Made by a program: the position numbers and the translations under genes. A DNA stretch of 64,000 nt from Acidocella aquatica (GTDB taxonomy: Bacteria > Pseudomonadota > Alphaproteobacteria > Acetobacterales > Acetobacteraceae): assembly GCF_030160635.1 (NCBI RefSeq), contig NZ_BSOS01000043.1, positions 1-64,000 on the forward strand, in the 5' to 3' direction. The notes beneath the pieces are model-generated. The model was not told the DNA's origin and did not search any database. It saw only the letters and a program-made list of their open reading frames with translations. Positions 1 to 64,000 of this stretch are shown in pieces (within the stretch, counting starts at the first letter, position 1; each line of letters starts with the position of its first letter).

Positions 1-364
1 TCTCCTCGCGTAAAATGCCGAGAAAATTCTACTTATCAATCCCCTTAATGGCAGGGGGGATTACCGAGGCACTTCCCGAAAGCAGCCGTTCGCCGCAAAA
101 ACATGAAGGAATGTGTCGCCAATTTTGTCGCGGGTGGGGTGGAAATTTGCGGCAGAGACGCGCGACAAATGAACATGAAGAAAAGCAATGGGTTGCGTCT
201 TGGTGCGCGCTGTCGCGCAATTTACAAGTTACGCGACACCGCATGTCTCGGTAGGGTGGATTTCAGCCTGTCGGCTTACGGCCGACTGAAGCGGATACCG
301 GACATTCGGTTTTTGGTCAAAATCGGACTGGCGACTTTAGAACGTCGGATGGGACAAGCGGGCG
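1..364. other. Gene-free left edge with TGTCGC half-sites
   Basis: No convincing reading frame is present; the short frames on both strands lack a ribosome site and resemble no family I know. The stretch is rich in the hexamer TGTCGC or its complement: direct copies at 114-119 and 126-131, an inverted copy at 162-167, and a full palindrome at 211-238. Clustered half-sites next to a palindromic core would fit a recombination or attachment site with accessory protein sites. That reading is inference. Confidence 0.45.
211..238. repeat. 28-bp palindromic site (left copy)
   Basis: Two 10-bp arms, TGTCGCGCAA and the complement of TGTCGCGTAA, surround an 8-bp centre (TTTACAAG). The same design recurs at 3496-3523. 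Ten-bp inverted arms with an 8-bp asymmetric centre are the geometry of a tyrosine-recombinase crossover site, though binding by a dimeric regulator would look similar. Confidence 0.6.
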
Positions 365-3019
365 TCACGCCGGCACCACAGCCATCCGCCGATTGAATTG
401 GTCCATCTGGATAATTTTTACGTGGATAACGCTACCAATTGTGAAGGCAGGATCCGACATGAATTCTGCCTTCATTTTGCTGGCAGGGATAAGCGCGTCA
501 AGTTCGGGTTCCATATTAACAAATATGCCGAAGTCCTTGATCGCCAACACAGTCGCCAAATGGGTGCTGCCAACAGGATAACGAACGTGAGAGCCATACC
601 AGGGTGGTGGGACGATAGAGCGCTCGAATTTCTCCACAGCGTGCAGGCTTTTTGTCAAGTCAGTTAGATCATCGAATGCTTTTGGATCACGAAAAGCATC
701 TATGGCGCTACGCTCTCGTTCGCGCGATGCGCGGAGCATCTTTATTAAGTCGGCTGCATTAGAAAATGACGTGGCAGGAGTATAGTGAGTCTCTTCACTC
801 TTTATACGTGCAGCTATTCCATCAGCCATATCCTTTTTGAAGAACCACGTATCTTCAGCCACTGCAGCGAGATAATAGACATCGGCCATCATCTGATTGT
901 GCACTAGCCCGGCCGGAGCGAGCGCAATCAGATCTTCGTCGGTCAAGTTCTCAACGCGATAATCCTCCGTTATAACACAGAAGCCTCGGACCAAGTTCTC
1001 CAGCTCGCGTGCAAATACGGCATCCTCGACCCCATACCCTGACAGCTCCCTCCTAATCACTCCAACATGTTCATACCCTTTGAGCCGCTTGGGGCCGTGG
1101 ACATCCATTCTTCCTAACAGTGTCCGTATAATCATTAAGCGAACGAAATAGTTCACCCTGGCATCGTGCTCGTCTACCTGGACAAGACTTTTCAAGTAGG
1201 CGTGCGAACTGTCGTAGAATCGCTGGTTAAGCCTTAGAAGTACCGTTGTTACTAGCTGTAACGGTAGAACATACTGCCCTTTCGATTGTCTTATTTTTAG
1301 GTACTCAGGCTCGCTGATATGGCCGCTCGTACAAAATTCTAAGAAGATCTCCAGCGCCCGGCGCATGTTCCTGCCTGATAAGCCAACAATCAGCCGGCGG
1401 ACATGTAGCCCATGGTCAAATATCGATCGCATAATCGAAGACAAATAATAGGCCTGATCAGATGCGGGATAATCAACGTGCATTCCATTTGGAAGACTGT
1501 ATCTAAGCATCTTGGAGCCTTTGGTGGCGATGCTATTGAGCGCCATTTGTACACGACTCTGGAGTATGTTTTGAAACAATGGAGGTTCGATTCTGAAAAC
1601 CAGATCCTTCAAAGCAGTGTCGAGAGGCGGTTCATTCTGATGATTATCATAGGTCTCCTCTCGTAAGGGGAGTACGACTAATCCGGTAAATTCTCGTTGC
1701 AGCCACTGAGCAGCTTCGAACATAAGTAGCTGCTCGTCACGTAAACGCTTATCACAATTGTCCAATACAATAACGAGAAGTTTTCCGGTTTGAGCGATCA
1801 AATAGCGCGTCATGGCGAGCGCAGTTTTGTGTAGATCACTCATCAGACTGCTTAGAATATCGGCCAGCTTCGCGTTCCAGGCCGCCGTGTCTTTTTCCAA
1901 GAGGCGCCCTATCCCCTTGCGGAACGTAGTGATATCAGGGGCATGAACTGCCTTTATTACGTCTAGGTCGTCAAAATCCGTTTGAGGGCTTGCCAAACGG
2001 AGACCTTCCACAATCTCCCTTCGGAGCCAATCATAAATCTCTGAGCGCGAAATCGGCGCAGGATTCATATTGATGCGAACCCATACGGTCTTGGCTTTTA
2101 TGTCTGCTGGTAGTGCAACCTCCTGCAAATAGTCTACGAAGGTTGTCTTCCCGGCCCCTGCGCTTCCAATTAACAGCAACACCTGTTGCTCGAGTTTTCT
2201 GCCGGTCCTAAAGGTTTTGATTATCTCATTCGGAGCGGCTGTATTCTCAATCGTTCTTGAGCGCGAGATGGATGGCGGAGTAGCCGCACGTATGATCCTA
2301 TCGATGGGTTCAATATAACGCTCTCTCCTTTTAGAGGATATGTAACCAAGCTTGACAATGGCAACCCGATCTTGGTGATTAATCGGATTGAATATGTGAG
2401 AAAAATCGGCGGATATTGTGGCTCCAAACGTGTTTAGTGCAACCTCTTCTCTCTGTGTAGCACCTCCTCCTACAAGCTTTCGAGGTTTCCAGAGCTTTTG
2501 TGGCCGGAATCTTGGCAATAGCTTCTCATAGTCAGCTTTGACAGCCTTAAACCCAAACTCTGCCGTAAATTTCGACATCTTCTCTGAGGTAGGTCCGATC
2601 TCATCGTATGATAGATCATGCTTTGGATCAGCTTGGTCTGCGAGACCTGCAAGAAGGCGTGAACCATTTGTTGCGATCACCTTAGAGGCTGGATTCAGGC
2701 CAGTAGGATAAACTGCGTTTAGCTCAATTGCATAGAGGCGCGCTTCGCGAAATGCCTCTGCGAGGTCAATCCCTGGCGCTTTTGCCTCGACAATTATGAG
2801 CGGCATACCGCTCATCATTACGATATAATCCGGATAGTATATTTTGCTAGTATTGCCTTTTCCGATCGCAAAGCTTTTCAGATTGGCTTTGGTTTGAATG
2901 CCTGCGCCAGCGAAACCAAGGCCGCTAGGCGCCTCGGCGACAAGAAGGGGATATATGAACTTCTGCTCCACATCACTTTCGGTCGACATGTCAGCGCTAG
3001 CTGGCTTTTCAAATTGCAT
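365..3019 (-). CDS. HsdR_N-type nuclease / P-loop NTPase / S1-domain fusion protein
   Basis: About 884 aa if begun at 3019; the frame is open to a GTG at 3122-3124 and no start has a strong ribosome site, so the N-terminus is uncertain. Near residues 60-80 lies a PD-(D/E)xK pattern (PDYIVMM...IIVEAKAP) typical of the N-terminal nuclease of type I restriction R subunits. Near 283 is a Walker A motif (GSAGAGKTT) and near 416 a Walker B-like strand ending in VLDNCD, as in STAND/KAP-like NTPases. The last 70 residues resemble an S1 RNA-binding fold (GTV-like strand, DFGIFVNMEP, LIPASKM, G.VIHVKI). It stands alone between two palindromes. Nuclease plus switch NTPase plus nucleic-acid sensor suggests an anti-phage or anti-plasmid role; this is inference, as I know no characterised protein with this order. 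Confidence 0.7.
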   Translation of the reverse strand: MQFEKPASADMSTESDVEQKFIYPLLVAEAPSGLGFAGAGIQTKANLKSFAIGKGNTSKIYYPDYIVMMSGMPLIIVEAKAPGIDLAEAFREARLYAIELNAVYPTGLNPASKVIATNGSRLLAGLADQADPKHDLSYDEIGPTSEKMSKFTAEFGFKAVKADYEKLLPRFRPQKLWKPRKLVGGGATQREEVALNTFGATISADFSHIFNPINHQDRVAIVKLGYISSKRRERYIEPIDRIIRAATPPSISRSRTIENTAAPNEIIKTFRTGRKLEQQVLLLIGSAGAGKTTFVDYLQEVALPADIKAKTVWVRINMNPAPISRSEIYDWLRREIVEGLRLASPQTDFDDLDVIKAVHAPDITTFRKGIGRLLEKDTAAWNAKLADILSSLMSDLHKTALAMTRYLIAQTGKLLVIVLDNCDKRLRDEQLLMFEAAQWLQREFTGLVVLPLREETYDNHQNEPPLDTALKDLVFRIEPPLFQNILQSRVQMALNSIATKGSKMLRYSLPNGMHVDYPASDQAYYLSSIMRSIFDHGLHVRRLIVGLSGRNMRRALEIFLEFCTSGHISEPEYLKIRQSKGQYVLPLQLVTTVLLRLNQRFYDSSHAYLKSLVQVDEHDARVNYFVRLMIIRTLLGRMDVHGPKRLKGYEHVGVIRRELSGYGVEDAVFARELENLVRGFCVITEDYRVENLTDEDLIALAPAGLVHNQMMADVYYLAAVAEDTWFFKKDMADGIAARIKSEETHYTPATSFSNAADLIKMLRASRERERSAIDAFRDPKAFDDLTDLTKSLHAVEKFERSIVPPPWYGSHVRYPVGSTHLATVLAIKDFGIFVNMEPELDALIPASKMKAEFMSDPAFTIGSVIHVKIIQMDQFNRRMAVVPA

Positions 3020-3687
3020 TGGCCCATACATCCCCATCATACCCACTATGGATTGGTAACATATCCCGCCGTTCGAGAACAGATCAGGAGCGACGCATGG
3101 GTATCTCATCCACAATAGAACCACCGGGACGCTAACAAAACTGTCGCAGCGCTCCTGTCTACGCCGGTCCTGCCCAAGCCACTGAACGTCCGGCTTTAGG
3201 GAACCCGCCCAGAGCCGGCGTACGGCTGGAAAGCCCCCCTGCTACCCCATGCCTGTAGTGTCCGCTTTCTGAAGGTAGCCAAAAACGGGGAATTACAAGG
3301 ATGGGCGTGAAACTGCCGGATACGGACGATGCTGGCGGCGTCCTTTCGGGAGCGCCCAACGGGGGCATGAAGGTCGGAACGCAGACAACCTGTCCTCCTT
3401 GCAGGGACAGAGCCGTTATCGGCCCGTGCGAGCGAACGACCGCTTTGGGGATCGGCGCTGCTGGTGGCCGATAGCTTGGATGGGTCGCTTCTGGCTGTCG
3501 CGTAACTTAGGATTTATGCGACAAGGCAGACGGTAGCTGACGGGCCATTGTAACGGCAGCTTACCTTGAAACTCCATTGCAAACCCGCCTAGCCGCTATC
3601 GTGGCCAACCTTGCCGTTGGCGGAACGCCCGCTTCTCTTGCCGACGGCGAGGAAGCGGACCATCCGTTCCCCAACCAAGCCGATTAT
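3020..3687. other. Gene-free spacer with right palindrome
   Basis: No supportable gene. A 57-codon frame starting ATG at 3301 has two CxxC-like cysteines but no convincing ribosome site or family. The only clear structure is the palindrome at 3496-3523. The promoter of the nuclease-NTPase gene should lie near 3030-3200, but no confident -35/-10 pair is visible. Confidence 0.4.
3496..3523. repeat. 28-bp palindromic site (right copy)
   Basis: Arms TGTCGCGTAA and the complement of TGTCGCATAA surround an 8-bp centre (CTTAGGAT). When the left copy at 211-238 is reverse-complemented, both begin TGTCGCGTAACTT. The pair therefore brackets the single nuclease-NTPase gene like the ends of a cassette. 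Confidence 0.6.
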
Positions 3688-3729
3688 GCAGAAAACCCCC
3701 CAGCCCGGATGGGGCTGAGGGGTTTCTGC
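3688..3729 (-). terminator. Rho-independent terminator of the small MTKD gene
   Basis: A long GC-rich hairpin: GCAGAAA and CCCC, then CAGCCC pairing with GGGCTG around a 5-nt loop, closed by GGGG and TTTCTGC. It begins at the stop codon of the gene at 3729-4061. On the minus strand the stem is followed by TTTTCTGC. Confidence 0.65.
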
Positions 3730-4061
3730 TAGTGACTGTAGCCTGTCGTCGGGAACGTGCCGAGCAACTTCTCGGTGCACGTGACGAGGGCTTCAGCATG
3801 GCCGTTGAGCGTTTTGGCCATATTTAGGACCCTCATCATCGATTCGGCGATGATGAAGGTTTGATCAGCGGATCCTCCCGCGGCCAACTTCTTCGCGACT
3901 TCGGCCGCGGTGGCACCGACGGCTTCGTTGTGAGCCGCCAGGCTTTGGACAAAGTCGCCGATCAGCAATTGCAGGCGAACCCGCTCCTCCGCCCATTGCG
4001 GGGCGGCGGATGCGGCATTTGTGTTGATGCCGGGGTTTCTGGCGTTTTGATCTTTAGTCAT
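3729..4061 (-). CDS. Small MTKD- protein of unknown function
   Basis: 110 aa from ATG 4061; the frame could begin at 4103, but AAGGACA at a good distance selects 4061. The protein starts MTKDQNARNPG and is otherwise a likely helical region (residues 26-95), with no recognisable motif, signal peptide or membrane segment. I do not recognise the family. The start region (RBS, ATGACTAAAGA) is nearly the same as that of the XRE gene at 25250-25837, and both have a far-upstream promoter of the same design. It follows the tyrosine-recombinase pair and ends in a strong terminator, so it is a separate short transcription unit. A regulator or accessory factor of the recombination module is plausible but unproven. 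Confidence 0.6.
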   Translation of the reverse strand: MTKDQNARNPGINTNAASAAPQWAEERVRLQLLIGDFVQSLAAHNEAVGATAAEVAKKLAAGGSADQTFIIAESMMRVLNMAKTLNGHAEALVTCTEKLLGTFPTTGYSH

Positions 4062-4308
4062 ATATATTGTCCTTATAAAAAACACGCCAACAGTCATGCG
4101 CATGGCTGCATTATGCAGTCGTGAACACGAATTTTACCTCCAGGTTACTGGAGAGCTGTTGGATGGTGTCGGGGTGATTGCGCGCTGGACGCTCGAGGCA
4201 GCTAATTATAAGATTTTGCCGCTTGCAGACAGGGCCGCGATGTTTCCGCATTAGAGTGGAAGCAAGAGGCCCAGAGCGTCCGCATACGCAGGATGCGTCT
4301 GCACACAA

Positions 4309-4337
4309 TATATAGAATATCGTAACGATAAAGTCAA
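4309..4337 (-). promoter_or_regulatory. Sigma-70-type promoter with CGTTACGATAT spacer motif
   Basis: On the minus strand: TTGACT (4332-4337), a 17-bp spacer, TATATA (4309-4314). The spacer contains CGTTACGATATTC. The promoter at 25974-26002 has the same spacing and the same core motif, so the motif is likely an operator. It leaves an untranslated leader of roughly 240 nt before the gene at 4061. No other gene is visible in 4062-4365. Confidence 0.65.
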
Positions 4338-4365
4338 GCTTAAATCACTGTTTTTATAAAAATTT

Positions 4366-5502
4366 TTAGGATTCGTCGTTGGATTTCCGGTTCTGCGCGA
4401 TGAGGTGTTTTGCCACCAGTTTTGACTTCTTCCGCTCCTCCTCGATGGCGCTATAATATTTTGTTTCGGCGACATGGTCGCGCGCGCGATTGTAGTGCTT
4501 CGCATGCATCCGAGCACCGATCGACAGCAAGCTCGTGGCAATGCCGGGATGTTCGGGGTCATCAACAGGCGCATGCGTCCCGACGGCGTGGCGGAAGCGA
4601 TGGGTGGCGAAGGGCAGCGTGAATTTCCGCCCCGAGCGGTTCCACATCGCGGTGGTCAAACCGGCCTCGGTTAACGCCGTGCCATCGGAGGAGACCCAGA
4701 GCGCGGTAGCCGCCTTGGCGATGCCGTTGGCTGTCACGCTCTTCATGGTGCGCAGAAGCAATGCCGGGCGGATTTCGGAGACGTAGCGGTTGATCCACGG
4801 GGTTAAGGTTTTGGGCGCATCAAACTCGATCCAGCGGCGATTTTTCACATCTTCGGGTTCAAATTTGAGGCGCCAGCCATCTGCGTTCCGAAACAGATGC
4901 TTCCCGATCTGCATTGCCGCGAAGCTGCGCCGGCGGATTGCGCGGCTGGCGAGCAGGCATATGATCAGCCCATCGCGATACTGCGCCAGCCGGCGCTGGG
5001 GCCGCTTTTGCGCATCAGCCTGCGCGAGCAACTCCAGCCCCCAGCCGTACAGTTCGGAAGGGTGTGGCACCGGAAATTCCTTACGGCGGCCTTTAAGGTG
5101 CGGCGAAAGCTTCACGCCATTGGGCGCCCAGATCCAGCGCCAGTCCCGTGTGGGCGCAAGAATTCGCATCGCGCAACTGATGCCCGAGATAGCCAGGACG
5201 CTCGATTGCGCGCAGTATCCCATTTCCTGCAACTCGCGCAGGTAGTCTGCGATCCGGGCCGGGGTTACCATCTGCGCGGGCGGTACGCGATCGTCCAGTT
5301 CTCCACGCCCATCCAGGAAAGTCAGCCAGCGCCCAAAATTTCGCGCCATCGTGTCGAGTGAGGATGGCCGCAACGATTTGCCGTAGCTGGCCTCGTCGAG
5401 ATCATCTCCGGGCGCGGTTGCCTCCTGCCAAGCCTGCCGATAGGCGGCCGGCCATTCGTGCAGGCGGCGCCATTTCCGGCGCGGATCAGGATTTTTCGGC
5501 AT
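4366..5502 (-). CDS. Tyrosine recombinase/integrase (second of pair)
   Basis: 378 aa from ATG 5502, which overlaps the end of the upstream recombinase by 17 nt; longer in-frame starts would run deeper into that gene. Residues about 30-140 form a SAM-like core-binding part. The catalytic part shows the first Arg (LLASRAIRRRSF), the HRFRH box (H-x-x-R) and the C-terminal nucleophile in HAKHYNRAR. It is paralogous to the recombinase at 26867-27979, which has the same order of boxes and the same overlap with an upstream partner. The two overlapping genes probably act together in integration or excision of the island, as in tandem-recombinase elements. The final lysine-rich tail (KKSKLVAKHL) may bind DNA. 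Confidence 0.85.
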   Translation of the reverse strand: MPKNPDPRRKWRRLHEWPAAYRQAWQEATAPGDDLDEASYGKSLRPSSLDTMARNFGRWLTFLDGRGELDDRVPPAQMVTPARIADYLRELQEMGYCAQSSVLAISGISCAMRILAPTRDWRWIWAPNGVKLSPHLKGRRKEFPVPHPSELYGWGLELLAQADAQKRPQRRLAQYRDGLIICLLASRAIRRRSFAAMQIGKHLFRNADGWRLKFEPEDVKNRRWIEFDAPKTLTPWINRYVSEIRPALLLRTMKSVTANGIAKAATALWVSSDGTALTEAGLTTAMWNRSGRKFTLPFATHRFRHAVGTHAPVDDPEHPGIATSLLSIGARMHAKHYNRARDHVAETKYYSAIEEERKKSKLVAKHLIAQNRKSNDES

Positions 5503-7546
5503 GGAACGCCCCCTTTTTCGGACCTCTGGTGACCTTGCCGGGACGGAAACCCTCCAGCATCTGCCGGGCGACGCGCTTGGCAACCTGGCGCTCCTTAAGG
5601 ACGGCATCATCATGCCGCGCCGCGGCGACGTCTTGCTCAAATGCGATATAAGATTTTATAGACGTTTCGAGTCGTTTATGACCGAGGAGGCGTCTCACGC
5701 CCTCGTAATCGCCGGGGTGGTAGTGCAGATGCAGCCAAGCACAAAAATGCCGGAACAGATGAGGGTGGACCTCAACCTTTGCATAGTCACGCACGGCACG
5801 TGTGATCCAGGAGCCAAGCAGATCCTTGGTCATCGGCTTTTCTTTTTTTCCGGGAAATATCCAGGGGTTTCCGGGCTTAGCCAGAAGAGGACGAAATTTC
5901 TCCAGCCAAATTTCAATAAGTTCAGCCGTCGCGGCTGGCAAAAGGCGTTCGATGGGCACCCCGTTTTTGACCTCGGTCTCATCGACGATTAAATACATGG
6001 CGCGGCTTTTACCGTTGGTTGCCCGGCGCAGTGAACGTTCCAGATGCAGCAAGTTCAGATTTCCGAGACGTGGTGCCACGACGGTGAGCAGTTCGATCAT
6101 TACCGCGACACGCACTCGCCGGGCTGCATCAAGCGGGTCGGTGCATTTTTTTGCACCTTCCAGCAAAAATTGCGGCAGCATCATGATAATCGCGCGCGTG
6201 TTCGGCTCAATCATGGCGCGCAGCCGCTCACGGTTTTTCGACACGACGCCGTTATTCGCCGGCTCGACAATGCCCTTGATCCGGGCCAATTCCGCATGGA
6301 CGTATGCATCAGCTTGGCAAAAGCGGGCGGCATGGCGCAGTGCCTCGATAATGCCAGCAACAAATGAGGAGCGCGGCTCCGCACCACGCTCGCGCAAAAT
6401 CCGCACCACCGTTTTGACGCGGCTGGCCGGCGTAAACAAGCCGGCCAGGTTTGTGAGTTCTTTCGCATCATGCCCGGCATGAATCAGGGCGCTGGCCGCG
6501 CAACGAAGCTGATAAACCCGCAAGGCCACGGTGCTGGGTTTCAATGGCCGGCTGGGGCGGAATGGGCGCTGCTCTGCGGGGAGATCGAGGTCGTCATGCA
6601 ACGCGCCAAGATTTTCAGGCGTCATAGCAGCTTTGAATTTATCAAGTTCTTGCCTGAATGATTCCATAAATTTCGTGGCCGGAAAAGTCAGGCGTGCCTT
6701 TTTGTCCGGCAAGACCAGCGCCTGTAGGCCCAATTCTCGGTAGCGATCGATCAGGCGCGCCCACTGATTGGTGACCTTGCGCAGGTAGGCCGTGCGGTCA
6801 CTGATGATCGCACTCGCGGCCAGATCACGGCCAAACGCGGTGAACACAGCAGACGTCACGGCCTCGGGTTCGATGTTCCGGTCGCTGCAATAACGGGCGA
6901 GGCGAGTCAGGTGGTGACGGTCATATTCAGCATCCAGGCGGCGCTTCAGATCCAGCCACGCCGGCATCAGCCCGTCAGCGCCAGGCTGATGGGGGTGGGC
7001 CAGCCCCATGAGCGCCGCGACTTTATTGATGCCTGACCGGATGTTTTGCCGACGCTTAACTTGATGGCCGCGGAGCTTGGGTGTTAGCGCGAGGATGGTG
7101 TCAGATAGTGCCTGCAAGTCCAACCGAATGCCCTGCGGCGGCTGCCCCAGCAACTTTGCAGCCGAAATCAGCGCGGAGCGGTAATCGCGCCGCTTGGTGG
7201 GCGTCAGGTCGGGAGCGGTTTCCAAGAACGACAGCGCATCCGCGAAACTTGGAAATTTGCGAGCCTCGCTATTCGCAGCCGCTGGCGCGGGTGTCTCCGG
7301 CTGCGGTGGGGGGGCAAGGACAATCGTTTCGCGAGGTCTGCGGACCTTCGGGGCGATGGCCGGCTTGGCCGGCTCGCGGGGGGAGGCCGCGTTGCTGTTC
7401 TGCGGCGTCTGAAGTACGGGGGCGGACGCCTCGGCCTGCTGGTTGGGTGAGGTGGCGTCCGTGGCGTGCCCAGGCTCGGTCAGCTGGCTGTCGGCCGTTA
7501 TGCTCGCTGGGAAAAAGGCCTCAAAATTGAATGAGATTTGCTCCAT
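5486..7546 (-). CDS. Large tyrosine recombinase/integrase (first of pair)
   Basis: 686 aa from ATG 7546, chosen because GGAGG lies 6 nt upstream; the open frame reaches 7621. Residues 1-80 are Pro/Ala-rich linker, 90-190 a core-binding-like region, and the catalytic domain is in the last 200 residues: Arg in VVAPRLGNLNLLHL, HPHLFRH (H-x-x-R), LLGHKRLET, and Tyr in SYIAFEQD. All expected catalytic residues are present, so it should be active. It lies downstream of the HTH protein (7672-8037) and overlaps the second recombinase. Its C-terminal 70 residues are clearly related to the fragment at 27979-28195. Confidence 0.85.
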   Translation of the reverse strand: MEQISFNFEAFFPASITADSQLTEPGHATDATSPNQQAEASAPVLQTPQNSNAASPREPAKPAIAPKVRRPRETIVLAPPPQPETPAPAAANSEARKFPSFADALSFLETAPDLTPTKRRDYRSALISAAKLLGQPPQGIRLDLQALSDTILALTPKLRGHQVKRRQNIRSGINKVAALMGLAHPHQPGADGLMPAWLDLKRRLDAEYDRHHLTRLARYCSDRNIEPEAVTSAVFTAFGRDLAASAIISDRTAYLRKVTNQWARLIDRYRELGLQALVLPDKKARLTFPATKFMESFRQELDKFKAAMTPENLGALHDDLDLPAEQRPFRPSRPLKPSTVALRVYQLRCAASALIHAGHDAKELTNLAGLFTPASRVKTVVRILRERGAEPRSSFVAGIIEALRHAARFCQADAYVHAELARIKGIVEPANNGVVSKNRERLRAMIEPNTRAIIMMLPQFLLEGAKKCTDPLDAARRVRVAVMIELLTVVAPRLGNLNLLHLERSLRRATNGKSRAMYLIVDETEVKNGVPIERLLPAATAELIEIWLEKFRPLLAKPGNPWIFPGKKEKPMTKDLLGSWITRAVRDYAKVEVHPHLFRHFCAWLHLHYHPGDYEGVRRLLGHKRLETSIKSYIAFEQDVAAARHDDAVLKERQVAKRVARQMLEGFRPGKVTRGPKKGAFHAEKS

Positions 7547-7671
7547 TTTTGCCTCCATGGAAGGTTGCGGAAACTTGCGGAAAGTCGGGAAAAGGGTGGG
7601 CAACGAATAAATCGCATTCATCGGCAGCCGTTTTCCCGACAGTGCCGTAAGATGCAGATTTCGTTGCCGTG

Positions 7672-8037
7672 CTACGCTGCACCGTCTTCACCGGAATTCG
7701 TGTGAAGGTAGACACCGCCGTCAGGCAGCGAAGCCCCGCCCCCCGAGGACATCGGAGGCGATTGGGGGGCGGTTGCAGCTGCTTCGCCGCCGGTGATCAG
7801 TTGCTCGATGTCGCTGATTTTGAAATAGAGCGAACGGCCAATCCGCACGCCAGATAGCAAGCCGCGCGACTCCCAGTTCCGCAGCGTGCGCGTCGTGCGG
7901 TGAAAGATCCGCGCGGCCTGAATGGCGGGCACCAGTGTATCGATGTTGGGCTCGGCGCAGTTGATGGACGGGGCGACGTCAAATGCCGCCGCGCCCTGTT
8001 CGTCAGCAGCTTCTGCAGGTTGGCAGTTATCGGTCAT
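7672..8037 (-). CDS. MerR/excisionase-type helix-turn-helix protein
   Basis: 121 aa. Residues about 35-85 carry a helix-turn-helix of the HTH_17/excisionase type (VPAIQAARIFHRTTRTLRNW, then SRGLLSGVRIGRSLYFKISDIEQLI), in which a winged-helix protein reads DNA near a recombination site. The flanks are low-complexity Ala/Gly/Ser. The start overlaps the end of the 78-aa gene (8027-8263), so they are co-translated. The position directly upstream of the two recombinases suggests a directionality factor or operon regulator. The HTH identity is clear; the excisionase role is inferred from context. Confidence 0.75.
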   Translation of the reverse strand: MTDNCQPAEAADEQGAAAFDVAPSINCAEPNIDTLVPAIQAARIFHRTTRTLRNWESRGLLSGVRIGRSLYFKISDIEQLITGGEAAATAPQSPPMSSGGGASLPDGGVYLHTNSGEDGAA

Positions 8038-8263
8038 TTTGGAGGTGATCCGCTGCGGCGGCGTTATTGCGGGCAGCCTCGCGGGCCGTCTGGCGGCCCA
8101 GCAGCCGCGCCAGGTTCATGAAGGCCTGATCGACCGAAGGTGCTGCAGATTGGTGGCGGGGGCCCGAGAGCGGGGCTGCACCGTGTTGATCGCCGTTGGC
8201 GACACCGCCAGCCTGCGCTAATTGCACTTCGAGAGACGTGGGATTAGTGGCCTTGTGTCGCAT
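8027..8263 (-). CDS. Small conserved-looking protein of the recombinase module
   Basis: 78 aa from ATG 8263 with GAGG 7 nt upstream. The central part (DQAFMNLARLLGRQTAREA) is an amphipathic helix; the rest is polar and Ala-rich. No family is recognised. Its stop overlaps the start of the HTH gene at 8037, which argues for a real, translationally coupled gene. It may be an accessory factor for the recombinases; that is only inference from position. Confidence 0.55.
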   Translation of the reverse strand: MRHKATNPTSLEVQLAQAGGVANGDQHGAAPLSGPRHQSAAPSVDQAFMNLARLLGRQTAREAARNNAAAADHLQNDR

Positions 8264-8412
8264 GGCTGCCTCGTTGAGACACTCATCAACAACATCAGCG
8301 CATCATGCCGCCACCACAGCTTCCTGCAAGAATTCAACTTTTTTGGCTGGCCCTGATCTGCCAGGCAAGGTCGCTTACCGGCCGGCGACTATGTGATGCT
8401 CAGGGGCGCAGC

Positions 8413-9042
8413 TTATTCATGGTCATGTTTTTCAAAAAAGTACCGCAGCGCTGTCCTGATATTGGCCGACGATGCATTGACCGGATCGGCACACAGAACG
8501 GCCTCCACGAAATTGCCAAAGCTGTCACGATTCTGGCCGCTCGTCGGTGCATCGTCTCGATATTTTCGCCAGAAGGAGCCAAGGCATTCAACACCAAATT
8601 GCACGGCATCGGGCAATTCATGAGCGCCCGCGCGCTGGGGCGGCGTCGCAGCGACCAGCTTGCTCGCGTTCGCCGCCATTTCCGTGAGGAGCCCCTCGAA
8701 CTCAACCAACTTGCTCACGGCGTCCGCATTGAGTGCCGGCCCGGCTGCCTGCAGGCCGGTGTGTGTAGCTTCGGGGTGAGCCGGGATTTCGCCGCCGCCG
8801 AAAAGCAGCCTGCGAGTCGTGGGGTCAATGTCCCCGAGGTGCCTTAGCAGCTTGATCGCCGCCGCCCCGGCCTGGCCAAGCTTTTTTTTACGTTCCGCCG
8901 GCGCGCCGAATTTTTTTGAGTCCTGCGCATATTTCGAAATTTCAGCCACGGCCGATTTTAGCCTCGGGCCGATGGCCGGATCGCCGAACCAAGCGTTTGC
9001 AATTTGCCGAAATGGGTCGTGTGAAGAATTTTTGCCGGTCAT
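8413..9042 (-). CDS. Unknown 209-aa protein heading the recombinase module
   Basis: 209 aa, mostly helical, no signal peptide or membrane segment. Residues 40-65 are basic (KKFGAPAERKKKLGQ) and the C-terminus reads IRTALRYFFEKHDHE. I do not recognise the family. It is the first gene of the minus-strand run that ends with the two recombinases; a gap of 149 nt separates it from the 78-aa gene, so a second promoter is possible. A role in controlling or assisting the element is inferred from position only. Confidence 0.55.
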   Translation of the reverse strand: MTGKNSSHDPFRQIANAWFGDPAIGPRLKSAVAEISKYAQDSKKFGAPAERKKKLGQAGAAAIKLLRHLGDIDPTTRRLLFGGGEIPAHPEATHTGLQAAGPALNADAVSKLVEFEGLLTEMAANASKLVAATPPQRAGAHELPDAVQFGVECLGSFWRKYRDDAPTSGQNRDSFGNFVEAVLCADPVNASSANIRTALRYFFEKHDHE

Positions 9043-9598
9043 TTTCTCGCGCGCGCGTTAGGTTAGAATCTTAGGTTATGGTAGCTGGATAGGTCAGTAT
9101 TACCAAGGGAACCTATTCTGGTGAGTGATGGGGCCAGGGCAAAGCAGGACCAACCCCGCCATTTGGCGAAGTTGGCCACTCACCTTAGCGAATCGGGGTC
9201 CTTTTCCGGAGCCGTGCCGTACGCCTTGGGCCGGACACGAAGAGGGGCGTGGCCGGATGGTTCGCTGCTTCTCGACGATTAACCCTATCGCCGGGCGTCC
9301 ATGGGCCTCGAACCTGCGCAGTGCCCTTCGGATGGATGACGCCAACCCCACAGTATCCGGTGCAATCCAAGCGCTGCTGTCTCTGCCGACCACATGGACT
9401 GGCCAGCACCAAGCCAAGGCGACGCGTGCTGACCAGAATGGTAAACGCTGGTTTTCGGGCCTTTCGCCAGCAATTTGGTCTGCAAAAATTCGAATTTTTC
9501 GGCTGAGCTGCGCCATCGGCGGTGCCACCGTTGTCTTTGGCACTCGCATCCCGCAAAGTCACCATCGGCGGCTTATTGCCGCGAATCGGAGAGGCTGA
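9043..9598. other. Divergent intergenic region before the restriction operon
   Basis: 556 nt between the minus-strand recombinase module and the plus-strand restriction operon. Open frames cross it on both strands but none has a ribosome site or a recognisable product. An imperfect inverted repeat, GGTGAGTG...GGCCA against TGGCC-ACTCACC, occupies about 9119-9183. It probably holds promoters for both directions; no convincing -35/-10 pair was found. Confidence 0.4.
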
Positions 9599-11323
9599 AT
9601 GGCACGGGAAGAGCGGTTTTTGGAGGTTCTGGCGGAACTTGGGGGCAGTGCCGGTAATGGCAGGCTCCAGGCGGAGCTGGGCTGGCAGGACGGCACCTAT
9701 GCACGGGTGCAGGCGGCGCTGATCGAGGACGGGCGGATCGTCAAAGGCCGGGGCCGGGGCGGCTCCGTGGCCCTGGCGGAGCCATCCCAAGAGGAAGCCC
9801 GGGCGCCCGTGGCGCAGCCCAAGCCCGCCGCCCGGCCAGCCTCCCGCGCCAGTAACGGCAACGGCGGCACCAGCTTCGAGCAGATATTCAAGAACATCGA
9901 CGATGTGCTGTGGAAGGAAGCCGGTTGCACCACCGAGCTGGACTATACCGAGCAGACCTCCTGGATGCTGTTCCTGAAATACCTGGACGATCTGGAATTC
10001 ACCCGCGCCACCGAGGCGGAGCTGCACGGCCAGCCCTACACGCGCATCATCGCCGAGCCGCATAACTGGGCCTCCTGGGCCGCGCCCAAAAAGCCGGATG
10101 GCACCTTCGACCATGACCGCGCCCTCACCGGCTCGGACCTCATCGACTACGTGAACCGCGACCTCTTCCCCTACCTCCAGGGTTTCAAATCCCGCGCGGC
10201 GGGGCCGGACACCATCGAGTACAAAATCGGCGAAATCTTCTCGGAAATCCGCAGCAAGTTCCAGAGCGGCTATTCGCTACGGGACGCGCTGGAGCTGATC
10301 GACGGGCTGCATTTCCGCTCCCAGGCCGAGAAGCACGAGCTGTCCCACCTGTACGAAGCCAAGATCAAGAACATGGGCAATGCCGGCCGCAACGGGGGCG
10401 AATATTACACCCCGCGCCCGCTGATCCGCGCCATGATCGCCGTGGTGAAGCCCCAGATCGGCGAGCGCATCTATGACGGCGCGGCCGGGTCCGCCGGGTT
10501 CCTGTGCGAAGCCTTTGAGTATTTGAACGCACGCGCCAAAACCACGGCCGAGCGCGACACGCTGCAAAAGCGCACTTTTTACGCCAAGGAGAAGAAGAGC
10601 CTCGCCTATGTCATCGCCATCATGAACATGATCCTGCATGGCATCGAGGCGCCCAACGTCATCCACACCAACACCCTGGCCGAGAACATCGCCGATATTC
10701 AGGACAAGGACCGTTTTGATGTCATCCTCGCCAACCCGCCCTTTGGCGGCAAGGAGCGGCCGGAGGTGCAGCAGAACTTCCCCATCAAGACCGGGGAAAC
10801 CGCCTTCCTGTTCCTCCAGCATTTTATAAAATCGCTGAAGGCCGGGGGACGGGCCGCCATCGTCATCAAGAACACGTTTCTGTCCAACTCTGACAACGCC
10901 TCCCGCGCCCTGCGCCAGGAGCTGCTGGAGAACTGCAATTTGCACACGGTGCTGGACTGCCCGAGCGGCACGTTCCAGGGCGCGGGGGTAAAAACGGTGG
11001 TGCTATTCTTCGAGAAAGGCGCGCCCACGCGGCGGGTTTGGTACTACCAGCTCGACCCTGGCCGTAGCATGGGCAAGACCAGCGCGCTGAATGATGCTGA
11101 CCTCGCTGAGTTCGTCACGCTCCAGGCGAGCTTTGCGGACTCTGAGAAATCGTGGTCCGTGAATGCCTCCAGCATCGACCCCACCAGCTTCGATCTATCC
11201 GTAAAGAACCCCAACCAGGCCGAGGAGGTGGCGCTGCGCGACCCGCAGCACATTATTGCCGAGATTCTGCGTCTGGATGCGGAGAGTGCGGAAATCCTTG
11301 AAGGTATTCGGGGGCTGCTGTGA
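9599..11323 (+). CDS. hsdM: Type I restriction-modification methyltransferase subunit
   Basis: 574 aa; GGAGAGG sits just upstream of ATG 9599. It transfers a methyl group from S-adenosylmethionine to adenine N6 in the target set by HsdS. Residues about 1-58 look like a winged-helix extension (GNGRLQAELGW...VQAALIEDGRIVKGRGRGG), followed by a Pro/Ala linker. The N-terminal HsdM helical domain starts near 90 (FEQIFKNIDDVLWKEAG). The SAM-binding motif is YDGAAGSAGFL near 295 and the catalytic motif NPPF near 379. First gene of the hsdM-hsdS-hsdR operon; its stop overlaps the start of hsdS. Confidence 0.95.
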   Translation: MAREERFLEVLAELGGSAGNGRLQAELGWQDGTYARVQAALIEDGRIVKGRGRGGSVALAEPSQEEARAPVAQPKPAARPASRASNGNGGTSFEQIFKNIDDVLWKEAGCTTELDYTEQTSWMLFLKYLDDLEFTRATEAELHGQPYTRIIAEPHNWASWAAPKKPDGTFDHDRALTGSDLIDYVNRDLFPYLQGFKSRAAGPDTIEYKIGEIFSEIRSKFQSGYSLRDALELIDGLHFRSQAEKHELSHLYEAKIKNMGNAGRNGGEYYTPRPLIRAMIAVVKPQIGERIYDGAAGSAGFLCEAFEYLNARAKTTAERDTLQKRTFYAKEKKSLAYVIAIMNMILHGIEAPNVIHTNTLAENIADIQDKDRFDVILANPPFGGKERPEVQQNFPIKTGETAFLFLQHFIKSLKAGGRAAIVIKNTFLSNSDNASRALRQELLENCNLHTVLDCPSGTFQGAGVKTVVLFFEKGAPTRRVWYYQLDPGRSMGKTSALNDADLAEFVTLQASFADSEKSWSVNASSIDPTSFDLSVKNPNQAEEVALRDPQHIIAEILRLDAESAEILEGIRGLL

Positions 11324-12495
11324 TGGCAGGCTGGACTGTCCAAGACTTTGAAAGGTGTATCGAACCCGTCAAATACGGAACAAAAATCAAACGCGCGGAT
11401 TTTCTTGAGTCGGGTGAATATCCTATCATCTCTCAAGAGGCCGAATTCATAAACGGTTATTGGCACGACGAGGCTGATCTCTACGCGCCAGATCGCCCCG
11501 TTATAATTTTTGGAGACCACACCAAGGCGCTGAAATACGTAGATTTCCCATTCGTTCTTGGCGCCGATGGGGTCAAAATTCTAAAGCCGAAAGCCTTTCT
11601 GAATCCAAAGTTTTTTTATTATTGGCTTCAGTCCATCCGTTTTGAGAGCCTTGGGTACGCACGCCATTATAGGCTATTACTTGAACAGATTGTTGCGTAC
11701 CCGCCGCTCCCCGAGCAGAAGCGCATTGTCGCCATTCTCGATGAGGCCTTTGCGGGCATCGCAGCCGCAACCGCCAACGCCGAGAAGAACCTCGGCAACG
11801 CCCGCGAGCTGTTTGAAAATTATGTGGAATCTGTCTTCTTGCAGCAGAGCGAAAATTGGATTGAGAAATCGCTCGGATCAATTGGAGGCGATGTTTTCAC
11901 AGGACCGTTCGGGTCTCTTTTGCATAAAGCGGACTATGTCACGGGCGGAACACCTCTGGTAAATCCAGCGCATATTATAGACGGAAAAATCATCCCTGAT
12001 ACGGAAAAAACCATCGATCCGGCCGCACTAGAGCGACTCCAAAATTATTGTCTTAAGGCGGGCGATGTTGTTATTGGTCGGCGAGGAGAAATTGGCCGAT
12101 GTGCGGTTGTAACTGCACGAGAAGATGGCTGGCTTTGCGGCACAGGATGCTTTTATATCCGTGTATTTGAAAAAACAAACCCACATTTTTTGGCGGCGTT
12201 ACTCCGTTCAAAACACTACCGCCAAAAGTTGGAAGCACTTTCCACAGGCGCAACAATGCTTAACCTGAGCAATACGACTCTTAGTGAGTTCAAAATTCGA
12301 GTTCCACACTTGGTAGAACAAAACAATCTCATGAAAGCCATGGAAGGTCTTTCAAAGCAAATTGAATTGCTTGAAATAGCTTACCAGAAGAAGCTGGCTG
12401 CATTGGCAGACCTCAAACAAGCCATCCTGCAGAAAGGCTTCTCCGGCGACCTCACCGCCCTCCCCGCAGCGGCCCTGCATGAGGAAGCTGCATGA
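11323..12495 (+). CDS. hsdS: Type I restriction-modification specificity subunit
   Basis: 390 aa from ATG 11323 (TGATG overlap with hsdM; a GTG at 11320 is the alternative). It gives sequence specificity to the complex through two target-recognition domains, roughly residues 1-125 and 180-325. Each is followed by a conserved helical spacer: PPLPEQKRIVAILDEAF near 127, and a second long helix ending KKLAALADLKQAILQKGFSG. The first domain's codon use is more AT-rich than hsdM and hsdR, as is usual for exchangeable recognition domains. The stop overlaps hsdR by ATGA. Confidence 0.93.
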   Translation: MAGWTVQDFERCIEPVKYGTKIKRADFLESGEYPIISQEAEFINGYWHDEADLYAPDRPVIIFGDHTKALKYVDFPFVLGADGVKILKPKAFLNPKFFYYWLQSIRFESLGYARHYRLLLEQIVAYPPLPEQKRIVAILDEAFAGIAAATANAEKNLGNARELFENYVESVFLQQSENWIEKSLGSIGGDVFTGPFGSLLHKADYVTGGTPLVNPAHIIDGKIIPDTEKTIDPAALERLQNYCLKAGDVVIGRRGEIGRCAVVTAREDGWLCGTGCFYIRVFEKTNPHFLAALLRSKHYRQKLEALSTGATMLNLSNTTLSEFKIRVPHLVEQNNLMKAMEGLSKQIELLEIAYQKKLAALADLKQAILQKGFSGDLTALPAAALHEEAA

Positions 12496-14822
12496 ACGAG
12501 GCGGAGACCCGCGCTGAGTTGATCGACCCCGCGCTAAAACAGGCGGGCTGGGGCGTGGTGGAAGCCAGCCGGGTGCGCCGGGAGGAGATTACGCTGGGCC
12601 GCCTGCAAGGGGCGGGCAAACGCGCACGCGGGGACATTGCCGATTACGTCCTCACCTACCGCAACCACAAGCTGGCGGTGATAGAGGCCAAGCGGCGGGA
12701 TTTGCCGGATACCGAGGGCGTCGGCCAAGCCAAGAAATACGCCGAAAAACTTCAGGCCCGCTTCGCCTATTCCACCAATGGCGCGGGCATTTACGAGATA
12801 GACATGCATACCGGGGCGGAAGGCTATGTGCCCCGCTACCCTACGCCGGACGAACTCTGGGGCCGCGCCTTCGCCGAGCAGAACGCCTGGCGGGACCGCT
12901 TCGCCGCCATCCCGTTTGAGGACATGAGCGGCAAGGAGCCGATCCGTTATTACCAGGAAGTAGCCGTCAATAATACGCTGGAAGCCATCGCTAATGGCCG
13001 TAAACGTATCCTTCTCACGCTTGCTACCGGCACCGGCAAAACGACGATTGCCTTCCACCTGGCCTGGAAACTCTTTCAAAGCCGATGGAACCTTGGTGGA
13101 CAGCCTACCCGCCGCCCACGTATTCTCTTCCTGGCAGACCGGAATAATCTTGCCGGACAAGCCATGTCAAAATTCACCGAGTTCTCGGCGTTTGAAGAGG
13201 ACGCCTTTATCCGCATCGACCCCGATGTGATCCGCAAAAAGGGCCGCGTGCCGAAAAACGGCAGCATCTTCTTCACCATCTTCCAGACCTTTATGAGCGG
13301 CCGGGATGCCGAGGGGAACTCGGCGCCGAACTTTGGTGATTACCCGCCGGATTTTTTCGACTTCATCATCATCGACGAATGCCACCGGGGCGGCGCGAAT
13401 GATGAGGGCTCCTGGCGCGGCATCCTGGAGCATTTTGCCCCCGCCGTGCAGCTCGGCCTCACCGCCACGCCCAAGCGCAAGGACAATGTGGACACCTACG
13501 CCTATTTCGGCGAGCCGGTTTATACCTACTCGCTGAAGGAGGGCATCAATGATGGGTTTCTGACGCCCTTCAAGGTGCGGCAATTTGCCACCACGCTGGA
13601 TGATTACGTGTACACGCCCGATGACGAGGTGGTGGACGGCGCCGTGGTGGAGGGCAAACGCTACACCGAGGGCGATTTCAACCGGATTATCGAGATAAAG
13701 GCGCGGGAGGAATACCGCGTCCGCACGTTCATGGCCGAGATCGACCAGCGGCAGAAGACGCTGGTGTTCTGCGCCACGCAGGACCATGCGGCGGCGGTGC
13801 GGGACCTCATCAACCAGATAAAGACCAGCAAAGACCCGAATTACTGCGTGCGCGTAACGGCCAATGACGGGGCGCTGGGCGAGCAGTTTCTGCGGACCTT
13901 CCAGGATAACGAGAAGACCATCCCCACCATCCTCACCACCAGCCAGAAACTTTCAACCGGCGTGGATGCGCGGAATGTGCGCAACATCGTGCTCATGCGG
14001 CCGGTAAATTCCATGATCGAGTTCAAGCAGATCATCGGGCGCGGCACCCGGCTGTATGAAGGCAAGGATTATTTCACCATCCTGGATTTTGTCCGGGCGT
14101 ATGAGATGTTCGAGGACCCGGAATGGGATGGCGAGCCGATGGAGCCGGTTGCGGTCACACCGCGCAACCTCACGGCTGCCAGAGAGCCAGAGGTGGAAGT
14201 CAGGCAATCCGAAGAGCCGGAACATGTCCAGCGCGTGAAGATCAAGCTGGCGGACGGCAAGGAGCGGACCATCCAGCATATCAGCACCACCAGCTTCTGG
14301 GGGCCGGATGGCAAGCCGATTTCCGCCAAGCAGTTCATGGAAAGCCTGTTCGGGCAGCTCCCGGAACTGTTCAGGGACGAGGAGGAGCTGCGGACCATCT
14401 GGGGCCGCCCAGACACGCGCAAGGCGCTGCTGAACACGCTGGCCGAACGGGGCTTTGGCGGCGAGCAGTTGGCAGAGATGGGTAAAGTGATAGATGCGCA
14501 GAAGAGCGATGTGTTCGACATCCTGGCCTACATCGCCTTCGCCCTGCCGCCCATCACCCGCGCCGAGCGCGTGGAGAAGCACCGGGGCGAAATCCTCCCC
14601 CGGTACGACGCCAAGCTCCAGGCATTCCTGGACTTCGTGATGGGCCAGTACGTGGCCCAGGGCGTGGAAGAGTTGGACCAGGACAAACTCGCCCGGCTGT
14701 TGGAGCTGCGTTACCAAACCCTGGCCGACGCCACGGCGGAGTTGGGCGCCGCGCCTGGTATTCGCGCGGCTTTTGTCGGGTTTCAGGAGTTTCTGTTTAG
14801 CCGGGATGCGCGGGGCTTATAG
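12492..14822 (+). CDS. hsdR: Type I restriction endonuclease/translocase subunit
   Basis: 776 aa. The N-terminal nuclease has the PD-(D/E)xK pattern (ADYVLTYRNHKLAVIEAKRR, residues about 52-75). The helicase part shows Walker A LATGTGKT (about 178), the DECH box (about 297), GLTATPKR, VFCATQDH, and the motif V-VI stretch with QIIGRGTR (about 516). The C-terminal helical domain binds the methylase core. All expected motifs are present, so the system looks functional. It overlaps hsdS by 4 nt and ends about 80 nt before the convergent LysR gene. At 776 aa it belongs to the shorter HsdR subgroup. Confidence 0.95.
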   Translation: MNEAETRAELIDPALKQAGWGVVEASRVRREEITLGRLQGAGKRARGDIADYVLTYRNHKLAVIEAKRRDLPDTEGVGQAKKYAEKLQARFAYSTNGAGIYEIDMHTGAEGYVPRYPTPDELWGRAFAEQNAWRDRFAAIPFEDMSGKEPIRYYQEVAVNNTLEAIANGRKRILLTLATGTGKTTIAFHLAWKLFQSRWNLGGQPTRRPRILFLADRNNLAGQAMSKFTEFSAFEEDAFIRIDPDVIRKKGRVPKNGSIFFTIFQTFMSGRDAEGNSAPNFGDYPPDFFDFIIIDECHRGGANDEGSWRGILEHFAPAVQLGLTATPKRKDNVDTYAYFGEPVYTYSLKEGINDGFLTPFKVRQFATTLDDYVYTPDDEVVDGAVVEGKRYTEGDFNRIIEIKAREEYRVRTFMAEIDQRQKTLVFCATQDHAAAVRDLINQIKTSKDPNYCVRVTANDGALGEQFLRTFQDNEKTIPTILTTSQKLSTGVDARNVRNIVLMRPVNSMIEFKQIIGRGTRLYEGKDYFTILDFVRAYEMFEDPEWDGEPMEPVAVTPRNLTAAREPEVEVRQSEEPEHVQRVKIKLADGKERTIQHISTTSFWGPDGKPISAKQFMESLFGQLPELFRDEEELRTIWGRPDTRKALLNTLAERGFGGEQLAEMGKVIDAQKSDVFDILAYIAFALPPITRAERVEKHRGEILPRYDAKLQAFLDFVMGQYVAQGVEELDQDKLARLLELRYQTLADATAELGAAPGIRAAFVGFQEFLFSRDARGL

Positions 14823-14900
14823 TTATCGGCGATGTTCGTATGACTAGAGATTGCGGTGCGGCAAATATTGGAAGGTAATCGTACCGTCGCCTTGGACAAT

Positions 14901-15836
14901 TTATTGTGAAATGGGTCCCCCCCCGACCGAATTTTGCTTTGTCTGTGCAACTTTCAGCGCCCGGATAAACGCATCAAACAGAAGCGGTCGGCTTTTCCCG
15001 GCGCGTGTTATAATATGGAATTGTGAATCAAATCCAAATATATCTGGTCGGATCTCCGTCATCTCCAGCCGGTCGATCCAGTATTGTGCGTAGTGTACTG
15101 GCAAATGTCCGATAAAACGGCCCGACAAAATCAGCGTGGCAATCGCTTCCATTGTTCCGACACTGTTATATATTTTCAGGGATGGGAACAGGCGCTCTGC
15201 GCGTGCGTCTGTCATGTAGCTTCGATCAATGTAATCGCACATTTCAAGATCTTTCATCGAGATTTTATGCGGCTGGCGTGTAAATAGCGGATGACGTACA
15301 CCACAAAACAATCCCTGGCGTTCGAGTATTACGGGGTGGTACGCTAGCAGGCTTAATTGCCGGTGGAATGAACCAAGCCCTGCATGCAGATATCCATCGA
15401 TCACCTGCTTTTCAATTTCATTCGGTGAAGACGTAGAGATATGAATTCTTAAATCTGGCGACATCTCAAGAAAGATCGAGATAGCATCAGCTAGGCATAA
15501 GTTTTTATTGGTTAGTAGGGCATCGACCATACCAAGCCGGAGTTCGCCCACTAGCTGACGCCGCGCAGCGCCGGCCTCCACCGAAAAATCATTCAACGCA
15601 CCCAGCAGCCGCTTTGCGGCAATGTAGATACTCTCACCATGCGGTGTGAGAGAAAAGCCAGACCTGCCACGCTGACATAATCTTACACCCAGACGTGTTT
15701 CGAGAGAGCGCATATGTGTGCTGATTGTCGGGGCGCTGAGATTTAGCTCGACTTGCGCAGCGGAAAAGCCATGGCATTCCACTACCGTTACAAACAAGCG
15801 AATCAGTCTGATGTCAATTCCGGATAGTTGGAGCAT
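14901..15836 (-). CDS. LysR-family transcriptional regulator
   Basis: 311 aa from ATG 15836; the open frame extends to 15899 but the family begins a few residues before the helix-turn-helix. Residues 8-65 form the LysR winged helix (DIRLIRLFVTVVECHGFSAA, LNLSAPTISTHMRSLETRLG); the remainder is a periplasmic-binding-like effector domain. It is divergent from the ureohydrolase operon across a 521-nt AT-rich gap, the standard arrangement for a LysR activator and its target. The effector is probably a substrate of that operon, by inference. Confidence 0.9.
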   Translation of the reverse strand: MLQLSGIDIRLIRLFVTVVECHGFSAAQVELNLSAPTISTHMRSLETRLGVRLCQRGRSGFSLTPHGESIYIAAKRLLGALNDFSVEAGAARRQLVGELRLGMVDALLTNKNLCLADAISIFLEMSPDLRIHISTSSPNEIEKQVIDGYLHAGLGSFHRQLSLLAYHPVILERQGLFCGVRHPLFTRQPHKISMKDLEMCDYIDRSYMTDARAERLFPSLKIYNSVGTMEAIATLILSGRFIGHLPVHYAQYWIDRLEMTEIRPDIFGFDSQFHIITRAGKSRPLLFDAFIRALKVAQTKQNSVGGGPISQ

Positions 15837-16357
15837 AAGTCTGGACGTCCTAACCCATGATATTTGCAGCTGATGCGCGCTAACTTCTACATAGCCCAAA
15901 GTGATTAACGGGCCAAATCGCCCCTGCGCCAGATCATACCGGATAGGGACCCGGAACTGATTTGGACGATGTACCGCTTGAAGGAGGCCCGTCCACGCAA
16001 AATTCTAACAAAAAATAAGTGTTATCAATAAATTAGCGCAATAAGTTAACGCGGGAATAGATAATTCATGCTACGTCGCGCATTTGTCGATATAGCAAAA
16101 GGCGCCGTCTATGCGCACTTCACTTTCAGAAAATTAAAACTTAATTTCGTAGGTTTCTAATTCTTTGATGCCATCCAATCAAATAGCGTAAAGTTACAAA
16201 AATTAAGTAACATGGAATTTCAGCCTCTTGTCGGGAAAGGAGATAAGCAGCGTCTGAATATCCTGAGATGAGGCCGCTCTACGCTTCCATCCGGTGGATG
16301 GATAGGCATGGCTAAGATTGAAGTGCGACATTAATAAATCGAAAGGCCGCTTAAAAT
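15837..16357. promoter_or_regulatory. Divergent LysR/operon control region
   Basis: AT-rich 521-nt region between the LysR gene and the five-gene operon, clearly poorer in GC than its flanks. It holds several short T-N11-A-type AT-rich dyads around 16000-16060, as expected for LysR sites, but none stands out as unique. No gene is visible. AAAGG lies about 10 nt before the ureohydrolase ATG. Confidence 0.45.
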
Positions 16358-17332
16358 ATGAATGATTTTGATAGACCGCAGCCCATTGACGCCGCCGTGA
16401 CGCCACGTTTCGTTGGCCCCGCGACATTCATGCGCCTTCCTCTACGGTCTTCTCCCGTCGGACTCGATGTGGCGCTCACGGGCGTTCCCTTTGATGGGGG
16501 GACAACCAACCGCCCTGGCGCGCGCCAGGGGCCACGCGAAGTTCGTAGCCAATCAACGCTGATCCGGCGCACACATCATGTGACGGGAATATCGCCCTAC
16601 GACCTTGTGGCTGTCGCGGATATCGGTGATTCCCCAACAGATCCGTTTTCAATCGCAAATTCCTTGGAGTTTATTGAGGAGTTTTTTAAAGAGATTAAGG
16701 CGGCCGGTGCCGTACCTCTTGCGGTGGGCGGGGATCATTTAATCACGTTGCCCATTTTGCGCGCTCTGGCCCAAGAAGCGCCGGTCGGCCTCATTCATTT
16801 CGACGCCCATTCTGATACTAACGACACATATTTTGGCGGCGCGCGCTACACCCATGGAACGCCCTTCCGAAGAGCGATCGAAGAAGGACTTCTCGATCCT
16901 AAGCGGGTTATCCAAATCGGTATTCGTGGCTCCTCCTATGATGCAAATGAGCATCAATGGGCCTGCGACCAGGGGGTGACGATTCGTTATATCGAAGACG
17001 TCATGGCCAAGGGTGTGGACTTGATTATGGACGAGGCGATAAAACTTGTCGGTACCGGGCAGGTTTATCTGTCTTTTGACGTTGATGCTATTGACCCGTC
17101 CATGGCACCAGGCACGGGCACGCCCGAGATTGGTGGCTTGACCACGCGTGAAGCCCAGCTGATGCTGCGGCGCTTGCAGGGGCTGAACATCATCGGCGCC
17201 GATGTTGTGGAAGTCTCACCTGCGTACGATACTGCAGGGATGACAGCGCTTGTCGGTGCAACGCTTATGTTTGAGATTCTCTGCCTGATTGCAAGTCGGA
17301 TTGAAACAGAATCAGGTTACGGCCGTGAGTGA
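16358..17332 (+). CDS. Ureohydrolase (agmatinase/guanidino-acid hydrolase family)
   Basis: 324 aa. Enzymes of this fold hydrolyse a guanidino or amidine group with a binuclear manganese centre. The metal-binding motifs are complete: GGDHLITLPI (about 128), HFDAHSDTND (about 147), and SFDVDAIDPSMAPGTGTPE (about 245). The N-terminus (FDGGTTNRPGARQGPREVR) is typical of the agmatinase branch. The exact substrate (agmatine, guanidinobutyrate or another) cannot be read from sequence. It is the first gene of an operon with two dehydrogenases, a permease and a creatininase-family enzyme, which favours a catabolic over a polyamine-biosynthetic role. The next start overlaps its stop. Confidence 0.88.
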   Translation: MNDFDRPQPIDAAVTPRFVGPATFMRLPLRSSPVGLDVALTGVPFDGGTTNRPGARQGPREVRSQSTLIRRTHHVTGISPYDLVAVADIGDSPTDPFSIANSLEFIEEFFKEIKAAGAVPLAVGGDHLITLPILRALAQEAPVGLIHFDAHSDTNDTYFGGARYTHGTPFRRAIEEGLLDPKRVIQIGIRGSSYDANEHQWACDQGVTIRYIEDVMAKGVDLIMDEAIKLVGTGQVYLSFDVDAIDPSMAPGTGTPEIGGLTTREAQLMLRRLQGLNIIGADVVEVSPAYDTAGMTALVGATLMFEILCLIASRIETESGYGRE

Positions 17333-18155
17333 TCAAAATCAACTCGGTGCCACTCTGGGTTGGTTGACGAGCGAGCAGCATTTGGCTGCGTTACAAGCCG
17401 AGCGGACGGTAGACGGCGGACGTTTTCATGGAAAGACCGTGCTGGTAACGGGTGCGGGCAGTGGTATAGGTTTTGCCATTTGTGAGGCGTTCGCTCGTGA
17501 GGGCGCTACGATAATCGCCAATGATTTGCCGACTCAGCATAATCTGGTTGGGTTGAAGCAGGGGATCGAGGCGCGAGGAGGAACTTGTTTACTCCGTCAC
17601 GGCGACGTTTCAGATCCGCAAACGGCCGCAGGCATTTTTGCGAATATTGAGAAGCTCGATGTGCTCGTTAATAACGCTGGCTACCTGGTTGAAGTCCCGC
17701 TGAGTGAAATGACGGACGCCCAATGGGATCACATGATAAAAGTGCATCTCTATGGCTCATTCTATTTCGCTCGCGGGGCGGTGGCTTTGATGCGGGAACA
17801 AGGCTTCGGCCGGATCATCAATATTGCCTCAGATCTCGGTCAACTCGGCTGCGAAAACCTTACGCATTACAGTGCTGCGAAGGGTGGCATCATCGCATTC
17901 ACGAAAAGTCTTGCACGCGAACTCGGCAGTCAAGGAATTTTAGTCAATGCTGTAGCACCTGGCGGCATTCTGACGCCTTTGGTCGGCCGGCTGGGTAACG
18001 ACTATATCGAGAAGGAAGCAAAACTCTATCCCCTGAAAAGGCTTGGCCTTCCCTCAGAAATTTCGGCAGTGGTTTTGTTTCTGGCCTCAAACGCCGCGAC
18101 ATTCATGACCGGCCAGGTCATAGGCGTAAATGGCGGTGGCGTTATGAATAGCTGA
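17325..18155 (+). CDS. Short-chain dehydrogenase/reductase
   Basis: 276 aa from GTG 17325, overlapping the ureohydrolase stop; the track-type longer start would be TTG. Before the Rossmann fold lies a 35-residue extension. Cofactor motif TGAGSGIG (about 44-51), NNAG, then Ser in INIASD and the YSAAKG catalytic Tyr/Lys. It should oxidise an alcohol or reduce a carbonyl using NAD(P). Its place between ureohydrolase and permease suggests it handles an intermediate of the same compound. The substrate is unknown. Confidence 0.85.
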   Translation: MSDQNQLGATLGWLTSEQHLAALQAERTVDGGRFHGKTVLVTGAGSGIGFAICEAFAREGATIIANDLPTQHNLVGLKQGIEARGGTCLLRHGDVSDPQTAAGIFANIEKLDVLVNNAGYLVEVPLSEMTDAQWDHMIKVHLYGSFYFARGAVALMREQGFGRIINIASDLGQLGCENLTHYSAAKGGIIAFTKSLARELGSQGILVNAVAPGGILTPLVGRLGNDYIEKEAKLYPLKRLGLPSEISAVVLFLASNAATFMTGQVIGVNGGGVMNS

Positions 18156-18196
18156 ACGTTTGTCAAAAATTAGAAAAACATTCTTCGGAGGGCACC

Positions 18197-19645
18197 ATGA
18201 GCTTTTTTGATCTAATCGGTTATGACCGCCATGGGGCGGTAACTGAAGTCGCCACGACACTGAATAAAGGGCGCCTAAATACCTATGGCGTAACGCTCGC
18301 AGCATTGGGTTTCAATGCACCGGCCTGGGTCGCAGCCTCGTCAATGTCCGTGCTTTATTCGATGGTGGGACACGCAGCCCCACTCTCCCTCGTCGTGGCC
18401 TACTTTTTCCCGATGTTGATTTTGGCATTCTGCCTAGTGCGTCTCGTTCGCGAGGCGCCATCCGCTGCGGGTGTGTTTACTTATGTCGAGCGCTTTCTAC
18501 ATCCGGGCATGGGTACAGTTCTTGGCTGGACTTACACGGTCATGGCCGCAACAGTCGCCCCCATGACAGCCGTCATCGGGGCTGAATATGTTCAGGCGCT
18601 GTTTCCGTCGCTGGCCGGCGACACGCAGGCGCGTATCATCGGCACCGTCATGATGCTGACTTTTTTTGCCGTCAGCTTCCGAGGCATCGAGTTGACGGCA
18701 AGGGTCGCAGGAATTTTCCTCGTATTCGAGATACTCGTCGTCTCAGGCCTTGGCCTATGCGGTATTTTGGATCCGCAGGTGCATAATCTGTCATTTACCG
18801 ACTTGTACTCGGTCAAAGCCGCCGGTGGGTGGGGCTCTCTCGGCGCTGGCTTGCTGTTTGGTCTCTGGATGCTGGCGAATTTCGACTCTGCCATAAATTA
18901 TATCGAAGAAGCTAAAGTGCCGGTTCGTACGGTCCAACGATCTCTTTTGTTGGTCCTGTCTCTGGCCTTCGTGATTTACAGCCTCGCCGCGATTGGCTGG
19001 CAATATGCTGTTCCGGTTGATAAGCTTTCTAAAATTGTCGAGGACGGCAACGGCGGACCTATTGCTGCCGTCGCGAATGTTTATTTGCCGCATTCATTAG
19101 CCTGGATCGCGCTTTTCGTTGTTATCACATCGTGCTGTGCTGGCATGCAGATTTCCATAAATTCTGGTGCACGAACGATGTATCGGATGAGTGCTGAGGG
19201 GCATCTGCCGGGTATTTTTGGCAAAACCAACCAGTACAAGGCACCTTTTATATCGGTCGCGAGCGTAGTGGCTTTCGGTATTATATTGGTTTGGCTCAAG
19301 CCGCTTGCCAAAATCATCTTTTACTATGACACGGTCACGATTACCCTGGTTTTGAGCTACGCCGCGATGCTGGCCGCTGCCATCCGGCTGTTCTGGATGA
19401 AGCATAGTGCTGGTGTAGCGGCCATGCTGACCATTCTGCCGGCATTTTCAATATTGGTGATCTTGTATGTCGGCTATAGTGCCGGCATGTCGCCAGGTGA
19501 CCCCGGCGATCTTTACGATGCTTGGTATATTGGTGTGGCCGTTGTTGCTATCGGTACAATGCTGGCCTTCATGAAGCGCAAGCCGAGTGCTGCTGTAGAT
19601 CAGCCGGTTATCCCAACCGCCACCGCGCCGGGAGATGCAAGATGA
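18197..19645 (+). CDS. APC-superfamily amino acid/amine permease
   Basis: 482 aa, about 12 hydrophobic segments, inner membrane. GGAGG lies 10 nt before ATG 18197. The N-terminal pattern (LNTYGVTLAALGFNAPAWV, then VREAPSAAGVFTYVERFLHPGMGTVLGW) is that of the APC family, which carries amino acids, polyamines and related cations by proton exchange. Genes either side are catabolic, so uptake of the operon's substrate, probably an amine or guanidino compound, is likely. It overlaps the next SDR start by ATGA. Confidence 0.87.
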   Translation: MSFFDLIGYDRHGAVTEVATTLNKGRLNTYGVTLAALGFNAPAWVAASSMSVLYSMVGHAAPLSLVVAYFFPMLILAFCLVRLVREAPSAAGVFTYVERFLHPGMGTVLGWTYTVMAATVAPMTAVIGAEYVQALFPSLAGDTQARIIGTVMMLTFFAVSFRGIELTARVAGIFLVFEILVVSGLGLCGILDPQVHNLSFTDLYSVKAAGGWGSLGAGLLFGLWMLANFDSAINYIEEAKVPVRTVQRSLLLVLSLAFVIYSLAAIGWQYAVPVDKLSKIVEDGNGGPIAAVANVYLPHSLAWIALFVVITSCCAGMQISINSGARTMYRMSAEGHLPGIFGKTNQYKAPFISVASVVAFGIILVWLKPLAKIIFYYDTVTITLVLSYAAMLAAAIRLFWMKHSAGVAAMLTILPAFSILVILYVGYSAGMSPGDPGDLYDAWYIGVAVVAIGTMLAFMKRKPSAAVDQPVIPTATAPGDAR

Positions 19646-20400
19646 ACTCAGTTGATCTCAGCGGGCGGGTAACTGTTATCACTGGTGCCAGTATGGGGAT
19701 CGGCCTTGGCCTTGCCAGGGCATTCCGCGATGCCGGCGCGGATTTGCATATAGTCGCCAACGATGATTCGATTATGGAGGTTGCGCGGGGACTTGGCGCA
19801 ACCGGCCACCAAGCTGATATTGCGATCGAGGCGGATATCCAGAGCTTTATGACTAATATTCCGCATATCGATATATTGGTTAATAATGCGGGGTTTGAAC
19901 GCGTAACCCCGCTAGCGGATTGCAGCGCCGAAAACGAGGCAATTTTCCGCCGGATTATCGATATTAATATTACAGGAACCTTTCTGGTCACCAGAGCGGC
20001 CTTGCCAATGATGTCTGCCGGCGGACGGATCATCAGTACCTCCTCTATTTGGGGGCGTGTTGGGGAGCCTCTGTTCAGCGCCTACGTCGCCTCCAAACAC
20101 GCGATCATCGGCATGACCAAGGTTTGGGCCAAGGAACTCGGATCCCGACGGATTACCGCAAATGCGATCTGCCCTGGCTGGGTGCGAACCGAAAACTCAC
20201 TTCGTTCGTTAGCGCGCCTGGCTGAGCATTCCGGCGTACAAGAAGCAACACTTCTCGAAAATATCCTGAGTGCGCAGGCTTTACCAGGATTAATGGAGCC
20301 CGATGACATCGCAGGCACCTATATTTTTCTGGCTTCAAATCTTGCCAGCAATGTGACAGGGCAATCCTTTTGCGTCGATCGTGGCGAAGTGCCGTGGTAA
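19642..20400 (+). CDS. Short-chain dehydrogenase/reductase
   Basis: 252 aa from ATG 19642 with GGAGATG upstream; the longer frame from 19522 lies inside the permease gene. TGASMGIG cofactor motif (about 13-20), DILVNNAGFE, ISTSSIWG, and YVASK with the catalytic Tyr and Lys; CPGWVRTENS is a usual SDR signature. It is only distantly like the first SDR of the operon, so the two probably act on different intermediates. Confidence 0.87.
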   Translation: MNSVDLSGRVTVITGASMGIGLGLARAFRDAGADLHIVANDDSIMEVARGLGATGHQADIAIEADIQSFMTNIPHIDILVNNAGFERVTPLADCSAENEAIFRRIIDINITGTFLVTRAALPMMSAGGRIISTSSIWGRVGEPLFSAYVASKHAIIGMTKVWAKELGSRRITANAICPGWVRTENSLRSLARLAEHSGVQEATLLENILSAQALPGLMEPDDIAGTYIFLASNLASNVTGQSFCVDRGEVPW

Positions 20401-20431
20401 AGCCGCAATCTGTACAAGATAGGAGATAAAG

Positions 20432-21199
20432 ATGGTCGATAGCGTGTTTATGGCGGAACTAAGCTGGCCGGAATTTAAGCAAAAGATGGACGAGAACGTC
20501 ATTGTCTTTCTACCTTTGGGCGCCACAGAGCAACATGGCCCGCATTTACCACTCAGTGTGGATGTGGTGTTGCCAACGGGCGTGTGCGAGCGGGTTGCCC
20601 ATGAGGTCAATGGTATTGTTGCGCCAGCTTTGCCCTATGGCTGCCGGTCGCAACCAAAAACGGGTGGAGGCGAGGGATTTCCCGGAACCACCAGCCTGGA
20701 TGCACACACATTCTCACTGGTGGTTCGCGATGTCGTACGCCAGCTCGTTCAATCTGGTGTGAGGCGTCTGGTTTTGGTGAACGGACATTTTGAAAACTAC
20801 GCGCCCGCAACAGAAGGGGTGGACCTCGCTCTGCGCGAATTACGCCGCGATGGCATCACCGATGTCAAAATCGTGCGCCTAGCCTACTGGGATTTCATTA
20901 CGAAAGAGACGCTCGACCGCGTGTTCCCTAATGGCTGTCCGGGCATTGAGCTTGAACATGCTAGCTTGATGGAAACGTCGTTGATGCTGCTGTTGAAACC
21001 AGCGCTGGTGATGATGGAGAAAATCCCCTCGGACGGTCCTGCTCATTTTCCGCCCTATGATCTTTCCCCGGTTCCGGAGAATTTTGTGCCGGCCTCGGGA
21101 GTGTTGGCAGTGGCGCATGGTGCCAGTGTAGAAAATGGCCGATTGCTGTTTGATGAACATGTCGAGCGCATTGTTGCTGCTTTGCACGAGATTTTTTAA
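20432..21199 (+). CDS. Creatininase-family amidohydrolase
   Basis: 255 aa; AGGAGATAAAG lies just before ATG 20432. The family hydrolyses cyclic or linear amides with a binuclear metal site. Visible ligands: E-QHGPHLPLSVD (about 32-44), VNGHFENYAPATEG (about 115-128), and ELEHASLMETSLML (about 173). Known members act on creatinine, N-formyl compounds, or in cofactor maturation. Together with the ureohydrolase it suggests stepwise removal of C-N bonds from a guanidino or lactam compound. Last gene of the operon. Confidence 0.87.
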   Translation: MVDSVFMAELSWPEFKQKMDENVIVFLPLGATEQHGPHLPLSVDVVLPTGVCERVAHEVNGIVAPALPYGCRSQPKTGGGEGFPGTTSLDAHTFSLVVRDVVRQLVQSGVRRLVLVNGHFENYAPATEGVDLALRELRRDGITDVKIVRLAYWDFITKETLDRVFPNGCPGIELEHASLMETSLMLLLKPALVMMEKIPSDGPAHFPPYDLSPVPENFVPASGVLAVAHGASVENGRLLFDEHVERIVAALHEIF

Positions 21200-21456
21200 C
21201 TGGCATGCAACCAAAAATGAGCGACTTCTTGTGTAAAATTCAGTGCAGTTAATGCAGAATTTGTTGATGCCCCTCGGTTTGATCGTGGGCTATCTCGAAA
21301 TCGATTCTGACAAGATTACTTGGTGCGCGGATAACGGCGATTAGCCTGAAAGCAGCAAATCAAGTTGGTGGCGTGCCCACGATTTGTACGTATTGGTTTC
21401 CAGAATTACGGATGAGTTTCTATTCCCTTCGTCGTGAGCCGGCATAGAACGGCCAG

Positions 21457-22182
21457 CTATAAATCCAATTCGCAGATGAAGCGCCCACCTTTGGTATTAA
21501 ATTCAATTTCGACTGCGACTTTTCCGCGCCCGAGTAGGCGATTCGGCACACCTTCGATTTTGACTTTCGTGGTGCTCGAAACAGCCTCCTCTTTGTGATC
21601 TTTTTGTCTCTCCATACGGTACAACTTTAAACATTCGCGAATGCTGAGATTTTTGAAGCATGTTGAAATCTCTCTATTTTCTTCCAGGCATTTTCGTACG
21701 GCGTAGGTCAAGGCTAAGCTTTGGTTGCTCGCTCGTTGGATGTCGCCGGCTCCGCCGAGACATTTGATCACGAAGAGATACGGGTTTCTGCGATTCGCTT
21801 GAGTAGCCCTTTGATGGTCAAAATTTTGGGCAAATTCGTCGATGTCAAAATTGTTAGAGTGAACTATTATGCCGATATCGGCGAGGTATTGCCGTGCGGC
21901 ATATTCAGATTTTTCATCGGTGACGTTCATCGTCTTGATTGCCGCGCGACAACGTTCGACGATCGCGTTAAATTCCTCTGTTTGCCGCTCACTTTCAAAT
22001 GCTATAGTGAGATTCTGGTTATCGAGAACAATGTCATTTTCGTCGTCTGATGGCGGTGAGGCAGGGTTTTCGCTACGTATCGAAAAATCTGGCGGCAAAA
22101 TATTGTGATGAAATTGGTCGGCATTGCCGGCCAGGTAGCCGGGGTCAGAATTTTGCATAGAGATGATGTGATCGTGATCCAT
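21457..22182 (-). CDS. Orphan hypothetical protein
   Basis: 241 aa from ATG 22182, chosen for AAGGA about 10 nt upstream; the frame could start at 22227. It is acidic in the first 70 residues and mixed later, with no signal peptide or membrane segment. A charged helical middle (SERQTEEFNAIVERCRAAIK) is followed by a C-terminal beta-rich part (TTKVKIEGVPNRLLGRGKVA, then IEFNTKGGRFICELDL). No family is recognised. GC is lower than in the neighbours, which suits recent transfer. It is monocistronic between the creatininase operon and the toxin-antitoxin genes. Confidence 0.6.
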   Translation of the reverse strand: MDHDHIISMQNSDPGYLAGNADQFHHNILPPDFSIRSENPASPPSDDENDIVLDNQNLTIAFESERQTEEFNAIVERCRAAIKTMNVTDEKSEYAARQYLADIGIIVHSNNFDIDEFAQNFDHQRATQANRRNPYLFVIKCLGGAGDIQRASNQSLALTYAVRKCLEENREISTCFKNLSIRECLKLYRMERQKDHKEEAVSSTTKVKIEGVPNRLLGRGKVAVEIEFNTKGGRFICELDL

Positions 22183-22343
22183 AGCGGTTGTGTCCTTGAG
22201 CTTGGCTTTCAAAATGAAAGCCTTCACTCCCGATTATTCAACCAAACGATGAAAGTAATGAATCATTTTTTATTTTCTTAATACTGCAAGTCATAATTTT
22301 AAAAATAAACCAAAAAATGCCTTCGATTTGAGATTCCGTATAG

Positions 22344-22763
22344 CTATGTGTGCCACGGATTGATGATGGTAATCCCACATTGTTCGAAATCCGCCACATT
22401 GCGGGTGGCGAGCGTCGCACCGCGGGAGCGGGCGATGGCGGCGATTTGCGCGTCGGCCTGGGAGATAGGCCGCCCGGCCTGGCGGCGCGCCGTGGCGATC
22501 TCGGCAAAGGCGATGGCGGCCTGGCTGTCGAAGGGTAGGATGCGCCCGCCAAAATCCTCCACCAGCATGGCTTCAATGGTCACAGCCAGCGCGGAGCGGC
22601 GTTTGCCGGCAGGCAGCAGCGCCACGCCATAGCGCAGTTCGGCCTCGGTAATGGCGGAGATGAACACGCTGGCTGCGGGTTGCTCGGCAAGCCACCGTTC
22701 AACTGCGGCTTCCGGGGTTGGCCGCATCAGCTCAGAGAGGACGTTGGTATCGAGGAGGATCAT
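22344..22763 (-). CDS. vapC: PIN-domain toxin, VapC/FitB type
   Basis: 139 aa. PIN domains are Mg-dependent ribonucleases. Acidic residues are in place: LLDTNVLSE (Asp5), an ITEAELRYG Glu, DSQAAIAFAE and SQADAQIAAIA near 100, with TRNVADF near the end. The start overlaps the antitoxin stop by ATGA. The FitB-like pattern (LSELMRPTPE, ISQADAQIAA) places it in the FitB branch of VapC proteins. It probably stabilises the island. Confidence 0.9.
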   Translation of the reverse strand: MILLDTNVLSELMRPTPEAAVERWLAEQPAASVFISAITEAELRYGVALLPAGKRRSALAVTIEAMLVEDFGGRILPFDSQAAIAFAEIATARRQAGRPISQADAQIAAIARSRGATLATRNVADFEQCGITIINPWHT

Positions 22764-23008
22764 TCCTCGAAGCTCGGGGGGGCTCGCATTGCATCGCGCG
22801 GCACCGCTGGAAGTTCCACCCCGCCAAGGGGGGCGAAACGGGCGCGGATGGCGGTGGCGAGGTTGGCTTGCCGTTTTGGTTCGTGGTTGAGGGCGGAGCG
22901 GATAATATCCCGTGCCTCGTCTTCCATCGAACGGCCATGAACAGCCGCCTGGACACGCAGGCGCGATTTCAGGGAATCGTCCAGGTTCCTGATTGTGATG
23001 CTCGCCAT
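22760..23008 (-). CDS. vapB: Ribbon-helix-helix antitoxin, VapB/FitA type
   Basis: 82 aa from ATG 23008 with GGAGGTG 8 nt upstream; a TATAAT box sits at 23036-23041. Residues 1-45 form an Arc-like ribbon-helix-helix (ASITIRNLDDSLKSRLRVQA, then HGRSMEDEARDI), which binds its own promoter. The C-terminal tail (RFAPLGGVELPAVPRD) is the usual toxin-binding segment. It overlaps vapC, so the pair is translated together. Confidence 0.88.
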   Translation of the reverse strand: MASITIRNLDDSLKSRLRVQAAVHGRSMEDEARDIIRSALNHEPKRQANLATAIRARFAPLGGVELPAVPRDAMRAPPSFEE

Positions 23009-23097
23009 GGTTTCACCTCCGTCAGCAATGATGCGATTATAAGCATTGATTGCAAGCTGCGCCAGTGTGCCACGATCGGCCGGCAGGGTTCCCGGCC

Positions 23098-24867
23098 CTA
23101 ACCATTTACAATGAAAAGTTTTGTTGACCCAAAAATGCCGGTGTGACACACAGATGTGTCACACCTCGGTGGCGCACTAAATCTGGTGGTAATTTTCTTA
23201 ATTACCTCAATAGGTTGTGGGTGTTTTGGGTTCCCGTCCCCTACGGGACGCCATTCTCGAACAAAAGTAATAACTTCCCCCAGCGTGTTCGGGAGGTCGT
23301 TAAGTGCGGCTTTCGCCAGCACTCCTTTTGGACCGCTGACGCGGATTTCCTCTTTGCTGATAGTGACATTGTCGACGAACAGCTTGAGGTAGGCTTTGCG
23401 CATCTCCGGCGGCGCCTGCCACAATGCGGTGCGGATGGCGGTTGAGAGCTTGGCCAGTTTCGTCTCGGTGAGGCGCGGTTTTTGCGCCGGTTCGGTATTT
23501 GAGGCCGTGCTGATCTGGCTTTGCAGGCTGGCGCGCTTGGCCTTCAGCGCTTTGAGCCGCTCTGCCAGCGCCGGGTCGCCGACTTCCATCAGCCCGGCTT
23601 CGACCATGCCGACCAAGCGGTTGATGGCCCCCTCAGTTTCAGTGAGATCAGCTTTGAGTTGGCCAAGCTGCGTGCGGTGGGTCTGCGCCTCGGCCCTCGC
23701 CTGGTCGAGATAGCCTGAGACGAGGTCGAGCAGGCGGTCGGGGGCGAAGACTTGTTCAGTGAGGGTTGTCAGCACCGCGTCATCCACCTTGGGCATCGGC
23801 ACGGCGCAGCCGCCGCAACGGGTCGGCCCCTTCTGGGCGCGGCCGGCGCAGGCGTAGTAGCGGTAGCCTTTCCCCGTGCGCAGCGTCATGCCGGCGCCGC
23901 AATGCGCGCAGGTGGCGATGCCGGTGAGCAGCGTCGGAGAATTGACGATCCGCGCGGCGGTCTTGCTTGGGGCGCGTTCAGCCAGCTGCTCCTGGACCGA
24001 CTCCCAGGTCGCACGTGGAATGATCGCCGGGACTTCAACCGCGATCCACTCGGCCTGCGGCCGGATGGCGCCCGTCTTGGAATCGGAGACGTTGAAGTGG
24101 TGCCGCCCGGTGTAGGTCTCGCCGGTGAGGATACGATGCACGTTCGAAATCATGAAGGATTTACCGCGGAAGGTCACGCCCTCGGCATTCAGCTTCGCGG
24201 CAATGGCCTTGACGCCGTATTGCAGCCCCTCGATGCCGCGATAGAGGCCGAAGATGCGCCGGACGATGGCAGCTTCCGTCTCGCAGATCGCCAGCTTCTT
24301 TTTTATCTTGTCGCCGCGCCGTTCGGCTTCAACGGCTTCATAGCCAAAGGGAGAGCGCGCACCGTTCCAGAAACCCTGGCGCGCATTTTCCTTCATGGCG
24401 CGCGATGTGTGCTTGGCGTTCTCCCGGGAGTGGTGCGCATCAACGGCGGTGAGGACGGCTTCCACCAGCTCCCCTGTGGGGTCGTCGTTCAGCGGCTGCG
24501 AGATGGACTGGATGGCGATCCCGGCCTTTTTCAGCGCCTGCTTGGCGATGGCGTATGCCAGATTATCGCGGGCGAAGCGGCTGAAGCTGTGGACCAGAAT
24601 AACGTCAAACGGCCGGGGCTGGGATTTGGCGTCGCTGAGCATCTCCGAGAAGATCGGGCGGGTTTCGTCGGTGCCGGAGGCGCCGGGCTCAATGTACTGA
24701 CGCACCAATTCATGGCCCAGGCGTTGGCACCAGGTCACAGCCTGGCGGATCTGATCGGGGATGGAGAGGTCGGCCTCGGCCTGGCGCGCTGTGGACACCC
24801 GCGCGTAGACGGCTACGCGCAGCGCCGCTGACAGCGGTTGGGGTGGGACTTTGGCAGCGTGGCGCAT
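23098..24867 (-). CDS. Large serine recombinase
   Basis: 589 aa from ATG 24867, GGAG 8 nt upstream, start overlapping the stop of the 57-aa gene. Domain order: resolvase-type catalytic domain with nucleophile Ser25 in YARVSTARQ, recombinase domain (about 165-290), zinc ribbon (CAHCGAGM...TRCGGC), then a long coiled coil (about 400-475) typical of phage-type serine integrases. It inserts or excises DNA at att sites. After FVREWRPVGDGNP, which resembles the natural end of relatives, about 40 more residues run through a perfect palindrome (23141-23164). The C-terminus may thus be a readthrough extension. Probably active. Confidence 0.92.
   Translation of the reverse strand: MRHAAKVPPQPLSAALRVAVYARVSTARQAEADLSIPDQIRQAVTWCQRLGHELVRQYIEPGASGTDETRPIFSEMLSDAKSQPRPFDVILVHSFSRFARDNLAYAIAKQALKKAGIAIQSISQPLNDDPTGELVEAVLTAVDAHHSRENAKHTSRAMKENARQGFWNGARSPFGYEAVEAERRGDKIKKKLAICETEAAIVRRIFGLYRGIEGLQYGVKAIAAKLNAEGVTFRGKSFMISNVHRILTGETYTGRHHFNVSDSKTGAIRPQAEWIAVEVPAIIPRATWESVQEQLAERAPSKTAARIVNSPTLLTGIATCAHCGAGMTLRTGKGYRYYACAGRAQKGPTRCGGCAVPMPKVDDAVLTTLTEQVFAPDRLLDLVSGYLDQARAEAQTHRTQLGQLKADLTETEGAINRLVGMVEAGLMEVGDPALAERLKALKAKRASLQSQISTASNTEPAQKPRLTETKLAKLSTAIRTALWQAPPEMRKAYLKLFVDNVTISKEEIRVSGPKGVLAKAALNDLPNTLGEVITFVREWRPVGDGNPKHPQPIEVIKKITTRFSAPPRCDTSVCHTGIFGSTKLFIVNG
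23141..23164. repeat. Perfect 24-bp palindrome in recombinase tail
   Basis: GTGTGACACA, 4-nt centre CAGA, TGTGTCACAC. The arms match perfectly. It lies in the last 25 codons of the serine recombinase. It could be a hairpin, an operator, or mark an old insertion junction. Confidence 0.6.
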
Positions 24868-25040
24868 CAGTCTGGCTCCGCGAGGATTTGGTCGATCAGC
24901 TTCCCGAAGCAGGCGGCAAATAGCGCCCGCTCGGACTCTGTGACGGGGAGCTGAGTATCATCGAGACGAGGCGTTGGAGCAAGCGTTGATCTGGGATCGG
25001 CGGGGAAATTCTGGCGGGCTGGCGCGGACTTGCGGGCCAT
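24867..25040 (-). CDS. Small gene upstream of the serine recombinase
   Basis: 57 aa from ATG 25040 with GGAG 8 nt upstream. Basic N-terminus (MARKSAPARQ), then VTESERALFAACFGKLIDQI, a likely helix. No family recognised. Its stop overlaps the recombinase ATG (TGATG), so the two are translationally coupled. Small proteins in this position are common before resolvase-type recombinases; function unknown. Confidence 0.6.
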   Translation of the reverse strand: MARKSAPARQNFPADPRSTLAPTPRLDDTQLPVTESERALFAACFGKLIDQILAEPD

Positions 25041-25043
25041 TTT

Positions 25044-25065
25044 GTGTCTCCGAATGGTGAGACAC
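25044..25065 (-). promoter_or_regulatory. Hairpin masking the ribosome site of the recombinase operon
   Basis: On the transcript GTGTCTC and GAGACAC pair around an 8-nt loop. The Shine-Dalgarno GGAG overlaps the second arm, 8 nt before ATG 25040. This should reduce translation unless the stem is opened. Confidence 0.5.
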
Positions 25066-25074
25066 GCCAAGGAG

Positions 25075-25171
25075 GACAGCTTGGTCGCCTGCGAAAATTA
25101 CAGATCGAATTCAAAACTAAAATTCATAAGTAATTGATATTTATTAATATTGACAAGGCGACCAAGCTGTC
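25075..25171 (-). promoter_or_regulatory. Promoter region bracketed by 16-bp inverted repeats
   Basis: GACAGCTTGGTCGCCT at 25075-25090 is an exact inverse of the 16 bases at 25156-25171. The 65 bp between are very AT-rich and contain TTGTCA (minus strand, 25151-25156) with a weak -10 about 17 bp on. The arms may be operators for a repressor or ends of a recombination site. Confidence 0.55.
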
Positions 25172-25213
25172 ACTGCGCCTCATTCAGATTCCGCTTTGGG
25201 CCATGAACGCCAA

Positions 25214-25245
25214 ACGCCCCGTCCGCAGGAAGCGGGACGGGGCGT
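25214..25245 (-). terminator. Terminator of the XRE gene
   Basis: ACGCCCCGTCC and GGACGGGGCGT form an 11-bp stem directly after the stop of the gene at 25250. The T-run after it is short (GTTTGG), so it may be a weak terminator or an RNA-protecting hairpin. Confidence 0.55.
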
Positions 25246-25249
25246 GGCG

Positions 25250-25837
25250 TCATAGGGGTGGGAGGGGCGGAAGCTCTGGCACGACCTCGCGCAGTTGATT
25301 GAGCAACTCCGTGATGTCCTGGGCCACCGCCTCTAATCCACAGTCAATGCGGAGGAAGCCGGACAGAAGGTTGATCTTCGCCGCTTGATTGCGTGCTGGA
25401 TCGTTAGGCTCGACATGCCGCTCATAGAATTCCTGAGTCGCTGTCCTGACGAAAGTGAATGACCGGGCAAAGCGTTCAGCCGCGACCTGAATCGCAGCAC
25501 TTCCGCGCACGGAAGCCGGCGTAGACGGTGTACGATCAGGCATGCCGAGCAACTCGCTGATCGGCAGGTTCAAATGCCGGGCAAGAGCCAGGTAAGTCTG
25601 AACGGACAACATTTCGCTGTGTCCATTCTTCAAATTATAGAGCCGGTTGGCACTCTCGAGTTCGCATTTTTCGGCGATCTCCTTCAGATTGAGGCCTGTT
25701 CTGTCAAGTGCGGCGAAGAGCGCGGTTTTAAGGCGCTTTGTCTCGGCGGCATTATTGACAGTTCGCATTTTGCGGGTGCGCGTTGGCGCAGCAGGCCGAA
25801 CCTCACGGTTCGCGCCCGGTTGGCTGTCTTTAGTCAT
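25250..25837 (-). CDS. XRE-type HTH regulator with MTKD start
   Basis: 195 aa from ATG 25837 (AGGACA upstream). Residues about 38-100 form an XRE/Cro-like helix-turn-helix (TGLNLKEIAEKCELESANRL, then NLKNGHSEMLS). The C-terminal half is helical and probably dimerises. Its promoter (25974-26002), leader and first codons are near copies of those of the gene at 3729-4061, though the protein bodies differ. It likely binds the CGTTACGATAT spacer motif of both promoters; that is inference. It lies downstream of the second recombinase module and upstream of the serine recombinase. Confidence 0.8.
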   Translation of the reverse strand: MTKDSQPGANREVRPAAPTRTRKMRTVNNAAETKRLKTALFAALDRTGLNLKEIAEKCELESANRLYNLKNGHSEMLSVQTYLALARHLNLPISELLGMPDRTPSTPASVRGSAAIQVAAERFARSFTFVRTATQEFYERHVEPNDPARNQAAKINLLSGFLRIDCGLEAVAQDITELLNQLREVVPELPPLPPL

Positions 25838-25973
25838 ATAAAATGTCCTGTAAAAAATATTCCGAATTTGGCCGAGCGATGATTTTTCGGGCGGCAGATC
25901 GGACGCGCTTGCGTTGGCGACCAAAGTCGCTAGCACCTCGGCTTAGCCGGAATGGATGATGATCTGCCCCATA

Positions 25974-26002
25974 TAAATAGGATATCGTAACGGATTTGTC
26001 AA
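25974..26002 (-). promoter_or_regulatory. Sigma-70 promoter with CGTTACGATAT operator (second copy)
   Basis: TTGACA at 25997-26002, a 17-bp spacer with CGTTACGATATCC, TATTTA at 25974-25979. The spacing and core match the promoter at 4309-4337. It precedes the XRE gene by about 135 nt. The rest of 25838-26197 shows no gene. Confidence 0.7.
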
Positions 26003-26197
26003 GAATAATATGCTGATAATAAAAGATTATTTTAGCAGCGCGGCGGGTTTTTGAGAGACTCTGAAGCAGCACAATAACCCCGGCATCGGTTCAAGTTGAT
26101 TTGGTCCCCATTCCACCGAACTCAAAATGGAGTAGGCTTCCCCCAATAGGAACGGGTTGACCGCTCGTTTTGAAAATATCAGATAAGGACTTTTAAA

Positions 26198-26737
26198 ATG
26201 CGTTGGTTAAACTTTGTTCTCCCGGCCCTCGCCGCCTGTGGCTTAAGCGCCTGCACCACCATGCAGCCGCAGGATTTTGCCGGCGGCTCTCCCACCATGG
26301 CGCTCAATGATTATTTCCCTGGCCATTCCACCGCCTATGGCATCTTCATCGATCGTTTTGGCAATGTGCGGAACCAATTCAACGTCGATTGCCATGGCAG
26401 TTGGGACGGCACGACCATGACCCTGCAGGAACATTTCACTTATATCGGTGGTGCCAACGGCCAACCAACCAGCCGCACCTGGCATTTCCATAAAACCGGA
26501 CCGCAAAGCTGGGAAGGAACCGCAGGCGATGTGATCGGTGTTGCCACAGGCGAGCAGGACGGCAATGCGTTTCATATGACCTACGTGACCGAGCTTCATA
26601 CGGGTGCCAGCACTCACAGGGTTTCAGTCAGCGATTGGATGTTCCGTGAAGGCCCCGGCGTGGTGATCAATCACACCACCATCAGCAAACTCGGGGTTAC
26701 CTTGGGCGATGTGCAGATCGCGTTTGTACATGATTAA
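26198..26737 (+). CDS. DUF3833-family lipoprotein
   Basis: 179 aa with AAGGAC upstream. The N-terminus is a lipoprotein signal with lipobox LSAC (Cys19). The body (YFPGHSTAYGIFIDRFGNV, VSDWMFREGPGVVINHTTIS) matches the DUF3833 family of periplasmic lipoproteins of unknown function, usually found in chromosomes rather than islands. It is oppositely oriented to its neighbours and sits where a recombinase-regulator junction would be, so it may be an insertion into the module. Confidence 0.8.
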   Translation: MRWLNFVLPALAACGLSACTTMQPQDFAGGSPTMALNDYFPGHSTAYGIFIDRFGNVRNQFNVDCHGSWDGTTMTLQEHFTYIGGANGQPTSRTWHFHKTGPQSWEGTAGDVIGVATGEQDGNAFHMTYVTELHTGASTHRVSVSDWMFREGPGVVINHTTISKLGVTLGDVQIAFVHD

Positions 26738-26866
26738 ACTGACCGACTCGTCATCTACATTGCTGCAACGCTCGATGCGGAAACCAATTTAAGCTTCGGG
26801 TCGCTGATCTCAATAAAATGAAGCAGATTAAAACATCGTCGGCTGAAAGCACATAACATTGTGTTT

Positions 26867-27979
26867 TCAGCCAGAGCGCCTGCCGAAGGCGCGCTCCGCA
26901 ATGTGGCGCGTGCGCTCACGCTCATCTCGCAAGTTTGCTTGCAATTTACGCGCGGCGTCAGCTTGGTGGGCGCGGCGATAATGGGCGGCGACGACACCTT
27001 CGGTGATCCCCAAAACGACAGCGGCCAGACCGGGATTGCTCGGGTCGGCTTCCGCGAGCGTGGAGGCGAAGGCATCTCGGGCAATGTGCGGGCCGAAACT
27101 GTGGCTAAATTCGCGCAATGAGGCGCGGAACACCATCGTCTCGATCGAACGGTCGGTAAACGCGCCGCCATCTCCATTTCCCCAGACAGCGTCGGTTCGT
27201 GCCGGATCCAGCAGGCGCGGCCGGATTTCCGCGAGATAGCGATCGAAGAAGGCGGTCAATTCCGGCGGCAGGCTATACTCGATCTCACGTTTATTCTTAA
27301 CGATTGCACTTTGCAGCCGCACCCAAAACTCGCCGTTCTGGCGATATAGGTTCTTACCGAGACGCATTTGGGCGAGTGCACCGACCCGCGGCGCCCGGCT
27401 GGCCAGCAGGGTGATGATGAGCCCGTTACGAAAATCACGGCAGAATTGCAGGCTCTCCTTGGAAGACGATGGCCACGTCTCAGGTTCTGGTGCATGCATG
27501 AGCCGCATGCCCCACTGAAACAACTCCACGGCGCTTGGGATAAACGGCTTTTCCTTGGGCTCCGCCGGAAAGAGCGTGTCCAGCGCGCAGCCGTCCGGCC
27601 GCATCAGCCAATCAAATTCTTGCGCCGGCACCATAATACGCAGCGCCGTGCGCAGGTGGAACAGCCGAGCCTTGATTGTGTTGTCTTTATTGTTTTCAGC
27701 GCGCAGAGCATCAAAAAATGTGGCAACGGTGTCGTAGGTGACCCGGTCGCCCGGATTGAGTTCCGGGTTGAGCGGCCCTTGCGCCGCCAGTACGGCAAGG
27801 AAGCGGCCGTAGCCCTTCCAAGCGAGCTCAATAGATTTTGGCCGCAGTGTCTCGGCGTGCCGCCGGCGGCGGCGCAGCCCGGAGGCCGGGGTGGTCCCGT
27901 TGTCCCACAGCGCTTTGTCATGCGGCGGCCAGTCGGAAACGCGCAGCACCATGGTTTCCGATGGGGGCTTCTTGGCCAT
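26867..27979 (-). CDS. Tyrosine recombinase/integrase (second module)
   Basis: 370 aa from ATG 27979, overlapping the stop of the upstream recombinase remnant (TGATG). Core-binding region about 45-140; catalytic Arg in LLASRAPRVGAL, HIARD (H-x-x-R), and Tyr in AAHYRRAHQ. It is paralogous to the gene at 4366-5502 with similar length, order and overlap. The enzyme looks intact although its partner is truncated. Confidence 0.82.
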   Translation of the reverse strand: MAKKPPSETMVLRVSDWPPHDKALWDNGTTPASGLRRRRRHAETLRPKSIELAWKGYGRFLAVLAAQGPLNPELNPGDRVTYDTVATFFDALRAENNKDNTIKARLFHLRTALRIMVPAQEFDWLMRPDGCALDTLFPAEPKEKPFIPSAVELFQWGMRLMHAPEPETWPSSSKESLQFCRDFRNGLIITLLASRAPRVGALAQMRLGKNLYRQNGEFWVRLQSAIVKNKREIEYSLPPELTAFFDRYLAEIRPRLLDPARTDAVWGNGDGGAFTDRSIETMVFRASLREFSHSFGPHIARDAFASTLAEADPSNPGLAAVVLGITEGVVAAHYRRAHQADAARKLQANLRDERERTRHIAERAFGRRSG

Positions 27980-28195
27980 CAGCCGCGCCCTACCGCTTTG
28001 CGCCGCCGCGGCCGGTGGAACGCCCCCAGGGCCAGCATCTTCGTTTGCTGCCGATCCTGCGTCAGCACGGCGTTCACATGCCGTGCGGCGGCATCCTGTT
28101 CGAGTCCGCAATAGAAGCGGCGCGTCGTCTCGGGGTTCTTGTGTCCCAGAATCTGCGCGGCGATTTCATACGCGCCGGGGTTTGCCCGTAAGTAT
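27979..28195 (-). pseudogene. C-terminal remnant of a large tyrosine recombinase
   Basis: Reading the minus strand from 28195 gives an uninterrupted 71-codon tail: YLRANPGAYEIAAQILGHKN, then ETTRRFYCGLEQDAAARH and on to the stop at 27979. This aligns with the end of the recombinase at 5486-7546 (HPGDYEGVRRLLGHKRLETS, SYIAFEQDVAAARH), including the LGHK box and the catalytic Tyr. Everything upstream, including the H-x-x-R box, is gone, cut exactly at the inverted-repeat element beginning at 28196. The stop still overlaps the next recombinase start, as in the intact module. Confidence 0.85.
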
Positions 28196-28363
28196 TGTCA
28201 AACAGCGTTGAATAGTTTCCAGGTAACAGCGCCCAAAAGTTTCCAGTTCATCTTACCGCAGATCTCCGCCGGTAAACGCCAGAAAGAGGGGGCGTTCCAC
28301 ACCATCAACTTTGCACGCGATTTTACACGCTGTTACCTGGAAACTATTCAACGCTGTTTGACA
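28196..28363. mobile_element. 168-bp MITE-like element with 36-bp perfect inverted repeats
   Basis: Bases 28196-28231 (starting TGTCAAACAGCGTTGAATAG) are the exact inverse of 28328-28363. Ends are TG...CA. Inside the left end the motif AGTTTCCAG recurs (28214 and 28239 areas), a trait of IS21-family ends, so this may be a deletion derivative of such an element. There is no transposase. No target duplication is visible (left flank AGTAT, right flank TTCCA), which suggests a deletion or recombination after insertion. Confidence 0.8.
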
Positions 28364-28455
28364 TTCCACCCCAACAATTCTCAGTGGCACTCAACAATCA
28401 CTCCTATGAAATAGTTTGGGCCTTCTCTGGGATATTCAATGTTTCAATCTCAAAA

Positions 28456-30060
28456 TTAAGTGCTTTTGATGAGGTCTGCTGCTTTTTCGCCGATCATCAG
28501 GCTGGCGGCGTTGGTGTTGGCGCTGACAATGGTGGGCATGATTGACGCGTCGGCCACGCGCAGCCCTTCCACCCCGCGTACACGCAATTGCGGGTCCACG
28601 ACACTGAGATTGCTCTGTCCCATGGCGCAGGTGCCAACGGGGTGATGGGTGATGCCGAGCAGGTCCCGGATGGAGACGTTCAGTTGCTCGTCGGTTTGCG
28701 CGTGGGCGCCGGGGAGCATTTCCTCTTTCACCAGGCTTTTTTGCGGCTCCGTCGCGAAGAGTTTGCGGGCGAGGCGGATGCCGTCGCGTAGCACGGTGTA
28801 GTCGCGTGCGTCGGAGAGCAGATTGAGGCGGATTTTGGGTGAGGCCGCCGGGTTGGCGCTGCGGAGGGTAACCTCCCCGCGGCTATAGGGGCGGAGCTGG
28901 CAGACGGTGGTGTAGAAGCAGTGGATTTGAGGTTTGGTGAAATAGGGAAACCACAAATTCGCGTCAATGCGCGTGGGGGTGAAGAGGAGCTGGATGTCGG
29001 GGGCCGGGATGTCTGGTTGCGTTTTTAAAAGTAGAATCCCTGAACAAACTTGAGAGGCGAAGGGACCCTTGCCGAAGAGGGCCCAGTTGAGGACGGAAAT
29101 GGCGGCGCGGTCCCAGCGCAGCTGGTTGATGAAGGTGAATGGGCCAGAGGCCGCGTATTGCAGCGGCATGCGCGGGTGTTCCTGCAAATTCTTGCCAACG
29201 CCTGGGAGATCGATAATGGGGGTGATGCCTTGCGCGCGGAGCTCTTCGGCCGGGCCGGCGCCGGAGAGGAGGAGGATTTTCGGCGAATTATAGGCGCCGG
29301 CGGAGAGGATGATTTCCGCGTTGGCGGTGTGGCGGAAGGTTTGACCGTCTTTCACGAATTCGACGGCCCTGGCGCGGCGGTTTTCAATGACAAGGCGCGT
29401 AATGGTGGCTTTGTCGATGACGCGGAGATTGGGGCGGTTGAGATTGGGGCGGATATAGGCGCGCGCGGATGAGGACCGGCGGCCGCGAGAGTCGATGGCG
29501 ACCTGGGCTTCGGCGAAACCTTCATTGAGGGCGCCGTCGTAATCATTCGAGGTATTGTAGCCGAGTGCTATGGCCGCTGCGTGGATTTCGGCGGTGAAGA
29601 TATCCTTGTTGACGACGCGGTTTACCTGCACGGGGCCACCGGCACCATGGAAGGGGCCCTGGCCAAGCCAGCTATTTTCAGATTTTCTGAAATAGGGGAG
29701 GACATCGTCGTACCCCCAGCCGGTGGCGTCAAATTCGTCGCGCCATCGGTCGAAATCCCAGCGGTTGCCGCGGATATGGATCATGCCATTTATGGAGGAG
29801 CCACCGCCGAGTACCTTGCCGCGCGGCAGCGAGATGGTGCGGTTGTTCAGGTTTGGTTCTGATTCGGACAGATATTGCCAGGTGAGATCGGGATTTTTGA
29901 GCGCCTGGAGGAACCCGGGCGGCATGTGTAAGTATGGGTGGTTATCGTAGCCACCGGCTTCCAGCAGCACGACCTTGTTGCGTGAATCCTCGGAGAGGCG
30001 GGCAGCGATGGCACAGCCGGCCGTGCCGGCGCCGATGACGACGTAGTCCGGGTTTTCCAT
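28456..30060 (-). CDS. GMC-family FAD oxidoreductase
   Basis: 534 aa. FAD-binding DYVVIGAGTAGCAIAARLSE at the N-terminus, GGGSSINGMIHIRGN near 85-100, and the C-terminal THHPVGTCAMG with the catalytic His, followed by VADASIMPT. Members oxidise primary alcohols (choline dehydrogenase-like). It is transcribed away from the MhpR-like gene, with a TGGCATACCA operator 116 nt upstream of its start. It may oxidise an aromatic alcohol or alcohol-type side chain to the aldehyde for the dehydrogenase at 62062. The substrate is not readable. Confidence 0.9.
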   Translation of the reverse strand: MENPDYVVIGAGTAGCAIAARLSEDSRNKVVLLEAGGYDNHPYLHMPPGFLQALKNPDLTWQYLSESEPNLNNRTISLPRGKVLGGGSSINGMIHIRGNRWDFDRWRDEFDATGWGYDDVLPYFRKSENSWLGQGPFHGAGGPVQVNRVVNKDIFTAEIHAAAIALGYNTSNDYDGALNEGFAEAQVAIDSRGRRSSSARAYIRPNLNRPNLRVIDKATITRLVIENRRARAVEFVKDGQTFRHTANAEIILSAGAYNSPKILLLSGAGPAEELRAQGITPIIDLPGVGKNLQEHPRMPLQYAASGPFTFINQLRWDRAAISVLNWALFGKGPFASQVCSGILLLKTQPDIPAPDIQLLFTPTRIDANLWFPYFTKPQIHCFYTTVCQLRPYSRGEVTLRSANPAASPKIRLNLLSDARDYTVLRDGIRLARKLFATEPQKSLVKEEMLPGAHAQTDEQLNVSIRDLLGITHHPVGTCAMGQSNLSVVDPQLRVRGVEGLRVADASIMPTIVSANTNAASLMIGEKAADLIKST

Positions 30061-30175
30061 GAAATTGGTATCCTTATGGCTGACCAGGAACTGAGAGGCG
30101 CGGGCCGGGGCGGTTTTGCGGCGTTGGGAGCACGCTTTATCTCCTTACGTCTAATTGTATATTTTTTGTGTTGTC

Positions 30176-30185
30176 TGGCATACCA
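30176..30185. promoter_or_regulatory. TGGYATACCA operator upstream of the GMC gene
   Basis: TGGCATACCA inside CTGGCATACCACA. The same core appears at 31088-31097 and, inverted, at 45552-45561, each upstream of a cluster transcription unit. This type of palindrome is common for GntR/FCD regulators. Confidence 0.55.
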
Positions 30186-30237
30186 CATGTGCTAATTAGA
30201 ATGCAAGGTGGCGCATCTTATGCCTGAGAGGGGCGCT

Positions 30238-31038
30238 TCAGGAGGATTCCGGAGTCGGCCCGTGAAGAGAACGGGTGTCCTCCGCCGTTTTGGTGATGCC
30301 CGCCTCGATGGCGGCGACGCAGCTTTTGAGGGAGTCCAGGTGCTTTTCAGCAATTTCCTCCGGCGTGCTGGCGCGCCTGAAGAAGACGATGTTCACCGCG
30401 CCGACGACACGGTCCTTGCCTTTTATAGGCAGGGCGATGGCGCTGATATGGCCCTCAGACCCACCGACGGACCAAGTATAGCCGCGCTGGTGGAAGTCTT
30501 CGAGCAGGGAGTCGATGTTGCGGGGCGCGGGGCGGCCGAGGGAAGACTCAGTGATCTGCAAAATCATTTCGCGTTCCGAATCCGTGGCGCCGGCGAGCAC
30601 TGCGCGGCCGAGGGCACTGCTGAAAAGCGTGCGGCGGCGCCCGACCATGTTGCGGTGCACCGAAAGGCTGCTGAATCTGTGAGTGGTTTCCTGAATCAGC
30701 ATGGTGCCGCGGTCGAAAGTGGCGTAGTCGCTCGGCCATTGCACCTTGAGCAGCATCTTGCCGAGTTCGACCCCGGCGAGCCAGAGAACCTGATCGGTTT
30801 CGATGAAGCCGTCGGACAGGCGGCGGGTGTCGCGCAGGAGGTAGAAGCTGTCTTCCGCCGGGCTGCGGCCAACGAGCCCTTGGGCGGCGAGCGTGTGGAG
30901 CAGCCGGTAAGTTGTGGTGCGGTCTATTCCGGTGGCCTTGGAGAGCTGGGCGGGCGTGGCACGGCCGATTTTGTTCAGCTCGAACAGAATTTCAAGTCCG
31001 CGCTCAAGCGCGCGTACAGTTTTGTATGTTCCCTCCAT
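30238..31038 (-). CDS. mhpR: IclR-family regulator, MhpR-like
   Basis: 266 aa from ATG 31038 (a GTG at 31056 is possible but lies in the operator). N-terminal winged helix (YKTVRALERGLEILFELNKI, then LSKATGIDRTTTYRLLHTLA) and an effector domain with ETTHRFSSLSVHRNMVGRR. From memory, E. coli MhpR has YKTVR-LTRGL and ETTHRFSRLSFHRAMVGRR at the same places. It is divergent from the mhpA-like gene as in E. coli, and a GTGCAC-type palindrome lies in between. It is expected to activate the pathway with a hydroxyphenylpropionate-type ligand. Confidence 0.8.
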   Translation of the reverse strand: MEGTYKTVRALERGLEILFELNKIGRATPAQLSKATGIDRTTTYRLLHTLAAQGLVGRSPAEDSFYLLRDTRRLSDGFIETDQVLWLAGVELGKMLLKVQWPSDYATFDRGTMLIQETTHRFSSLSVHRNMVGRRRTLFSSALGRAVLAGATDSEREMILQITESSLGRPAPRNIDSLLEDFHQRGYTWSVGGSEGHISAIALPIKGKDRVVGAVNIVFFRRASTPEEIAEKHLDSLKSCVAAIEAGITKTAEDTRSLHGPTPESS

Positions 31039-31049
31039 GGGGGCAAAAC

Positions 31050-31066
31050 TGTGCACTTAATGCACA
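31050..31066. promoter_or_regulatory. MhpR-type 17-bp palindromic operator
   Basis: TGTGCACTTAATGCACA. From memory, the E. coli MhpR site is a 17-bp palindrome with GTGCAC half-sites centred near -58 of the mhpA promoter. A second copy is at 61920-61936. Confidence 0.65.
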
Positions 31067-31081
31067 AATCTGTCAAACTGG

Positions 31082-31110
31082 TTGCGCTGGTATACCACAA
31101 AGCTTATTCG
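31082..31110 (+). promoter_or_regulatory. Candidate mhpA promoter with internal operator
   Basis: TTGCGC (31082-31087), 17-bp spacer, TATTCG (31105-31110). The operator TGGTATACCA (31088-31097) lies inside the spacer. The MhpR-type palindrome would then be centred about 58 bp upstream of the start of transcription, matching the E. coli geometry. The boxes are weak, as expected for an activated promoter. Confidence 0.45.
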
Positions 31111-31173
31111 GGGCCGAAATCCCGGAGTTTTACGGGCAGGAAAACAAGAATTGCGTCTTAGAAGTTGGAAAAA

Positions 31174-32841
31174 ATGAGTCATCAGGCGGATATTGCCGAT
31201 CTAGTCGTTGTTGGCGCCGGCCCCGTAGGGCTGCTACTGGCCAATTATGTGGCGGGGCATGATTTGAAGGTTGTGGTCGTCGAGCGGCTGCCGCAGCTCA
31301 TCGATTATCCGCGCGGTGTGGGTATGGATGACGAGTGCCTGCGCGCCTTTCAGGCTGCGGGGCTGGCGGAGGCGGTACTGCCGCACACGACGCCGGACCA
31401 GTGGATGCGGTTCGTGAACGGGCGCGGTACGGTGTTCGCTTCCATCGAACCGAAGACGCGGGTTTTCGGCTGGCCACGCCGCAACGCGTTCATCCAGCCG
31501 TTGGTAGACAAGGTTCTGGCCGAGGGACTTGGGCGTTACCCGAGCGCGCAATTATTGCTGGGCCATACGGTGAACGCCTTCACGCAGGATAACGACGGCG
31601 TGGACATTGAAGCAGAGGATGCGAATGGCGCGAAGCGGACGATTCGCGCGCGCTATGTGGTGGGTTGCGACGGCGGGCGCAGTTTGGTGCGCAAGGCGCT
31701 TGATATTTCCTTCGAGGGCAACACGGATTCCAACCGCTGGATTGTCGTTGATCTGGCCAACGATCCGTCCGGCTCACCGAATGCGTATCTGCATGCCAAT
31801 CCAGCACGGCCGTTTGTTTCCATCGCGTTGCCGCATGGTGTGCGGCGCTATGAGTTCTTGCTGTTTCCGGGTGAGGGGCAGGGAGATGATGTGCCGCGCG
31901 AGATTCTGGAGTCCATGATGGCGAAAGTCGTGCCGGATCCTAAGAATATCGATCTGATCCGCGCGCGCGTTTATACGCATAATGCGCGGTTGGCCTCGAC
32001 CTTCCGCAAGGGGCGCGTGCTGTTGGCAGGCGATGCCGCGCACATTATGCCGGTGTGGCAGGGACAAGGCTATAACAGCGGGATTCGTGACGCGGCGAAT
32101 TTGGGCTGGAAGCTCGTGAGCGTGCTGACGGGCATTGCCGGCGGCGGCCTGCTCGATACGTATGAATCCGAGCGCCGCCCCCATGCGGCGGCGATGATCA
32201 AACTCTCCGAGACCGTGGGCAAGATACTGGCCGTACGCAACCCGGTCGGCGTGGCGGTGCGCGATACGATGATCTGGATCGCCAATCTGTTCCCGCCGGT
32301 GAAGCGCTATTTCCTGGAAATGCGCTTCAAGCCGATGCCGCGCTACGAACGGGGGGTGGTGACATTCGGCGGGGTGCAGAACGGCAAGGCAAGCGCGGTC
32401 GGGCGCATGTTCATCCAACCGATGGTAACGAAAGCCTCCGGCGAGACGGTGAAGCTCGACGATGTCATCGGCGTCAAGTTTGCGCTGATTTGTTGGGGTA
32501 GCCGGCCGGACAGGTGGATGTCCGCCGGGACGGTCAGGATTCTTGAGCGGATCGGCACAGAAATTATTTGCGCCGTGCCCATGGTGCAGCAAGCGCATGA
32601 AGTGCCGCTTTATAACGGGATCACAGTTCTTGGCGACAAGAGCGGCGATCTGAAGGAGTGGTTTGGCCAGCATGACGAGGCCGTTGTGTTGCTGCGGCCC
32701 GATCGGTTCGTTGCCGGTGCCTGCGCGCCGCAGCGTATCGATGCGATGGTGGCCGAGGTTGCCGAGACGATGAGCTATTTGCAGCCCTTGCCAGGCGCGG
32801 CGGCAGCCGTCCCGCGCGTAGCCGTAGTGAACAGAGCCTGA
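31174..32841 (+). CDS. mhpA: FAD-dependent 3-(3-hydroxyphenyl)propionate hydroxylase-like monooxygenase
   Basis: 555 aa from ATG 31174 with GGA upstream (E. coli MhpA is 554 aa). It should ortho-hydroxylate a hydroxyphenyl acid to a catechol using NAD(P)H and O2. FAD motif VVVGAGPVGLLLANYV at the N-terminus, then ERLPQLIDYPRGVGMDDE, GWPRRNAFIQP, VGCDGG, and GDAAHIMPVWQGQGYNSG. These blocks agree closely with my memory of MhpA. It is divergent from the MhpR-like gene. The ring-cleavage partners are about 26-30 kb away, unlike in E. coli. Confidence 0.85.
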   Translation: MSHQADIADLVVVGAGPVGLLLANYVAGHDLKVVVVERLPQLIDYPRGVGMDDECLRAFQAAGLAEAVLPHTTPDQWMRFVNGRGTVFASIEPKTRVFGWPRRNAFIQPLVDKVLAEGLGRYPSAQLLLGHTVNAFTQDNDGVDIEAEDANGAKRTIRARYVVGCDGGRSLVRKALDISFEGNTDSNRWIVVDLANDPSGSPNAYLHANPARPFVSIALPHGVRRYEFLLFPGEGQGDDVPREILESMMAKVVPDPKNIDLIRARVYTHNARLASTFRKGRVLLAGDAAHIMPVWQGQGYNSGIRDAANLGWKLVSVLTGIAGGGLLDTYESERRPHAAAMIKLSETVGKILAVRNPVGVAVRDTMIWIANLFPPVKRYFLEMRFKPMPRYERGVVTFGGVQNGKASAVGRMFIQPMVTKASGETVKLDDVIGVKFALICWGSRPDRWMSAGTVRILERIGTEIICAVPMVQQAHEVPLYNGITVLGDKSGDLKEWFGQHDEAVVLLRPDRFVAGACAPQRIDAMVAEVAETMSYLQPLPGAAAAVPRVAVVNRA

Positions 32842-32942
32842 GCCTGGGGATGCGAACGGCGCGCTCCCGCCAAGGAACGGCAAGAATGGCGGGAGTGTGC
32901 ATGAGTAGGGGTTTTTCTAAGCAAAATAAGGGGAGAGTTGAT

Positions 32943-34598
32943 ATGTCTGCAGATACCAAGAATTCCGCTGCTTCATCCGGGCGGTGGCACCTTTTGCGAG
33001 GCGGTTCAGCTTGCATGGCGAGTCTGGCCGGTGCCGGCCTCGTCATGCTGGCGCCTTCGCTCGGCCATGCGTACCAGCTTTACAGTAATAACGGGCTGGA
33101 GGTCAGCCTGGATACGACGCTGGAATATTCAAATGCGTTCCGCGTTAATTCGCCATCGAAAAGTATTCTCAATAATGCCAACGAGAATGACGGAGACCAG
33201 AATTTCCAGCATGGCATGGTCTCCAATACGTTTAGCGTTGTACCATCGCTAAACGTGACGGATGGAAATTTCGGCATGCGCGTGAGCGCATCGGCGTTCA
33301 TCGACACGATGTACTTGCAGAGCAACCAGAATCAGTCGCCTCTGACGTTGAATAACTATAACAAGAACAACCAGAAGTTTGCCTCGGGCACTGTGGCGTC
33401 GGACGGGCGCTATGCCGAGCTTCTGGACGCCTATGCCTATGGTTCACATTCTTTTAATAGTGATGGAAGCAACACTGTCACCCTGAAGGTTGGGCGCCAA
33501 GTGTTGATGTGGGGGCAGAGTCTGTTCTTTGCGGGTAACGGCATCGCTGGTGCCATGTCGCCGATCAACGTGAACAACGCGGTAACGCTGGCGAACCCGC
33601 AAGCGCAGCAGATATTCGCACCTGTGGGGCAAGCGGTATTGACATGGCAGCCTAACAACTGGCTGACCCTGCAGGGGTATTACCAGTTCCAGTGGCAGCC
33701 AAGCCTTCTACCTGGTTCTGGCAGCTATTTTTGGAATGTGGACTTGTTGGGGGGTGGTTCGCAGCGGATTGTTGTTGTACCGGGTGTGTATTTCGGGCGT
33801 GGCGCGGACTTGTCACCACCGCAGGAGAATGGGCAGTTTGGTGTTTCAGCGCAGTTCCAGATCGGCAATTATGACTGGGGTTTGTATGGGCTACGTTTTG
33901 ACGCGAAGACCCCACAAATCTACCTGCTACCTGGCACGGGCGTAAATCTGGCCACGGGGACGGTCGGAACGTACCGTGTCGCTTATCAGCGCGACATCCA
34001 GGTTTACGGCACCAGCCTTTCGACCACTGTGGGGCCGGTCAATGTCGCGGGCGAAATCTCGGGGCGCATTCACCAGGACCTGGTAAGCAACCCGCCGGTG
34101 ATGATGCCCGGTATGAATGAAAACTCGAATCCGGGCTGGGCCTATGGCGATACGCTGCACGGGCAGGTTTCGGCGCTATATATCACCCCCGGTTTGCCGC
34201 TGATGCCTGGCGGTGCAGCGGTGGTAGGGGAAATTGAGTATAACCACGTTCTGACCGTCCACAATAAGGTCATGCTGCAAAGGGACCGCACGCCGAGCGC
34301 CGTCGGTTTTGATATTGCCATAACGCCGACCTATTACAACGTGCTCCCCAACACGAACCTGAACATTCCGCTGGGATTCCAGTGGTTCCCGGCCGGCCGA
34401 TCGGAGTTTGACACGACCATGAACCCGGGCACGGGAACGCTGAACGTCGGTGTGCAAATGGTGTATAACGCGGTTTGGCAGGCTGGATTGACCTATCAGG
34501 ATTATCTCGGATCCAAGAGTTTACGCGCCAATGGCTCTTCGAAGCAACCACTCGCGGATCGTGGAAATATTTCTTTCTACATTCAGCGGACCTTCTAA
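32943..34598 (+). CDS. DUF1302-family outer-membrane protein
   Basis: 551 aa from ATG 32943 with GGGGAGA upstream; earlier in-frame starts lack one. A long signal peptide (about 18-43, ending SLGHA) is followed by beta-strand-rich sequence with alternating residues ending in an aromatic (SFYIQRTF), as in outer-membrane barrels. DUF1302 proteins are typically encoded with DUF1329, a Ycf48-like protein and an RND exporter in degraders of hydrophobic aromatics or steroids, as here. A role in crossing the outer membrane is inferred. Confidence 0.8.
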   Translation: MSADTKNSAASSGRWHLLRGGSACMASLAGAGLVMLAPSLGHAYQLYSNNGLEVSLDTTLEYSNAFRVNSPSKSILNNANENDGDQNFQHGMVSNTFSVVPSLNVTDGNFGMRVSASAFIDTMYLQSNQNQSPLTLNNYNKNNQKFASGTVASDGRYAELLDAYAYGSHSFNSDGSNTVTLKVGRQVLMWGQSLFFAGNGIAGAMSPINVNNAVTLANPQAQQIFAPVGQAVLTWQPNNWLTLQGYYQFQWQPSLLPGSGSYFWNVDLLGGGSQRIVVVPGVYFGRGADLSPPQENGQFGVSAQFQIGNYDWGLYGLRFDAKTPQIYLLPGTGVNLATGTVGTYRVAYQRDIQVYGTSLSTTVGPVNVAGEISGRIHQDLVSNPPVMMPGMNENSNPGWAYGDTLHGQVSALYITPGLPLMPGGAAVVGEIEYNHVLTVHNKVMLQRDRTPSAVGFDIAITPTYYNVLPNTNLNIPLGFQWFPAGRSEFDTTMNPGTGTLNVGVQMVYNAVWQAGLTYQDYLGSKSLRANGSSKQPLADRGNISFYIQRTF

Positions 34599-34637
34599 AA
34601 AAGTAAGTCCAACCAAAGAAAAGAGATGAGGACAATA

Positions 34638-36017
34638 ATGAAGAGAAGATATTTCGGCCTTCTGGCCGCCAGCAGCGCAATCGCCCTGAAAGCCGCGTGT
34701 CCGGCGAGGGCGGCAGCACCGCGGAATGCAGATTTACTCAAATCCACTCTGACGCCGTTGGGGGCGGAGAAGGCGGGCAATGCCGACGGCAGCATCCCGC
34801 CCTGGACTGGCGGCTTTACAGCCCCCGCCGACTGGACGCCGAGCAGCCGGTCGATCCCGGATTTTTTCGCGGCCGATCAAAAGCTCTTGAGTATAGATTC
34901 CAGCAACTTCCAACAATATCAGGATGTTATCTCTCCTGGCGTGGCGGCGCTAATTAGGAAATATGGGTACAGCGTTGATATATATCCCACTCACCGTACC
35001 GCCTGCGCACCGCAGTGGGTATACGATAACACCGCACAGAACTGTTTGAATGCGCAGCCTAATTCCAAAGGTGCACGCTACGGCTTTACCGGAGCGTATG
35101 GCGGCATTCCATTTCCCATTCCAGACGAGGGTGAAAATCAGGGTGCAGAGATCATTTGGAACCATATATGCCGCTGGTTCGGCGTTTACTATAACGGTAT
35201 CTTCTCGGCTTTCCTTGTCAGTAACGGGCAGGTCGAACTGACGCAGACTATCAAGGTTAATGAAACTAACACCTATTACTTGCCGAGTGGGAGTGTGGCA
35301 AGCTATGATGGGTTTCTTGCCAAAATTCGCGTTCACGTCACTGCGCCGCCGACCTCAGAGGGCGAACAATTCGTGGAGTATGACTCTACAAACCCGCTGC
35401 AGTTGCCGCAGGAAGCGTGGCAGCTGTTGCCTGGACAAGGGCGCGTCCGCAAGGCACCAGAGTTGCAGTTTGACACACCGGACGCTCTATCGGGAGGCGT
35501 AGGTAACTGGGACGATCAATTCGGTTTCACAGGCTCACCCATCAAGTATGACTGGAAGGTGCTGGGCAAGAAGGAGATGTATGTTCCCTACAATAACAAT
35601 GCGCAGTATCTGCAAAGTCCGGCGGTGATCCTGCAAAAGAACTTCGTAAATCCGCAATACACGCGCTGGGAAAAGCATCGGGTATGGGTGCTGGATGCGA
35701 CCTTGGCGCCGGGCCAGCGCCATGTGGTGCCGCACCGCCGGATGTATGTGGACGAGGATACTTGGACTATAACAGTGGAGGAGCAATACGACGCACAGGG
35801 CAATCTATGGAAGGTGGTGACCAATTTCAATCAGGTATGCCCGCAAGTGCCAGGGACATTGTTCGGGAAGACTGCCATTTACGATCTGCAGACGGACCAG
35901 TACGTGTTGGATTCCGGACCGTGGACGGATCTCATCTATGGTGGAGATTTGGATTTCAACGCCAATCCCGCGAACGATTTCAACCCGAATATGATGGCGG
36001 CTGAATCGCAGTTCTGA
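34638..36017 (+). CDS. DUF1329-family periplasmic protein
   Basis: 459 aa from ATG 34638 (AGGAC just upstream; 34626 is an alternative). Signal peptide with cleavage near PARAAA. The family pattern is visible: SIPPWTGG near 55, GYGIPFP-like YGGIPFPIPDEG near 155, YTRWEKHRVWVLDATLAPGQ near 340, and RRMYVDEDTW. The fold is LolA/LolB-like, able to hold a lipid-like ligand. Acts with the DUF1302 barrel and the RND protein; function inferred. Confidence 0.82.
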   Translation: MKRRYFGLLAASSAIALKAACPARAAAPRNADLLKSTLTPLGAEKAGNADGSIPPWTGGFTAPADWTPSSRSIPDFFAADQKLLSIDSSNFQQYQDVISPGVAALIRKYGYSVDIYPTHRTACAPQWVYDNTAQNCLNAQPNSKGARYGFTGAYGGIPFPIPDEGENQGAEIIWNHICRWFGVYYNGIFSAFLVSNGQVELTQTIKVNETNTYYLPSGSVASYDGFLAKIRVHVTAPPTSEGEQFVEYDSTNPLQLPQEAWQLLPGQGRVRKAPELQFDTPDALSGGVGNWDDQFGFTGSPIKYDWKVLGKKEMYVPYNNNAQYLQSPAVILQKNFVNPQYTRWEKHRVWVLDATLAPGQRHVVPHRRMYVDEDTWTITVEEQYDAQGNLWKVVTNFNQVCPQVPGTLFGKTAIYDLQTDQYVLDSGPWTDLIYGGDLDFNANPANDFNPNMMAAESQF

Positions 36018-36099
36018 TCGTTTCTGTTGGAAACATGAGAGGTGTGCCTGGGCAATAATACTTAGGCACACCACGGAAGTATTGAGAGTTAATGGATAG

Positions 36100-37200
36100 A
36101 TGAATATGGCGGCTCGAGTGCAGAAAATAGGGGCGGTATGTATATACCTTGCCGGTGCCTTGGCCCCGGGAATGGTGCGAGCCTCGACTGATGTTTTGGC
36201 CCTGGATGAACCTGCGATCCATGTGTTGAAGCCTAGTGGCGTGTTCCTAGACGCGCTCGATAATGCCGGCGACCGGATTGTCGCCGGCGGCGAGCATGGT
36301 GTTATCATCTATTCAAATAATGACGGTGTGAGTTGGACTCAGGCGAGCGTGCCGGTAGATGTTACGGTTACCGGATTTGCCTTTGCTGACGGGCAACATG
36401 GCTGGGCAGTCGGTAATTCCGGTGTGATCCTCGCCACGAGCGACGGCGGCAAAGATTGGACCATTCAGTTGAATGGATTTCAGGCGGACCAATTGATGAT
36501 GCAGGCGGCGCAACAGGCGGTGGCGGACAATAACCCCTCTGTGGGCACGCCGATGGCGGTGGATCGGGCGCAGCATCTGCAGGAGCGTGGCGCTTCGACA
36601 CCGTTTCTTTGTGCACTGGCGCTGAGCCCGCGGGATGTGATCGCCTTCGGCGCTTATCGCATGACGATGCGCAGCGATAATGGCGGCGCTACATGGCAGG
36701 ATGCAAGCCTGGATGTCGGGGATTCGCTTAGCCATAATCTGTATGGCGCTGCAGTAATTGGCGGTGATATCTACGTGGTCGGGGAAACCGGTCTGGTGTT
36801 CCGCTCAAGCGACAGCGCGAAGAGTTTTCCGCAGGTGGCAAAGGCGGCGAACGCAACACTGTTCGGCGTTACGGGAACGGCGAAAGGCAATGTGGTAGCG
36901 TACGGCGTGGCCGGCACCCTGGTGCGCAGCATCGACAGGGGGCAGAGTTGGTCGCAGATTGCGATGCCAGGCACGGCAGATTTAACGGATGGTATTCTGC
37001 TGTCTTCGGGAAATCTACTGATTACCGGCGCGGATGGTGGCGTGTATGAGAGTGCGGATGACGGCATGACTTATCAGGCCGCGAACCGCCATATGCCGAT
37101 GGCGGTGTTCGCCGTGGCTCAGGCGGCTGATGGCAGGCTCGTGTTCGCGGGCAGCCGGGGAATTATGACCGGGAACATTCAGCAACTCGGTCTGAAATGA
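36100..37200 (+). CDS. Ycf48/BNR-repeat periplasmic protein
   Basis: 366 aa with a signal peptide ending near GMVRAS. Repeated beta-propeller units carry the S/T-x-D-x-G-x-x-W pattern: SNNDGVSWTQ, TSDGGKDWTI, SDNGGATWQD, SIDRGQSWSQ. This is the Ycf48-like fold that helps assemble membrane complexes. It sits between DUF1329 and the RND gene, a recurrent order, and probably helps the transporter assemble or couple. Confidence 0.82.
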   Translation: MNMAARVQKIGAVCIYLAGALAPGMVRASTDVLALDEPAIHVLKPSGVFLDALDNAGDRIVAGGEHGVIIYSNNDGVSWTQASVPVDVTVTGFAFADGQHGWAVGNSGVILATSDGGKDWTIQLNGFQADQLMMQAAQQAVADNNPSVGTPMAVDRAQHLQERGASTPFLCALALSPRDVIAFGAYRMTMRSDNGGATWQDASLDVGDSLSHNLYGAAVIGGDIYVVGETGLVFRSSDSAKSFPQVAKAANATLFGVTGTAKGNVVAYGVAGTLVRSIDRGQSWSQIAMPGTADLTDGILLSSGNLLITGADGGVYESADDGMTYQAANRHMPMAVFAVAQAADGRLVFAGSRGIMTGNIQQLGLK

Positions 37201-37233
37201 TTCAGGTGCGGTCTGAATTGGGGAGTGCGTACA

Positions 37234-39708
37234 GTGGCGGGTGTGATTGACAGCCAGGTGCCGGTAATTGCCGACATCGCGAATTTCGATATGCGTTCAG
37301 GGAGCTTTCTGGAGCGGCTACTATTCAACAACAGGCCTGTCGTTCTGCTATTGTGCCTGGTGATGACGGTCTTCATGGGGGTGGAAGCAGGCCACGTGCA
37401 ACTGAACGCAAGCTTCAACAAGATGATCCCTGCGCACCAGCCCTTCATCGTTAATTACTTTGAGCATTATAATCTGTTGCAAGGGCAGGGTAACGCGGTA
37501 CGGATCGCAGTGGAGGCGAATGACGGGACGGTTCTGAATGCGCAATATCTAAGCACACTGCAAAAACTGAGCGACGAGGTGTATCTGCTGCCCGGCGTGG
37601 ACCGGCCCTATATGAGTTCGCTATGGACGCCGAACACGCGCTGGACGACGGTGACGCCGGAGGGGTTAAGTGGCGGTGCGGTGATCGATCAGAACTATGA
37701 CGGCAGCAAGGCCTCTCTTGCGGTCGTGGGACAGCATATTCAGGAGACGGGGCAGATCGGGCAGTTGGTAAGCCCGGATTTCAAGTCCAGTATGATCTAT
37801 GTGCCGTTGCTTGAGAAGAACAATATCACGGGTAAGGCGTTAGATTATGGCGATCTGGCACGGCAGCTTAATGCGTTGCGCGTGAAATATGCGGCTGAGG
37901 GCGTGACGCTACATATCACCGGCTTTGCCATGATCGTGGGCGATCTGATCAACGGCATCAACAAGGTGCTGGATTTCTTCGCGCTTTCCGTCGTCATCGC
38001 GGTGGCGATGCTCTATTGGTATACGCGGTGCGTGCGCTCCACACTGCTGGTCGTATGCGCGTCGCTTGTGGCGGTGACGTGGCAGCTCGGGTTCGTGCCG
38101 CTGCTGGGCTTTTCGCTCAACCCGTATTCGGTGCTGGTGCCGTTTCTCGTGTTCGCCATAGGCATGAGCCATGGCGCGCAAAAGATGAACGGTGTGATGC
38201 AGGATATTGGGCGCGGTACGCATCCGCTGGTGGCGGCGCGTTATACATTCCGCCGGTTGTTCCTTGCGGGCTTTGCTGCGCTGACATGCGATATGCTGAG
38301 TTTCGCGGTGCTGTTGACCATCAGGATCGATGCAATTCGGGAGTTGGCGCTGATCGCCTCCATCGGTGTGGGGGGGCTGATCTTTACGAATCTGATCATG
38401 CTGCCGATTCTGTTGAGCTATACCGGAGTAAGCAAGAAGGCTGCGTTGCGCAATATGCGTACAGATTCAGACGATCCCGCCGTGGCGGATGCGCATCTGA
38501 TTTGGCGTTTTCTGGATCTGTTCACGCGGCCTGGTTACGCGGCAGCGGCCATCGGGGTTGCGGCAGGCATTGCCGGCGGGAGCTGGTATGTGGGGCGGGG
38601 CTTGCAGATCGGTGATCTTTCAACGGGCGCGCCGGAATTCCGCCCTCAATCACAATACAATATGGATAGCGCCTATACGACGAGCCATTATGTGATTGGC
38701 AGCGACATGTTCGTGATCATGGTGGATACGCAGCCTTATCAGTGTGCGTCTTATGCTGTGGTGTCCAAGCTTGATGACCTGGAGTGGCGGTTGCAGCAAT
38801 TGCCGCAGGTGCTGTCGACCTCGTCGATCGCCTCGGAGTCCCGGCTGATTGCAACGATGCTCGCGGAAGGGTCGCCGAAATGGTATGATATCAGCTCGTA
38901 CCAGCGTTCGCTCAATGATGATTCGCGGTATGTGCCGCCGAATCTGGCGAACGAATCATGCACTTTCGCGCCGATTTTCGTGGCGTTGACGGACCATAAG
39001 TCGAAGAGCCTGAACCAGGTCGTCGATTTGGTGGACAATTTCATTAACGATCCGAAAAATTCTGTACAAGGCATGAAGATCACGCTTGCCGGCGGCAGCG
39101 CCGGTATCGAGGCGGCGACGAACATGGTGATCAAGGCAGCGAATGATCAGATGTTGTATTTGGTCTATGCTTCGGTCATCTTGTTCTGCTTCATTACGTT
39201 CCGCTCCTGGCGGGCAGTGCTGTGCGCCATTCTGCCTTTGGTGTTCACCTCGCTGGTGGGGCAAGCGCTGATGGTATGGCTGCATATTGGGATCAAGGTG
39301 GCGACGCTGCCGGTGATTGCGCTTGGCGTTGGCATCGGTGTGGACTACGCCCTTTACGTGCTCAGCATCATGCTCAAGCATATGCGCGACGGGGAGAGTC
39401 TGTCGCTCGCTTATCATCGAACGCTATTGTTTACCGGGAGGGTGGTGCTGCTGACGGGCTTTACGCTGGCCGCGGGCGTGGCGACCTGGGTGCTGGCGCC
39501 GATTCAGTTTCAGGCGGATATGGGGCTTCTACTTTCCTTCATGTTCCTGTGCAACATGATGGGGGCGTTGATCCTGGTGCCGTCGCTTGCATGTTTCCTG
39601 CTGCCGCCTTCCATGTTCATGGCACAGGCGGACCGAGTGGCGCGGGCGGGCAAAGCGGATAATGGCTATACGCTGCAGCGGAACCGGCCGCCATGTCCAG
39701 GAGAATAA
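37234..39708 (+). CDS. RND/MMPL-family transporter
   Basis: 824 aa from GTG 37234, with GGGGAG 8 nt upstream. One N-terminal membrane helix, a large periplasmic domain, helices 2-6 (about 240-400), a second periplasmic domain, and helices 7-12 (about 640-805). The 12-helix plan with two loops is that of the RND superfamily, MMPL/SSD-like branch, which moves lipophilic molecules by proton force. It ends a four-gene envelope operon and is followed by a strong terminator. Direction and substrate are unknown; uptake of a hydrophobic aromatic is the usual guess. Confidence 0.85.
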   Translation: MAGVIDSQVPVIADIANFDMRSGSFLERLLFNNRPVVLLLCLVMTVFMGVEAGHVQLNASFNKMIPAHQPFIVNYFEHYNLLQGQGNAVRIAVEANDGTVLNAQYLSTLQKLSDEVYLLPGVDRPYMSSLWTPNTRWTTVTPEGLSGGAVIDQNYDGSKASLAVVGQHIQETGQIGQLVSPDFKSSMIYVPLLEKNNITGKALDYGDLARQLNALRVKYAAEGVTLHITGFAMIVGDLINGINKVLDFFALSVVIAVAMLYWYTRCVRSTLLVVCASLVAVTWQLGFVPLLGFSLNPYSVLVPFLVFAIGMSHGAQKMNGVMQDIGRGTHPLVAARYTFRRLFLAGFAALTCDMLSFAVLLTIRIDAIRELALIASIGVGGLIFTNLIMLPILLSYTGVSKKAALRNMRTDSDDPAVADAHLIWRFLDLFTRPGYAAAAIGVAAGIAGGSWYVGRGLQIGDLSTGAPEFRPQSQYNMDSAYTTSHYVIGSDMFVIMVDTQPYQCASYAVVSKLDDLEWRLQQLPQVLSTSSIASESRLIATMLAEGSPKWYDISSYQRSLNDDSRYVPPNLANESCTFAPIFVALTDHKSKSLNQVVDLVDNFINDPKNSVQGMKITLAGGSAGIEAATNMVIKAANDQMLYLVYASVILFCFITFRSWRAVLCAILPLVFTSLVGQALMVWLHIGIKVATLPVIALGVGIGVDYALYVLSIMLKHMRDGESLSLAYHRTLLFTGRVVLLTGFTLAAGVATWVLAPIQFQADMGLLLSFMFLCNMMGALILVPSLACFLLPPSMFMAQADRVARAGKADNGYTLQRNRPPCPGE

Positions 39709-39728
39709 GCAGAGGGCGAACGGGGAAT

Positions 39729-39760
39729 AAAAAAGCCGGTGGAAATTCCACCGGCTTTTT
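39729..39760. terminator. Bidirectional terminator
   Basis: A-run, GCCGGTGG, 5-nt loop, CCACCGGC, T-run. It separates the RND gene from the convergent hydroxyacyl-CoA dehydrogenase gene and serves both strands. Confidence 0.9.
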
Positions 39761-39778
39761 GTTTGAGCTGCCGTCCGG

Positions 39779-41110
39779 CTACGATGGCAGGGCGATTTGG
39801 TAGGCGGCGAAGCTAGAACCTTCCTCCGCTAATTTTTTCAACAGAGGGGCGGGCTGCCACCAAAAACCAAGTTGAGCGTGGAAGCGTTGAATGTCAGCAT
39901 AGACGTTCTTCAGGCCGATCTGGTCGGCATAGTACATTGGGCCGCCGCGCTTGGCGGGGAAGCCGTAGCCGGTGACATAGACGATGTCGATGTCGCTGGG
40001 GCGGAGCGCCACCTTGTGTTCCAGCAGCTTTGCACCTTCGTTGATCATACCGTAGAGGCAGCGCTTGATTATCTCCTCTTCGGAGATTTCGCGGCGCGCG
40101 ATACCGATTTCAGCGGAATAGTCGATGACGATCTGCTCCAGTTCAGGATCGCGTTCCGGGGTGCGGCTGCCGGACTCGTATTTGTACCAGCCTTTGCCTG
40201 TCTTCTGGCCGAGGCGGCCGAGGTCACACAGGCGGATGATGAGGTCGTTCCAGCGGCGGTCCGTGGGGCGGGTCGCCATTTGGGCCTTGCGGGTTTGCAG
40301 GCCGACATCGTTTCCGCCGAGGTCATGCACGGCGAAGATGCCCATGGCGTAGCCAAAATCGGTGAGGGCCTTGTCCACCTGGTAGGGCAGCGCACCTTCC
40401 TCGACGAGGAAATGCGCTTCGCGCGCGTAGTTGCGGAACAGCGCGTTGCCGATGAAGCCGGGATAGACGCGTGCCAGAACGGCGGATTTGCCAAGGCGGG
40501 GGCCGAGCTGCATGAGTGTGGCGATAACGTCCGACGCGGTTTTTTCCGCTCGTACGACTTCCAGAAGCCGCATCACATGCGCGGGGCTGAAGAAATGCGC
40601 CCCCGCGACATCGGCGGGACGGCTGCTAACGGCGGCGATGGCGTCCACATCCAGCCCGGAGGTGTTGGTGGCGAGGATCGCACCGGGCTTGGCGAGCTTG
40701 TCCAACTCACGGAAGATGTTCTGCTTGAGGCTAATATCCTCGAACACGGCCTCGATGATCAGATCGGCGTCCACTACGGCCGCGAGGCCCACGGCGCCGG
40801 TGATGCGCACCAGGCGCTCGGCCATGGCCTCCTGCGTGAGGCGGCCGCGCTTGACGCTGCTTTGGTAATTGTCCTTCATGCGCGCGAGGCCGCGATTGAG
40901 CGCGGCCTCGTCAACATCGATGAGCGTGACGGCAATGCCCGCGTTGGCAAAAGACATGGCGATGCCGCTGCCCATGGTGCCGGCGCCGATGATGGCGGCC
41001 TTGTCGACCGGGCGGGGGACGACATCGGCGCCGATGCCGGGGATTTTCGCGGTTTCGCCTTCGGCGAATTTGAGATAGGCGGCGGAATCGCGCTGTTGAA
41101 TGGCGGTCAT
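39779..41110 (-). CDS. 3-hydroxyacyl-CoA dehydrogenase (FadB-type, without crotonase part)
   Basis: 443 aa. NAD motif AAIIGAGTMGSGIAMSFANA near 38-57, then IIEAVFEDISLKQNIFRELD, TNTSGLDVDAIA and GAHFFSPAHVMRLLEVV, the FadB/FadJ dehydrogenase signature, followed by the two helical C-terminal domains. It oxidises 3-hydroxyacyl-CoA to 3-ketoacyl-CoA. The N-terminal crotonase half of FadB is missing, and a separate enoyl-CoA hydratase gene is directly upstream, so the bifunctional enzyme is encoded as two proteins. Confidence 0.9.
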   Translation of the reverse strand: MTAIQQRDSAAYLKFAEGETAKIPGIGADVVPRPVDKAAIIGAGTMGSGIAMSFANAGIAVTLIDVDEAALNRGLARMKDNYQSSVKRGRLTQEAMAERLVRITGAVGLAAVVDADLIIEAVFEDISLKQNIFRELDKLAKPGAILATNTSGLDVDAIAAVSSRPADVAGAHFFSPAHVMRLLEVVRAEKTASDVIATLMQLGPRLGKSAVLARVYPGFIGNALFRNYAREAHFLVEEGALPYQVDKALTDFGYAMGIFAVHDLGGNDVGLQTRKAQMATRPTDRRWNDLIIRLCDLGRLGQKTGKGWYKYESGSRTPERDPELEQIVIDYSAEIGIARREISEEEIIKRCLYGMINEGAKLLEHKVALRPSDIDIVYVTGYGFPAKRGGPMYYADQIGLKNVYADIQRFHAQLGFWWQPAPLLKKLAEEGSSFAAYQIALPS

Positions 41111-41122
41111 GCTTGTCTGGCC

Positions 41123-41905
41123 TTATTTCTTGGTGAGCAGCGGCGCGGCGCGGCCTTCTACGAAGTCGCGCAGACGGGATTCGGTTTCGGCTGTGCGGGC
41201 CATGTTAGAATTGAGATATTCCACGAAGAGCCCGTCCTCATGAGAGAAATCATTGATGCGCGGGAGCAGGTTGGTGATGCGCCAGTTGGTGTCATAGGTA
41301 TTGCATGCGATGATTGCCGCCAGCTCCATGGCCTTTTCCAACGCTTGGCCGGCGGGCACAACATAGCGCACGATATGTTCGCGCTCGCCCTCCTGGATGT
41401 TGAGGATGCGGCCTGTGAGCATCATATCCGCCATCACGGAGTAGCCAATGACGCGCTGGATGCGGACCGTGCCGCCGCCGCCCACGAAGATGCCGCGCTG
41501 GCCTTCTGGCAAGCCGAAGTATGCTGTCTCGTCGCCGACACGGATATGTGCCGCCATTGCCAGCTCCAGCCCGCCGCCTACGACCGCGCCATGCAGTGCG
41601 GCGACGAAGGGGATGGGGCCGCGGGCGATGATGTCGAACACTTCGTGCCAGGAATGGCGCTTGCGCTTGCGCGCGGGCTGTGTTCCGGCACCGGCACGGG
41701 ACAAGGCCTCACGCAGATCGAGACCAGAGCAGAAATTGCTGCCATGGCCGAAGAGGATACCAGTATCGGCCTCCTCGCCGGCGCGGATCACGGCCTCACG
41801 CAATGCGTTGATCACATCCTCATTGATGGCATTGCGCTTTTCGGGGCGGTTCAGGCCGATCAGGGCGATCTTGCCTTCCAGTTCATAGGTTACGAGTTTG
41901 GTCAT
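41123..41905 (-). CDS. Enoyl-CoA hydratase
   Basis: 260 aa from ATG 41905 (GGAG 6 nt upstream; the frame opens at 41917). Crotonase fold with GLNRPEKRNAIN near 17-28, the oxyanion-hole GSNFCSGLDLRE, and both catalytic acids in place: GGGLELAMAAH and GLPEGQRGIFVGGGGT. It should hydrate a trans-2-enoyl-CoA for the adjacent dehydrogenase. Transcribed with it, 12 nt apart. Confidence 0.88.
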   Translation of the reverse strand: MTKLVTYELEGKIALIGLNRPEKRNAINEDVINALREAVIRAGEEADTGILFGHGSNFCSGLDLREALSRAGAGTQPARKRKRHSWHEVFDIIARGPIPFVAALHGAVVGGGLELAMAAHIRVGDETAYFGLPEGQRGIFVGGGGTVRIQRVIGYSVMADMMLTGRILNIQEGEREHIVRYVVPAGQALEKAMELAAIIACNTYDTNWRITNLLPRINDFSHEDGLFVEYLNSNMARTAETESRLRDFVEGRAAPLLTKK

Positions 41906-41929
41906 AGAATTCTCCATTAGAAACGCGAA

Positions 41930-41952
41930 GGCCGGCGGGTTGTCCGCCGGCC
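41930..41952 (-). promoter_or_regulatory. GC-rich intercistronic hairpin
   Basis: GGCCGGCGG and CCGCCGGCC pair around a 5-nt loop, between the reductase stop and the enoyl-CoA hydratase start. There is no T-run. It may act as an RNA-stabilising or partial termination element separating expression of the oxygenase genes from the beta-oxidation genes. Confidence 0.45.
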
Positions 41953-41959
41953 CGATTGG

Positions 41960-42952
41960 TCAAAGGTCGAGAACCAGGTGGCTTCCAACTTTGGCGCGCG
42001 AGATACAAGCCTGCATCACATCCCCTTTCGCATAGTCGTTCGCCGACAGGAATGTATCGCGGTGGTCGATCTCACCATACAGCACGGGAACGGAGCAAAG
42101 CCCACAATAGCCGGAGCGGCAGTCATACAGCATGTTCACGCCATTTTCTTCCAGCGTTTGCAGCAGGGATTTATCGGCCGGAACGGTGAAAGTTCTGCCG
42201 GAGGATTTCAGTTCCACATCGAACGGCTGATCACCGTCCCGCGCGGTCGCTTCCGTGAAGAGTTCGAAATGAATATCCGCCTTCGCCCAGCCGAGACCTT
42301 CGGCGATCTCGATGGTCGCGTTGATCATGCCTTTCGGCCCGCAAACATAGATCGGCTGGCTGGGGTTGTGGGTTTTGAGAAGGGCCGCGATGTCGAGGCG
42401 TGTGGCGGGATCGTCGTCGGCGTGCAAATGAAGCCGGCCGTCGAAACGGGATTTTAGCACATCCGTAAAGGCGAGCTGGCCAGCATTGCGGCCGGTGTAA
42501 TGGAAATCGAACCCGAATTTCAGGCGCGCAAGCTCGGACGCCATGGAGATGATGGGCGTGACACCGATGCCGCCGCCGAGCAACAGGCTGCCTGGGTGCG
42601 GGTTAAGCGTAAAATTATTGGCTGGCGGGCGGGTGTTCACCACATCGCCAGCCTTGAAGTTGCGATGGACGTGCAGCGACCCGCCGCGCCCCTCATCTTC
42701 CCGGCGGATAGCGACGAGATATTCACGGGCGGGCGTGGCCGTATCCAGCGCGGGATCGAAATTAATCAGAGAATAGGAGCGCCAGTTGCCGCCGGAGACG
42801 TTGGCACTGGCGGGCAGCTCGATCTGGATATGAGCGCCGGGCGAAAAGCCTGGAAGCGTGGAACCCTCGGCAGATACCAGACGAACGAGCTTGATTAAGT
42901 CCGTTGCGGATTCGACGTAAGCGATCCGCAACGGGAGTGTGTGTGGTTGCAT
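41960..42952 (-). CDS. Oxygenase reductase (flavin plus plant-type 2Fe-2S)
   Basis: 330 aa. Order is as in vanillate demethylase/phthalate dioxygenase reductases: flavin-binding RSYSLINFD near 58, nucleotide-binding LLLGGGIGVTPIISMASELA near 125, and C-terminal ferredoxin (DCRSGYCGLCSVPVLYGEID, then a later Cys in VMQACISRA). It carries electrons from NAD(P)H to the Rieske oxygenase encoded 15 nt upstream. Confidence 0.9.
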   Translation of the reverse strand: MQPHTLPLRIAYVESATDLIKLVRLVSAEGSTLPGFSPGAHIQIELPASANVSGGNWRSYSLINFDPALDTATPAREYLVAIRREDEGRGGSLHVHRNFKAGDVVNTRPPANNFTLNPHPGSLLLGGGIGVTPIISMASELARLKFGFDFHYTGRNAGQLAFTDVLKSRFDGRLHLHADDDPATRLDIAALLKTHNPSQPIYVCGPKGMINATIEIAEGLGWAKADIHFELFTEATARDGDQPFDVELKSSGRTFTVPADKSLLQTLEENGVNMLYDCRSGYCGLCSVPVLYGEIDHRDTFLSANDYAKGDVMQACISRAKVGSHLVLDL

Positions 42953-42967
42953 TTGAAGACTCGTTCG

Positions 42968-44206
42968 TTAGTTTGCGGCCACTAGGCTTTGCCAATGTTC
43001 ATCCGCCGCCAGCACGCCGCCGATGGATACGGCTTTGGAATAGTCGAGCAGAGGGTTGCCGGCGAAGGTGGGAACCTTGCCCTCCATGAACTCGCGCACC
43101 GAACGCAGAAGCTGCTGGCGCACACGAAGCACCGCGCCGTCTGCCGCGCAGAGCTGCTCGGTCGTGCGGTCGGCAATGCGGCCCTGGCCGATGAACATGG
43201 CGAAGTCCTCGGTGCCCAGGTGCTGCGGAAATCCCGTGGCATGGCCGCGCTTCATCAAGTCTCGGTTCTGGCCCCAGTTGTTTTCCTTATTGCCTGGCGG
43301 CAGGGGCGGGTAATTCCATACATCCGGTGTGGCGGACATGATGGTCATCCCGAGCGGCCGGTGCGGGTTGAAATGTACGAACCAGGCACGGTGCGTGACA
43401 TCGTCCACCGGCGTAGAAAAGAACACCGTGCTGGGGCCTTTGGCATCCGGCGCGCAGATGATGCCGTACCATGGCATGACAAAGTTGTTGACACGCGCAT
43501 AGATTTTTCCGTCCGGTAAATCGCGCAGGGCGGCATAGCGGTAGCCATAGGGCTGGTCCTCGAATTCCAACTTCGGGGCCAGCGCAACATTCATGTGCAT
43601 GCGCTCGTTGCCGCCGCCAGCCGTGATCTGCGTGGTGGATTCGTGTAACACGCCGACATGTGAGGAATCCATTGAAGCCTCAACGCCCTGCACCCAGTTG
43701 GTCGGAACTTCCGTGCTCGTGACCGAGCGTTGCGAGACCGGCAGGCTCGTGAATGGCAGGTCCGGGAATTTTGGTGCGGTCTCGCCTTTGCCGAGCCACA
43801 CCCAGACGATGCCGCCGGCCTCGCGCACGGTGTATTTGTTCACGCGCACGTTCTTGCAGAAGCGCTCCTGGTCGCCGGAATGGTTCGGCGCTTCGACAAC
43901 TGCGCCGCTGGTGTTTACCTTCCAGCCATGGAAGATGCAGCGCAGTCCGTTATTCTCGTTGCGGCCGAGCAGCATCGACGTCTTGCGGTGCGGGCACTGC
44001 TCGTCGACGATGCCCACGCTACCATCCGTGGCGCGGAAGGCGGCATAGGAGGTGCCGAGAAGCTTGACGTGAACGGGTGCGCCGTCCGCTTCGAGCTTCA
44101 CTGAGGGAACAGCGGGAAGCCAGTAGTGCTGCCGGATCATTTCGCCCATCGGCGCACCGTTCTCGACGCGCGTCAGCAGCTCGTTGTCCTCGCGGGTCAT
44201 CGCCAT
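42968..44206 (-). CDS. Rieske non-heme iron oxygenase, VanA/phthalate-oxygenase type
   Basis: 412 aa from ATG 44206 (GGAG 8 nt upstream). Rieske ligands Cys71-x-His73 (CPHR) and Cys90-x2-His93 (CIFHGW). The mononuclear iron site is in ASMDSSHVGVLHESTT (two His). The length and one-component oxygenase layout suit O-demethylases or 4,5-dioxygenases of the phthalate family. With the reductase it forms a two-component system, probably removing an O-methyl group or hydroxylating the aromatic ring. Third gene of a minus-strand operon that starts with the amidohydrolase. Confidence 0.9.
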   Translation of the reverse strand: MAMTREDNELLTRVENGAPMGEMIRQHYWLPAVPSVKLEADGAPVHVKLLGTSYAAFRATDGSVGIVDEQCPHRKTSMLLGRNENNGLRCIFHGWKVNTSGAVVEAPNHSGDQERFCKNVRVNKYTVREAGGIVWVWLGKGETAPKFPDLPFTSLPVSQRSVTSTEVPTNWVQGVEASMDSSHVGVLHESTTQITAGGGNERMHMNVALAPKLEFEDQPYGYRYAALRDLPDGKIYARVNNFVMPWYGIICAPDAKGPSTVFFSTPVDDVTHRAWFVHFNPHRPLGMTIMSATPDVWNYPPLPPGNKENNWGQNRDLMKRGHATGFPQHLGTEDFAMFIGQGRIADRTTEQLCAADGAVLRVRQQLLRSVREFMEGKVPTFAGNPLLDYSKAVSIGGVLAADEHWQSLVAAN

Positions 44207-44219
44207 TATAGAAACTCCT

Positions 44220-45224
44220 TCAGGGTCGGGTTGAGACTTCGCAAAATGCGCGGGTATAGACGCGCTTGCAATTGCATTCAAAGATGTTCTTCTTCTGTGC
44301 GGCCGTGAGCCACTCGATGCTTTCGATTACCGGCTTCATGTCGTCATAGTCCCGGCCGGTGATAGGGTCGCGGGCGGAGCCAGTGCCCGGTTTCTCGGTG
44401 CCGAACATGACATTATCGGTCCCTGCGACGCGCAACAGCAGCTCGATTGCATCCTTGGAGTAGTTGCAAGTATCAAAATGCAGCATTTTAAGCTTTTCAT
44501 CGAAGCTCACCGTCTCGCCCTTGCGAACGCTCCAGGAACGGAAACGGCCCATTTGATAAGGAATGGCGCCGCCGCCATGGGCGACAATGATCTTAAGGTC
44601 AGGAAAGGTCTCGAAAACCTTAGAGTCGAGGAGCGAGATGATGGCGATGCTCTCCTCGTTGATGAATTTCAGCGTGTAGGACTCCCGCGCCGAGCAGCTG
44701 CCGGCGGAGTGGATGAGGCCGGGGACATCGAGCGCGGTCATTGCCTCGTAAAGCGGGTACCAGAACGGGTCTCCCAGGCCCGCCGGGGTGCCTTCGCTTT
44801 CGGTGGGGTCCGGGTTGATGAGGCAGCCGATGAAGCCCAGTTCGTTTACGCTGCGCTTCAGCTCCGCGACCACACGGACCTCGGGCGATTCGGTCATGAA
44901 CTGCGGCAGGCCGGCCACACCGCGGAAGCGGTCGGGGAATAGGGCCACGTAGCGGGCAATGATGTTGTTGCAGTGCTGGGACCATAGCTCGCTAACCCGG
45001 GGTGGCTTTACTGAATGCATTTGCAGGTAAGGGCGGGGAGAGATGAACTGGACGTCGGTGCCGACGCTGTCCATGCTGCGGACTAGTTCTTCCGCCACCT
45101 TCCGCACAGAGTCGTCGGAAATTCTGGGGGTAGTGGAGGGGTTGGCGCGCCCCCCGATGAGCTCTGCCATATACCGGAAGCTCTCCGGGGGCATGACAAC
45201 ATGGGCGTGGGAGTCGATGATCAC
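44220..45224 (-). CDS. Amidohydrolase_2 (ACMSD/LigW-like) enzyme
   Basis: 334 aa from GTG 45224 with AGGGA 9 nt upstream; the frame opens at 45422 but the family starts at the HxH motif. IIDSHAHVV (metal His), GLIHSAG (His), IIVAHGGGAIPY (His), then VMFGTEKPG in place of the usual GSD-P. The family includes decarboxylases (gamma-resorcylate, 5-carboxyvanillate, ACMS) and hydrolases/hydratases of meta-cleavage routes. Next to a Rieske oxygenase, a decarboxylase or ring-fission-product hydrolase is likely. Confidence 0.83.
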   Translation of the reverse strand: MIIDSHAHVVMPPESFRYMAELIGGRANPSTTPRISDDSVRKVAEELVRSMDSVGTDVQFISPRPYLQMHSVKPPRVSELWSQHCNNIIARYVALFPDRFRGVAGLPQFMTESPEVRVVAELKRSVNELGFIGCLINPDPTESEGTPAGLGDPFWYPLYEAMTALDVPGLIHSAGSCSARESYTLKFINEESIAIISLLDSKVFETFPDLKIIVAHGGGAIPYQMGRFRSWSVRKGETVSFDEKLKMLHFDTCNYSKDAIELLLRVAGTDNVMFGTEKPGTGSARDPITGRDYDDMKPVIESIEWLTAAQKKNIFECNCKRVYTRAFCEVSTRP

Positions 45225-45615
45225 GTGAAAACGTCCCTTAGTGTATGACCGAGGCGCCTTTGGGGGGGGGCCATCGGCTTTCTCCTCCGGTGCTTTGGTG
45301 CGATTAGACCTATGCGATATTCTGGCGCCGCAAATTGGTGCTGCGGCGCCAGAGGGGATCGCTAAATACCTATTACAGGTTAAAGATATACCTGTCCATA
45401 TCTTTTGGCATTCAAATGGCAAAGAGGATTTTTGTTGTGAATGGTTGCCATGTTGGCGGTAAAATTCAAATAATTCCTTAACTTATATAAACAAAATATG
45501 TGAAAACTAGCGTGCTGCGGGCCTCATAAGGCTGTCTTGCCTATTTCTGTTTGGTATGCCAGAGTGATGTACAGGAATATTAAACCCGAATAGCCGGAAG
45601 ACACGAGACGATATA
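45225..45615. promoter_or_regulatory. Divergent control region with TGGTATGCCA operator
   Basis: 391-nt gap between the amidohydrolase operon and the acyl-CoA ligase operon. The palindrome at 45552-45561 (TGGTATGCCA, reverse of TGGCATACCA) is 54 nt before the ligase start. The middle (about 45460-45510) is AT-rich, a likely promoter zone. No gene seen. Confidence 0.55.
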
Positions 45616-47757
45616 ATGAACAGTTTATTCCATCCCGCCCTTCAGGCCGCGCGGCCGGTTGAGTATGTTCTTAAGCCGCGCTCCATTGCCATCGTCGGTG
45701 CTTCGGCCGATCCGCGCTCCTTTGGCGGATTCGTTCTCGCCAATCTTGAGCGTTTTGGTTATGCGGGTGAACTGCACCTGATCAGCCGCAGCAGCACCGA
45801 GATCAACGGCCGCCGCTGCATAAAAAGTGTGGATGAGCTGCCGGAAGGCGTCGACCTGGCAGTGCTCGCCATTCCCGAGGCTGGGGTGCTGGAGGCGGTG
45901 CGTACGCTGGGTGAGCGCGGCACGGGGGCAGCGGTTATTTTCGCGTCCGGCTATGCTGAGACGGGCGAGGAGGGACGGGCGAGGCAGGAGCAGATTGCCG
46001 AGGTGGCGCACGGGCTTGGCATGTTGCTCATCGGCCCAAACTGCATGGGCTTCACCAATTTCGAGCACGGTATTCCCATCACCTTTGAGACGGTCGCGCC
46101 CTACCCGTGCGGCGGCCGCCCCGGCGTGGCCGTACTGGCGCAGAGCGGCGCGATGGCGGCGAATCTGCGTGATGCCTTCATCGGGCGTGGCATTCCGCTC
46201 ACCCAGGCTGTCTCCACGGGCAATGAAGCGTCGTTGGGTGTGGAGGATTATCTGGCGCATTTCGTCTCGGATAAGCAGGTAGCTTGCATCGCGCTCTATG
46301 CCGAGCAATTGCGCCGCCCGAAATTATTCCTGAACATCGTTGCGCGGGCGCGCAAGGTGGGTAAGCCCATTGTGCTGCTGATGCCTGGAAAAAGTGACAA
46401 GGCGCGTGAGGCCGCTCAGTCGCATACTGGTGCGCTTTCGGGCGATCATGCGGTGACCATGGCTATTCTACAAAACGAAGGTGTGGTCACCGTGAATTCT
46501 CTGGACGAGCTGTTCGATACGGTAGCGATCCTGCATCGTTTTCCGGCGCCGCCGTCCGGCGCGCCGGCAATCATGACCGCTTCCGGCGCGGTGAAGAACA
46601 TCACGCTCGATTTCGCGGAGGATATTGGCCTGCAACTGCCTGCCTTCGCGGCGGAAACGGTTGCCAGGCTGAAGGAGAAGCTGCCAAGCTACGCGGTGCC
46701 GGAGAATCCGCTGGACTATACCACGATCGGCGTGCGCAGCCCTGGCCTGATTGGCGAGTTGATCGATGTCGTGCTGGCCGACGACGCGGTGGGGTCCATC
46801 GTCCTGTGTCTGATGGGCGGCCCGGAGATTGCGCAGAAGGACAAGGCCAGCCATGTGCTCCCCGCGCTGGCGCGCGCGGCCAAGCCGGCCGTGCTGGTGA
46901 TCATGGGCGATAACGGCCCGCTGGAACCGTTTTTCACCGAGGCGATTCAACAGACGGCCGTGCCGTTTTTCCGTTCGCCGGACCGGGCGTTGCGTGCGCT
47001 GAAACGCGTGTCGCTCTACGGCCAGGCGCTGCAGCGCGCCGCGCGGTGGGCGGCCGCTCCGCAGGCCGTGCTGAAGCTGCCGGGCGCGGTTCCGCCTTCC
47101 GGCGTTTTTGCCGAATACCAAAGCAAGTCCTGGCTTAAAGCCCTGGGGTTGCCGGTTCCCGCCGGCGCATTGGCCACCACTGCCGATGAAGCCGCCGCGG
47201 TTGCGGCGACAATCGGATACCCCGTCGTCATCAAGGCGCAGGCGAGCGAACTGCCACATAAGAGTGACGTGGGCGGCGTGATGGTGGGGCTGGCCGACGA
47301 AGCCGCGCTGCGTGCCGGTTGGGGAACCCTGCTGCAGAACGTTGCCACGCACCGGCCGGAGCTGGTGCTGGACGGTGTGCTGGTGGAAGCCATGGGACCG
47401 CGCGGGCTGGAGCTTGTAGTAGGCGCCAAGCGCGACCCGGAATGGGGCGCAGTTGTGTTGGTCGGCATGGGGGGCGTGTGGATCGAGGTGCTGAAGGATT
47501 TCCGCCTTCTGCCGGCCAATCTTTCGGAACAGGATATTTTGGAGGAGATCGGGGGCCTGAAGGCCGCGCCCCTGCTGCAGGGTGTGCGCGGCGCCGCCGG
47601 GGTGGATGTGAAGGCGCTGGCGCGTGCCGTCGCGCTGGTCAGCCGGCAGATGCAGGCAAATTCCGACATTATGGAAATCGATATCAATCCGCTCGTCGCC
47701 TATCCTGAAGGTATTCTGGCGCTTGATGCGCTGATCGTGGCTTCGGCGGCATCTTGA
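45616..47757 (+). CDS. NDP-forming acyl-CoA synthetase (FerA-like)
   Basis: 713 aa single chain. N-terminal CoA-binding domain (SIAIVGASADPRSFGGFVLA), succinyl-CoA-ligase-like middle with AQSHTGALSGDHA holding the phosphorylated His region, and a C-terminal ATP-grasp part (YQSKSWLKALGLPVPAG, GYPVVIKAQASELPHKSDVG). It makes acyl-CoA from a carboxylic acid with ATP giving ADP. From memory, the feruloyl-CoA synthetase of Sphingobium SYK-6 belongs to this family, which fits a phenylpropanoid substrate. First gene of the long plus-strand operon. Confidence 0.85.
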   Translation: MNSLFHPALQAARPVEYVLKPRSIAIVGASADPRSFGGFVLANLERFGYAGELHLISRSSTEINGRRCIKSVDELPEGVDLAVLAIPEAGVLEAVRTLGERGTGAAVIFASGYAETGEEGRARQEQIAEVAHGLGMLLIGPNCMGFTNFEHGIPITFETVAPYPCGGRPGVAVLAQSGAMAANLRDAFIGRGIPLTQAVSTGNEASLGVEDYLAHFVSDKQVACIALYAEQLRRPKLFLNIVARARKVGKPIVLLMPGKSDKAREAAQSHTGALSGDHAVTMAILQNEGVVTVNSLDELFDTVAILHRFPAPPSGAPAIMTASGAVKNITLDFAEDIGLQLPAFAAETVARLKEKLPSYAVPENPLDYTTIGVRSPGLIGELIDVVLADDAVGSIVLCLMGGPEIAQKDKASHVLPALARAAKPAVLVIMGDNGPLEPFFTEAIQQTAVPFFRSPDRALRALKRVSLYGQALQRAARWAAAPQAVLKLPGAVPPSGVFAEYQSKSWLKALGLPVPAGALATTADEAAAVAATIGYPVVIKAQASELPHKSDVGGVMVGLADEAALRAGWGTLLQNVATHRPELVLDGVLVEAMGPRGLELVVGAKRDPEWGAVVLVGMGGVWIEVLKDFRLLPANLSEQDILEEIGGLKAAPLLQGVRGAAGVDVKALARAVALVSRQMQANSDIMEIDINPLVAYPEGILALDALIVASAAS

Positions 47758-47764
47758 GGAGGAC

Positions 47765-48949
47765 ATGAAACTAGAATTTTCCGCAGAAGATGAAGCGTTC
47801 CGCCTAGAGGTCAGAAGTTTCGTCAGAGACCATCTTCCGGCATGGCTGAAGCGCAAAGTGGAGCTTGGGCTGAGGCTTGAGCGCGCCGATTATGTCGCCT
47901 GGTACGAGAGATTGTACGAGCGCGGGTGGAGCGCCCCGAGCTGGCCAAAAGAATATGGCGGGCCCGGCTGGACGCCGCTGCAGCGCTATATTTTTGACGA
48001 GGAGGCGCTGCTTGGCGGCGCGCCGCGCATCATTGCCAGCGGCATTCTTATGCTGGGGCCGGTGCTGATGGCGGTGGGCACGCAAGAGCAGAAGGCGCGT
48101 TATCTGCCGGCCATCCGCCGCAGCGAAACATGGTGGGCGCAGGGCTTTTCCGAACCGGGCGCAGGGTCAGACCTCGCACAGGTGCGGACCACGGCGGTAC
48201 GTGACGGTGATCATTTCATCGTCAACGGGCACAAGCTGTGGACATCCTACGCGCATTTCTGCGACATGCTCTTCTGCCTCGTGCGCACGGAGTCCTCGTC
48301 CAAGCCGCAGAACGGCATCACCTTCATGCTCATTGACATGAAGACGCCGGGAATCACGGTCCGGCCGATCAGGATGATCGACGGCGGTAACGACCTCAAC
48401 GAGATATATCTCGACAATGTACGGGTGCCCGCTGAGAATGTTGTGGGTGAGCTGAACAAGGGCTGGTCCTACGGCAAATATCTGCTCGGACATGAGCGCA
48501 CCGGTATTGCGGGCATTGGCTCCTCGAAACAGCAGATCGCGCGTGTGCGGGCATTGGCCCAGGCGCATGGGCTGGCGGATGATCCGGCACTGGCGGCGCG
48601 GCTGGGCGCGCTGGAAATCCAGCTGATGGCGCTGGAATTTACCGGGTTGCGGATGCTGAGCAAGAACCAGGAAAGCCGGGTGCCAAGCGTTGAGGCCTCG
48701 ATGCTGAAGGTGCGCGGCACGGAATTGCGGCAGGAGATCTACGAGCTGCTTTTAGAAGTTGCCGGTCCCGGCGCATTGCCATTCGACGAAGCCGCGCTGC
48801 GCGGTGACCAAGGGCTGGTGCCGCCGGTCGCGCCGCCGGATCTCATGTCGCTGGCCGCCAATTACCTCGATTCGCGCAAGATCACGATTTATGGCGGCAC
48901 CAGCGAGGTGCAGCGCAATCTGATCAGCAAAGCCTTCCTAACGGCGTAA
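47765..48949 (+). CDS. Acyl-CoA dehydrogenase (subunit A)
   Basis: 394 aa. FAD acyl-CoA dehydrogenase fold: KLEFSAEDEAFRLEVRSFVR at the start, WWAQGFSEPGAGSDLAQVRT near 125-145, and ITIYGGTSEVQRNLISKAFL at the end. It introduces a 2,3 double bond into an acyl-CoA. It is directly followed by a second, more divergent member, as in heterotetrameric dehydrogenases for bulky substrates such as steroid side chains. Confidence 0.9.
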   Translation: MKLEFSAEDEAFRLEVRSFVRDHLPAWLKRKVELGLRLERADYVAWYERLYERGWSAPSWPKEYGGPGWTPLQRYIFDEEALLGGAPRIIASGILMLGPVLMAVGTQEQKARYLPAIRRSETWWAQGFSEPGAGSDLAQVRTTAVRDGDHFIVNGHKLWTSYAHFCDMLFCLVRTESSSKPQNGITFMLIDMKTPGITVRPIRMIDGGNDLNEIYLDNVRVPAENVVGELNKGWSYGKYLLGHERTGIAGIGSSKQQIARVRALAQAHGLADDPALAARLGALEIQLMALEFTGLRMLSKNQESRVPSVEASMLKVRGTELRQEIYELLLEVAGPGALPFDEAALRGDQGLVPPVAPPDLMSLAANYLDSRKITIYGGTSEVQRNLISKAFLTA

Positions 48950-48963
48950 GGCGGGACGGAACC

Positions 48964-50082
48964 ATGGATTTCTCACTCACCGGCGACCACCTTGCGCTGC
49001 GCGACGCGGTGCGCAAATTTTGCGATGGAGAATATCCGTTGCACCAATGCGGCAATGCTGAAGCCGCGACGCTGTCTGCCTCCCGCTGGGCGGCATTGGC
49101 AGAACTGGGCCTGTTCGGCCTCGATATCTCCGCCGCGTATGATGGGAGTGGCCTGACGGCTGTGGAAATCATGCTTGCCGCGCAGGAGCTTGGCCGCCGG
49201 CTTGGTGGCGGAAGCTGGATCGCCAGCAATCTGCCGGCCGCTTATATTCTCTCCAAAGCCGGACGGGATGCGCAGCGTTCCACCTGGTTACCGAAAATCG
49301 CTGTCGGTAGGAGGAGACTTTCTCTTGCTTATCTCGAATCAGGCTGGCGGTATGATCTTGCCAAACCCGCGGTAACGGCGGTGCAGCAAAATAGAGGGTG
49401 GTTGCTGAATGGCACAAAGATCAATGTCCCCGGGGCCGATGCGGCGGATGGGTTCGTGGTCAGCGCCGGGGATGATGCGCTGTTCATCGTCGATGCGCGA
49501 ACGCCTGGCGTTTCCGTTCAATCATTTCGTACACTCGATGGCCGCGCTGCCGGACATGTGACGCTGGATGGCGCCACGGTCTCCGGTGAGGCGTTGATTA
49601 CCGGTGCTGGGCGTGCGGTTTTGCAGGCCGCGATCGACTACGCCACCGCGGCACTCTGTGCCGAGGCAACGGGCGCGATAGAAGCATTGATAGACCTGAC
49701 AACGGACTATCTGAAGACACGTGAGCAGTTCGGCCAGCCTCTGGTAAAGTTCCAGGTGCTGCAACACGGCATCGCGGATGCGTTGATCGATCTGGAACAG
49801 AGCAAGTCCATGGCCTGCGTTGCCGCGCTGGCCGCCGGCAGCGAGGATGCCGGGCAGCGTGCGCGGCTGATCTCTGCCGCCAAGGTGACCATCGGCAATG
49901 CCGCGCGCCGCGTGGGGCAGTGGGCGATCCAGATGCATGGTGCCATGGGCATGACTGACGAATGCCGCGCCGGGCATTATGCCAAACGGCTTCTCGTCAT
50001 CAACCAGATGTTTGGTGACGCATCTTATCATTTGCAGCGCTTCATCAAGCACATGGCGCAAGGAAACGGAAATGAGTCTTAA
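48964..50082 (+). CDS. Acyl-CoA dehydrogenase (subunit B)
   Basis: 372 aa. Less conserved than its neighbour: MDFSLTGDHLALRDAVRKF start, shortened middle, and AIQMHGAMGMTDECRAGHYA near the end. The usual FAD-site SEPGAGSD segment is replaced by YLESGWRYDLAKPAVTA, so it may not bind FAD alone. Pairs like this form alpha2beta2 enzymes in which the second subunit completes the active site. It overlaps the next gene by 11 nt. Confidence 0.85.
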   Translation: MDFSLTGDHLALRDAVRKFCDGEYPLHQCGNAEAATLSASRWAALAELGLFGLDISAAYDGSGLTAVEIMLAAQELGRRLGGGSWIASNLPAAYILSKAGRDAQRSTWLPKIAVGRRRLSLAYLESGWRYDLAKPAVTAVQQNRGWLLNGTKINVPGADAADGFVVSAGDDALFIVDARTPGVSVQSFRTLDGRAAGHVTLDGATVSGEALITGAGRAVLQAAIDYATAALCAEATGAIEALIDLTTDYLKTREQFGQPLVKFQVLQHGIADALIDLEQSKSMACVAALAAGSEDAGQRARLISAAKVTIGNAARRVGQWAIQMHGAMGMTDECRAGHYAKRLLVINQMFGDASYHLQRFIKHMAQGNGNES

Positions 50083-51235
50083 CGGATCAGCCTATATCGT
50101 CGGCGCATATGAACACCCTACCCGCAAAGCCGATGATCTCTCCGTCGTGCGCCTGCATGGCGATGTCGCGAAGGGGGCGCTGGAGGATGCCGGTCTCTCG
50201 AAAGAGGATATTGACGGATATTTTTGCGCGGGTGATGCCCCGGGCTTGGGTGCCACCACCATGGCGGAATATCTGGGCTTGAAACTGCGACATGTAGACT
50301 CAACGGAATGCGGTGGCTCGGCGCCGATTCTGCATGTGGCCCATGCGGCTGAAGCCATCGCGGCGGGACGCTGCAACGTGGCGCTGATTACGCTGGCCGG
50401 GCGGCCGCGGGCCGCGGGGGCCGCGCTATCTCTGAAATCGCCGGACCCGGATGCGCCGGACGTCGCGTTTGAACTTCCCTTCGGTCCAACCACGGCAAAT
50501 CTCTACGGCATGGTGGCCAAGCGGCATATGTATGAGTTCGGCACGACCAGCGAGCAGCTGGCATGGATCAAGGTCGCTGCCTCGCATCATGCCCAGCACA
50601 ACCCACATGCGATGCTGAAAAATGTCGTAACCGTCGAGGATGTGGTGAATTCCCCGATGGTCTCCGACCCGCTGCACCGGCTGGATTGTTGCGTGGTCAG
50701 CGATGGCGGCGGCGCGCTGATTGTCGCACGTCCCGAAATTGCGAGGCAGTTGAAGCGACCGCTGGTAAAGGTCCGGGGGACGGGTGAAGCTCCCAAGCAT
50801 GCAATGGGCGGCAAGGTAGATCTTACCTATTCCGCCGCCATCTGGTCCGGTCCGCGCGCGTTCACCGAAGCCGGAGTGACGCCGACCGATATCAAATACG
50901 CGTCACTCTATGACAGTTTTACCATTACGGTGCTGATGCAGCTTGAAGACCTTGGTTTCTGCAAGAAAGGTACAGGTGGAAAATTCGTGCAGGATGGAGG
51001 GCTGATCTCCGGCATTGGCAAGTTGCCATTCAATACAGATGGCGGTGGGCTCTGCAACAATCATCCGGCCAATCGCGGCGGTATGACGAAGGTTATTGAA
51101 GCCGTGCGCCAGTTGCGCGGCGAGGCGCATCCGGCCGTGCAGGTGCAAAACTGCGATCTCGCGCTTGCCAACGGCATCGGCGGCGCGCTCGCCTCGCGTC
51201 ATACGGCCGGCACGCTGATTATGGAAAGGATTTGA
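50072..51235 (+). CDS. Thiolase-like protein (SCP2/lipid-transfer type)
   Basis: 387 aa from ATG 50072, overlapping the dehydrogenase stop. Thiolase fold: STECGGSAPILHVAHAAEA with a Cys near the nucleophile position, ASLYDSFTITVLMQLEDLGF where thiolases have HDAF, and DGGGLCNNHPANRGG. The Tyr-Asp-Ser-Phe box is like that of Ltp2-type aldolases rather than of true thiolases. With the DUF35 gene directly after, it may be a retro-aldolase or ketoacyl-CoA thiolase for a bulky side chain. Confidence 0.85.
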   Translation: MSLNGSAYIVGAYEHPTRKADDLSVVRLHGDVAKGALEDAGLSKEDIDGYFCAGDAPGLGATTMAEYLGLKLRHVDSTECGGSAPILHVAHAAEAIAAGRCNVALITLAGRPRAAGAALSLKSPDPDAPDVAFELPFGPTTANLYGMVAKRHMYEFGTTSEQLAWIKVAASHHAQHNPHAMLKNVVTVEDVVNSPMVSDPLHRLDCCVVSDGGGALIVARPEIARQLKRPLVKVRGTGEAPKHAMGGKVDLTYSAAIWSGPRAFTEAGVTPTDIKYASLYDSFTITVLMQLEDLGFCKKGTGGKFVQDGGLISGIGKLPFNTDGGGLCNNHPANRGGMTKVIEAVRQLRGEAHPAVQVQNCDLALANGIGGALASRHTAGTLIMERI

Positions 51236-51237
51236 GT

Positions 51238-51639
51238 ATGTCCGAGACAAAGCCCTTGGGCCGCAAGATCATGTCTCCGCGCATTTTGCCGGAGGTGGCA
51301 CCCTTCTGGCAAGCCGCCAATGAGGGCAAGCTTCTTTTGAAGCGTTGTGACGATTGCCGCGAGGTTCATTACTACCCGCGGGATATCTGCCCCCATTGCC
51401 TGAGTATAAACACGAGCTGGTTCGCGTCCTCAGGGGAGGGGAGGATCTACTCCTTCAGCACGATGGCCATAAAAGACGCGGTCTATACGCTGGCTTATGT
51501 GACGCTCGACGAAGGCGTATCCCTGCTTACGAATATCCTCGATGCGGAGCCGAAGACCCTGCGGATCGGCCAGCGGGTGAGGGCCGTTTTCTGGCCAAGC
51601 GAAGATGGTCAATCCGTCACAATGTTTACACCGTTTTAA
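51238..51639 (+). CDS. DUF35 OB-fold/zinc-ribbon partner protein
   Basis: 133 aa from ATG 51238, GGAAAGGA upstream. A rubredoxin-like zinc site (CDDCREVHYYPRDICPHC) near 36-53, then an OB-fold (GRIYSFSTMAIKDAVYTLAY). DUF35 proteins bind acyl-CoA and partner with thiolase-like enzymes, as in the steroid side-chain aldolase. The gene is 2 nt after the thiolase stop, so a complex is very likely. Confidence 0.9.
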   Translation: MSETKPLGRKIMSPRILPEVAPFWQAANEGKLLLKRCDDCREVHYYPRDICPHCLSINTSWFASSGEGRIYSFSTMAIKDAVYTLAYVTLDEGVSLLTNILDAEPKTLRIGQRVRAVFWPSEDGQSVTMFTPF

Positions 51640-51650
51640 GAGAGCAAGCC

Positions 51651-52841
51651 ATGCGGCGCGGTCCCCTTTCTCATCTCACCATCATAGATGCCTCGCGCGT
51701 GCGCGCCGGGCCAACAGCTGTTCGCCTATTCGCGGATATGGGCGCGCGCGTCATCAAGCTTGAAATTCCGCGCGGTGCGCCGGGTGGCGATGACATGATC
51801 GGCGGCCGTGCTCACAACCGTGCGGATTATGAAAATCTGCACCGCAGCAAGGAAAGTCTGACCCTCAACATGAAGGAGGAGGAAGGGCGGAAGATCCTGA
51901 ATGCGCTGGTGAAGGACGCCGATGTTTTTGTCGAGAATTTCCGCCCCGATGTGAAATACAGGCTTGGCATCGGGCCGGAGGCATTGCAGGCGGTAAACCC
52001 GCGCCTTGTTTACGCGAGCATCTCAGGGTTTGGCCAGGACGGACCGTATGCAAACTGGCCGGGTTTCGACTCCATCGCGCAGGGTATGGGCGGGTTGATG
52101 AGCATTACCGGCAAGCCTGGCGAAGGGCCGATGCGCGTCGGTATTCCCATCGCCGATCTCTGTGCCGGGCATTTTTGCGCAATGGGAATTCTAACGGCGC
52201 TACTCGAACGTGCTGTTTCAGGCAAAGGGCGCTGGGTCCATACCTCGCTGCTGGAGGCCCAGATTGCGATGCTGGATTTCCAGGCGGCGCAATATCTAGT
52301 GGATAGGAAGGTTCCTGTTTCAAACGGCAATGAACATCCGCTCACCGTGCCAACCGGCGTGTTCGTCACGAGCGACGGCTATCTCAACATCGCCGCCATT
52401 GGGCAGACGATGTGGGTACGGTTGTGCAAGGCACTTGGGCTTGAGTCGCTGATCGAAAAGCCTGGGTTTCGTTCTGAATCAGAGCGCGTGGCGAATCGCG
52501 CCGAGGTCAATGCGGCGGTCGGCGAGGCGTTCAAGAGCCGTGGTACGGCGGATTGGACCGAGGCGCTGTTGAAGGCTGGGGTGCCTTGCGGGCCGATCTA
52601 CAATGTGAATCAGGTGTTCGAGGATGAGCAGGTGAGGCATCTCGGAATCGCCTGGCCGCTCAACCTGCCGCAGCTTGGTGAGGTTTCAGTCGTGGGGCAG
52701 CCGTTCCATCTCTCCGGCTACGACCAAAAGAACGAAATTAGTCCCGCGCCGGAGCAAGGGGAGCAGACGGATACGATCCTGAGTGCTCTAGGCTATACGG
52801 CTAAGCGTATCGCGGAGTTGCGGTCCAACCACATCGTCTGA
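51651..52841 (+). CDS. Class III (CaiB/BaiF) CoA transferase
   Basis: 396 aa from ATG 51651; the frame is open from 51354 but inside the DUF35 gene. Family pattern: VRAGPTAVRLFADMGARVIK, VENFRPDVKYRLGIG, YASISGFGQDGPYANWPGFD, GRWVHTSLLEAQIAML. The Asp nucleophile normally follows near 165-170 (IPIADLCAGHF). It moves CoA between acyl-CoA and free acid, providing a second way to activate the substrate or to recover CoA from a product. Confidence 0.9.
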   Translation: MRRGPLSHLTIIDASRVRAGPTAVRLFADMGARVIKLEIPRGAPGGDDMIGGRAHNRADYENLHRSKESLTLNMKEEEGRKILNALVKDADVFVENFRPDVKYRLGIGPEALQAVNPRLVYASISGFGQDGPYANWPGFDSIAQGMGGLMSITGKPGEGPMRVGIPIADLCAGHFCAMGILTALLERAVSGKGRWVHTSLLEAQIAMLDFQAAQYLVDRKVPVSNGNEHPLTVPTGVFVTSDGYLNIAAIGQTMWVRLCKALGLESLIEKPGFRSESERVANRAEVNAAVGEAFKSRGTADWTEALLKAGVPCGPIYNVNQVFEDEQVRHLGIAWPLNLPQLGEVSVVGQPFHLSGYDQKNEISPAPEQGEQTDTILSALGYTAKRIAELRSNHIV

Positions 52842-52853
52842 AAGAGGCTACTA

Positions 52854-53852
52854 ATGGCCAAACTCGTTGCTTCATTCGGCTCTTCCCACAGCATCATGCT
52901 CGCCTCGCAGCGCGAGGATTGGCAGCGAGGATTTTTGCAGATCGATCCGAAGAATCCATATTACTATAATCGTGCCGGCGAGAAGACGGATTATGATACG
53001 CTCCTCGCCGCCGCCCCGCCGGGTGCTGGCGAAATGGTTACACCTGAGAAAATGAGTGAGCGTTTTGACATGGCACAGGCGGCCATGGACGAGTTGCGCG
53101 AGCGCATTCACGCCGCGAAACTCGATGTGCTGATCATCGTCGGCGACGATCAAACGGAACTGTTTCGAAATACCAATAACCCGGCTTTCGCGATCTATTA
53201 CGGCCATACGATCCGCAATGCCAAGGCCGTGGTAACGCCTAAGGATCACTGGACACAAAGGGCCCGCATGTGGCGCCAGGAACCGGATGGGGACAAGGAT
53301 TATCCGGTGCATCATGAGATGGCGCGCTGGATGATCCGTGAGCTATGCGACCGTGATTTCGACATTGCGGCGATGGAGGGGCTGGAGCCGGGCCAGTTTG
53401 AGGGACATGCATTCTCCTTCATCCATCGCCGCTATCTCGCGGGAAAAGAGCTTCCGGTCATCCCCGTGATCGTCAACACTTTTGATCCACCAAACCAGCC
53501 GACGCCGCGGCGCTGCAGCCAGTTGGGCGCCGCATTGCGCACGCTGGTTGCAGCCTATCCGGCGGATTTGCGTGTCGGAATTCTGGCGTCCGGCGGGCTC
53601 AGCCATTTCGTCGTGGATGAGCAACTCGATCATTCCATCATCGAGGCGTTGAAAACTCAGAACACGGAATATCTCTCGTCCATACATCCAAAGCTTTTAC
53701 AGGCCGGCAGCTCCGAGATACGTAACTGGCTCGTCGTCGCCGAGGCGGCAAAGGAGCTGGATATGGAATGGGTCTCGTATGTGCCGGGCTACCGGACACC
53801 GGCGTTAACCGGCACGGGTCTGTGCTTCGCTGCCTGGCGCACATTATTCTGA
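52854..53852 (+). CDS. LigB-type extradiol ring-cleavage dioxygenase
   Basis: 332 aa. Class III extradiol fold: SFGSSHSIM near 7-15 (metal His), VLIIVGDDQTELF near 95, HEMARWMIREL, and ASGGLSHFVVDE near 243 (catalytic His). GDDQ is typical of protocatechuate/gallate-type and LigZ-type members rather than MhpB. It would cleave a catechol ring with Fe(II) and O2. It directly precedes three RraA-family genes, so its product probably flows to them. Confidence 0.85.
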   Translation: MAKLVASFGSSHSIMLASQREDWQRGFLQIDPKNPYYYNRAGEKTDYDTLLAAAPPGAGEMVTPEKMSERFDMAQAAMDELRERIHAAKLDVLIIVGDDQTELFRNTNNPAFAIYYGHTIRNAKAVVTPKDHWTQRARMWRQEPDGDKDYPVHHEMARWMIRELCDRDFDIAAMEGLEPGQFEGHAFSFIHRRYLAGKELPVIPVIVNTFDPPNQPTPRRCSQLGAALRTLVAAYPADLRVGILASGGLSHFVVDEQLDHSIIEALKTQNTEYLSSIHPKLLQAGSSEIRNWLVVAEAAKELDMEWVSYVPGYRTPALTGTGLCFAAWRTLF

Positions 53853-53867
53853 TATTGGAGTGAAAAT

Positions 53868-54536
53868 ATGAGCGATGAATCCAAAAACATCGTGAAGCGT
53901 CTGCGGCGGTTGGATTGCTGCGCCGTTTCGGATGCACTCGACCGTTTGAAGCTGCATGGCGCCGTTACCGGCATTCCGCTTCGTGCCGGTGCCGGCCGTA
54001 TCGCAGGGCAGGTGACCACGCTCAAACTTGGCACGGGTGAGCCGCCGCCAGGGCCGCCGGTGCATCTTGGCTGCACGGCCATCGAGCTGTCGGGGCCGGA
54101 CCACGTCATCGTCATCGAGCAGCGCTCAGGCATAGAGGCCGCCTGCTGGGGCGGGCTGCTCTCGCTCGGCGCCAAGACACGCGGCGTTGCCGGCATCATC
54201 GCCGATGGCGCGGTGCGTGACATTGACGAAGCGGTCACCTATCAGTTTCCGGTTTTTGCGCGCGGGCTCACCTGCCGGACCGCACGCGGACGCGTGGTGG
54301 AAAAGGGCACGAACATTCCCGTCGAAATCGGCGAGATTGCCGTGAATCCGGGTGACTATGTGCTGGCCGATTCCAGCGGTATCGTTTTCTTGCCGCGGGC
54401 AAGAGCTGAGGAAATCCTCGACATCGCCGAAACCGTAGTGATGAAGGAGGCAGTGATGTCCAAGGGCATCCTGTCCGGCACGCCGATCAGCCAGGTGATG
54501 GGAAAGACCTATGAGCAGATGCTAAAGGATTCGTGA
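53868..54536 (+). CDS. RraA-family protein 1 (HMG/CHA aldolase-like)
   Basis: 222 aa, GGAG upstream. Family residues: IEQRSGIEAACWGGLLSLGA, GVAGIIADGAVRDIDE with the Arg-Asp metal-site pair, FPVFARGLTCRTARGR, PGDYVLADSSGIVFLP. Members cleave 4-hydroxy-4-methyl- or 4-carboxy-4-hydroxy-2-oxo acids to pyruvate and act on oxaloacetate. First of three consecutive paralogues. Confidence 0.83.
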   Translation: MSDESKNIVKRLRRLDCCAVSDALDRLKLHGAVTGIPLRAGAGRIAGQVTTLKLGTGEPPPGPPVHLGCTAIELSGPDHVIVIEQRSGIEAACWGGLLSLGAKTRGVAGIIADGAVRDIDEAVTYQFPVFARGLTCRTARGRVVEKGTNIPVEIGEIAVNPGDYVLADSSGIVFLPRARAEEILDIAETVVMKEAVMSKGILSGTPISQVMGKTYEQMLKDS

Positions 54537-54538
54537 GC

Positions 54539-55195
54539 ATGACCGACAAGAATGTGGAGCGTGCCTCCAAGCTCGACACGGCGACGCTGAGTGACGCCCT
54601 GGATAAGCTTCGGATCAATGGGCAGGCGTATAAGATCAAGGGGCGCGACCCTAAATTCCGCCTCGCCGGCCGCGCCTATACGCTGTCCTATGGCCCGGCC
54701 GCAAATCCGCCTGGTACTGTCGGCGATTATATCGATGATGTGCCGCCGGGCAGCGTGCTAGTGCTGGATAATGACGGGCGCGAGGATGTAACCGTCTGGG
54801 GCGACATCCTTACCGAGATCGCGCATCGCCGCAGCCTGGGCGGCACGGTCATAAACGGCATTTGCCGGGATGTTTCCCTGTGCATGGTGCTTGGCTACCC
54901 CGTGTTCAGCAAGGATAGCTGGATGCGCACCGGAAAGGACCGGGTGCAGCTTAATGCCGTGAACGTGCCTGTTAATCTTGGAAACGTACGCGTTGAACCA
55001 GGCGATCTGCTGCGCGGCGATGCCGATGGTGTTGTCGTTATTCCCAGGACTTGCGAGCAGCAGGTCCTGGACATCGCGGAATCTATAGAGCGGGCCGAGA
55101 CTGCGATCCGCGAAGCGGTGCGCGGTGGCATGCGGCTGGACGAGGCGCGGGCGCAGTTCCGTTATCATCAATTGCAGACAGCGCAGGATAACTGA
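54539..55195 (+). CDS. RraA-family protein 2
   Basis: 218 aa from ATG 54539, 2 nt after the previous stop. Family residues DNDGREDVTVWGDILTEIAH, GGTVINGICRDVSL (Arg-Asp), YPVFSKDSWMRTGKDR, PGDLLRGDADGVVVIP. More divergent than its neighbours: the G-PA-T-E-type segment differs and it has a long C-terminal helix. It could be an isomerase- or decarboxylase-type paralogue, or a partner of the others. Confidence 0.8.
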   Translation: MTDKNVERASKLDTATLSDALDKLRINGQAYKIKGRDPKFRLAGRAYTLSYGPAANPPGTVGDYIDDVPPGSVLVLDNDGREDVTVWGDILTEIAHRRSLGGTVINGICRDVSLCMVLGYPVFSKDSWMRTGKDRVQLNAVNVPVNLGNVRVEPGDLLRGDADGVVVIPRTCEQQVLDIAESIERAETAIREAVRGGMRLDEARAQFRYHQLQTAQDN

Positions 55196-55857
55196 TGAAG
55201 CATCACAATGCCGGCCTCACTACGCAACGCAAGATCACGCGCGTGGATGCGCAAACGGTTGCCGCCGCGGCGACGTTGCCGACGGCGACGATCCATGAGG
55301 CCGCCGGGAAGATCGGCGCGCTGCCTTGCGCCATCAAGCCGGTGGCCAACACGTTCCGCCTCTGTGGCCCCGCACTCACCGTGCATTCTCCGCCGGGTGA
55401 TAATCTCTGGCTGCACCGCGCCATGGACATCGCTCAACCGGGCGACATCATGGTCGTCTATGCCAGCGGCGGTTACGACTATGGTTATTGGGGCGAGATC
55501 ATGAGTACCGCGGCGAAGGTGAAAAAACTTGGGGGCCTGGTCATTGACGGCTGCGTACGTGATGCCGGCCTGCTGGAGGAGATCGGCTTTCCGGTCTTCG
55601 CGCGCGGCCTATGCATTCGCGGCACGTTGAAGGATTACGGCGCCGTCGGCTGGCTCAATGCGCCGGTCTATATTGGTGAGATCGTAATCTCCGGGGGTGA
55701 CCTGGTGGTAGGCGACCGTGATGGCGTTGTGGCGTTGCCTCGGGAGCGAGCGGCGGAACTGGTCGCCAAGGCGCAGGCGCGCGAGCTGGAGGAGGCGGAT
55801 GTTTTAAAACGCATCGAAGCCGGTGCGACGACGCTCGAAATCTATAATTTCAATTGA
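55195..55857 (+). CDS. RraA-family protein 3 (CHA aldolase-like)
   Basis: 220 aa; ATG overlaps the previous stop (TGATG). Closest of the three to 4-carboxy-4-hydroxy-2-oxoadipate aldolase: ATIHEAAGKIGALPCAIKPV, YGYWGEIMSTAAKVKKLGGL, DGCVRDAGLLEEIGFPVFAR, and VGDRDGVVALPRERA. Expected to release pyruvate or oxaloacetate from a meta-cleavage intermediate. Confidence 0.85.
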   Translation: MKHHNAGLTTQRKITRVDAQTVAAAATLPTATIHEAAGKIGALPCAIKPVANTFRLCGPALTVHSPPGDNLWLHRAMDIAQPGDIMVVYASGGYDYGYWGEIMSTAAKVKKLGGLVIDGCVRDAGLLEEIGFPVFARGLCIRGTLKDYGAVGWLNAPVYIGEIVISGGDLVVGDRDGVVALPRERAAELVAKAQARELEEADVLKRIEAGATTLEIYNFN

Positions 55858-55865
55858 GGGGAACA

Positions 55866-56627
55866 ATGACCACTCCGGGCCAGAGACCAAGTCTCGAAAT
55901 CACCGGCGCCATCGCGACGATCAGTCTCGCGCGCGCTGATGTGGCGAACCGGCTGGAATTGGAGGATCTCGAGGCGATCCGGATGCATGTCGCCAAGGTG
56001 AATGGCTGCAAGGAGGTTATGGTTCTGCGCATCCGCGCGGAGGGTAAGAGTTTCTGCGGCGGTTTCAATATCGGCAGCATTGGTGGACCGCAGACGACGG
56101 CCTTGTTCGAGCAGATGGTGAATGATGTTGCGGCGGCGCGGCCGGTCACCGTCGCGGCGCTGAATGGCGGACTTTATGGCGGCGCGACGGACCTTGCGTT
56201 GAGCTGCGATTTCAGGCTCGGCGTTCCGGAGTGCCAGATGTTCGTCCCGGCGGCGCAGTTTGGCCTGCTCTTCTACCGCTCGGGCATGGCGCGCTATGTT
56301 ACGCGCCTCGGCCTTGGTAATGCCAAGCGAATTCTGCTGACCGGCGCCAAGCTGGATTCTAACGAGATGCTGCGGGTTGGGTTCCTTGACCAGATCGTCG
56401 AGATGGAGAAGCTTGCGGTGGAAACTGATGCGCTTAGCTACCGGCTGGCCGGTATGGCACCGTTGGCACTGTTGGGTATGAAGAAATATCTCAATCAGAT
56501 CGCAGATGGTGCGTTGGACATCGCATCGTGCGAGGCGGATATTGCTGCCGCGGATGTTTCCGAAGATCTGGATGAAGGTACGCGGGCATGGTCCATGAAG
56601 CGCAAGCCGGATTTCAAAGGGCGATGA
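55866..56627 (+). CDS. Crotonase-family enzyme lacking the usual catalytic Glu
   Basis: 253 aa from ATG 55866 (GAGGGGAACA upstream). The fold is clear (SFCGGFNIGSIGG, NGGLYGGATDLALSCDFRLG). Of the two catalytic acids of enoyl-CoA hydratase, the first is Asp (GGATDLAL) and the second is replaced by Ala (FVPAAQFGLLFYRSGMARYV). It is therefore unlikely to be a plain hydratase; isomerase, decarboxylase, hydrolase or C-C lyase activity is possible. Confidence 0.8.
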   Translation: MTTPGQRPSLEITGAIATISLARADVANRLELEDLEAIRMHVAKVNGCKEVMVLRIRAEGKSFCGGFNIGSIGGPQTTALFEQMVNDVAAARPVTVAALNGGLYGGATDLALSCDFRLGVPECQMFVPAAQFGLLFYRSGMARYVTRLGLGNAKRILLTGAKLDSNEMLRVGFLDQIVEMEKLAVETDALSYRLAGMAPLALLGMKKYLNQIADGALDIASCEADIAAADVSEDLDEGTRAWSMKRKPDFKGR

Positions 56628-56628
56628 C

Positions 56629-57054
56629 ATGACCGGGCTGCTGCATAAAATTAGAGATGGTGAGTTGATACTGCCCGGCATCTCACAGACCCTCGGCTGC
56701 GCGGTGCTGCGGATCGGAGAGAATGAGGATGAGGTCGAGTGCAGTTATCAGATCGGTCCCCAGTTCCTCAACCCGGCCGAACAGGTGCAAGGGGGCATTC
56801 TCTGCGCCATGCTAGATGATGTGACTTCCCTGCTCATCATTAATGCGATTGGCCCAGGGGCGAGCATCGCGACGCTCAACCTCAACACATCCTTCATCCG
56901 TCCCGGTACCCCGGGCGGCTTCCGCGGTATGGCAAAGCTCGTGCGGCATGGCCGGGAGGTTTGTAATGTCACAGGCGAATTGTGGCAGGAGGGCAAGCTT
57001 ATCGCCACCGCCACAGCCGTGAGTAAGATATTGCCTGTGAAACCACGGGATTGA
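56629..57054 (+). CDS. PaaI-like hotdog thioesterase
   Basis: 141 aa, one nt after the previous gene. Hotdog fold with QFLNPAEQVQGGILCAMLDD (about 46-65), where the Asp-containing helix is the PaaI active site, and LNTSFIRPG. It should release CoA from an aromatic or side-chain acyl-CoA and prevent CoA trapping. Confidence 0.85.
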   Translation: MTGLLHKIRDGELILPGISQTLGCAVLRIGENEDEVECSYQIGPQFLNPAEQVQGGILCAMLDDVTSLLIINAIGPGASIATLNLNTSFIRPGTPGGFRGMAKLVRHGREVCNVTGELWQEGKLIATATAVSKILPVKPRD

Positions 57055-57077
57055 TTGGAAGCTGAGGATTTTGACCA

Positions 57078-57941
57078 ATGACGGACATCACCATTACCGA
57101 GGCCAGCACAAGCAGCTTTGCCACCATCAACGAGGACGGCAAGGAATACCGTATTCACTACAATGACACGAAGGCGGGTCACGAGACCGTCGTTATGTTG
57201 CATGGCTCCGGCCCCGGAGCCAGCGGCTGGGCGAATTTCAACCGCAATATCGAGCCGCTTGTCGAGGCTGGATATCGGGTCGTGCTGCTGGACAGCTTGG
57301 GGTGGAGCAAGAGCGACACGATCGTCTGCACCGGCTCGCGCTCGGATCTTAATGCCCGCACGCTGTTAGCACTGCTGGACCATCTCGCTATCGAGCGCGC
57401 GCATGTGATCGGCAATTCCATGGGGGCGCACAGCACGGTGGCTTTTGGACTGTCTAATCCTTCCCGCGTTGGCAAGCTCATTCTCATGGGCGGCGGCACC
57501 GGCGGACCGAGCCAGTTCGTGCCCATGCCGACCGAGGGCATCAAGTTGATCCAACGACTCTACCGCGATCCCACGATCGAGAATCTTAAGCAGATGATGG
57601 CGGTGTTCGTGTACGATGGCAGCTCCATGACGGAGGAGCTGCTCCAAATACGATTCGACAACATCATGGCGCGGCGCGATCATCTGGAGAATTTTGTCAA
57701 GAGTTCCATGGCAAACCCCAAGCAGTTTCCCGATTACGGCCATCGCCTGGGGGAGATCGCGGCACCGTCTCTGGTTATCTGGGGACGCGACGACCGTTTC
57801 GTGCCGATGGATACGGGCCTGCGCCTGCTTTGGGGCTTACAAAATGCGCAGATGCATATTTTCAACCGTTGCGGTCATTGGGCGCAATGGGAGCATGCGG
57901 AAGAGTTCAACCGCATGGTGCTGGATTTTCTCATGCATTGA
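57078..57941 (+). CDS. mhpC: MhpC-like meta-cleavage C-C hydrolase
   Basis: 287 aa (E. coli MhpC 288). Alpha/beta hydrolase: [17 protein letters not shown] oxyanion region near 43-58, nucleophile Ser in GNSMGAHS near 116, Asp in WGRDDRFVP near 236, His in CGHWAQWEH near 266. [20 protein letters not shown] and NPKQFPD agree with my memory of MhpC. It would hydrolyse the 2-hydroxy-6-oxo-nonadienedioate-type ring-fission product to succinate and 2-hydroxypentadienoate. Last gene of the long operon; mhpB lies 3 kb away on the other strand. Confidence 0.88.
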
Positions 57942-57974
57942 GCCGAATGAGACGGCTGTTACTGACGCGCGGCC

Positions 57975-58018
57975 GGCCAATCGCCTCCCCGCTGGGGGTA
58001 GGAGGCCGGTAATTGGCC
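57975..58018. terminator. Putative hairpin terminator between convergent genes
   Basis: GGCCAAT and CCTCC pair with GGAGG and ATTGGCC across a 12-nt loop. It lies between the hydrolase (+) and the GntR gene (-). No U-run, so a weak or Rho-assisted terminator. Confidence 0.4.
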
Positions 58019-58154
58019 CGCCGAAGCTGCCGTCACGAGTCTGGCGCCGGCGGGCTGCTTATCCACGGCGGTGGTCATCGCCGTTCTTACTGTTAAGGTT
58101 GTGAGACCAACCCGCCTGAATGCGAAAGCCCCCGGTAAAAGACTGGCCTTTTTG

Positions 58155-58823
58155 TCACCCTTCCAGAATGCCGGGGGGTAAGGTTGAGAGAAATTCCGAA
58201 AAACCGGTGCTGCCGATGGGCACATGTTCCAGCATGGCGTCGTAGGCGGCCTTATCGGCACCTGCCAAAATCGCCTCGACAATGCGCTTATGCCCAGCGA
58301 GAGATTCGTTGACCTGACGTTCGGATTTGAGGTCATTGATTCGGTAACGCTGGGTTTTTACCCGGATGCCGTGTACGATTTGTGCGAGGTAGGGGTTGCG
58401 GCTGGCGGCGTAGATGGCGCCATGGAAGGCCTCGTTGGCCTTGCGATAGGCCGGGTAGTCGTGCTCGGCGACAGCCTGTTCGCATTTTTTCATGTTTTCC
58501 AGCAGTTCGGTGCGCAGATCGTCCGTGAGGCGTCGCGCCGCGAACATGGCGCACACGCTTTCCAGCACAGCGAGAAGCTCGACCATCGAACGCAGTTCCG
58601 ACACGGTGAGCCGGCTCACGAACACGCCGTTGCGTGCCGCGATCTTCACCAGATCTATGGCGGCCAGCTGCTGCAAAGCCTCGCGCACCGGGGTGCGGGA
58701 GACATTAAAGCGCTCGGCCAGACTACGCTCATCGAGCGAGGCTCCCGGCGGCAGTATGCCTTTTTCAATTTCGTCTTCGAGTGTATCCCGAATGACGGCG
58801 GCAAGGTTGGAGCCTGGCTTCAA
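58155..58823 (-). CDS. GntR-family (FCD) transcriptional regulator
   Basis: 222 aa from TTG 58823, AGAGG about 7 nt upstream. Residues 5-70 are the GntR winged helix (LPPGASLDERSLAERFNVSR, TPVREALQQLAAIDLV). The C-terminal all-helical FCD domain shows the metal-binding pattern EAFHGAIYAASRN (His). FCD regulators bind palindromes of the TGGTATACCA type, so this is a candidate for the operators at 30176, 31088 and 45552. Confidence 0.88.
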   Translation of the reverse strand: MKPGSNLAAVIRDTLEDEIEKGILPPGASLDERSLAERFNVSRTPVREALQQLAAIDLVKIAARNGVFVSRLTVSELRSMVELLAVLESVCAMFAARRLTDDLRTELLENMKKCEQAVAEHDYPAYRKANEAFHGAIYAASRNPYLAQIVHGIRVKTQRYRINDLKSERQVNESLAGHKRIVEAILAGADKAAYDAMLEHVPIGSTGFSEFLSTLPPGILEG

Positions 58824-58949
58824 AGGAAACCTCTTGGACGGTAGGTTGAAGACGATAACGAATTCATGGCATGGCCCCTCTGGTTACTTAACGCAATTCT
58901 CGCACGTTATCTGAACGAATACTCTGGGATAGCACAAGAACCCGGATGC

Positions 58950-58978
58950 TTGACGTTCAATATTCCACATCATACTGT
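58950..58978 (+). promoter_or_regulatory. Promoter for the RidA gene
   Basis: TTGACG (58950-58955), 17-bp spacer, TACTGT (58973-58978). Transcription would begin near 58985, so the TTG at 58978 cannot be the start codon. Confidence 0.5.
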
Positions 58979-59004
58979 TGGTGTACACAGCACGGGTTAA
59001 AATA

Positions 59005-59397
59005 TTGTCAAAACGTAGGCGCTCTATTGAAGTCCCCGGTCTGTCGCATGGCGCGGCGCCGATCCCGCTGGCAGCCCGTGTTGGCAATGTTATCTACTCA
59101 TCGGCGATTTCCGGCCGTGATCCCGGCACGGGCAAGCTAGCCCCGACCGGCGCGGCGCAGGTTGCGCTGGCCTTCGCGCATATGCAGGCGATTCTTCAGG
59201 CGGGCGGCGCGACGCTGGAGAATGTAGTGAAGCTGAGCATTACCCTGGCGGATAATAATACGCGTGAGGCCGTAAACGGGGAATGGTTGAAATGCTTTCC
59301 CGATCCGCACGACCGCCCGGCGCGGCACATCACGCTGCATGAGCTGGGAAACGGGCTGGCCGCGCAGCTGGAATTCGTCGCCGTTCTTGGGGAATGA
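59005..59397 (+). CDS. RidA-family deaminase/enamine hydrolase
   Basis: 130 aa from TTG 59005 (family length about 125-130); this start is supported by the promoter position. RidA fold: VGNVIYSSAISGRDPGTGKL, ALAFAHMQAILQAGGATLEN with VVKLSITLAD, and the final ARHITLHELGNGLAAQLEFVA. RidA enzymes hydrolyse reactive enamines or imines; some are 2-aminomuconate deaminases. Its place beside ring-cleavage genes would suit a pathway branch with nitrogen or a detoxifying step. The usual Arg is shifted in position, so activity is uncertain. Confidence 0.8.
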   Translation: MSKRRRSIEVPGLSHGAAPIPLAARVGNVIYSSAISGRDPGTGKLAPTGAAQVALAFAHMQAILQAGGATLENVVKLSITLADNNTREAVNGEWLKCFPDPHDRPARHITLHELGNGLAAQLEFVAVLGE

Positions 59398-59414
59398 GCT
59401 TTGAATATCTGAAC

Positions 59415-59450
59415 GTATGAAAACGGGGCCTTTCGGCCCTGTTTTCATAC
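59415..59450. terminator. Bidirectional terminator
   Basis: GTATGAAAAC and GGGGCC, TTTC loop, GGCCC(T) and GTTTTCATAC form an almost perfect 16-bp stem. It overlaps the stop codon of the MFS gene and follows the RidA stop. Confidence 0.88.
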
Positions 59451-60824
59451 AAGCTGCTTTTTAATGTGCCGCACCGCCAGGAAGTAGTGCAGCGCCCCCC
59501 AGACGAGAATGAAGGAAAAAATGAGCATGGCCGTGCGAATGCCCGTGGCTGAAGCTGTTGCGCAGGCCTGGGCCAGCTGCGCCGTGGCGCCCATCTTCAG
59601 CGCCATGGGGCTGCAGACCGCTGCATAATTCCCGGCGCCGAAAACATGCGCGGCGATCTTGTCGCTGACAAAACCGATGGCGGGGGGGCCGAAACCCTGG
59701 CCGACCAGGTTCATCAGAAGAAAGACGATGGCCGAGACGGTGGCACGCATACGCGGCGTGACCAACCCCTGTACAATGGAGAAGGTCGGACCGTTCCAGG
59801 TGGATGCGGCGATGGTGCCGAGCAGCAGCAACAAGGCGGCTAGCTTCCAATCCGGCTGGATGAAGCCGAACGCCATCAGCGGAAAGGCGGCGAGCGTGCC
59901 AAACGCGGGCACCAAGGCGTACCAGCGGTGGGAATACCGCGCGCCCCAATCCGCCAGCGGCCCGCCGAGCGCGCCGCCGATGATGCCGCCTAGACCGACG
60001 ATGCCGCCAAATATGAGCCCGGCGTGCGCCGGGGGCATGTTAAAGACGCGGATGAGATAGATGGGGATGAAGAGGTTGATGGCGTATTGTGCGAACGCCG
60101 CAATGATGACGCCGAGCAGCATCTGAATGAACAAGCGGCTCGAGAAAAGCAGCGCCAGTACCAATTTGAGAGCGGGGACTTCCGTATGCGCGGGATCGCG
60201 CGACGGCTCCCGCAATGTGAGAAATGCGAGGATACCAAGTGCCAGGCCCGGAATGCCGGCCACGAAGAAGACCGGCCGCCAGCCGATATGCTGGGCGATC
60301 CAGCCGCCGCCAAGTGCGCCAGCGATGACGCCGATCGGTGGCCCGAGCGCATAGAGGGCCAGCGCAGACGCGCGGCGCTCGGGCGTGAATTGATCTGAGA
60401 TGAGCGAGTGCGAGGTCGGCGTGCTGCCGGCCTCGCCGATGCCAACGCCGAGCCGGTATAGCAGAAGCTGCCAATACACGCCGGCAGTGCCACAGAGAGC
60501 GGTCATCACCGACCATGCCATGATTGTGGCAGAGATGAGCTTCACACGGTTGAAATGGTCGGCGATGCGGGCAACGGGAATGCCGAGCGTGGCATAGAAG
60601 ATGGAGAAGGCGAAGCCGCCGAGCAGGCCGACCTGAAAGTCCGACAGGTTCATCTCCATTTTAATCGGCTGGCCGATGACGGCGATGATGATTCGATCGA
60701 CAAAACTAGAGGCGTAGATGAGCGTGAGCACGAGTAAAAACCAGGCCCGGTAGAGCGCCGATTTGCGAGGTTTCTCAACGAGAATACCCGCCGCGGTGGT
60801 GTCTGTCCCCAACGTTTTCTTCAT
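59445..60824 (-). CDS. MFS transporter (Spinster-like)
   Basis: 459 aa from ATG 60824 with GGGAGA 9 nt upstream. Twelve membrane helices. The first helix region (YASSFVDRIIIAVIGQPIK) and GLLGGFAFSIFYATLGIPVA, RIADHFNRVKLI are the Spinster-type MFS pattern. GVGIGEAGSTPTSHSLISDQ is the usual motif in helix 4-5. Such proteins are common in aromatic or steroid degradation clusters and probably carry the acid substrate. Transcribed together with mhpB upstream (63-nt gap). Confidence 0.87.
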   Translation of the reverse strand: MKKTLGTDTTAAGILVEKPRKSALYRAWFLLVLTLIYASSFVDRIIIAVIGQPIKMEMNLSDFQVGLLGGFAFSIFYATLGIPVARIADHFNRVKLISATIMAWSVMTALCGTAGVYWQLLLYRLGVGIGEAGSTPTSHSLISDQFTPERRASALALYALGPPIGVIAGALGGGWIAQHIGWRPVFFVAGIPGLALGILAFLTLREPSRDPAHTEVPALKLVLALLFSSRLFIQMLLGVIIAAFAQYAINLFIPIYLIRVFNMPPAHAGLIFGGIVGLGGIIGGALGGPLADWGARYSHRWYALVPAFGTLAAFPLMAFGFIQPDWKLAALLLLLGTIAASTWNGPTFSIVQGLVTPRMRATVSAIVFLLMNLVGQGFGPPAIGFVSDKIAAHVFGAGNYAAVCSPMALKMGATAQLAQACATASATGIRTAMLIFSFILVWGALHYFLAVRHIKKQLV

Positions 60825-60887
60825 AAAACCATTCTCCCGCGTGGCGTCCCGCCGCGCATGCTCCGCCTTATGATACAGCATCATATT

Positions 60888-61826
60888 TCAACGTGTTTGT
60901 GCCGAGAGCAGCGCCATGCCTGCGATCCAGCCCTGGATGGCTTCGTAGAAATGCAGCTTCGTGTCGTAAGGCCCGGCAGTCGAGAGGGCTGCGAGTGCCG
61001 CGAGCCAGCATAGCACCTCCGGCCCGCCACGCCCGGCGACGGGGGCAAGTGCCGCGGTAGATTGGGCATCGAAGGTGCTGACCGGGTGGTGCTGCACGGT
61101 GTCGAGGAAGGCGCGGTCCCATACCTCGGATACGGGCAGGACACTGGCTTTGCCTGCTTGCGCAAGGGTGCCGATCTCGATGATGCGCGTCTCGCGCTGG
61201 GCCCGCTCTTCCGGCGTGGGGGAGAATCTGTTGATAATGCGGGCACGGATTTCCGGAGCAGCGGTGGCAAGCTGTGGCGTCGGCGGGTCGTGGCTCAGCC
61301 CGCCCGATGCGGCGAAGAGCACGCGCTTGCCGGTTGCGAGCGCGAAGCGGCCGGCCGCTTCGCCCAGTAAACGCACACGCTGGAAGGTGGGCAGTGGCGG
61401 TGCCGCGCAGTTGATGAAAATGGGAATGAGTGGCGTAGAGGGCAGGTCGTCCAGCATGTTTTCCCAGAGCTGGATGAAGCCGTGGTCGACACGCATCTTA
61501 TAAGACACGGCGGCATCTATGCCGCTATCGAGCAGTGCCTTGGCCAGCGCGGCGGCGATGTCTTCCGGAACATTGAGTGGGCCGGGCTTTGTGCCCCAGT
61601 CGCCAATGGATTCCGCTGCCGTGCCCACGCAGAACGCCGGCATCAGCTCGTAGAAGAAGCCGTTGAAATGATCGGGTGAAAATTGAATGATCAGATCCGG
61701 CTTGGAGTCGCGCACGATGCCGGCCAGCGCTTGAAACGCACCATCGATCATGCCGCGTGTGTCCGGCGGGATGGTGATATGCTTCATCAACGGCGTATGG
61801 GAGGCGCAAATGGCAGTCAGCGGCAC
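60888..61826 (-). CDS. mhpB: MhpB-like 2,3-dihydroxyphenylpropionate 1,2-dioxygenase
   Basis: 312 aa from GTG 61826 (E. coli MhpB 314), with GGGAAC upstream; the open frame to 61907 is not supported. LigB-type extradiol dioxygenase: CASHTPLM (metal His), FSPDHFNGFFYELMPAFCVG, YKMRVDHGF, PIFINCAAPPLPTFQRVRLL, ASGGLSHDPPTP (His), and final WIAGMALLSAQTR. These match my memory of MhpB block by block. It opens the catechol ring at the 1,2 position for MhpC. Divergent from the aldehyde dehydrogenase gene over a region with an MhpR-type operator. Confidence 0.9.
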   Translation of the reverse strand: MPLTAICASHTPLMKHITIPPDTRGMIDGAFQALAGIVRDSKPDLIIQFSPDHFNGFFYELMPAFCVGTAAESIGDWGTKPGPLNVPEDIAAALAKALLDSGIDAAVSYKMRVDHGFIQLWENMLDDLPSTPLIPIFINCAAPPLPTFQRVRLLGEAAGRFALATGKRVLFAASGGLSHDPPTPQLATAAPEIRARIINRFSPTPEERAQRETRIIEIGTLAQAGKASVLPVSEVWDRAFLDTVQHHPVSTFDAQSTAALAPVAGRGGPEVLCWLAALAALSTAGPYDTKLHFYEAIQGWIAGMALLSAQTR

Positions 61827-61919
61827 GTTTCGGTTCCCTATCTGAAATGCGGATTGGTGATCTTGGATTGCGTCCTCGCTATTCCCGCCCGGGGACATGG
61901 GCAACATGTATGCGTCGGT

Positions 61920-61936
61920 TGTGCGCTAGATGCACA
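61920..61936. promoter_or_regulatory. MhpR-type operator (second copy)
   Basis: TGTGCGCTAGATGCACA, same layout as 31050-31066. It lies between mhpB (-) and the aldehyde dehydrogenase (+). A second dyad, ATGCCA-N11-TGGCAT, spans 61975-61997 nearer the dehydrogenase. Confidence 0.6.
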
Positions 61937-62061
61937 TTTTTCAGGTTGTTTGATAAGATTCTCGCCAACATCGAATGCCAGATATAATACGTGGCATATA
62001 TTGAGCCGGCTGAGAGCGAATGTCTCAGGCGCTGACAAACTGATCCAGAGGAAACAAAGGC

Positions 62062-63555
62062 ATGATTTCAGAATCCTTGCAGGCTCGAGTGGATGATTTC
62101 ATGGCCCGGCCTCCAGGGTTGTTGATCGGCGGCGAATGGGTGGCGGCGCAGGGTAGTGACGCGGCAGAGGTGATCAACCCCGCTACGGGGCGGATCGTAT
62201 CCCGGATTTCACTGGGCGGCGAGGCGGATATCGATCGCGCCGTGTGTGCCGCGCGGTTGGCGTTTGACGATGGCCGATGGACGAAAATGCGCCCCGCTGT
62301 CCGCGCGAAGCTGCTTCACAAGCTCGCGGATCTGATGGAGCAGGCAGCCGATGATCTGGCGCTGATCGAGACGCTCGATAACGGCATGCCGTTTGGCTTC
62401 GCACGGAATCTCAATGTGCAAGGCGCAATCGAGGGTTTGCGCTACCAGGCAGGCTGGGTGACAAAGTTGAACGGCGAGACCCGGAATGTTTCTCTCCCGG
62501 GTGAGTGGCATACTTACACCCTACGCGAACCGCTGGGTGTGGCCGGGCTGATCGTGCCGTGGAATGTGCCATTGGCTATCACGCTGGGCAAGATCGGCCC
62601 GGCGCTCGCCGCGGGTTGCACGGTTGTGTTGAAGCCGGCGGAACAGACCTCGCTTTCCGCGTTGAAACTGGGGCAACTCGTTCAGGAGGCGGGGTTTCCG
62701 CCCGGCGTCATCAACATCGTGACCGGGCTGGGAACCTCAGCCGGAGCGGCGCTGGTCGCGCACCCGGGTATCGACAAGATTTCCTTCACGGGATCAACTG
62801 ATGTGGGCAAAAAAATTCTTGCGAGCGCGGCGCAGACAATGAAGCGGGTTTCGCTGGAACTGGGTGGCAAATCTCCGGTCATCATCTTTCCGGATGCGGA
62901 TTTGGACCTCGCGGTCGAGGCCGCGGCCATGGGCATTTTCAGCAATACCGGCCAGGTATGTGCGGCGGGATCGCGGCTGTTTGTTCATCGCGCGGTGTTC
63001 GACAGGGTTGTCGCCGGCGTTGAGATGCGGGCAAGGGCTCTGCGCGTCGGGCCGGGGATCGAGCCGGAGACGCAGATCGGCCCTGTGGTTTCAGAAATCC
63101 AGCAGAGCCGGGTGCTGGACTATGTGCGCAAAGGCGTGGAACAGGGCGCGGAAATCCTGACCGGCGGCAGAAAGATCGACCGGGCGGGCTATTTCGTGGA
63201 GCCGACTATTTTTGTGCAGACTCGGCCAGAGATGAGTATCATGCGCGAAGAAATTTTTGGCCCCGTGCTGTGCGCCATGCCCTTCGACGACGAAACCCTC
63301 GACGAGATCGCGTTGAAGGCGAATGACACGATGTACGGGCTTTCAGCCAGCGTGTGGACGCGCGATCTGCAGACCGCGCATAAAATGGTAAGGCGAATAA
63401 AGTCTGGCACGGTAAGGGTGAATGCGGCCGCCTCCATGGATCCAGCGATGCCGTTTGGGGGTTACAAGCAATCTGGCATCGGCCGTGAGCAGGGGAGGGA
63501 AGGCGTCGAAGCCTTTACGGAAATCAAATCCGTCGCAGTGAATCTCGGACGATGA
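62062..63555 (+). CDS. NAD(P)-dependent aldehyde dehydrogenase
   Basis: 497 aa; GAGGAAACAAAGG before ATG 62062. Motifs: PWNVPLAITLGKIGPALAAG near 172, FTGSTDVGKKI, ELGGKSPVI with the general-base Glu near 270, NTGQVCAAGSRL with nucleophile Cys near 305, and EIFGPVL. It oxidises an aldehyde to an acid. It may act on the product of the GMC oxidoreductase or on a semialdehyde from ring cleavage. Divergent from mhpB, likely same control. The stop abuts transposase debris. Confidence 0.9.
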   Translation: MISESLQARVDDFMARPPGLLIGGEWVAAQGSDAAEVINPATGRIVSRISLGGEADIDRAVCAARLAFDDGRWTKMRPAVRAKLLHKLADLMEQAADDLALIETLDNGMPFGFARNLNVQGAIEGLRYQAGWVTKLNGETRNVSLPGEWHTYTLREPLGVAGLIVPWNVPLAITLGKIGPALAAGCTVVLKPAEQTSLSALKLGQLVQEAGFPPGVINIVTGLGTSAGAALVAHPGIDKISFTGSTDVGKKILASAAQTMKRVSLELGGKSPVIIFPDADLDLAVEAAAMGIFSNTGQVCAAGSRLFVHRAVFDRVVAGVEMRARALRVGPGIEPETQIGPVVSEIQQSRVLDYVRKGVEQGAEILTGGRKIDRAGYFVEPTIFVQTRPEMSIMREEIFGPVLCAMPFDDETLDEIALKANDTMYGLSASVWTRDLQTAHKMVRRIKSGTVRVNAAASMDPAMPFGGYKQSGIGREQGREGVEAFTEIKSVAVNLGR

Positions 63556-63748
63556 ATTCGTTGGGCGCCAACGTCATGACGCGTTGAAGCTTGACGCCAT
63601 CGCGGCGGTAATCCTTGTAGCGGAAGGCGATGCCGGCCTCATCCATAGCGATCAGTCGCCGGTTCGAGATGGCAACGCGGTGGGTGTAGCGCGACAGATA
63701 GGCGAGCACCGCTTCGGCCCCTGAGAATGCGGAACGTGTCAACGACAT
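63556..63748 (-). pseudogene. IS91-type transposase fragment
   Basis: The minus frame reads SGAEAVLAYLSRYTHRVAIS, NRRLI, then FRYKDYRRDG and MTLAPNEF, the C-terminal pattern of IS91/ISCR-type (Y2) transposases. Both ends are cut: the upstream part is missing and the frame goes astray after NEFI where it meets the dehydrogenase stop. It is a remnant. Confidence 0.75.
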
Positions 63749-63769
63749 TGAGACACCCGGGTTGGTTAA

Positions 63770-64000
63770 TTAGACTTGAACTTTAAGCTTGGCGATGGGC
63801 GGGTTAATCCAGGCGGCGGTTGGCTTGCTGGGTGGTTTTGGTGATTTGTTGACGAAGCGCTCGGGGTTTTTGCTGAAAGCGTGGTTGAGGGTTATCTGCC
63901 GTGCGGCATAGACCTGATCGGCTTGGCCGTAATGGATCTGGTTTGGTGTCATGAGACCGATACCGGCATGGTGGTAGTCGTTATTATACCAGTCGAAGAA
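63770..64000 (-). CDS. IS3-type transposase C-terminus (partial, runs off window)
   Basis: From the window edge the minus strand reads FFDWYNNDYHHAGIGLMTPN, then QIHYGQADQVYAARQITLNHAF to the stop at 63770. This is the end of an IS3-family integrase-core (OrfB) protein. The rest lies beyond base 64000. The sequence just outside it, TGAGACACCCGGGTTGG near 63749, may be the element's terminal inverted repeat. Confidence 0.8.
   Translation of the reverse strand, partial: FFDWYNNDYHHAGIGLMTPNQIHYGQADQVYAARQITLNHAFSKNPERFVNKSPKPPSKPTAAWINPPIAKLKVQV

Follow-up and report, generated by a model that had tools for sequence, protein, structure and literature searches.

Related modules in described systems

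Proteins of the Avs and bNACHT type have a layout in which an N-terminal nuclease-type effector is followed by a central STAND NTPase and by a variable C-terminal sensor. Plant NLRs use integrated decoys, and Old, one of the proteins of the P2 tin/old locus, carries a TOPRIM nuclease. The slot that separates genes A and Q in P2-like phages holds tin/old and validated defence systems (PMC9122126; PMC9519451, both in excerpt), and non-defence genes as well. RNA-binding OB folds (cold-shock domain, CSD, or OB) are combined with an NTPase and a nuclease in the CoCoNuT type IV systems, for which RNA targeting is predicted (PMC11090510, in excerpt), and PMC7159879 (in excerpt) counts S1-like and cold-shock OB folds among the effector domains that other NTP-dependent conflict systems carry, so that the presence of OB folds in such systems is nothing new as such.

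The gene considered here, found at 365..3019 (−) of a window of 64,000 nucleotides (the whole stretch of DNA that was analysed, from contig NZ_BSOS01000043.1 of Acidocella aquatica), is an intact ORF for a protein of 884 amino acids (P0001), and lies at the contig edge with its 3′ side off the contig. P0001 has the effector–STAND NTPase–variable C-terminus order of Avs and bNACHT proteins and a fold match to CED-4 and ZAR1, but its NACHT score is sub-threshold and an S1 OB fold is found at the C-terminus. With CoCoNuT it shares the joining of an OB fold to an NTPase and a nuclease, and the PADLOC CSD_V model matches its CSD-type relatives L018 and L110; however, in CoCoNuT the GTPase is of the McrB type, coiled coils are present and the nuclease is encoded by separate genes, whereas in P0001 a single chain combines the STAND/ORC NTPase with the HsdR_N nuclease. 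Neither a McrB-type GTPase nor a McrC-type nuclease was detected in P0001 itself or among nine ORFs scanned nearby (window 3729-15899). Relatives of P0001 occupy the same A–Q slot as Old and Tin (PMC9122126, in excerpt), but the proteins are different ones, the nuclease of P0001 being of the HsdR_N type. P0001 differs from RdrA of RADAR in its fused nuclease and S1 domains, and no deaminase gene was recognized beside it. With HsdR it has the N-terminal nuclease domain in common (Pfam HSDR_N; PDB 3h1t), but not the SF2 helicase motor, no helicase domain being found above the Pfam cut-off in P0001, nor an HsdM or HsdS of its own. An ordinary HsdR, or another type I restriction-modification (RM) component, was considered and rejected because of the missing helicase and because the nearby RM operon has its own HsdR.

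The first-pass annotation, made from the nucleotide letters, had named no characterized defence protein with this domain order, in agreement with the search of PADLOC-DB 2.0.0, where no full-length match for P0001 was obtained (local or weak matches only, best E 0.0038) and relatives likewise gave local or weak matches, with no Avs model among the matches listed. In the full-text literature, no account of a nuclease-NTPase-S1 architecture or of an assay on a member was seen among the matches listed (titles and starts of abstracts), which is not proof of absence.

Domain organization and predicted fold

The nuclease, of the PD-(D/E)xK type, spans residues 14-126 (2642..2980, −), as delimited by Pfam, by the profile match to PDB 3h1t and by alignment columns. 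Pfam HSDR_N (PF04313) is found at residues 62-122 above its gathering cut-off (30 versus 25.1 bits), and a family profile matches 3h1t, an HsdR N-terminus, with E 1e-6. Position 92 is Glu in 26 of the 28 rows of the S1 clade and Gln in 13 of the 14 others, giving a QxxxY-like pattern in the latter. Fewer than one-fifth of the structure-match rows cover residues 1-190, and the nuclease was compared by sequence.

The STAND/ORC-type NTPase follows at residues 264-500 (1520..2230, −), with Walker A GSAGAGKTT (285-293), Walker B VLDNCD (418-423), R453 and R489. Pfam AAA_16 (residues 271-436), NACHT (15.6 versus 26.7) and nSTAND5 (15.5 versus 34) were all below their cut-offs. The helical region that comes next (residues 501-800; 620..1519, −), as defined by alignment, model and fold match, evolves fast over residues 641-800, and up to approximately residue 713 it aligns, in structure comparison, with the region that follows the NTPase in CED-4 and ZAR1. 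The chain ends with the S1 OB fold at residues 806-884 (368..604, −), identified by Pfam, NCBIfam, PDB, alignment, repeat profiles and fold match; Pfam S1 (PF00575) is above its gathering cut-off at residues 817-879, and NCBIfam and PDB sequence searches place this C-terminus closest to ribosomal S1.

The AlphaFold2 model of P0001 (pLDDT 84.6) consists, in its middle, of a central STAND-class NTPase fold followed by a helical/winged-helix part, and this portion matches RdrA, ORC/Cdc6, CED-4 and ZAR1 in structure comparison. The C-terminus of the model matches ribosomal S1, and bS1 gives the top structural matches, with the S1 domains of Tex, GSP13 and PNPase within 3 Z units of it; the lack of a structural match to S1 or PD-(D/E)xK had been named beforehand as one of the findings that would count against the reading of the locus. 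A PDB sequence search with P0001 alone retrieved chiefly S1 matches, and a profile of the S1-clade core nothing better than E 0.04; the wider family profile retrieved the HsdR N-terminus and ORC4, with many other P-loop proteins ranking alongside ORC4. Invariant in all 42 aligned family rows are the nuclease residues D64, E78, K80 and Y96, together with G285, G288, G290, K291, D420, N421, D423, R489 and R553. Thus, the nuclease-NTPase-S1 order and the intact motifs reported in the first-pass annotation are both borne out, by Pfam and model fold matches and by the invariant catalytic residues, with the nuclease assigned at the level of sequence.

The family and its distribution

The architecture, for which the first-pass annotation knew of no characterized defence protein, is not unrecorded: it is already in PHROG 14719, and the E. 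coli copies bear a RefSeq name, 'type I restriction enzyme HsdR N-terminal domain-containing protein'. PHROG 14719 (833 positions; library label 'unknown function') matches P0001 at residues 1-771 (profile 15-790, E 1.6e-141) and also all nine family members scanned, which include S1, CSD and OB-less forms. The match stops before the OB-fold domain.

A scan of genome contigs yielded 12 loci in Alpha-, Beta- and Gammaproteobacteria and in an Acidobacteria MAG, the eight aligned full-length relatives being 45-58% identical to P0001. Plasmid records gave 24 matches, three of them with a query coverage of 80% or more (Desulfocapsa, Paraburkholderia and Phaeobacter L017); Pfam detected S1 in the Desulfocapsa and Paraburkholderia copies and none in that of Phaeobacter. 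In viral contigs, 22 loci were found, all with a C-terminal stretch that is S1-like by eye, and a second scan with L028 as the query gave 13 loci, every one on a contig already found. One CSD protein alone as the query retrieved no viral relative, but an alignment of CSD members did; GenBank phages had no match to the P0001, L028, L020 or L018 proteins.

Pfam detects HSDR_N in 30 and S1 in 27 of 32 aligned members. Three forms can be distinguished, namely the S1 clade, CSD members and members with no Pfam-detected OB fold. The 28 S1 rows of a 42-member tree fall into a single clade (support 100/99), and the five CSD rows (L018, L068, L069, L103 and L110, by Pfam) group with one OB-less row, L105, which joins L018, so that they are not a single clade; other OB-less rows lie on further branches. 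The deep joins and the placement of L017 are unsure because long branches meet there. The C-termini of L070 and L108 look CSD-like and fall below the Pfam cut-off. An RNA-binding OB fold has apparently been gained twice, as S1 and as cold-shock domain, on one nuclease-NTPase core, and the PHROG 14719 members with no OB fold indicate that the core can exist on its own, perhaps with another trigger. The closest relative, L087 (71% identical), comes from G046, a genome of the same family as that of the window; its region, possibly a prophage, contains an integrase-like ORF and ORFs that are phage-like by eye.

The distribution is sparse. The phrog_14719 profile matched in one other genome of 298 in the bacterial family, two others of 384 in the class (one partial) and three others of 397 in the phylum, and in one of 14 control genomes (Bacteroides ihuae); the S1-clade profile from which S1 had been removed (A4, E ≤ 1e-30) matched none of the 397 other genomes of the phylum. 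The S1-type gene was found in 109 of 5426 complete E. coli genomes as a single allele at ≥99% identity. Such rarity and patchiness are as expected of mobile cargo. A housekeeping S1 protein was considered and rejected: 97 of 100 genomes gave a match, and among the matches listed full-length ones were found only in G000 and G046, that of G093 being partial over the NTPase and the others covering the S1 end alone, as ribosomal-S1-like cross-matches.

Genomic setting

In the window, P0001 is preceded by a 124-residue ORF with no family assigned in the Pfam scan (3729..4103, −), after which a terminator-like hairpin is found (3698..3714, −). If genuine, the hairpin would make the P0001 gene separately transcribed, a weak indication given seven such sites in the stretch versus 4.7 expected. 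Next come a tyrosine recombinase-like ORF (4366..5640, −; weak XerC-type match, E 2e-4) and an overlapping tyrosine recombinase (Phage_integrase; 5486..7621, −), identified by Pfam, NCBIfam and plasmid relatives. We take the region 3729-7621 to resemble a Tn554-like trio, with the 124-residue ORF possibly as the third gene. A relative of the larger recombinase occurs in 18 plasmid records, of which 11 are from Roseomonas. A large serine recombinase (Resolvase, Recombinase, zinc ribbon) at 23098-24867 perhaps marks another mobile element. A type I RM operon of the EcoAI type (HsdM, HsdS, HsdR; 9599..14822, +; Pfam, PADLOC, NCBIfam), with its own HsdR at 12492-14822, lies 6.6 kb from P0001 and is a defence neighbour, not a partner. 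With respect to an upstream ncRNA partner, Rfam gave no match in window 1-12000, and the P0001 leader has no similarity to those of other members outside the coding start.

The relatives provide far stronger grounds for the defence-type setting initially proposed than the window alone, through the tin/old hotspot of P2-like phages. Queries with three L028 proteins, A (replication endonuclease), Q (portal) and P (terminase), placed the gene between A and Q in eight of the 22 S1-type viral loci (L025, L027, L028, L029, L030, L033, L034, L040), where L027 and L028 count as one because of their identical leaders; three more, at contig ends, have one flank only (A in L026, Q in L032 and L035), and 11 were not placed at the slot. 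L031, L037, L038, L042, L043 and L044 were typed by the A/Q/P queries only. Both flanks were also found in two of six loci from the CSD alignment (L108 and L109, whose ends are alike) and in two of ten from the OB-less alignment (L114, L115), while L116 has Q and a contig that ends inside the gene, and L121 has Q and no A within the stretch. The S1-type genes at the P2 locus have the orientation of A, opposite to Q, and those in L108, L109, L114 and L115 the orientation of Q, opposite to A, a difference suggestive of independent insertions at a single slot. The family gene may be among the 169 P2-locus systems listed in Table S5B of PMC9122126.

The two E. coli copies examined also lie in the A–Q interval (replication endonuclease to portal) of a P2 remnant and adjoin a KAP-type P-loop NTPase (L065, 14741-16582; PADLOC candidate PDC-S49, PHROG 4740). 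This NTPase, placed between the S1-type gene and Q, is perhaps separate defence cargo. An obligate two-gene system was rejected, no counterpart of the KAP NTPase being present between the gene and Q in L028 and L030. The gene had been described as lacking a partner, and no obligate one was seen in the L028, L030 and E. coli neighbourhoods.

Elsewhere, the gene adjoins a CI-like repressor in L036 and L041 (S24/HTH by Pfam in L036) and type I RM genes in L007 (Pfam); in L018, RM genes are 3-8 kb away with IS66 in between, and the Desulfocapsa plasmid copy has a replication gene on one side and a ParA gene on the other. In L006 it is beside an integrase and a DUF4238 gene (Pfam), and a DUF4238 protein has been validated against T7 (PMC9122126, in excerpt). 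For the 12 genome-contig loci, neighbours were Pfam-scanned in L006 and L007 and assigned by eye in nine, with L011 left out. The survey of homologue neighbourhoods thus returned mobile and defence-like contexts rather than housekeeping ones only, in accordance with the original expectation. Beside the Acidobacteria copy, a tandem array with a 66-base period (L005, 42-1201) is CRISPR-like in look. An OB-less member (L125, 5986-8436; E. coli 789) lies in a Rac-like prophage, reverse to its direct neighbours and with sieB nearby, and a similar gene was found in eight of 5426 E. coli genomes at the sensitivity used.

The S1 domain and rates of change along the chain

Of the bS1 repeats, repeat 5 gives the best score for 22 of the 32 family S1 domains and repeat 4 for the other 10, on repeat profiles built from 14 of 18 rpsA genes; for P0001 these two repeats tie at 35.3 and 34.5 bits, respectively. 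By comparison, in the same genome, the PNPase S1 domain prefers repeat 3 (49.7 versus 39.3 and 31.2), L085 (NusA by eye) has a weak preference for repeat 3 and L084 (RNase R by eye) a weak one for repeat 5 (12.2 bits), so that the repeat-4/5 preference is strong but not exclusive to the family. The linker Trp that stands between bS1 repeats (W807 in P0001) is kept in 26/32 domains. Y/F830 (29/32), F833 (32/32), K/R878 (26/32) and position 845, which is His in 21/32 members and Pro in P0001, belong to what we take to be the RNA-contact face of S1.

The family gene is under purifying selection, the whole-gene dN/dS between L028 and the E. coli copy being 0.039. S1 is the fastest-evolving part, with a mean identity to P0001 of 24% versus 55% for the nuclease. 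The pN between L028 and the E. coli copy is 0.116 in S1 and 0.019 in the nuclease, and identities between P0001 and the G046 protein are 65% for the nuclease, 82% for the NTPase and 53% for S1; saturation of dS leaves these pairs with no dN/dS value for S1 in the former and for most segments in the latter.

Proposed mode of action and alternatives

Since relatives are repeatedly found in the slot where P2-like viruses carry anti-virus genes, P0001 is probably a phage-defence protein, and, as judged from context, the family gene is probably one-gene defence cargo. The reading we prefer, with a probability of approximately 0.6, is that P0001 is a single-gene, NLR-like, prophage-borne anti-phage nuclease with the fast-evolving C-terminus as the sensor. 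At rest, the HsdR_N-type nuclease at the N-terminus would be kept inactive by the central STAND/ORC-type NTPase. When the cell is infected, the rapidly evolving C-terminal region, S1 included, would engage an infection-linked nucleic acid or nucleoprotein, the ligand being most likely RNA and possibly ssDNA; RNA sensing by the S1 domain is plausible. ATP binding and oligomerization would then license the nuclease to cut DNA, so that phage DNA would be destroyed or the infected cell killed, and prophages, plasmids and integrative elements would carry the gene as cargo against competing phages. The 'new design' seen in this protein by the first-pass annotation holds for the S1 part only, because the effector-NTPase-sensor layout is already known from NLR-like bacterial immunity proteins. 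The gene belongs to a known, functionally unassigned family, and an S1 sensor on an NLR-like nuclease is a new variant. It suggests that an RNA-binding OB fold may serve NLR-like bacterial immunity as a sensor of a new type, and it suggests a possible function for PHROG 14719, a phage family with no assigned role.

What the S1 domain does could be read differently. It might be an integrated decoy or guard, namely a captured bS1 repeat 4/5 offered as bait to phage proteins that seize or modify S1, with bait engagement freeing the nuclease, and the cold-shock domains would then act as another bait attached to the shared core. The uniform nearness of the family domains to repeats 4 and 5, set against the repeat-3 preference of PNPase, the retained linker Trp, the top rank of bS1 among the structural matches and the single S1 clade point in this direction, as do excerpted reports that T4 RegB requires S1 D4-D5 and RIII binds S1 forms containing D5 (PMC9409239), and that T4 ModB modifies S1 domains (PMC10468400); the likeness to repeats 4/5 and these T4 proteins keep the idea alive. 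Nevertheless, we consider it unlikely. In relatives, cold-shock domains take the place of S1 at the same end, which speaks for generic binding of nucleic acids rather than for a specific S1 decoy. A decoy would be expected to evolve in step with its host target, whereas S1 is the part of the chain that changes fastest, and D4 and D5 are modified by ModB to a lesser extent than D2 and D6 (PMC10468400, in excerpt). Moreover, the repeat preference is not wholly specific, as seen with L084, repeats 4 and 5 tie in P0001, and the S1 domains of Tex, GSP13 and PNPase are structurally close to bS1. Rather unlikely too is a role in which S1 brings the nuclease onto phage transcripts or onto mRNA bound to ribosomes, RNA being the substrate. 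Most S1 members do retain the aromatic and basic residues of the presumed RNA face, but, to our knowledge, HsdR_N nucleases all cleave DNA, and some family members have no Pfam-detected OB fold; the precedent of CoCoNuT, in which CSD/OB folds are paired with NTPases and nucleases and RNA targets are predicted (PMC11090510, in excerpt), speaks for such a role.

The nuclease-NTPase could also restrict in a type IV-like manner, by constitutively recognizing modified or foreign DNA with S1 as an accessory ssDNA/RNA clamp. This would fit with the HsdR_N domain, with the lack of a methyltransferase partner of its own and with the annotation of one relative (L019) as 'Predicted type IV restriction endonuclease', but it appears improbable by taking into account that no helicase, McrB-type or modified-base-reader domain is above cut-off in the members scanned, and that the NTPase is STAND/ORC-like in fold. 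A function outside defence, as a phage or plasmid accessory in, for example, replication control, segregation or host takeover, seems very improbable: the NTPase resembles ORC/Cdc6 and the Desulfocapsa plasmid copy is flanked by replication and ParA genes, but in the P2 slot the gene is carried as cargo alongside gene A, which is itself there, elsewhere copies are near RM, DUF4238 or repressor genes, and the gene is rare in the genomes sampled. Returning to the preferred reading of a nuclease with a C-terminal sensor, the copy in an E. coli P2-like remnant, WP_001678413, makes the sensed trigger (RNA, ssDNA or an attack on ribosomal S1) testable with coliphages and T4 mutants.

Leader sequences of the P2-locus copies

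Upstream of the S1-type genes at the P2 locus, a promoter-like TTGACT-17-TAnnnT element lies within approximately 170 bases in seven of the eight aligned leaders, L034 departing from it. A terminator-like hairpin located 19-29 bases before the start codon passes the rule applied in nine of the ten leaders examined (L025-L030, L033, L034, L040 and L065, of which L026/L065 and L027/L028 are identical pairs); in L030 the stem is present and the T tract is short. The hairpin was found in none of 21 non-P2 homologues, and that of P0001 is weak (−2.1 kcal, 40 of 100 shuffles being as good). In P2 copies of the other forms it is absent from L108, L109, L114 and L115, weak in L116 and fair in L121. 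Overall, it looks like an attenuator of the P2-locus S1-type lineage.
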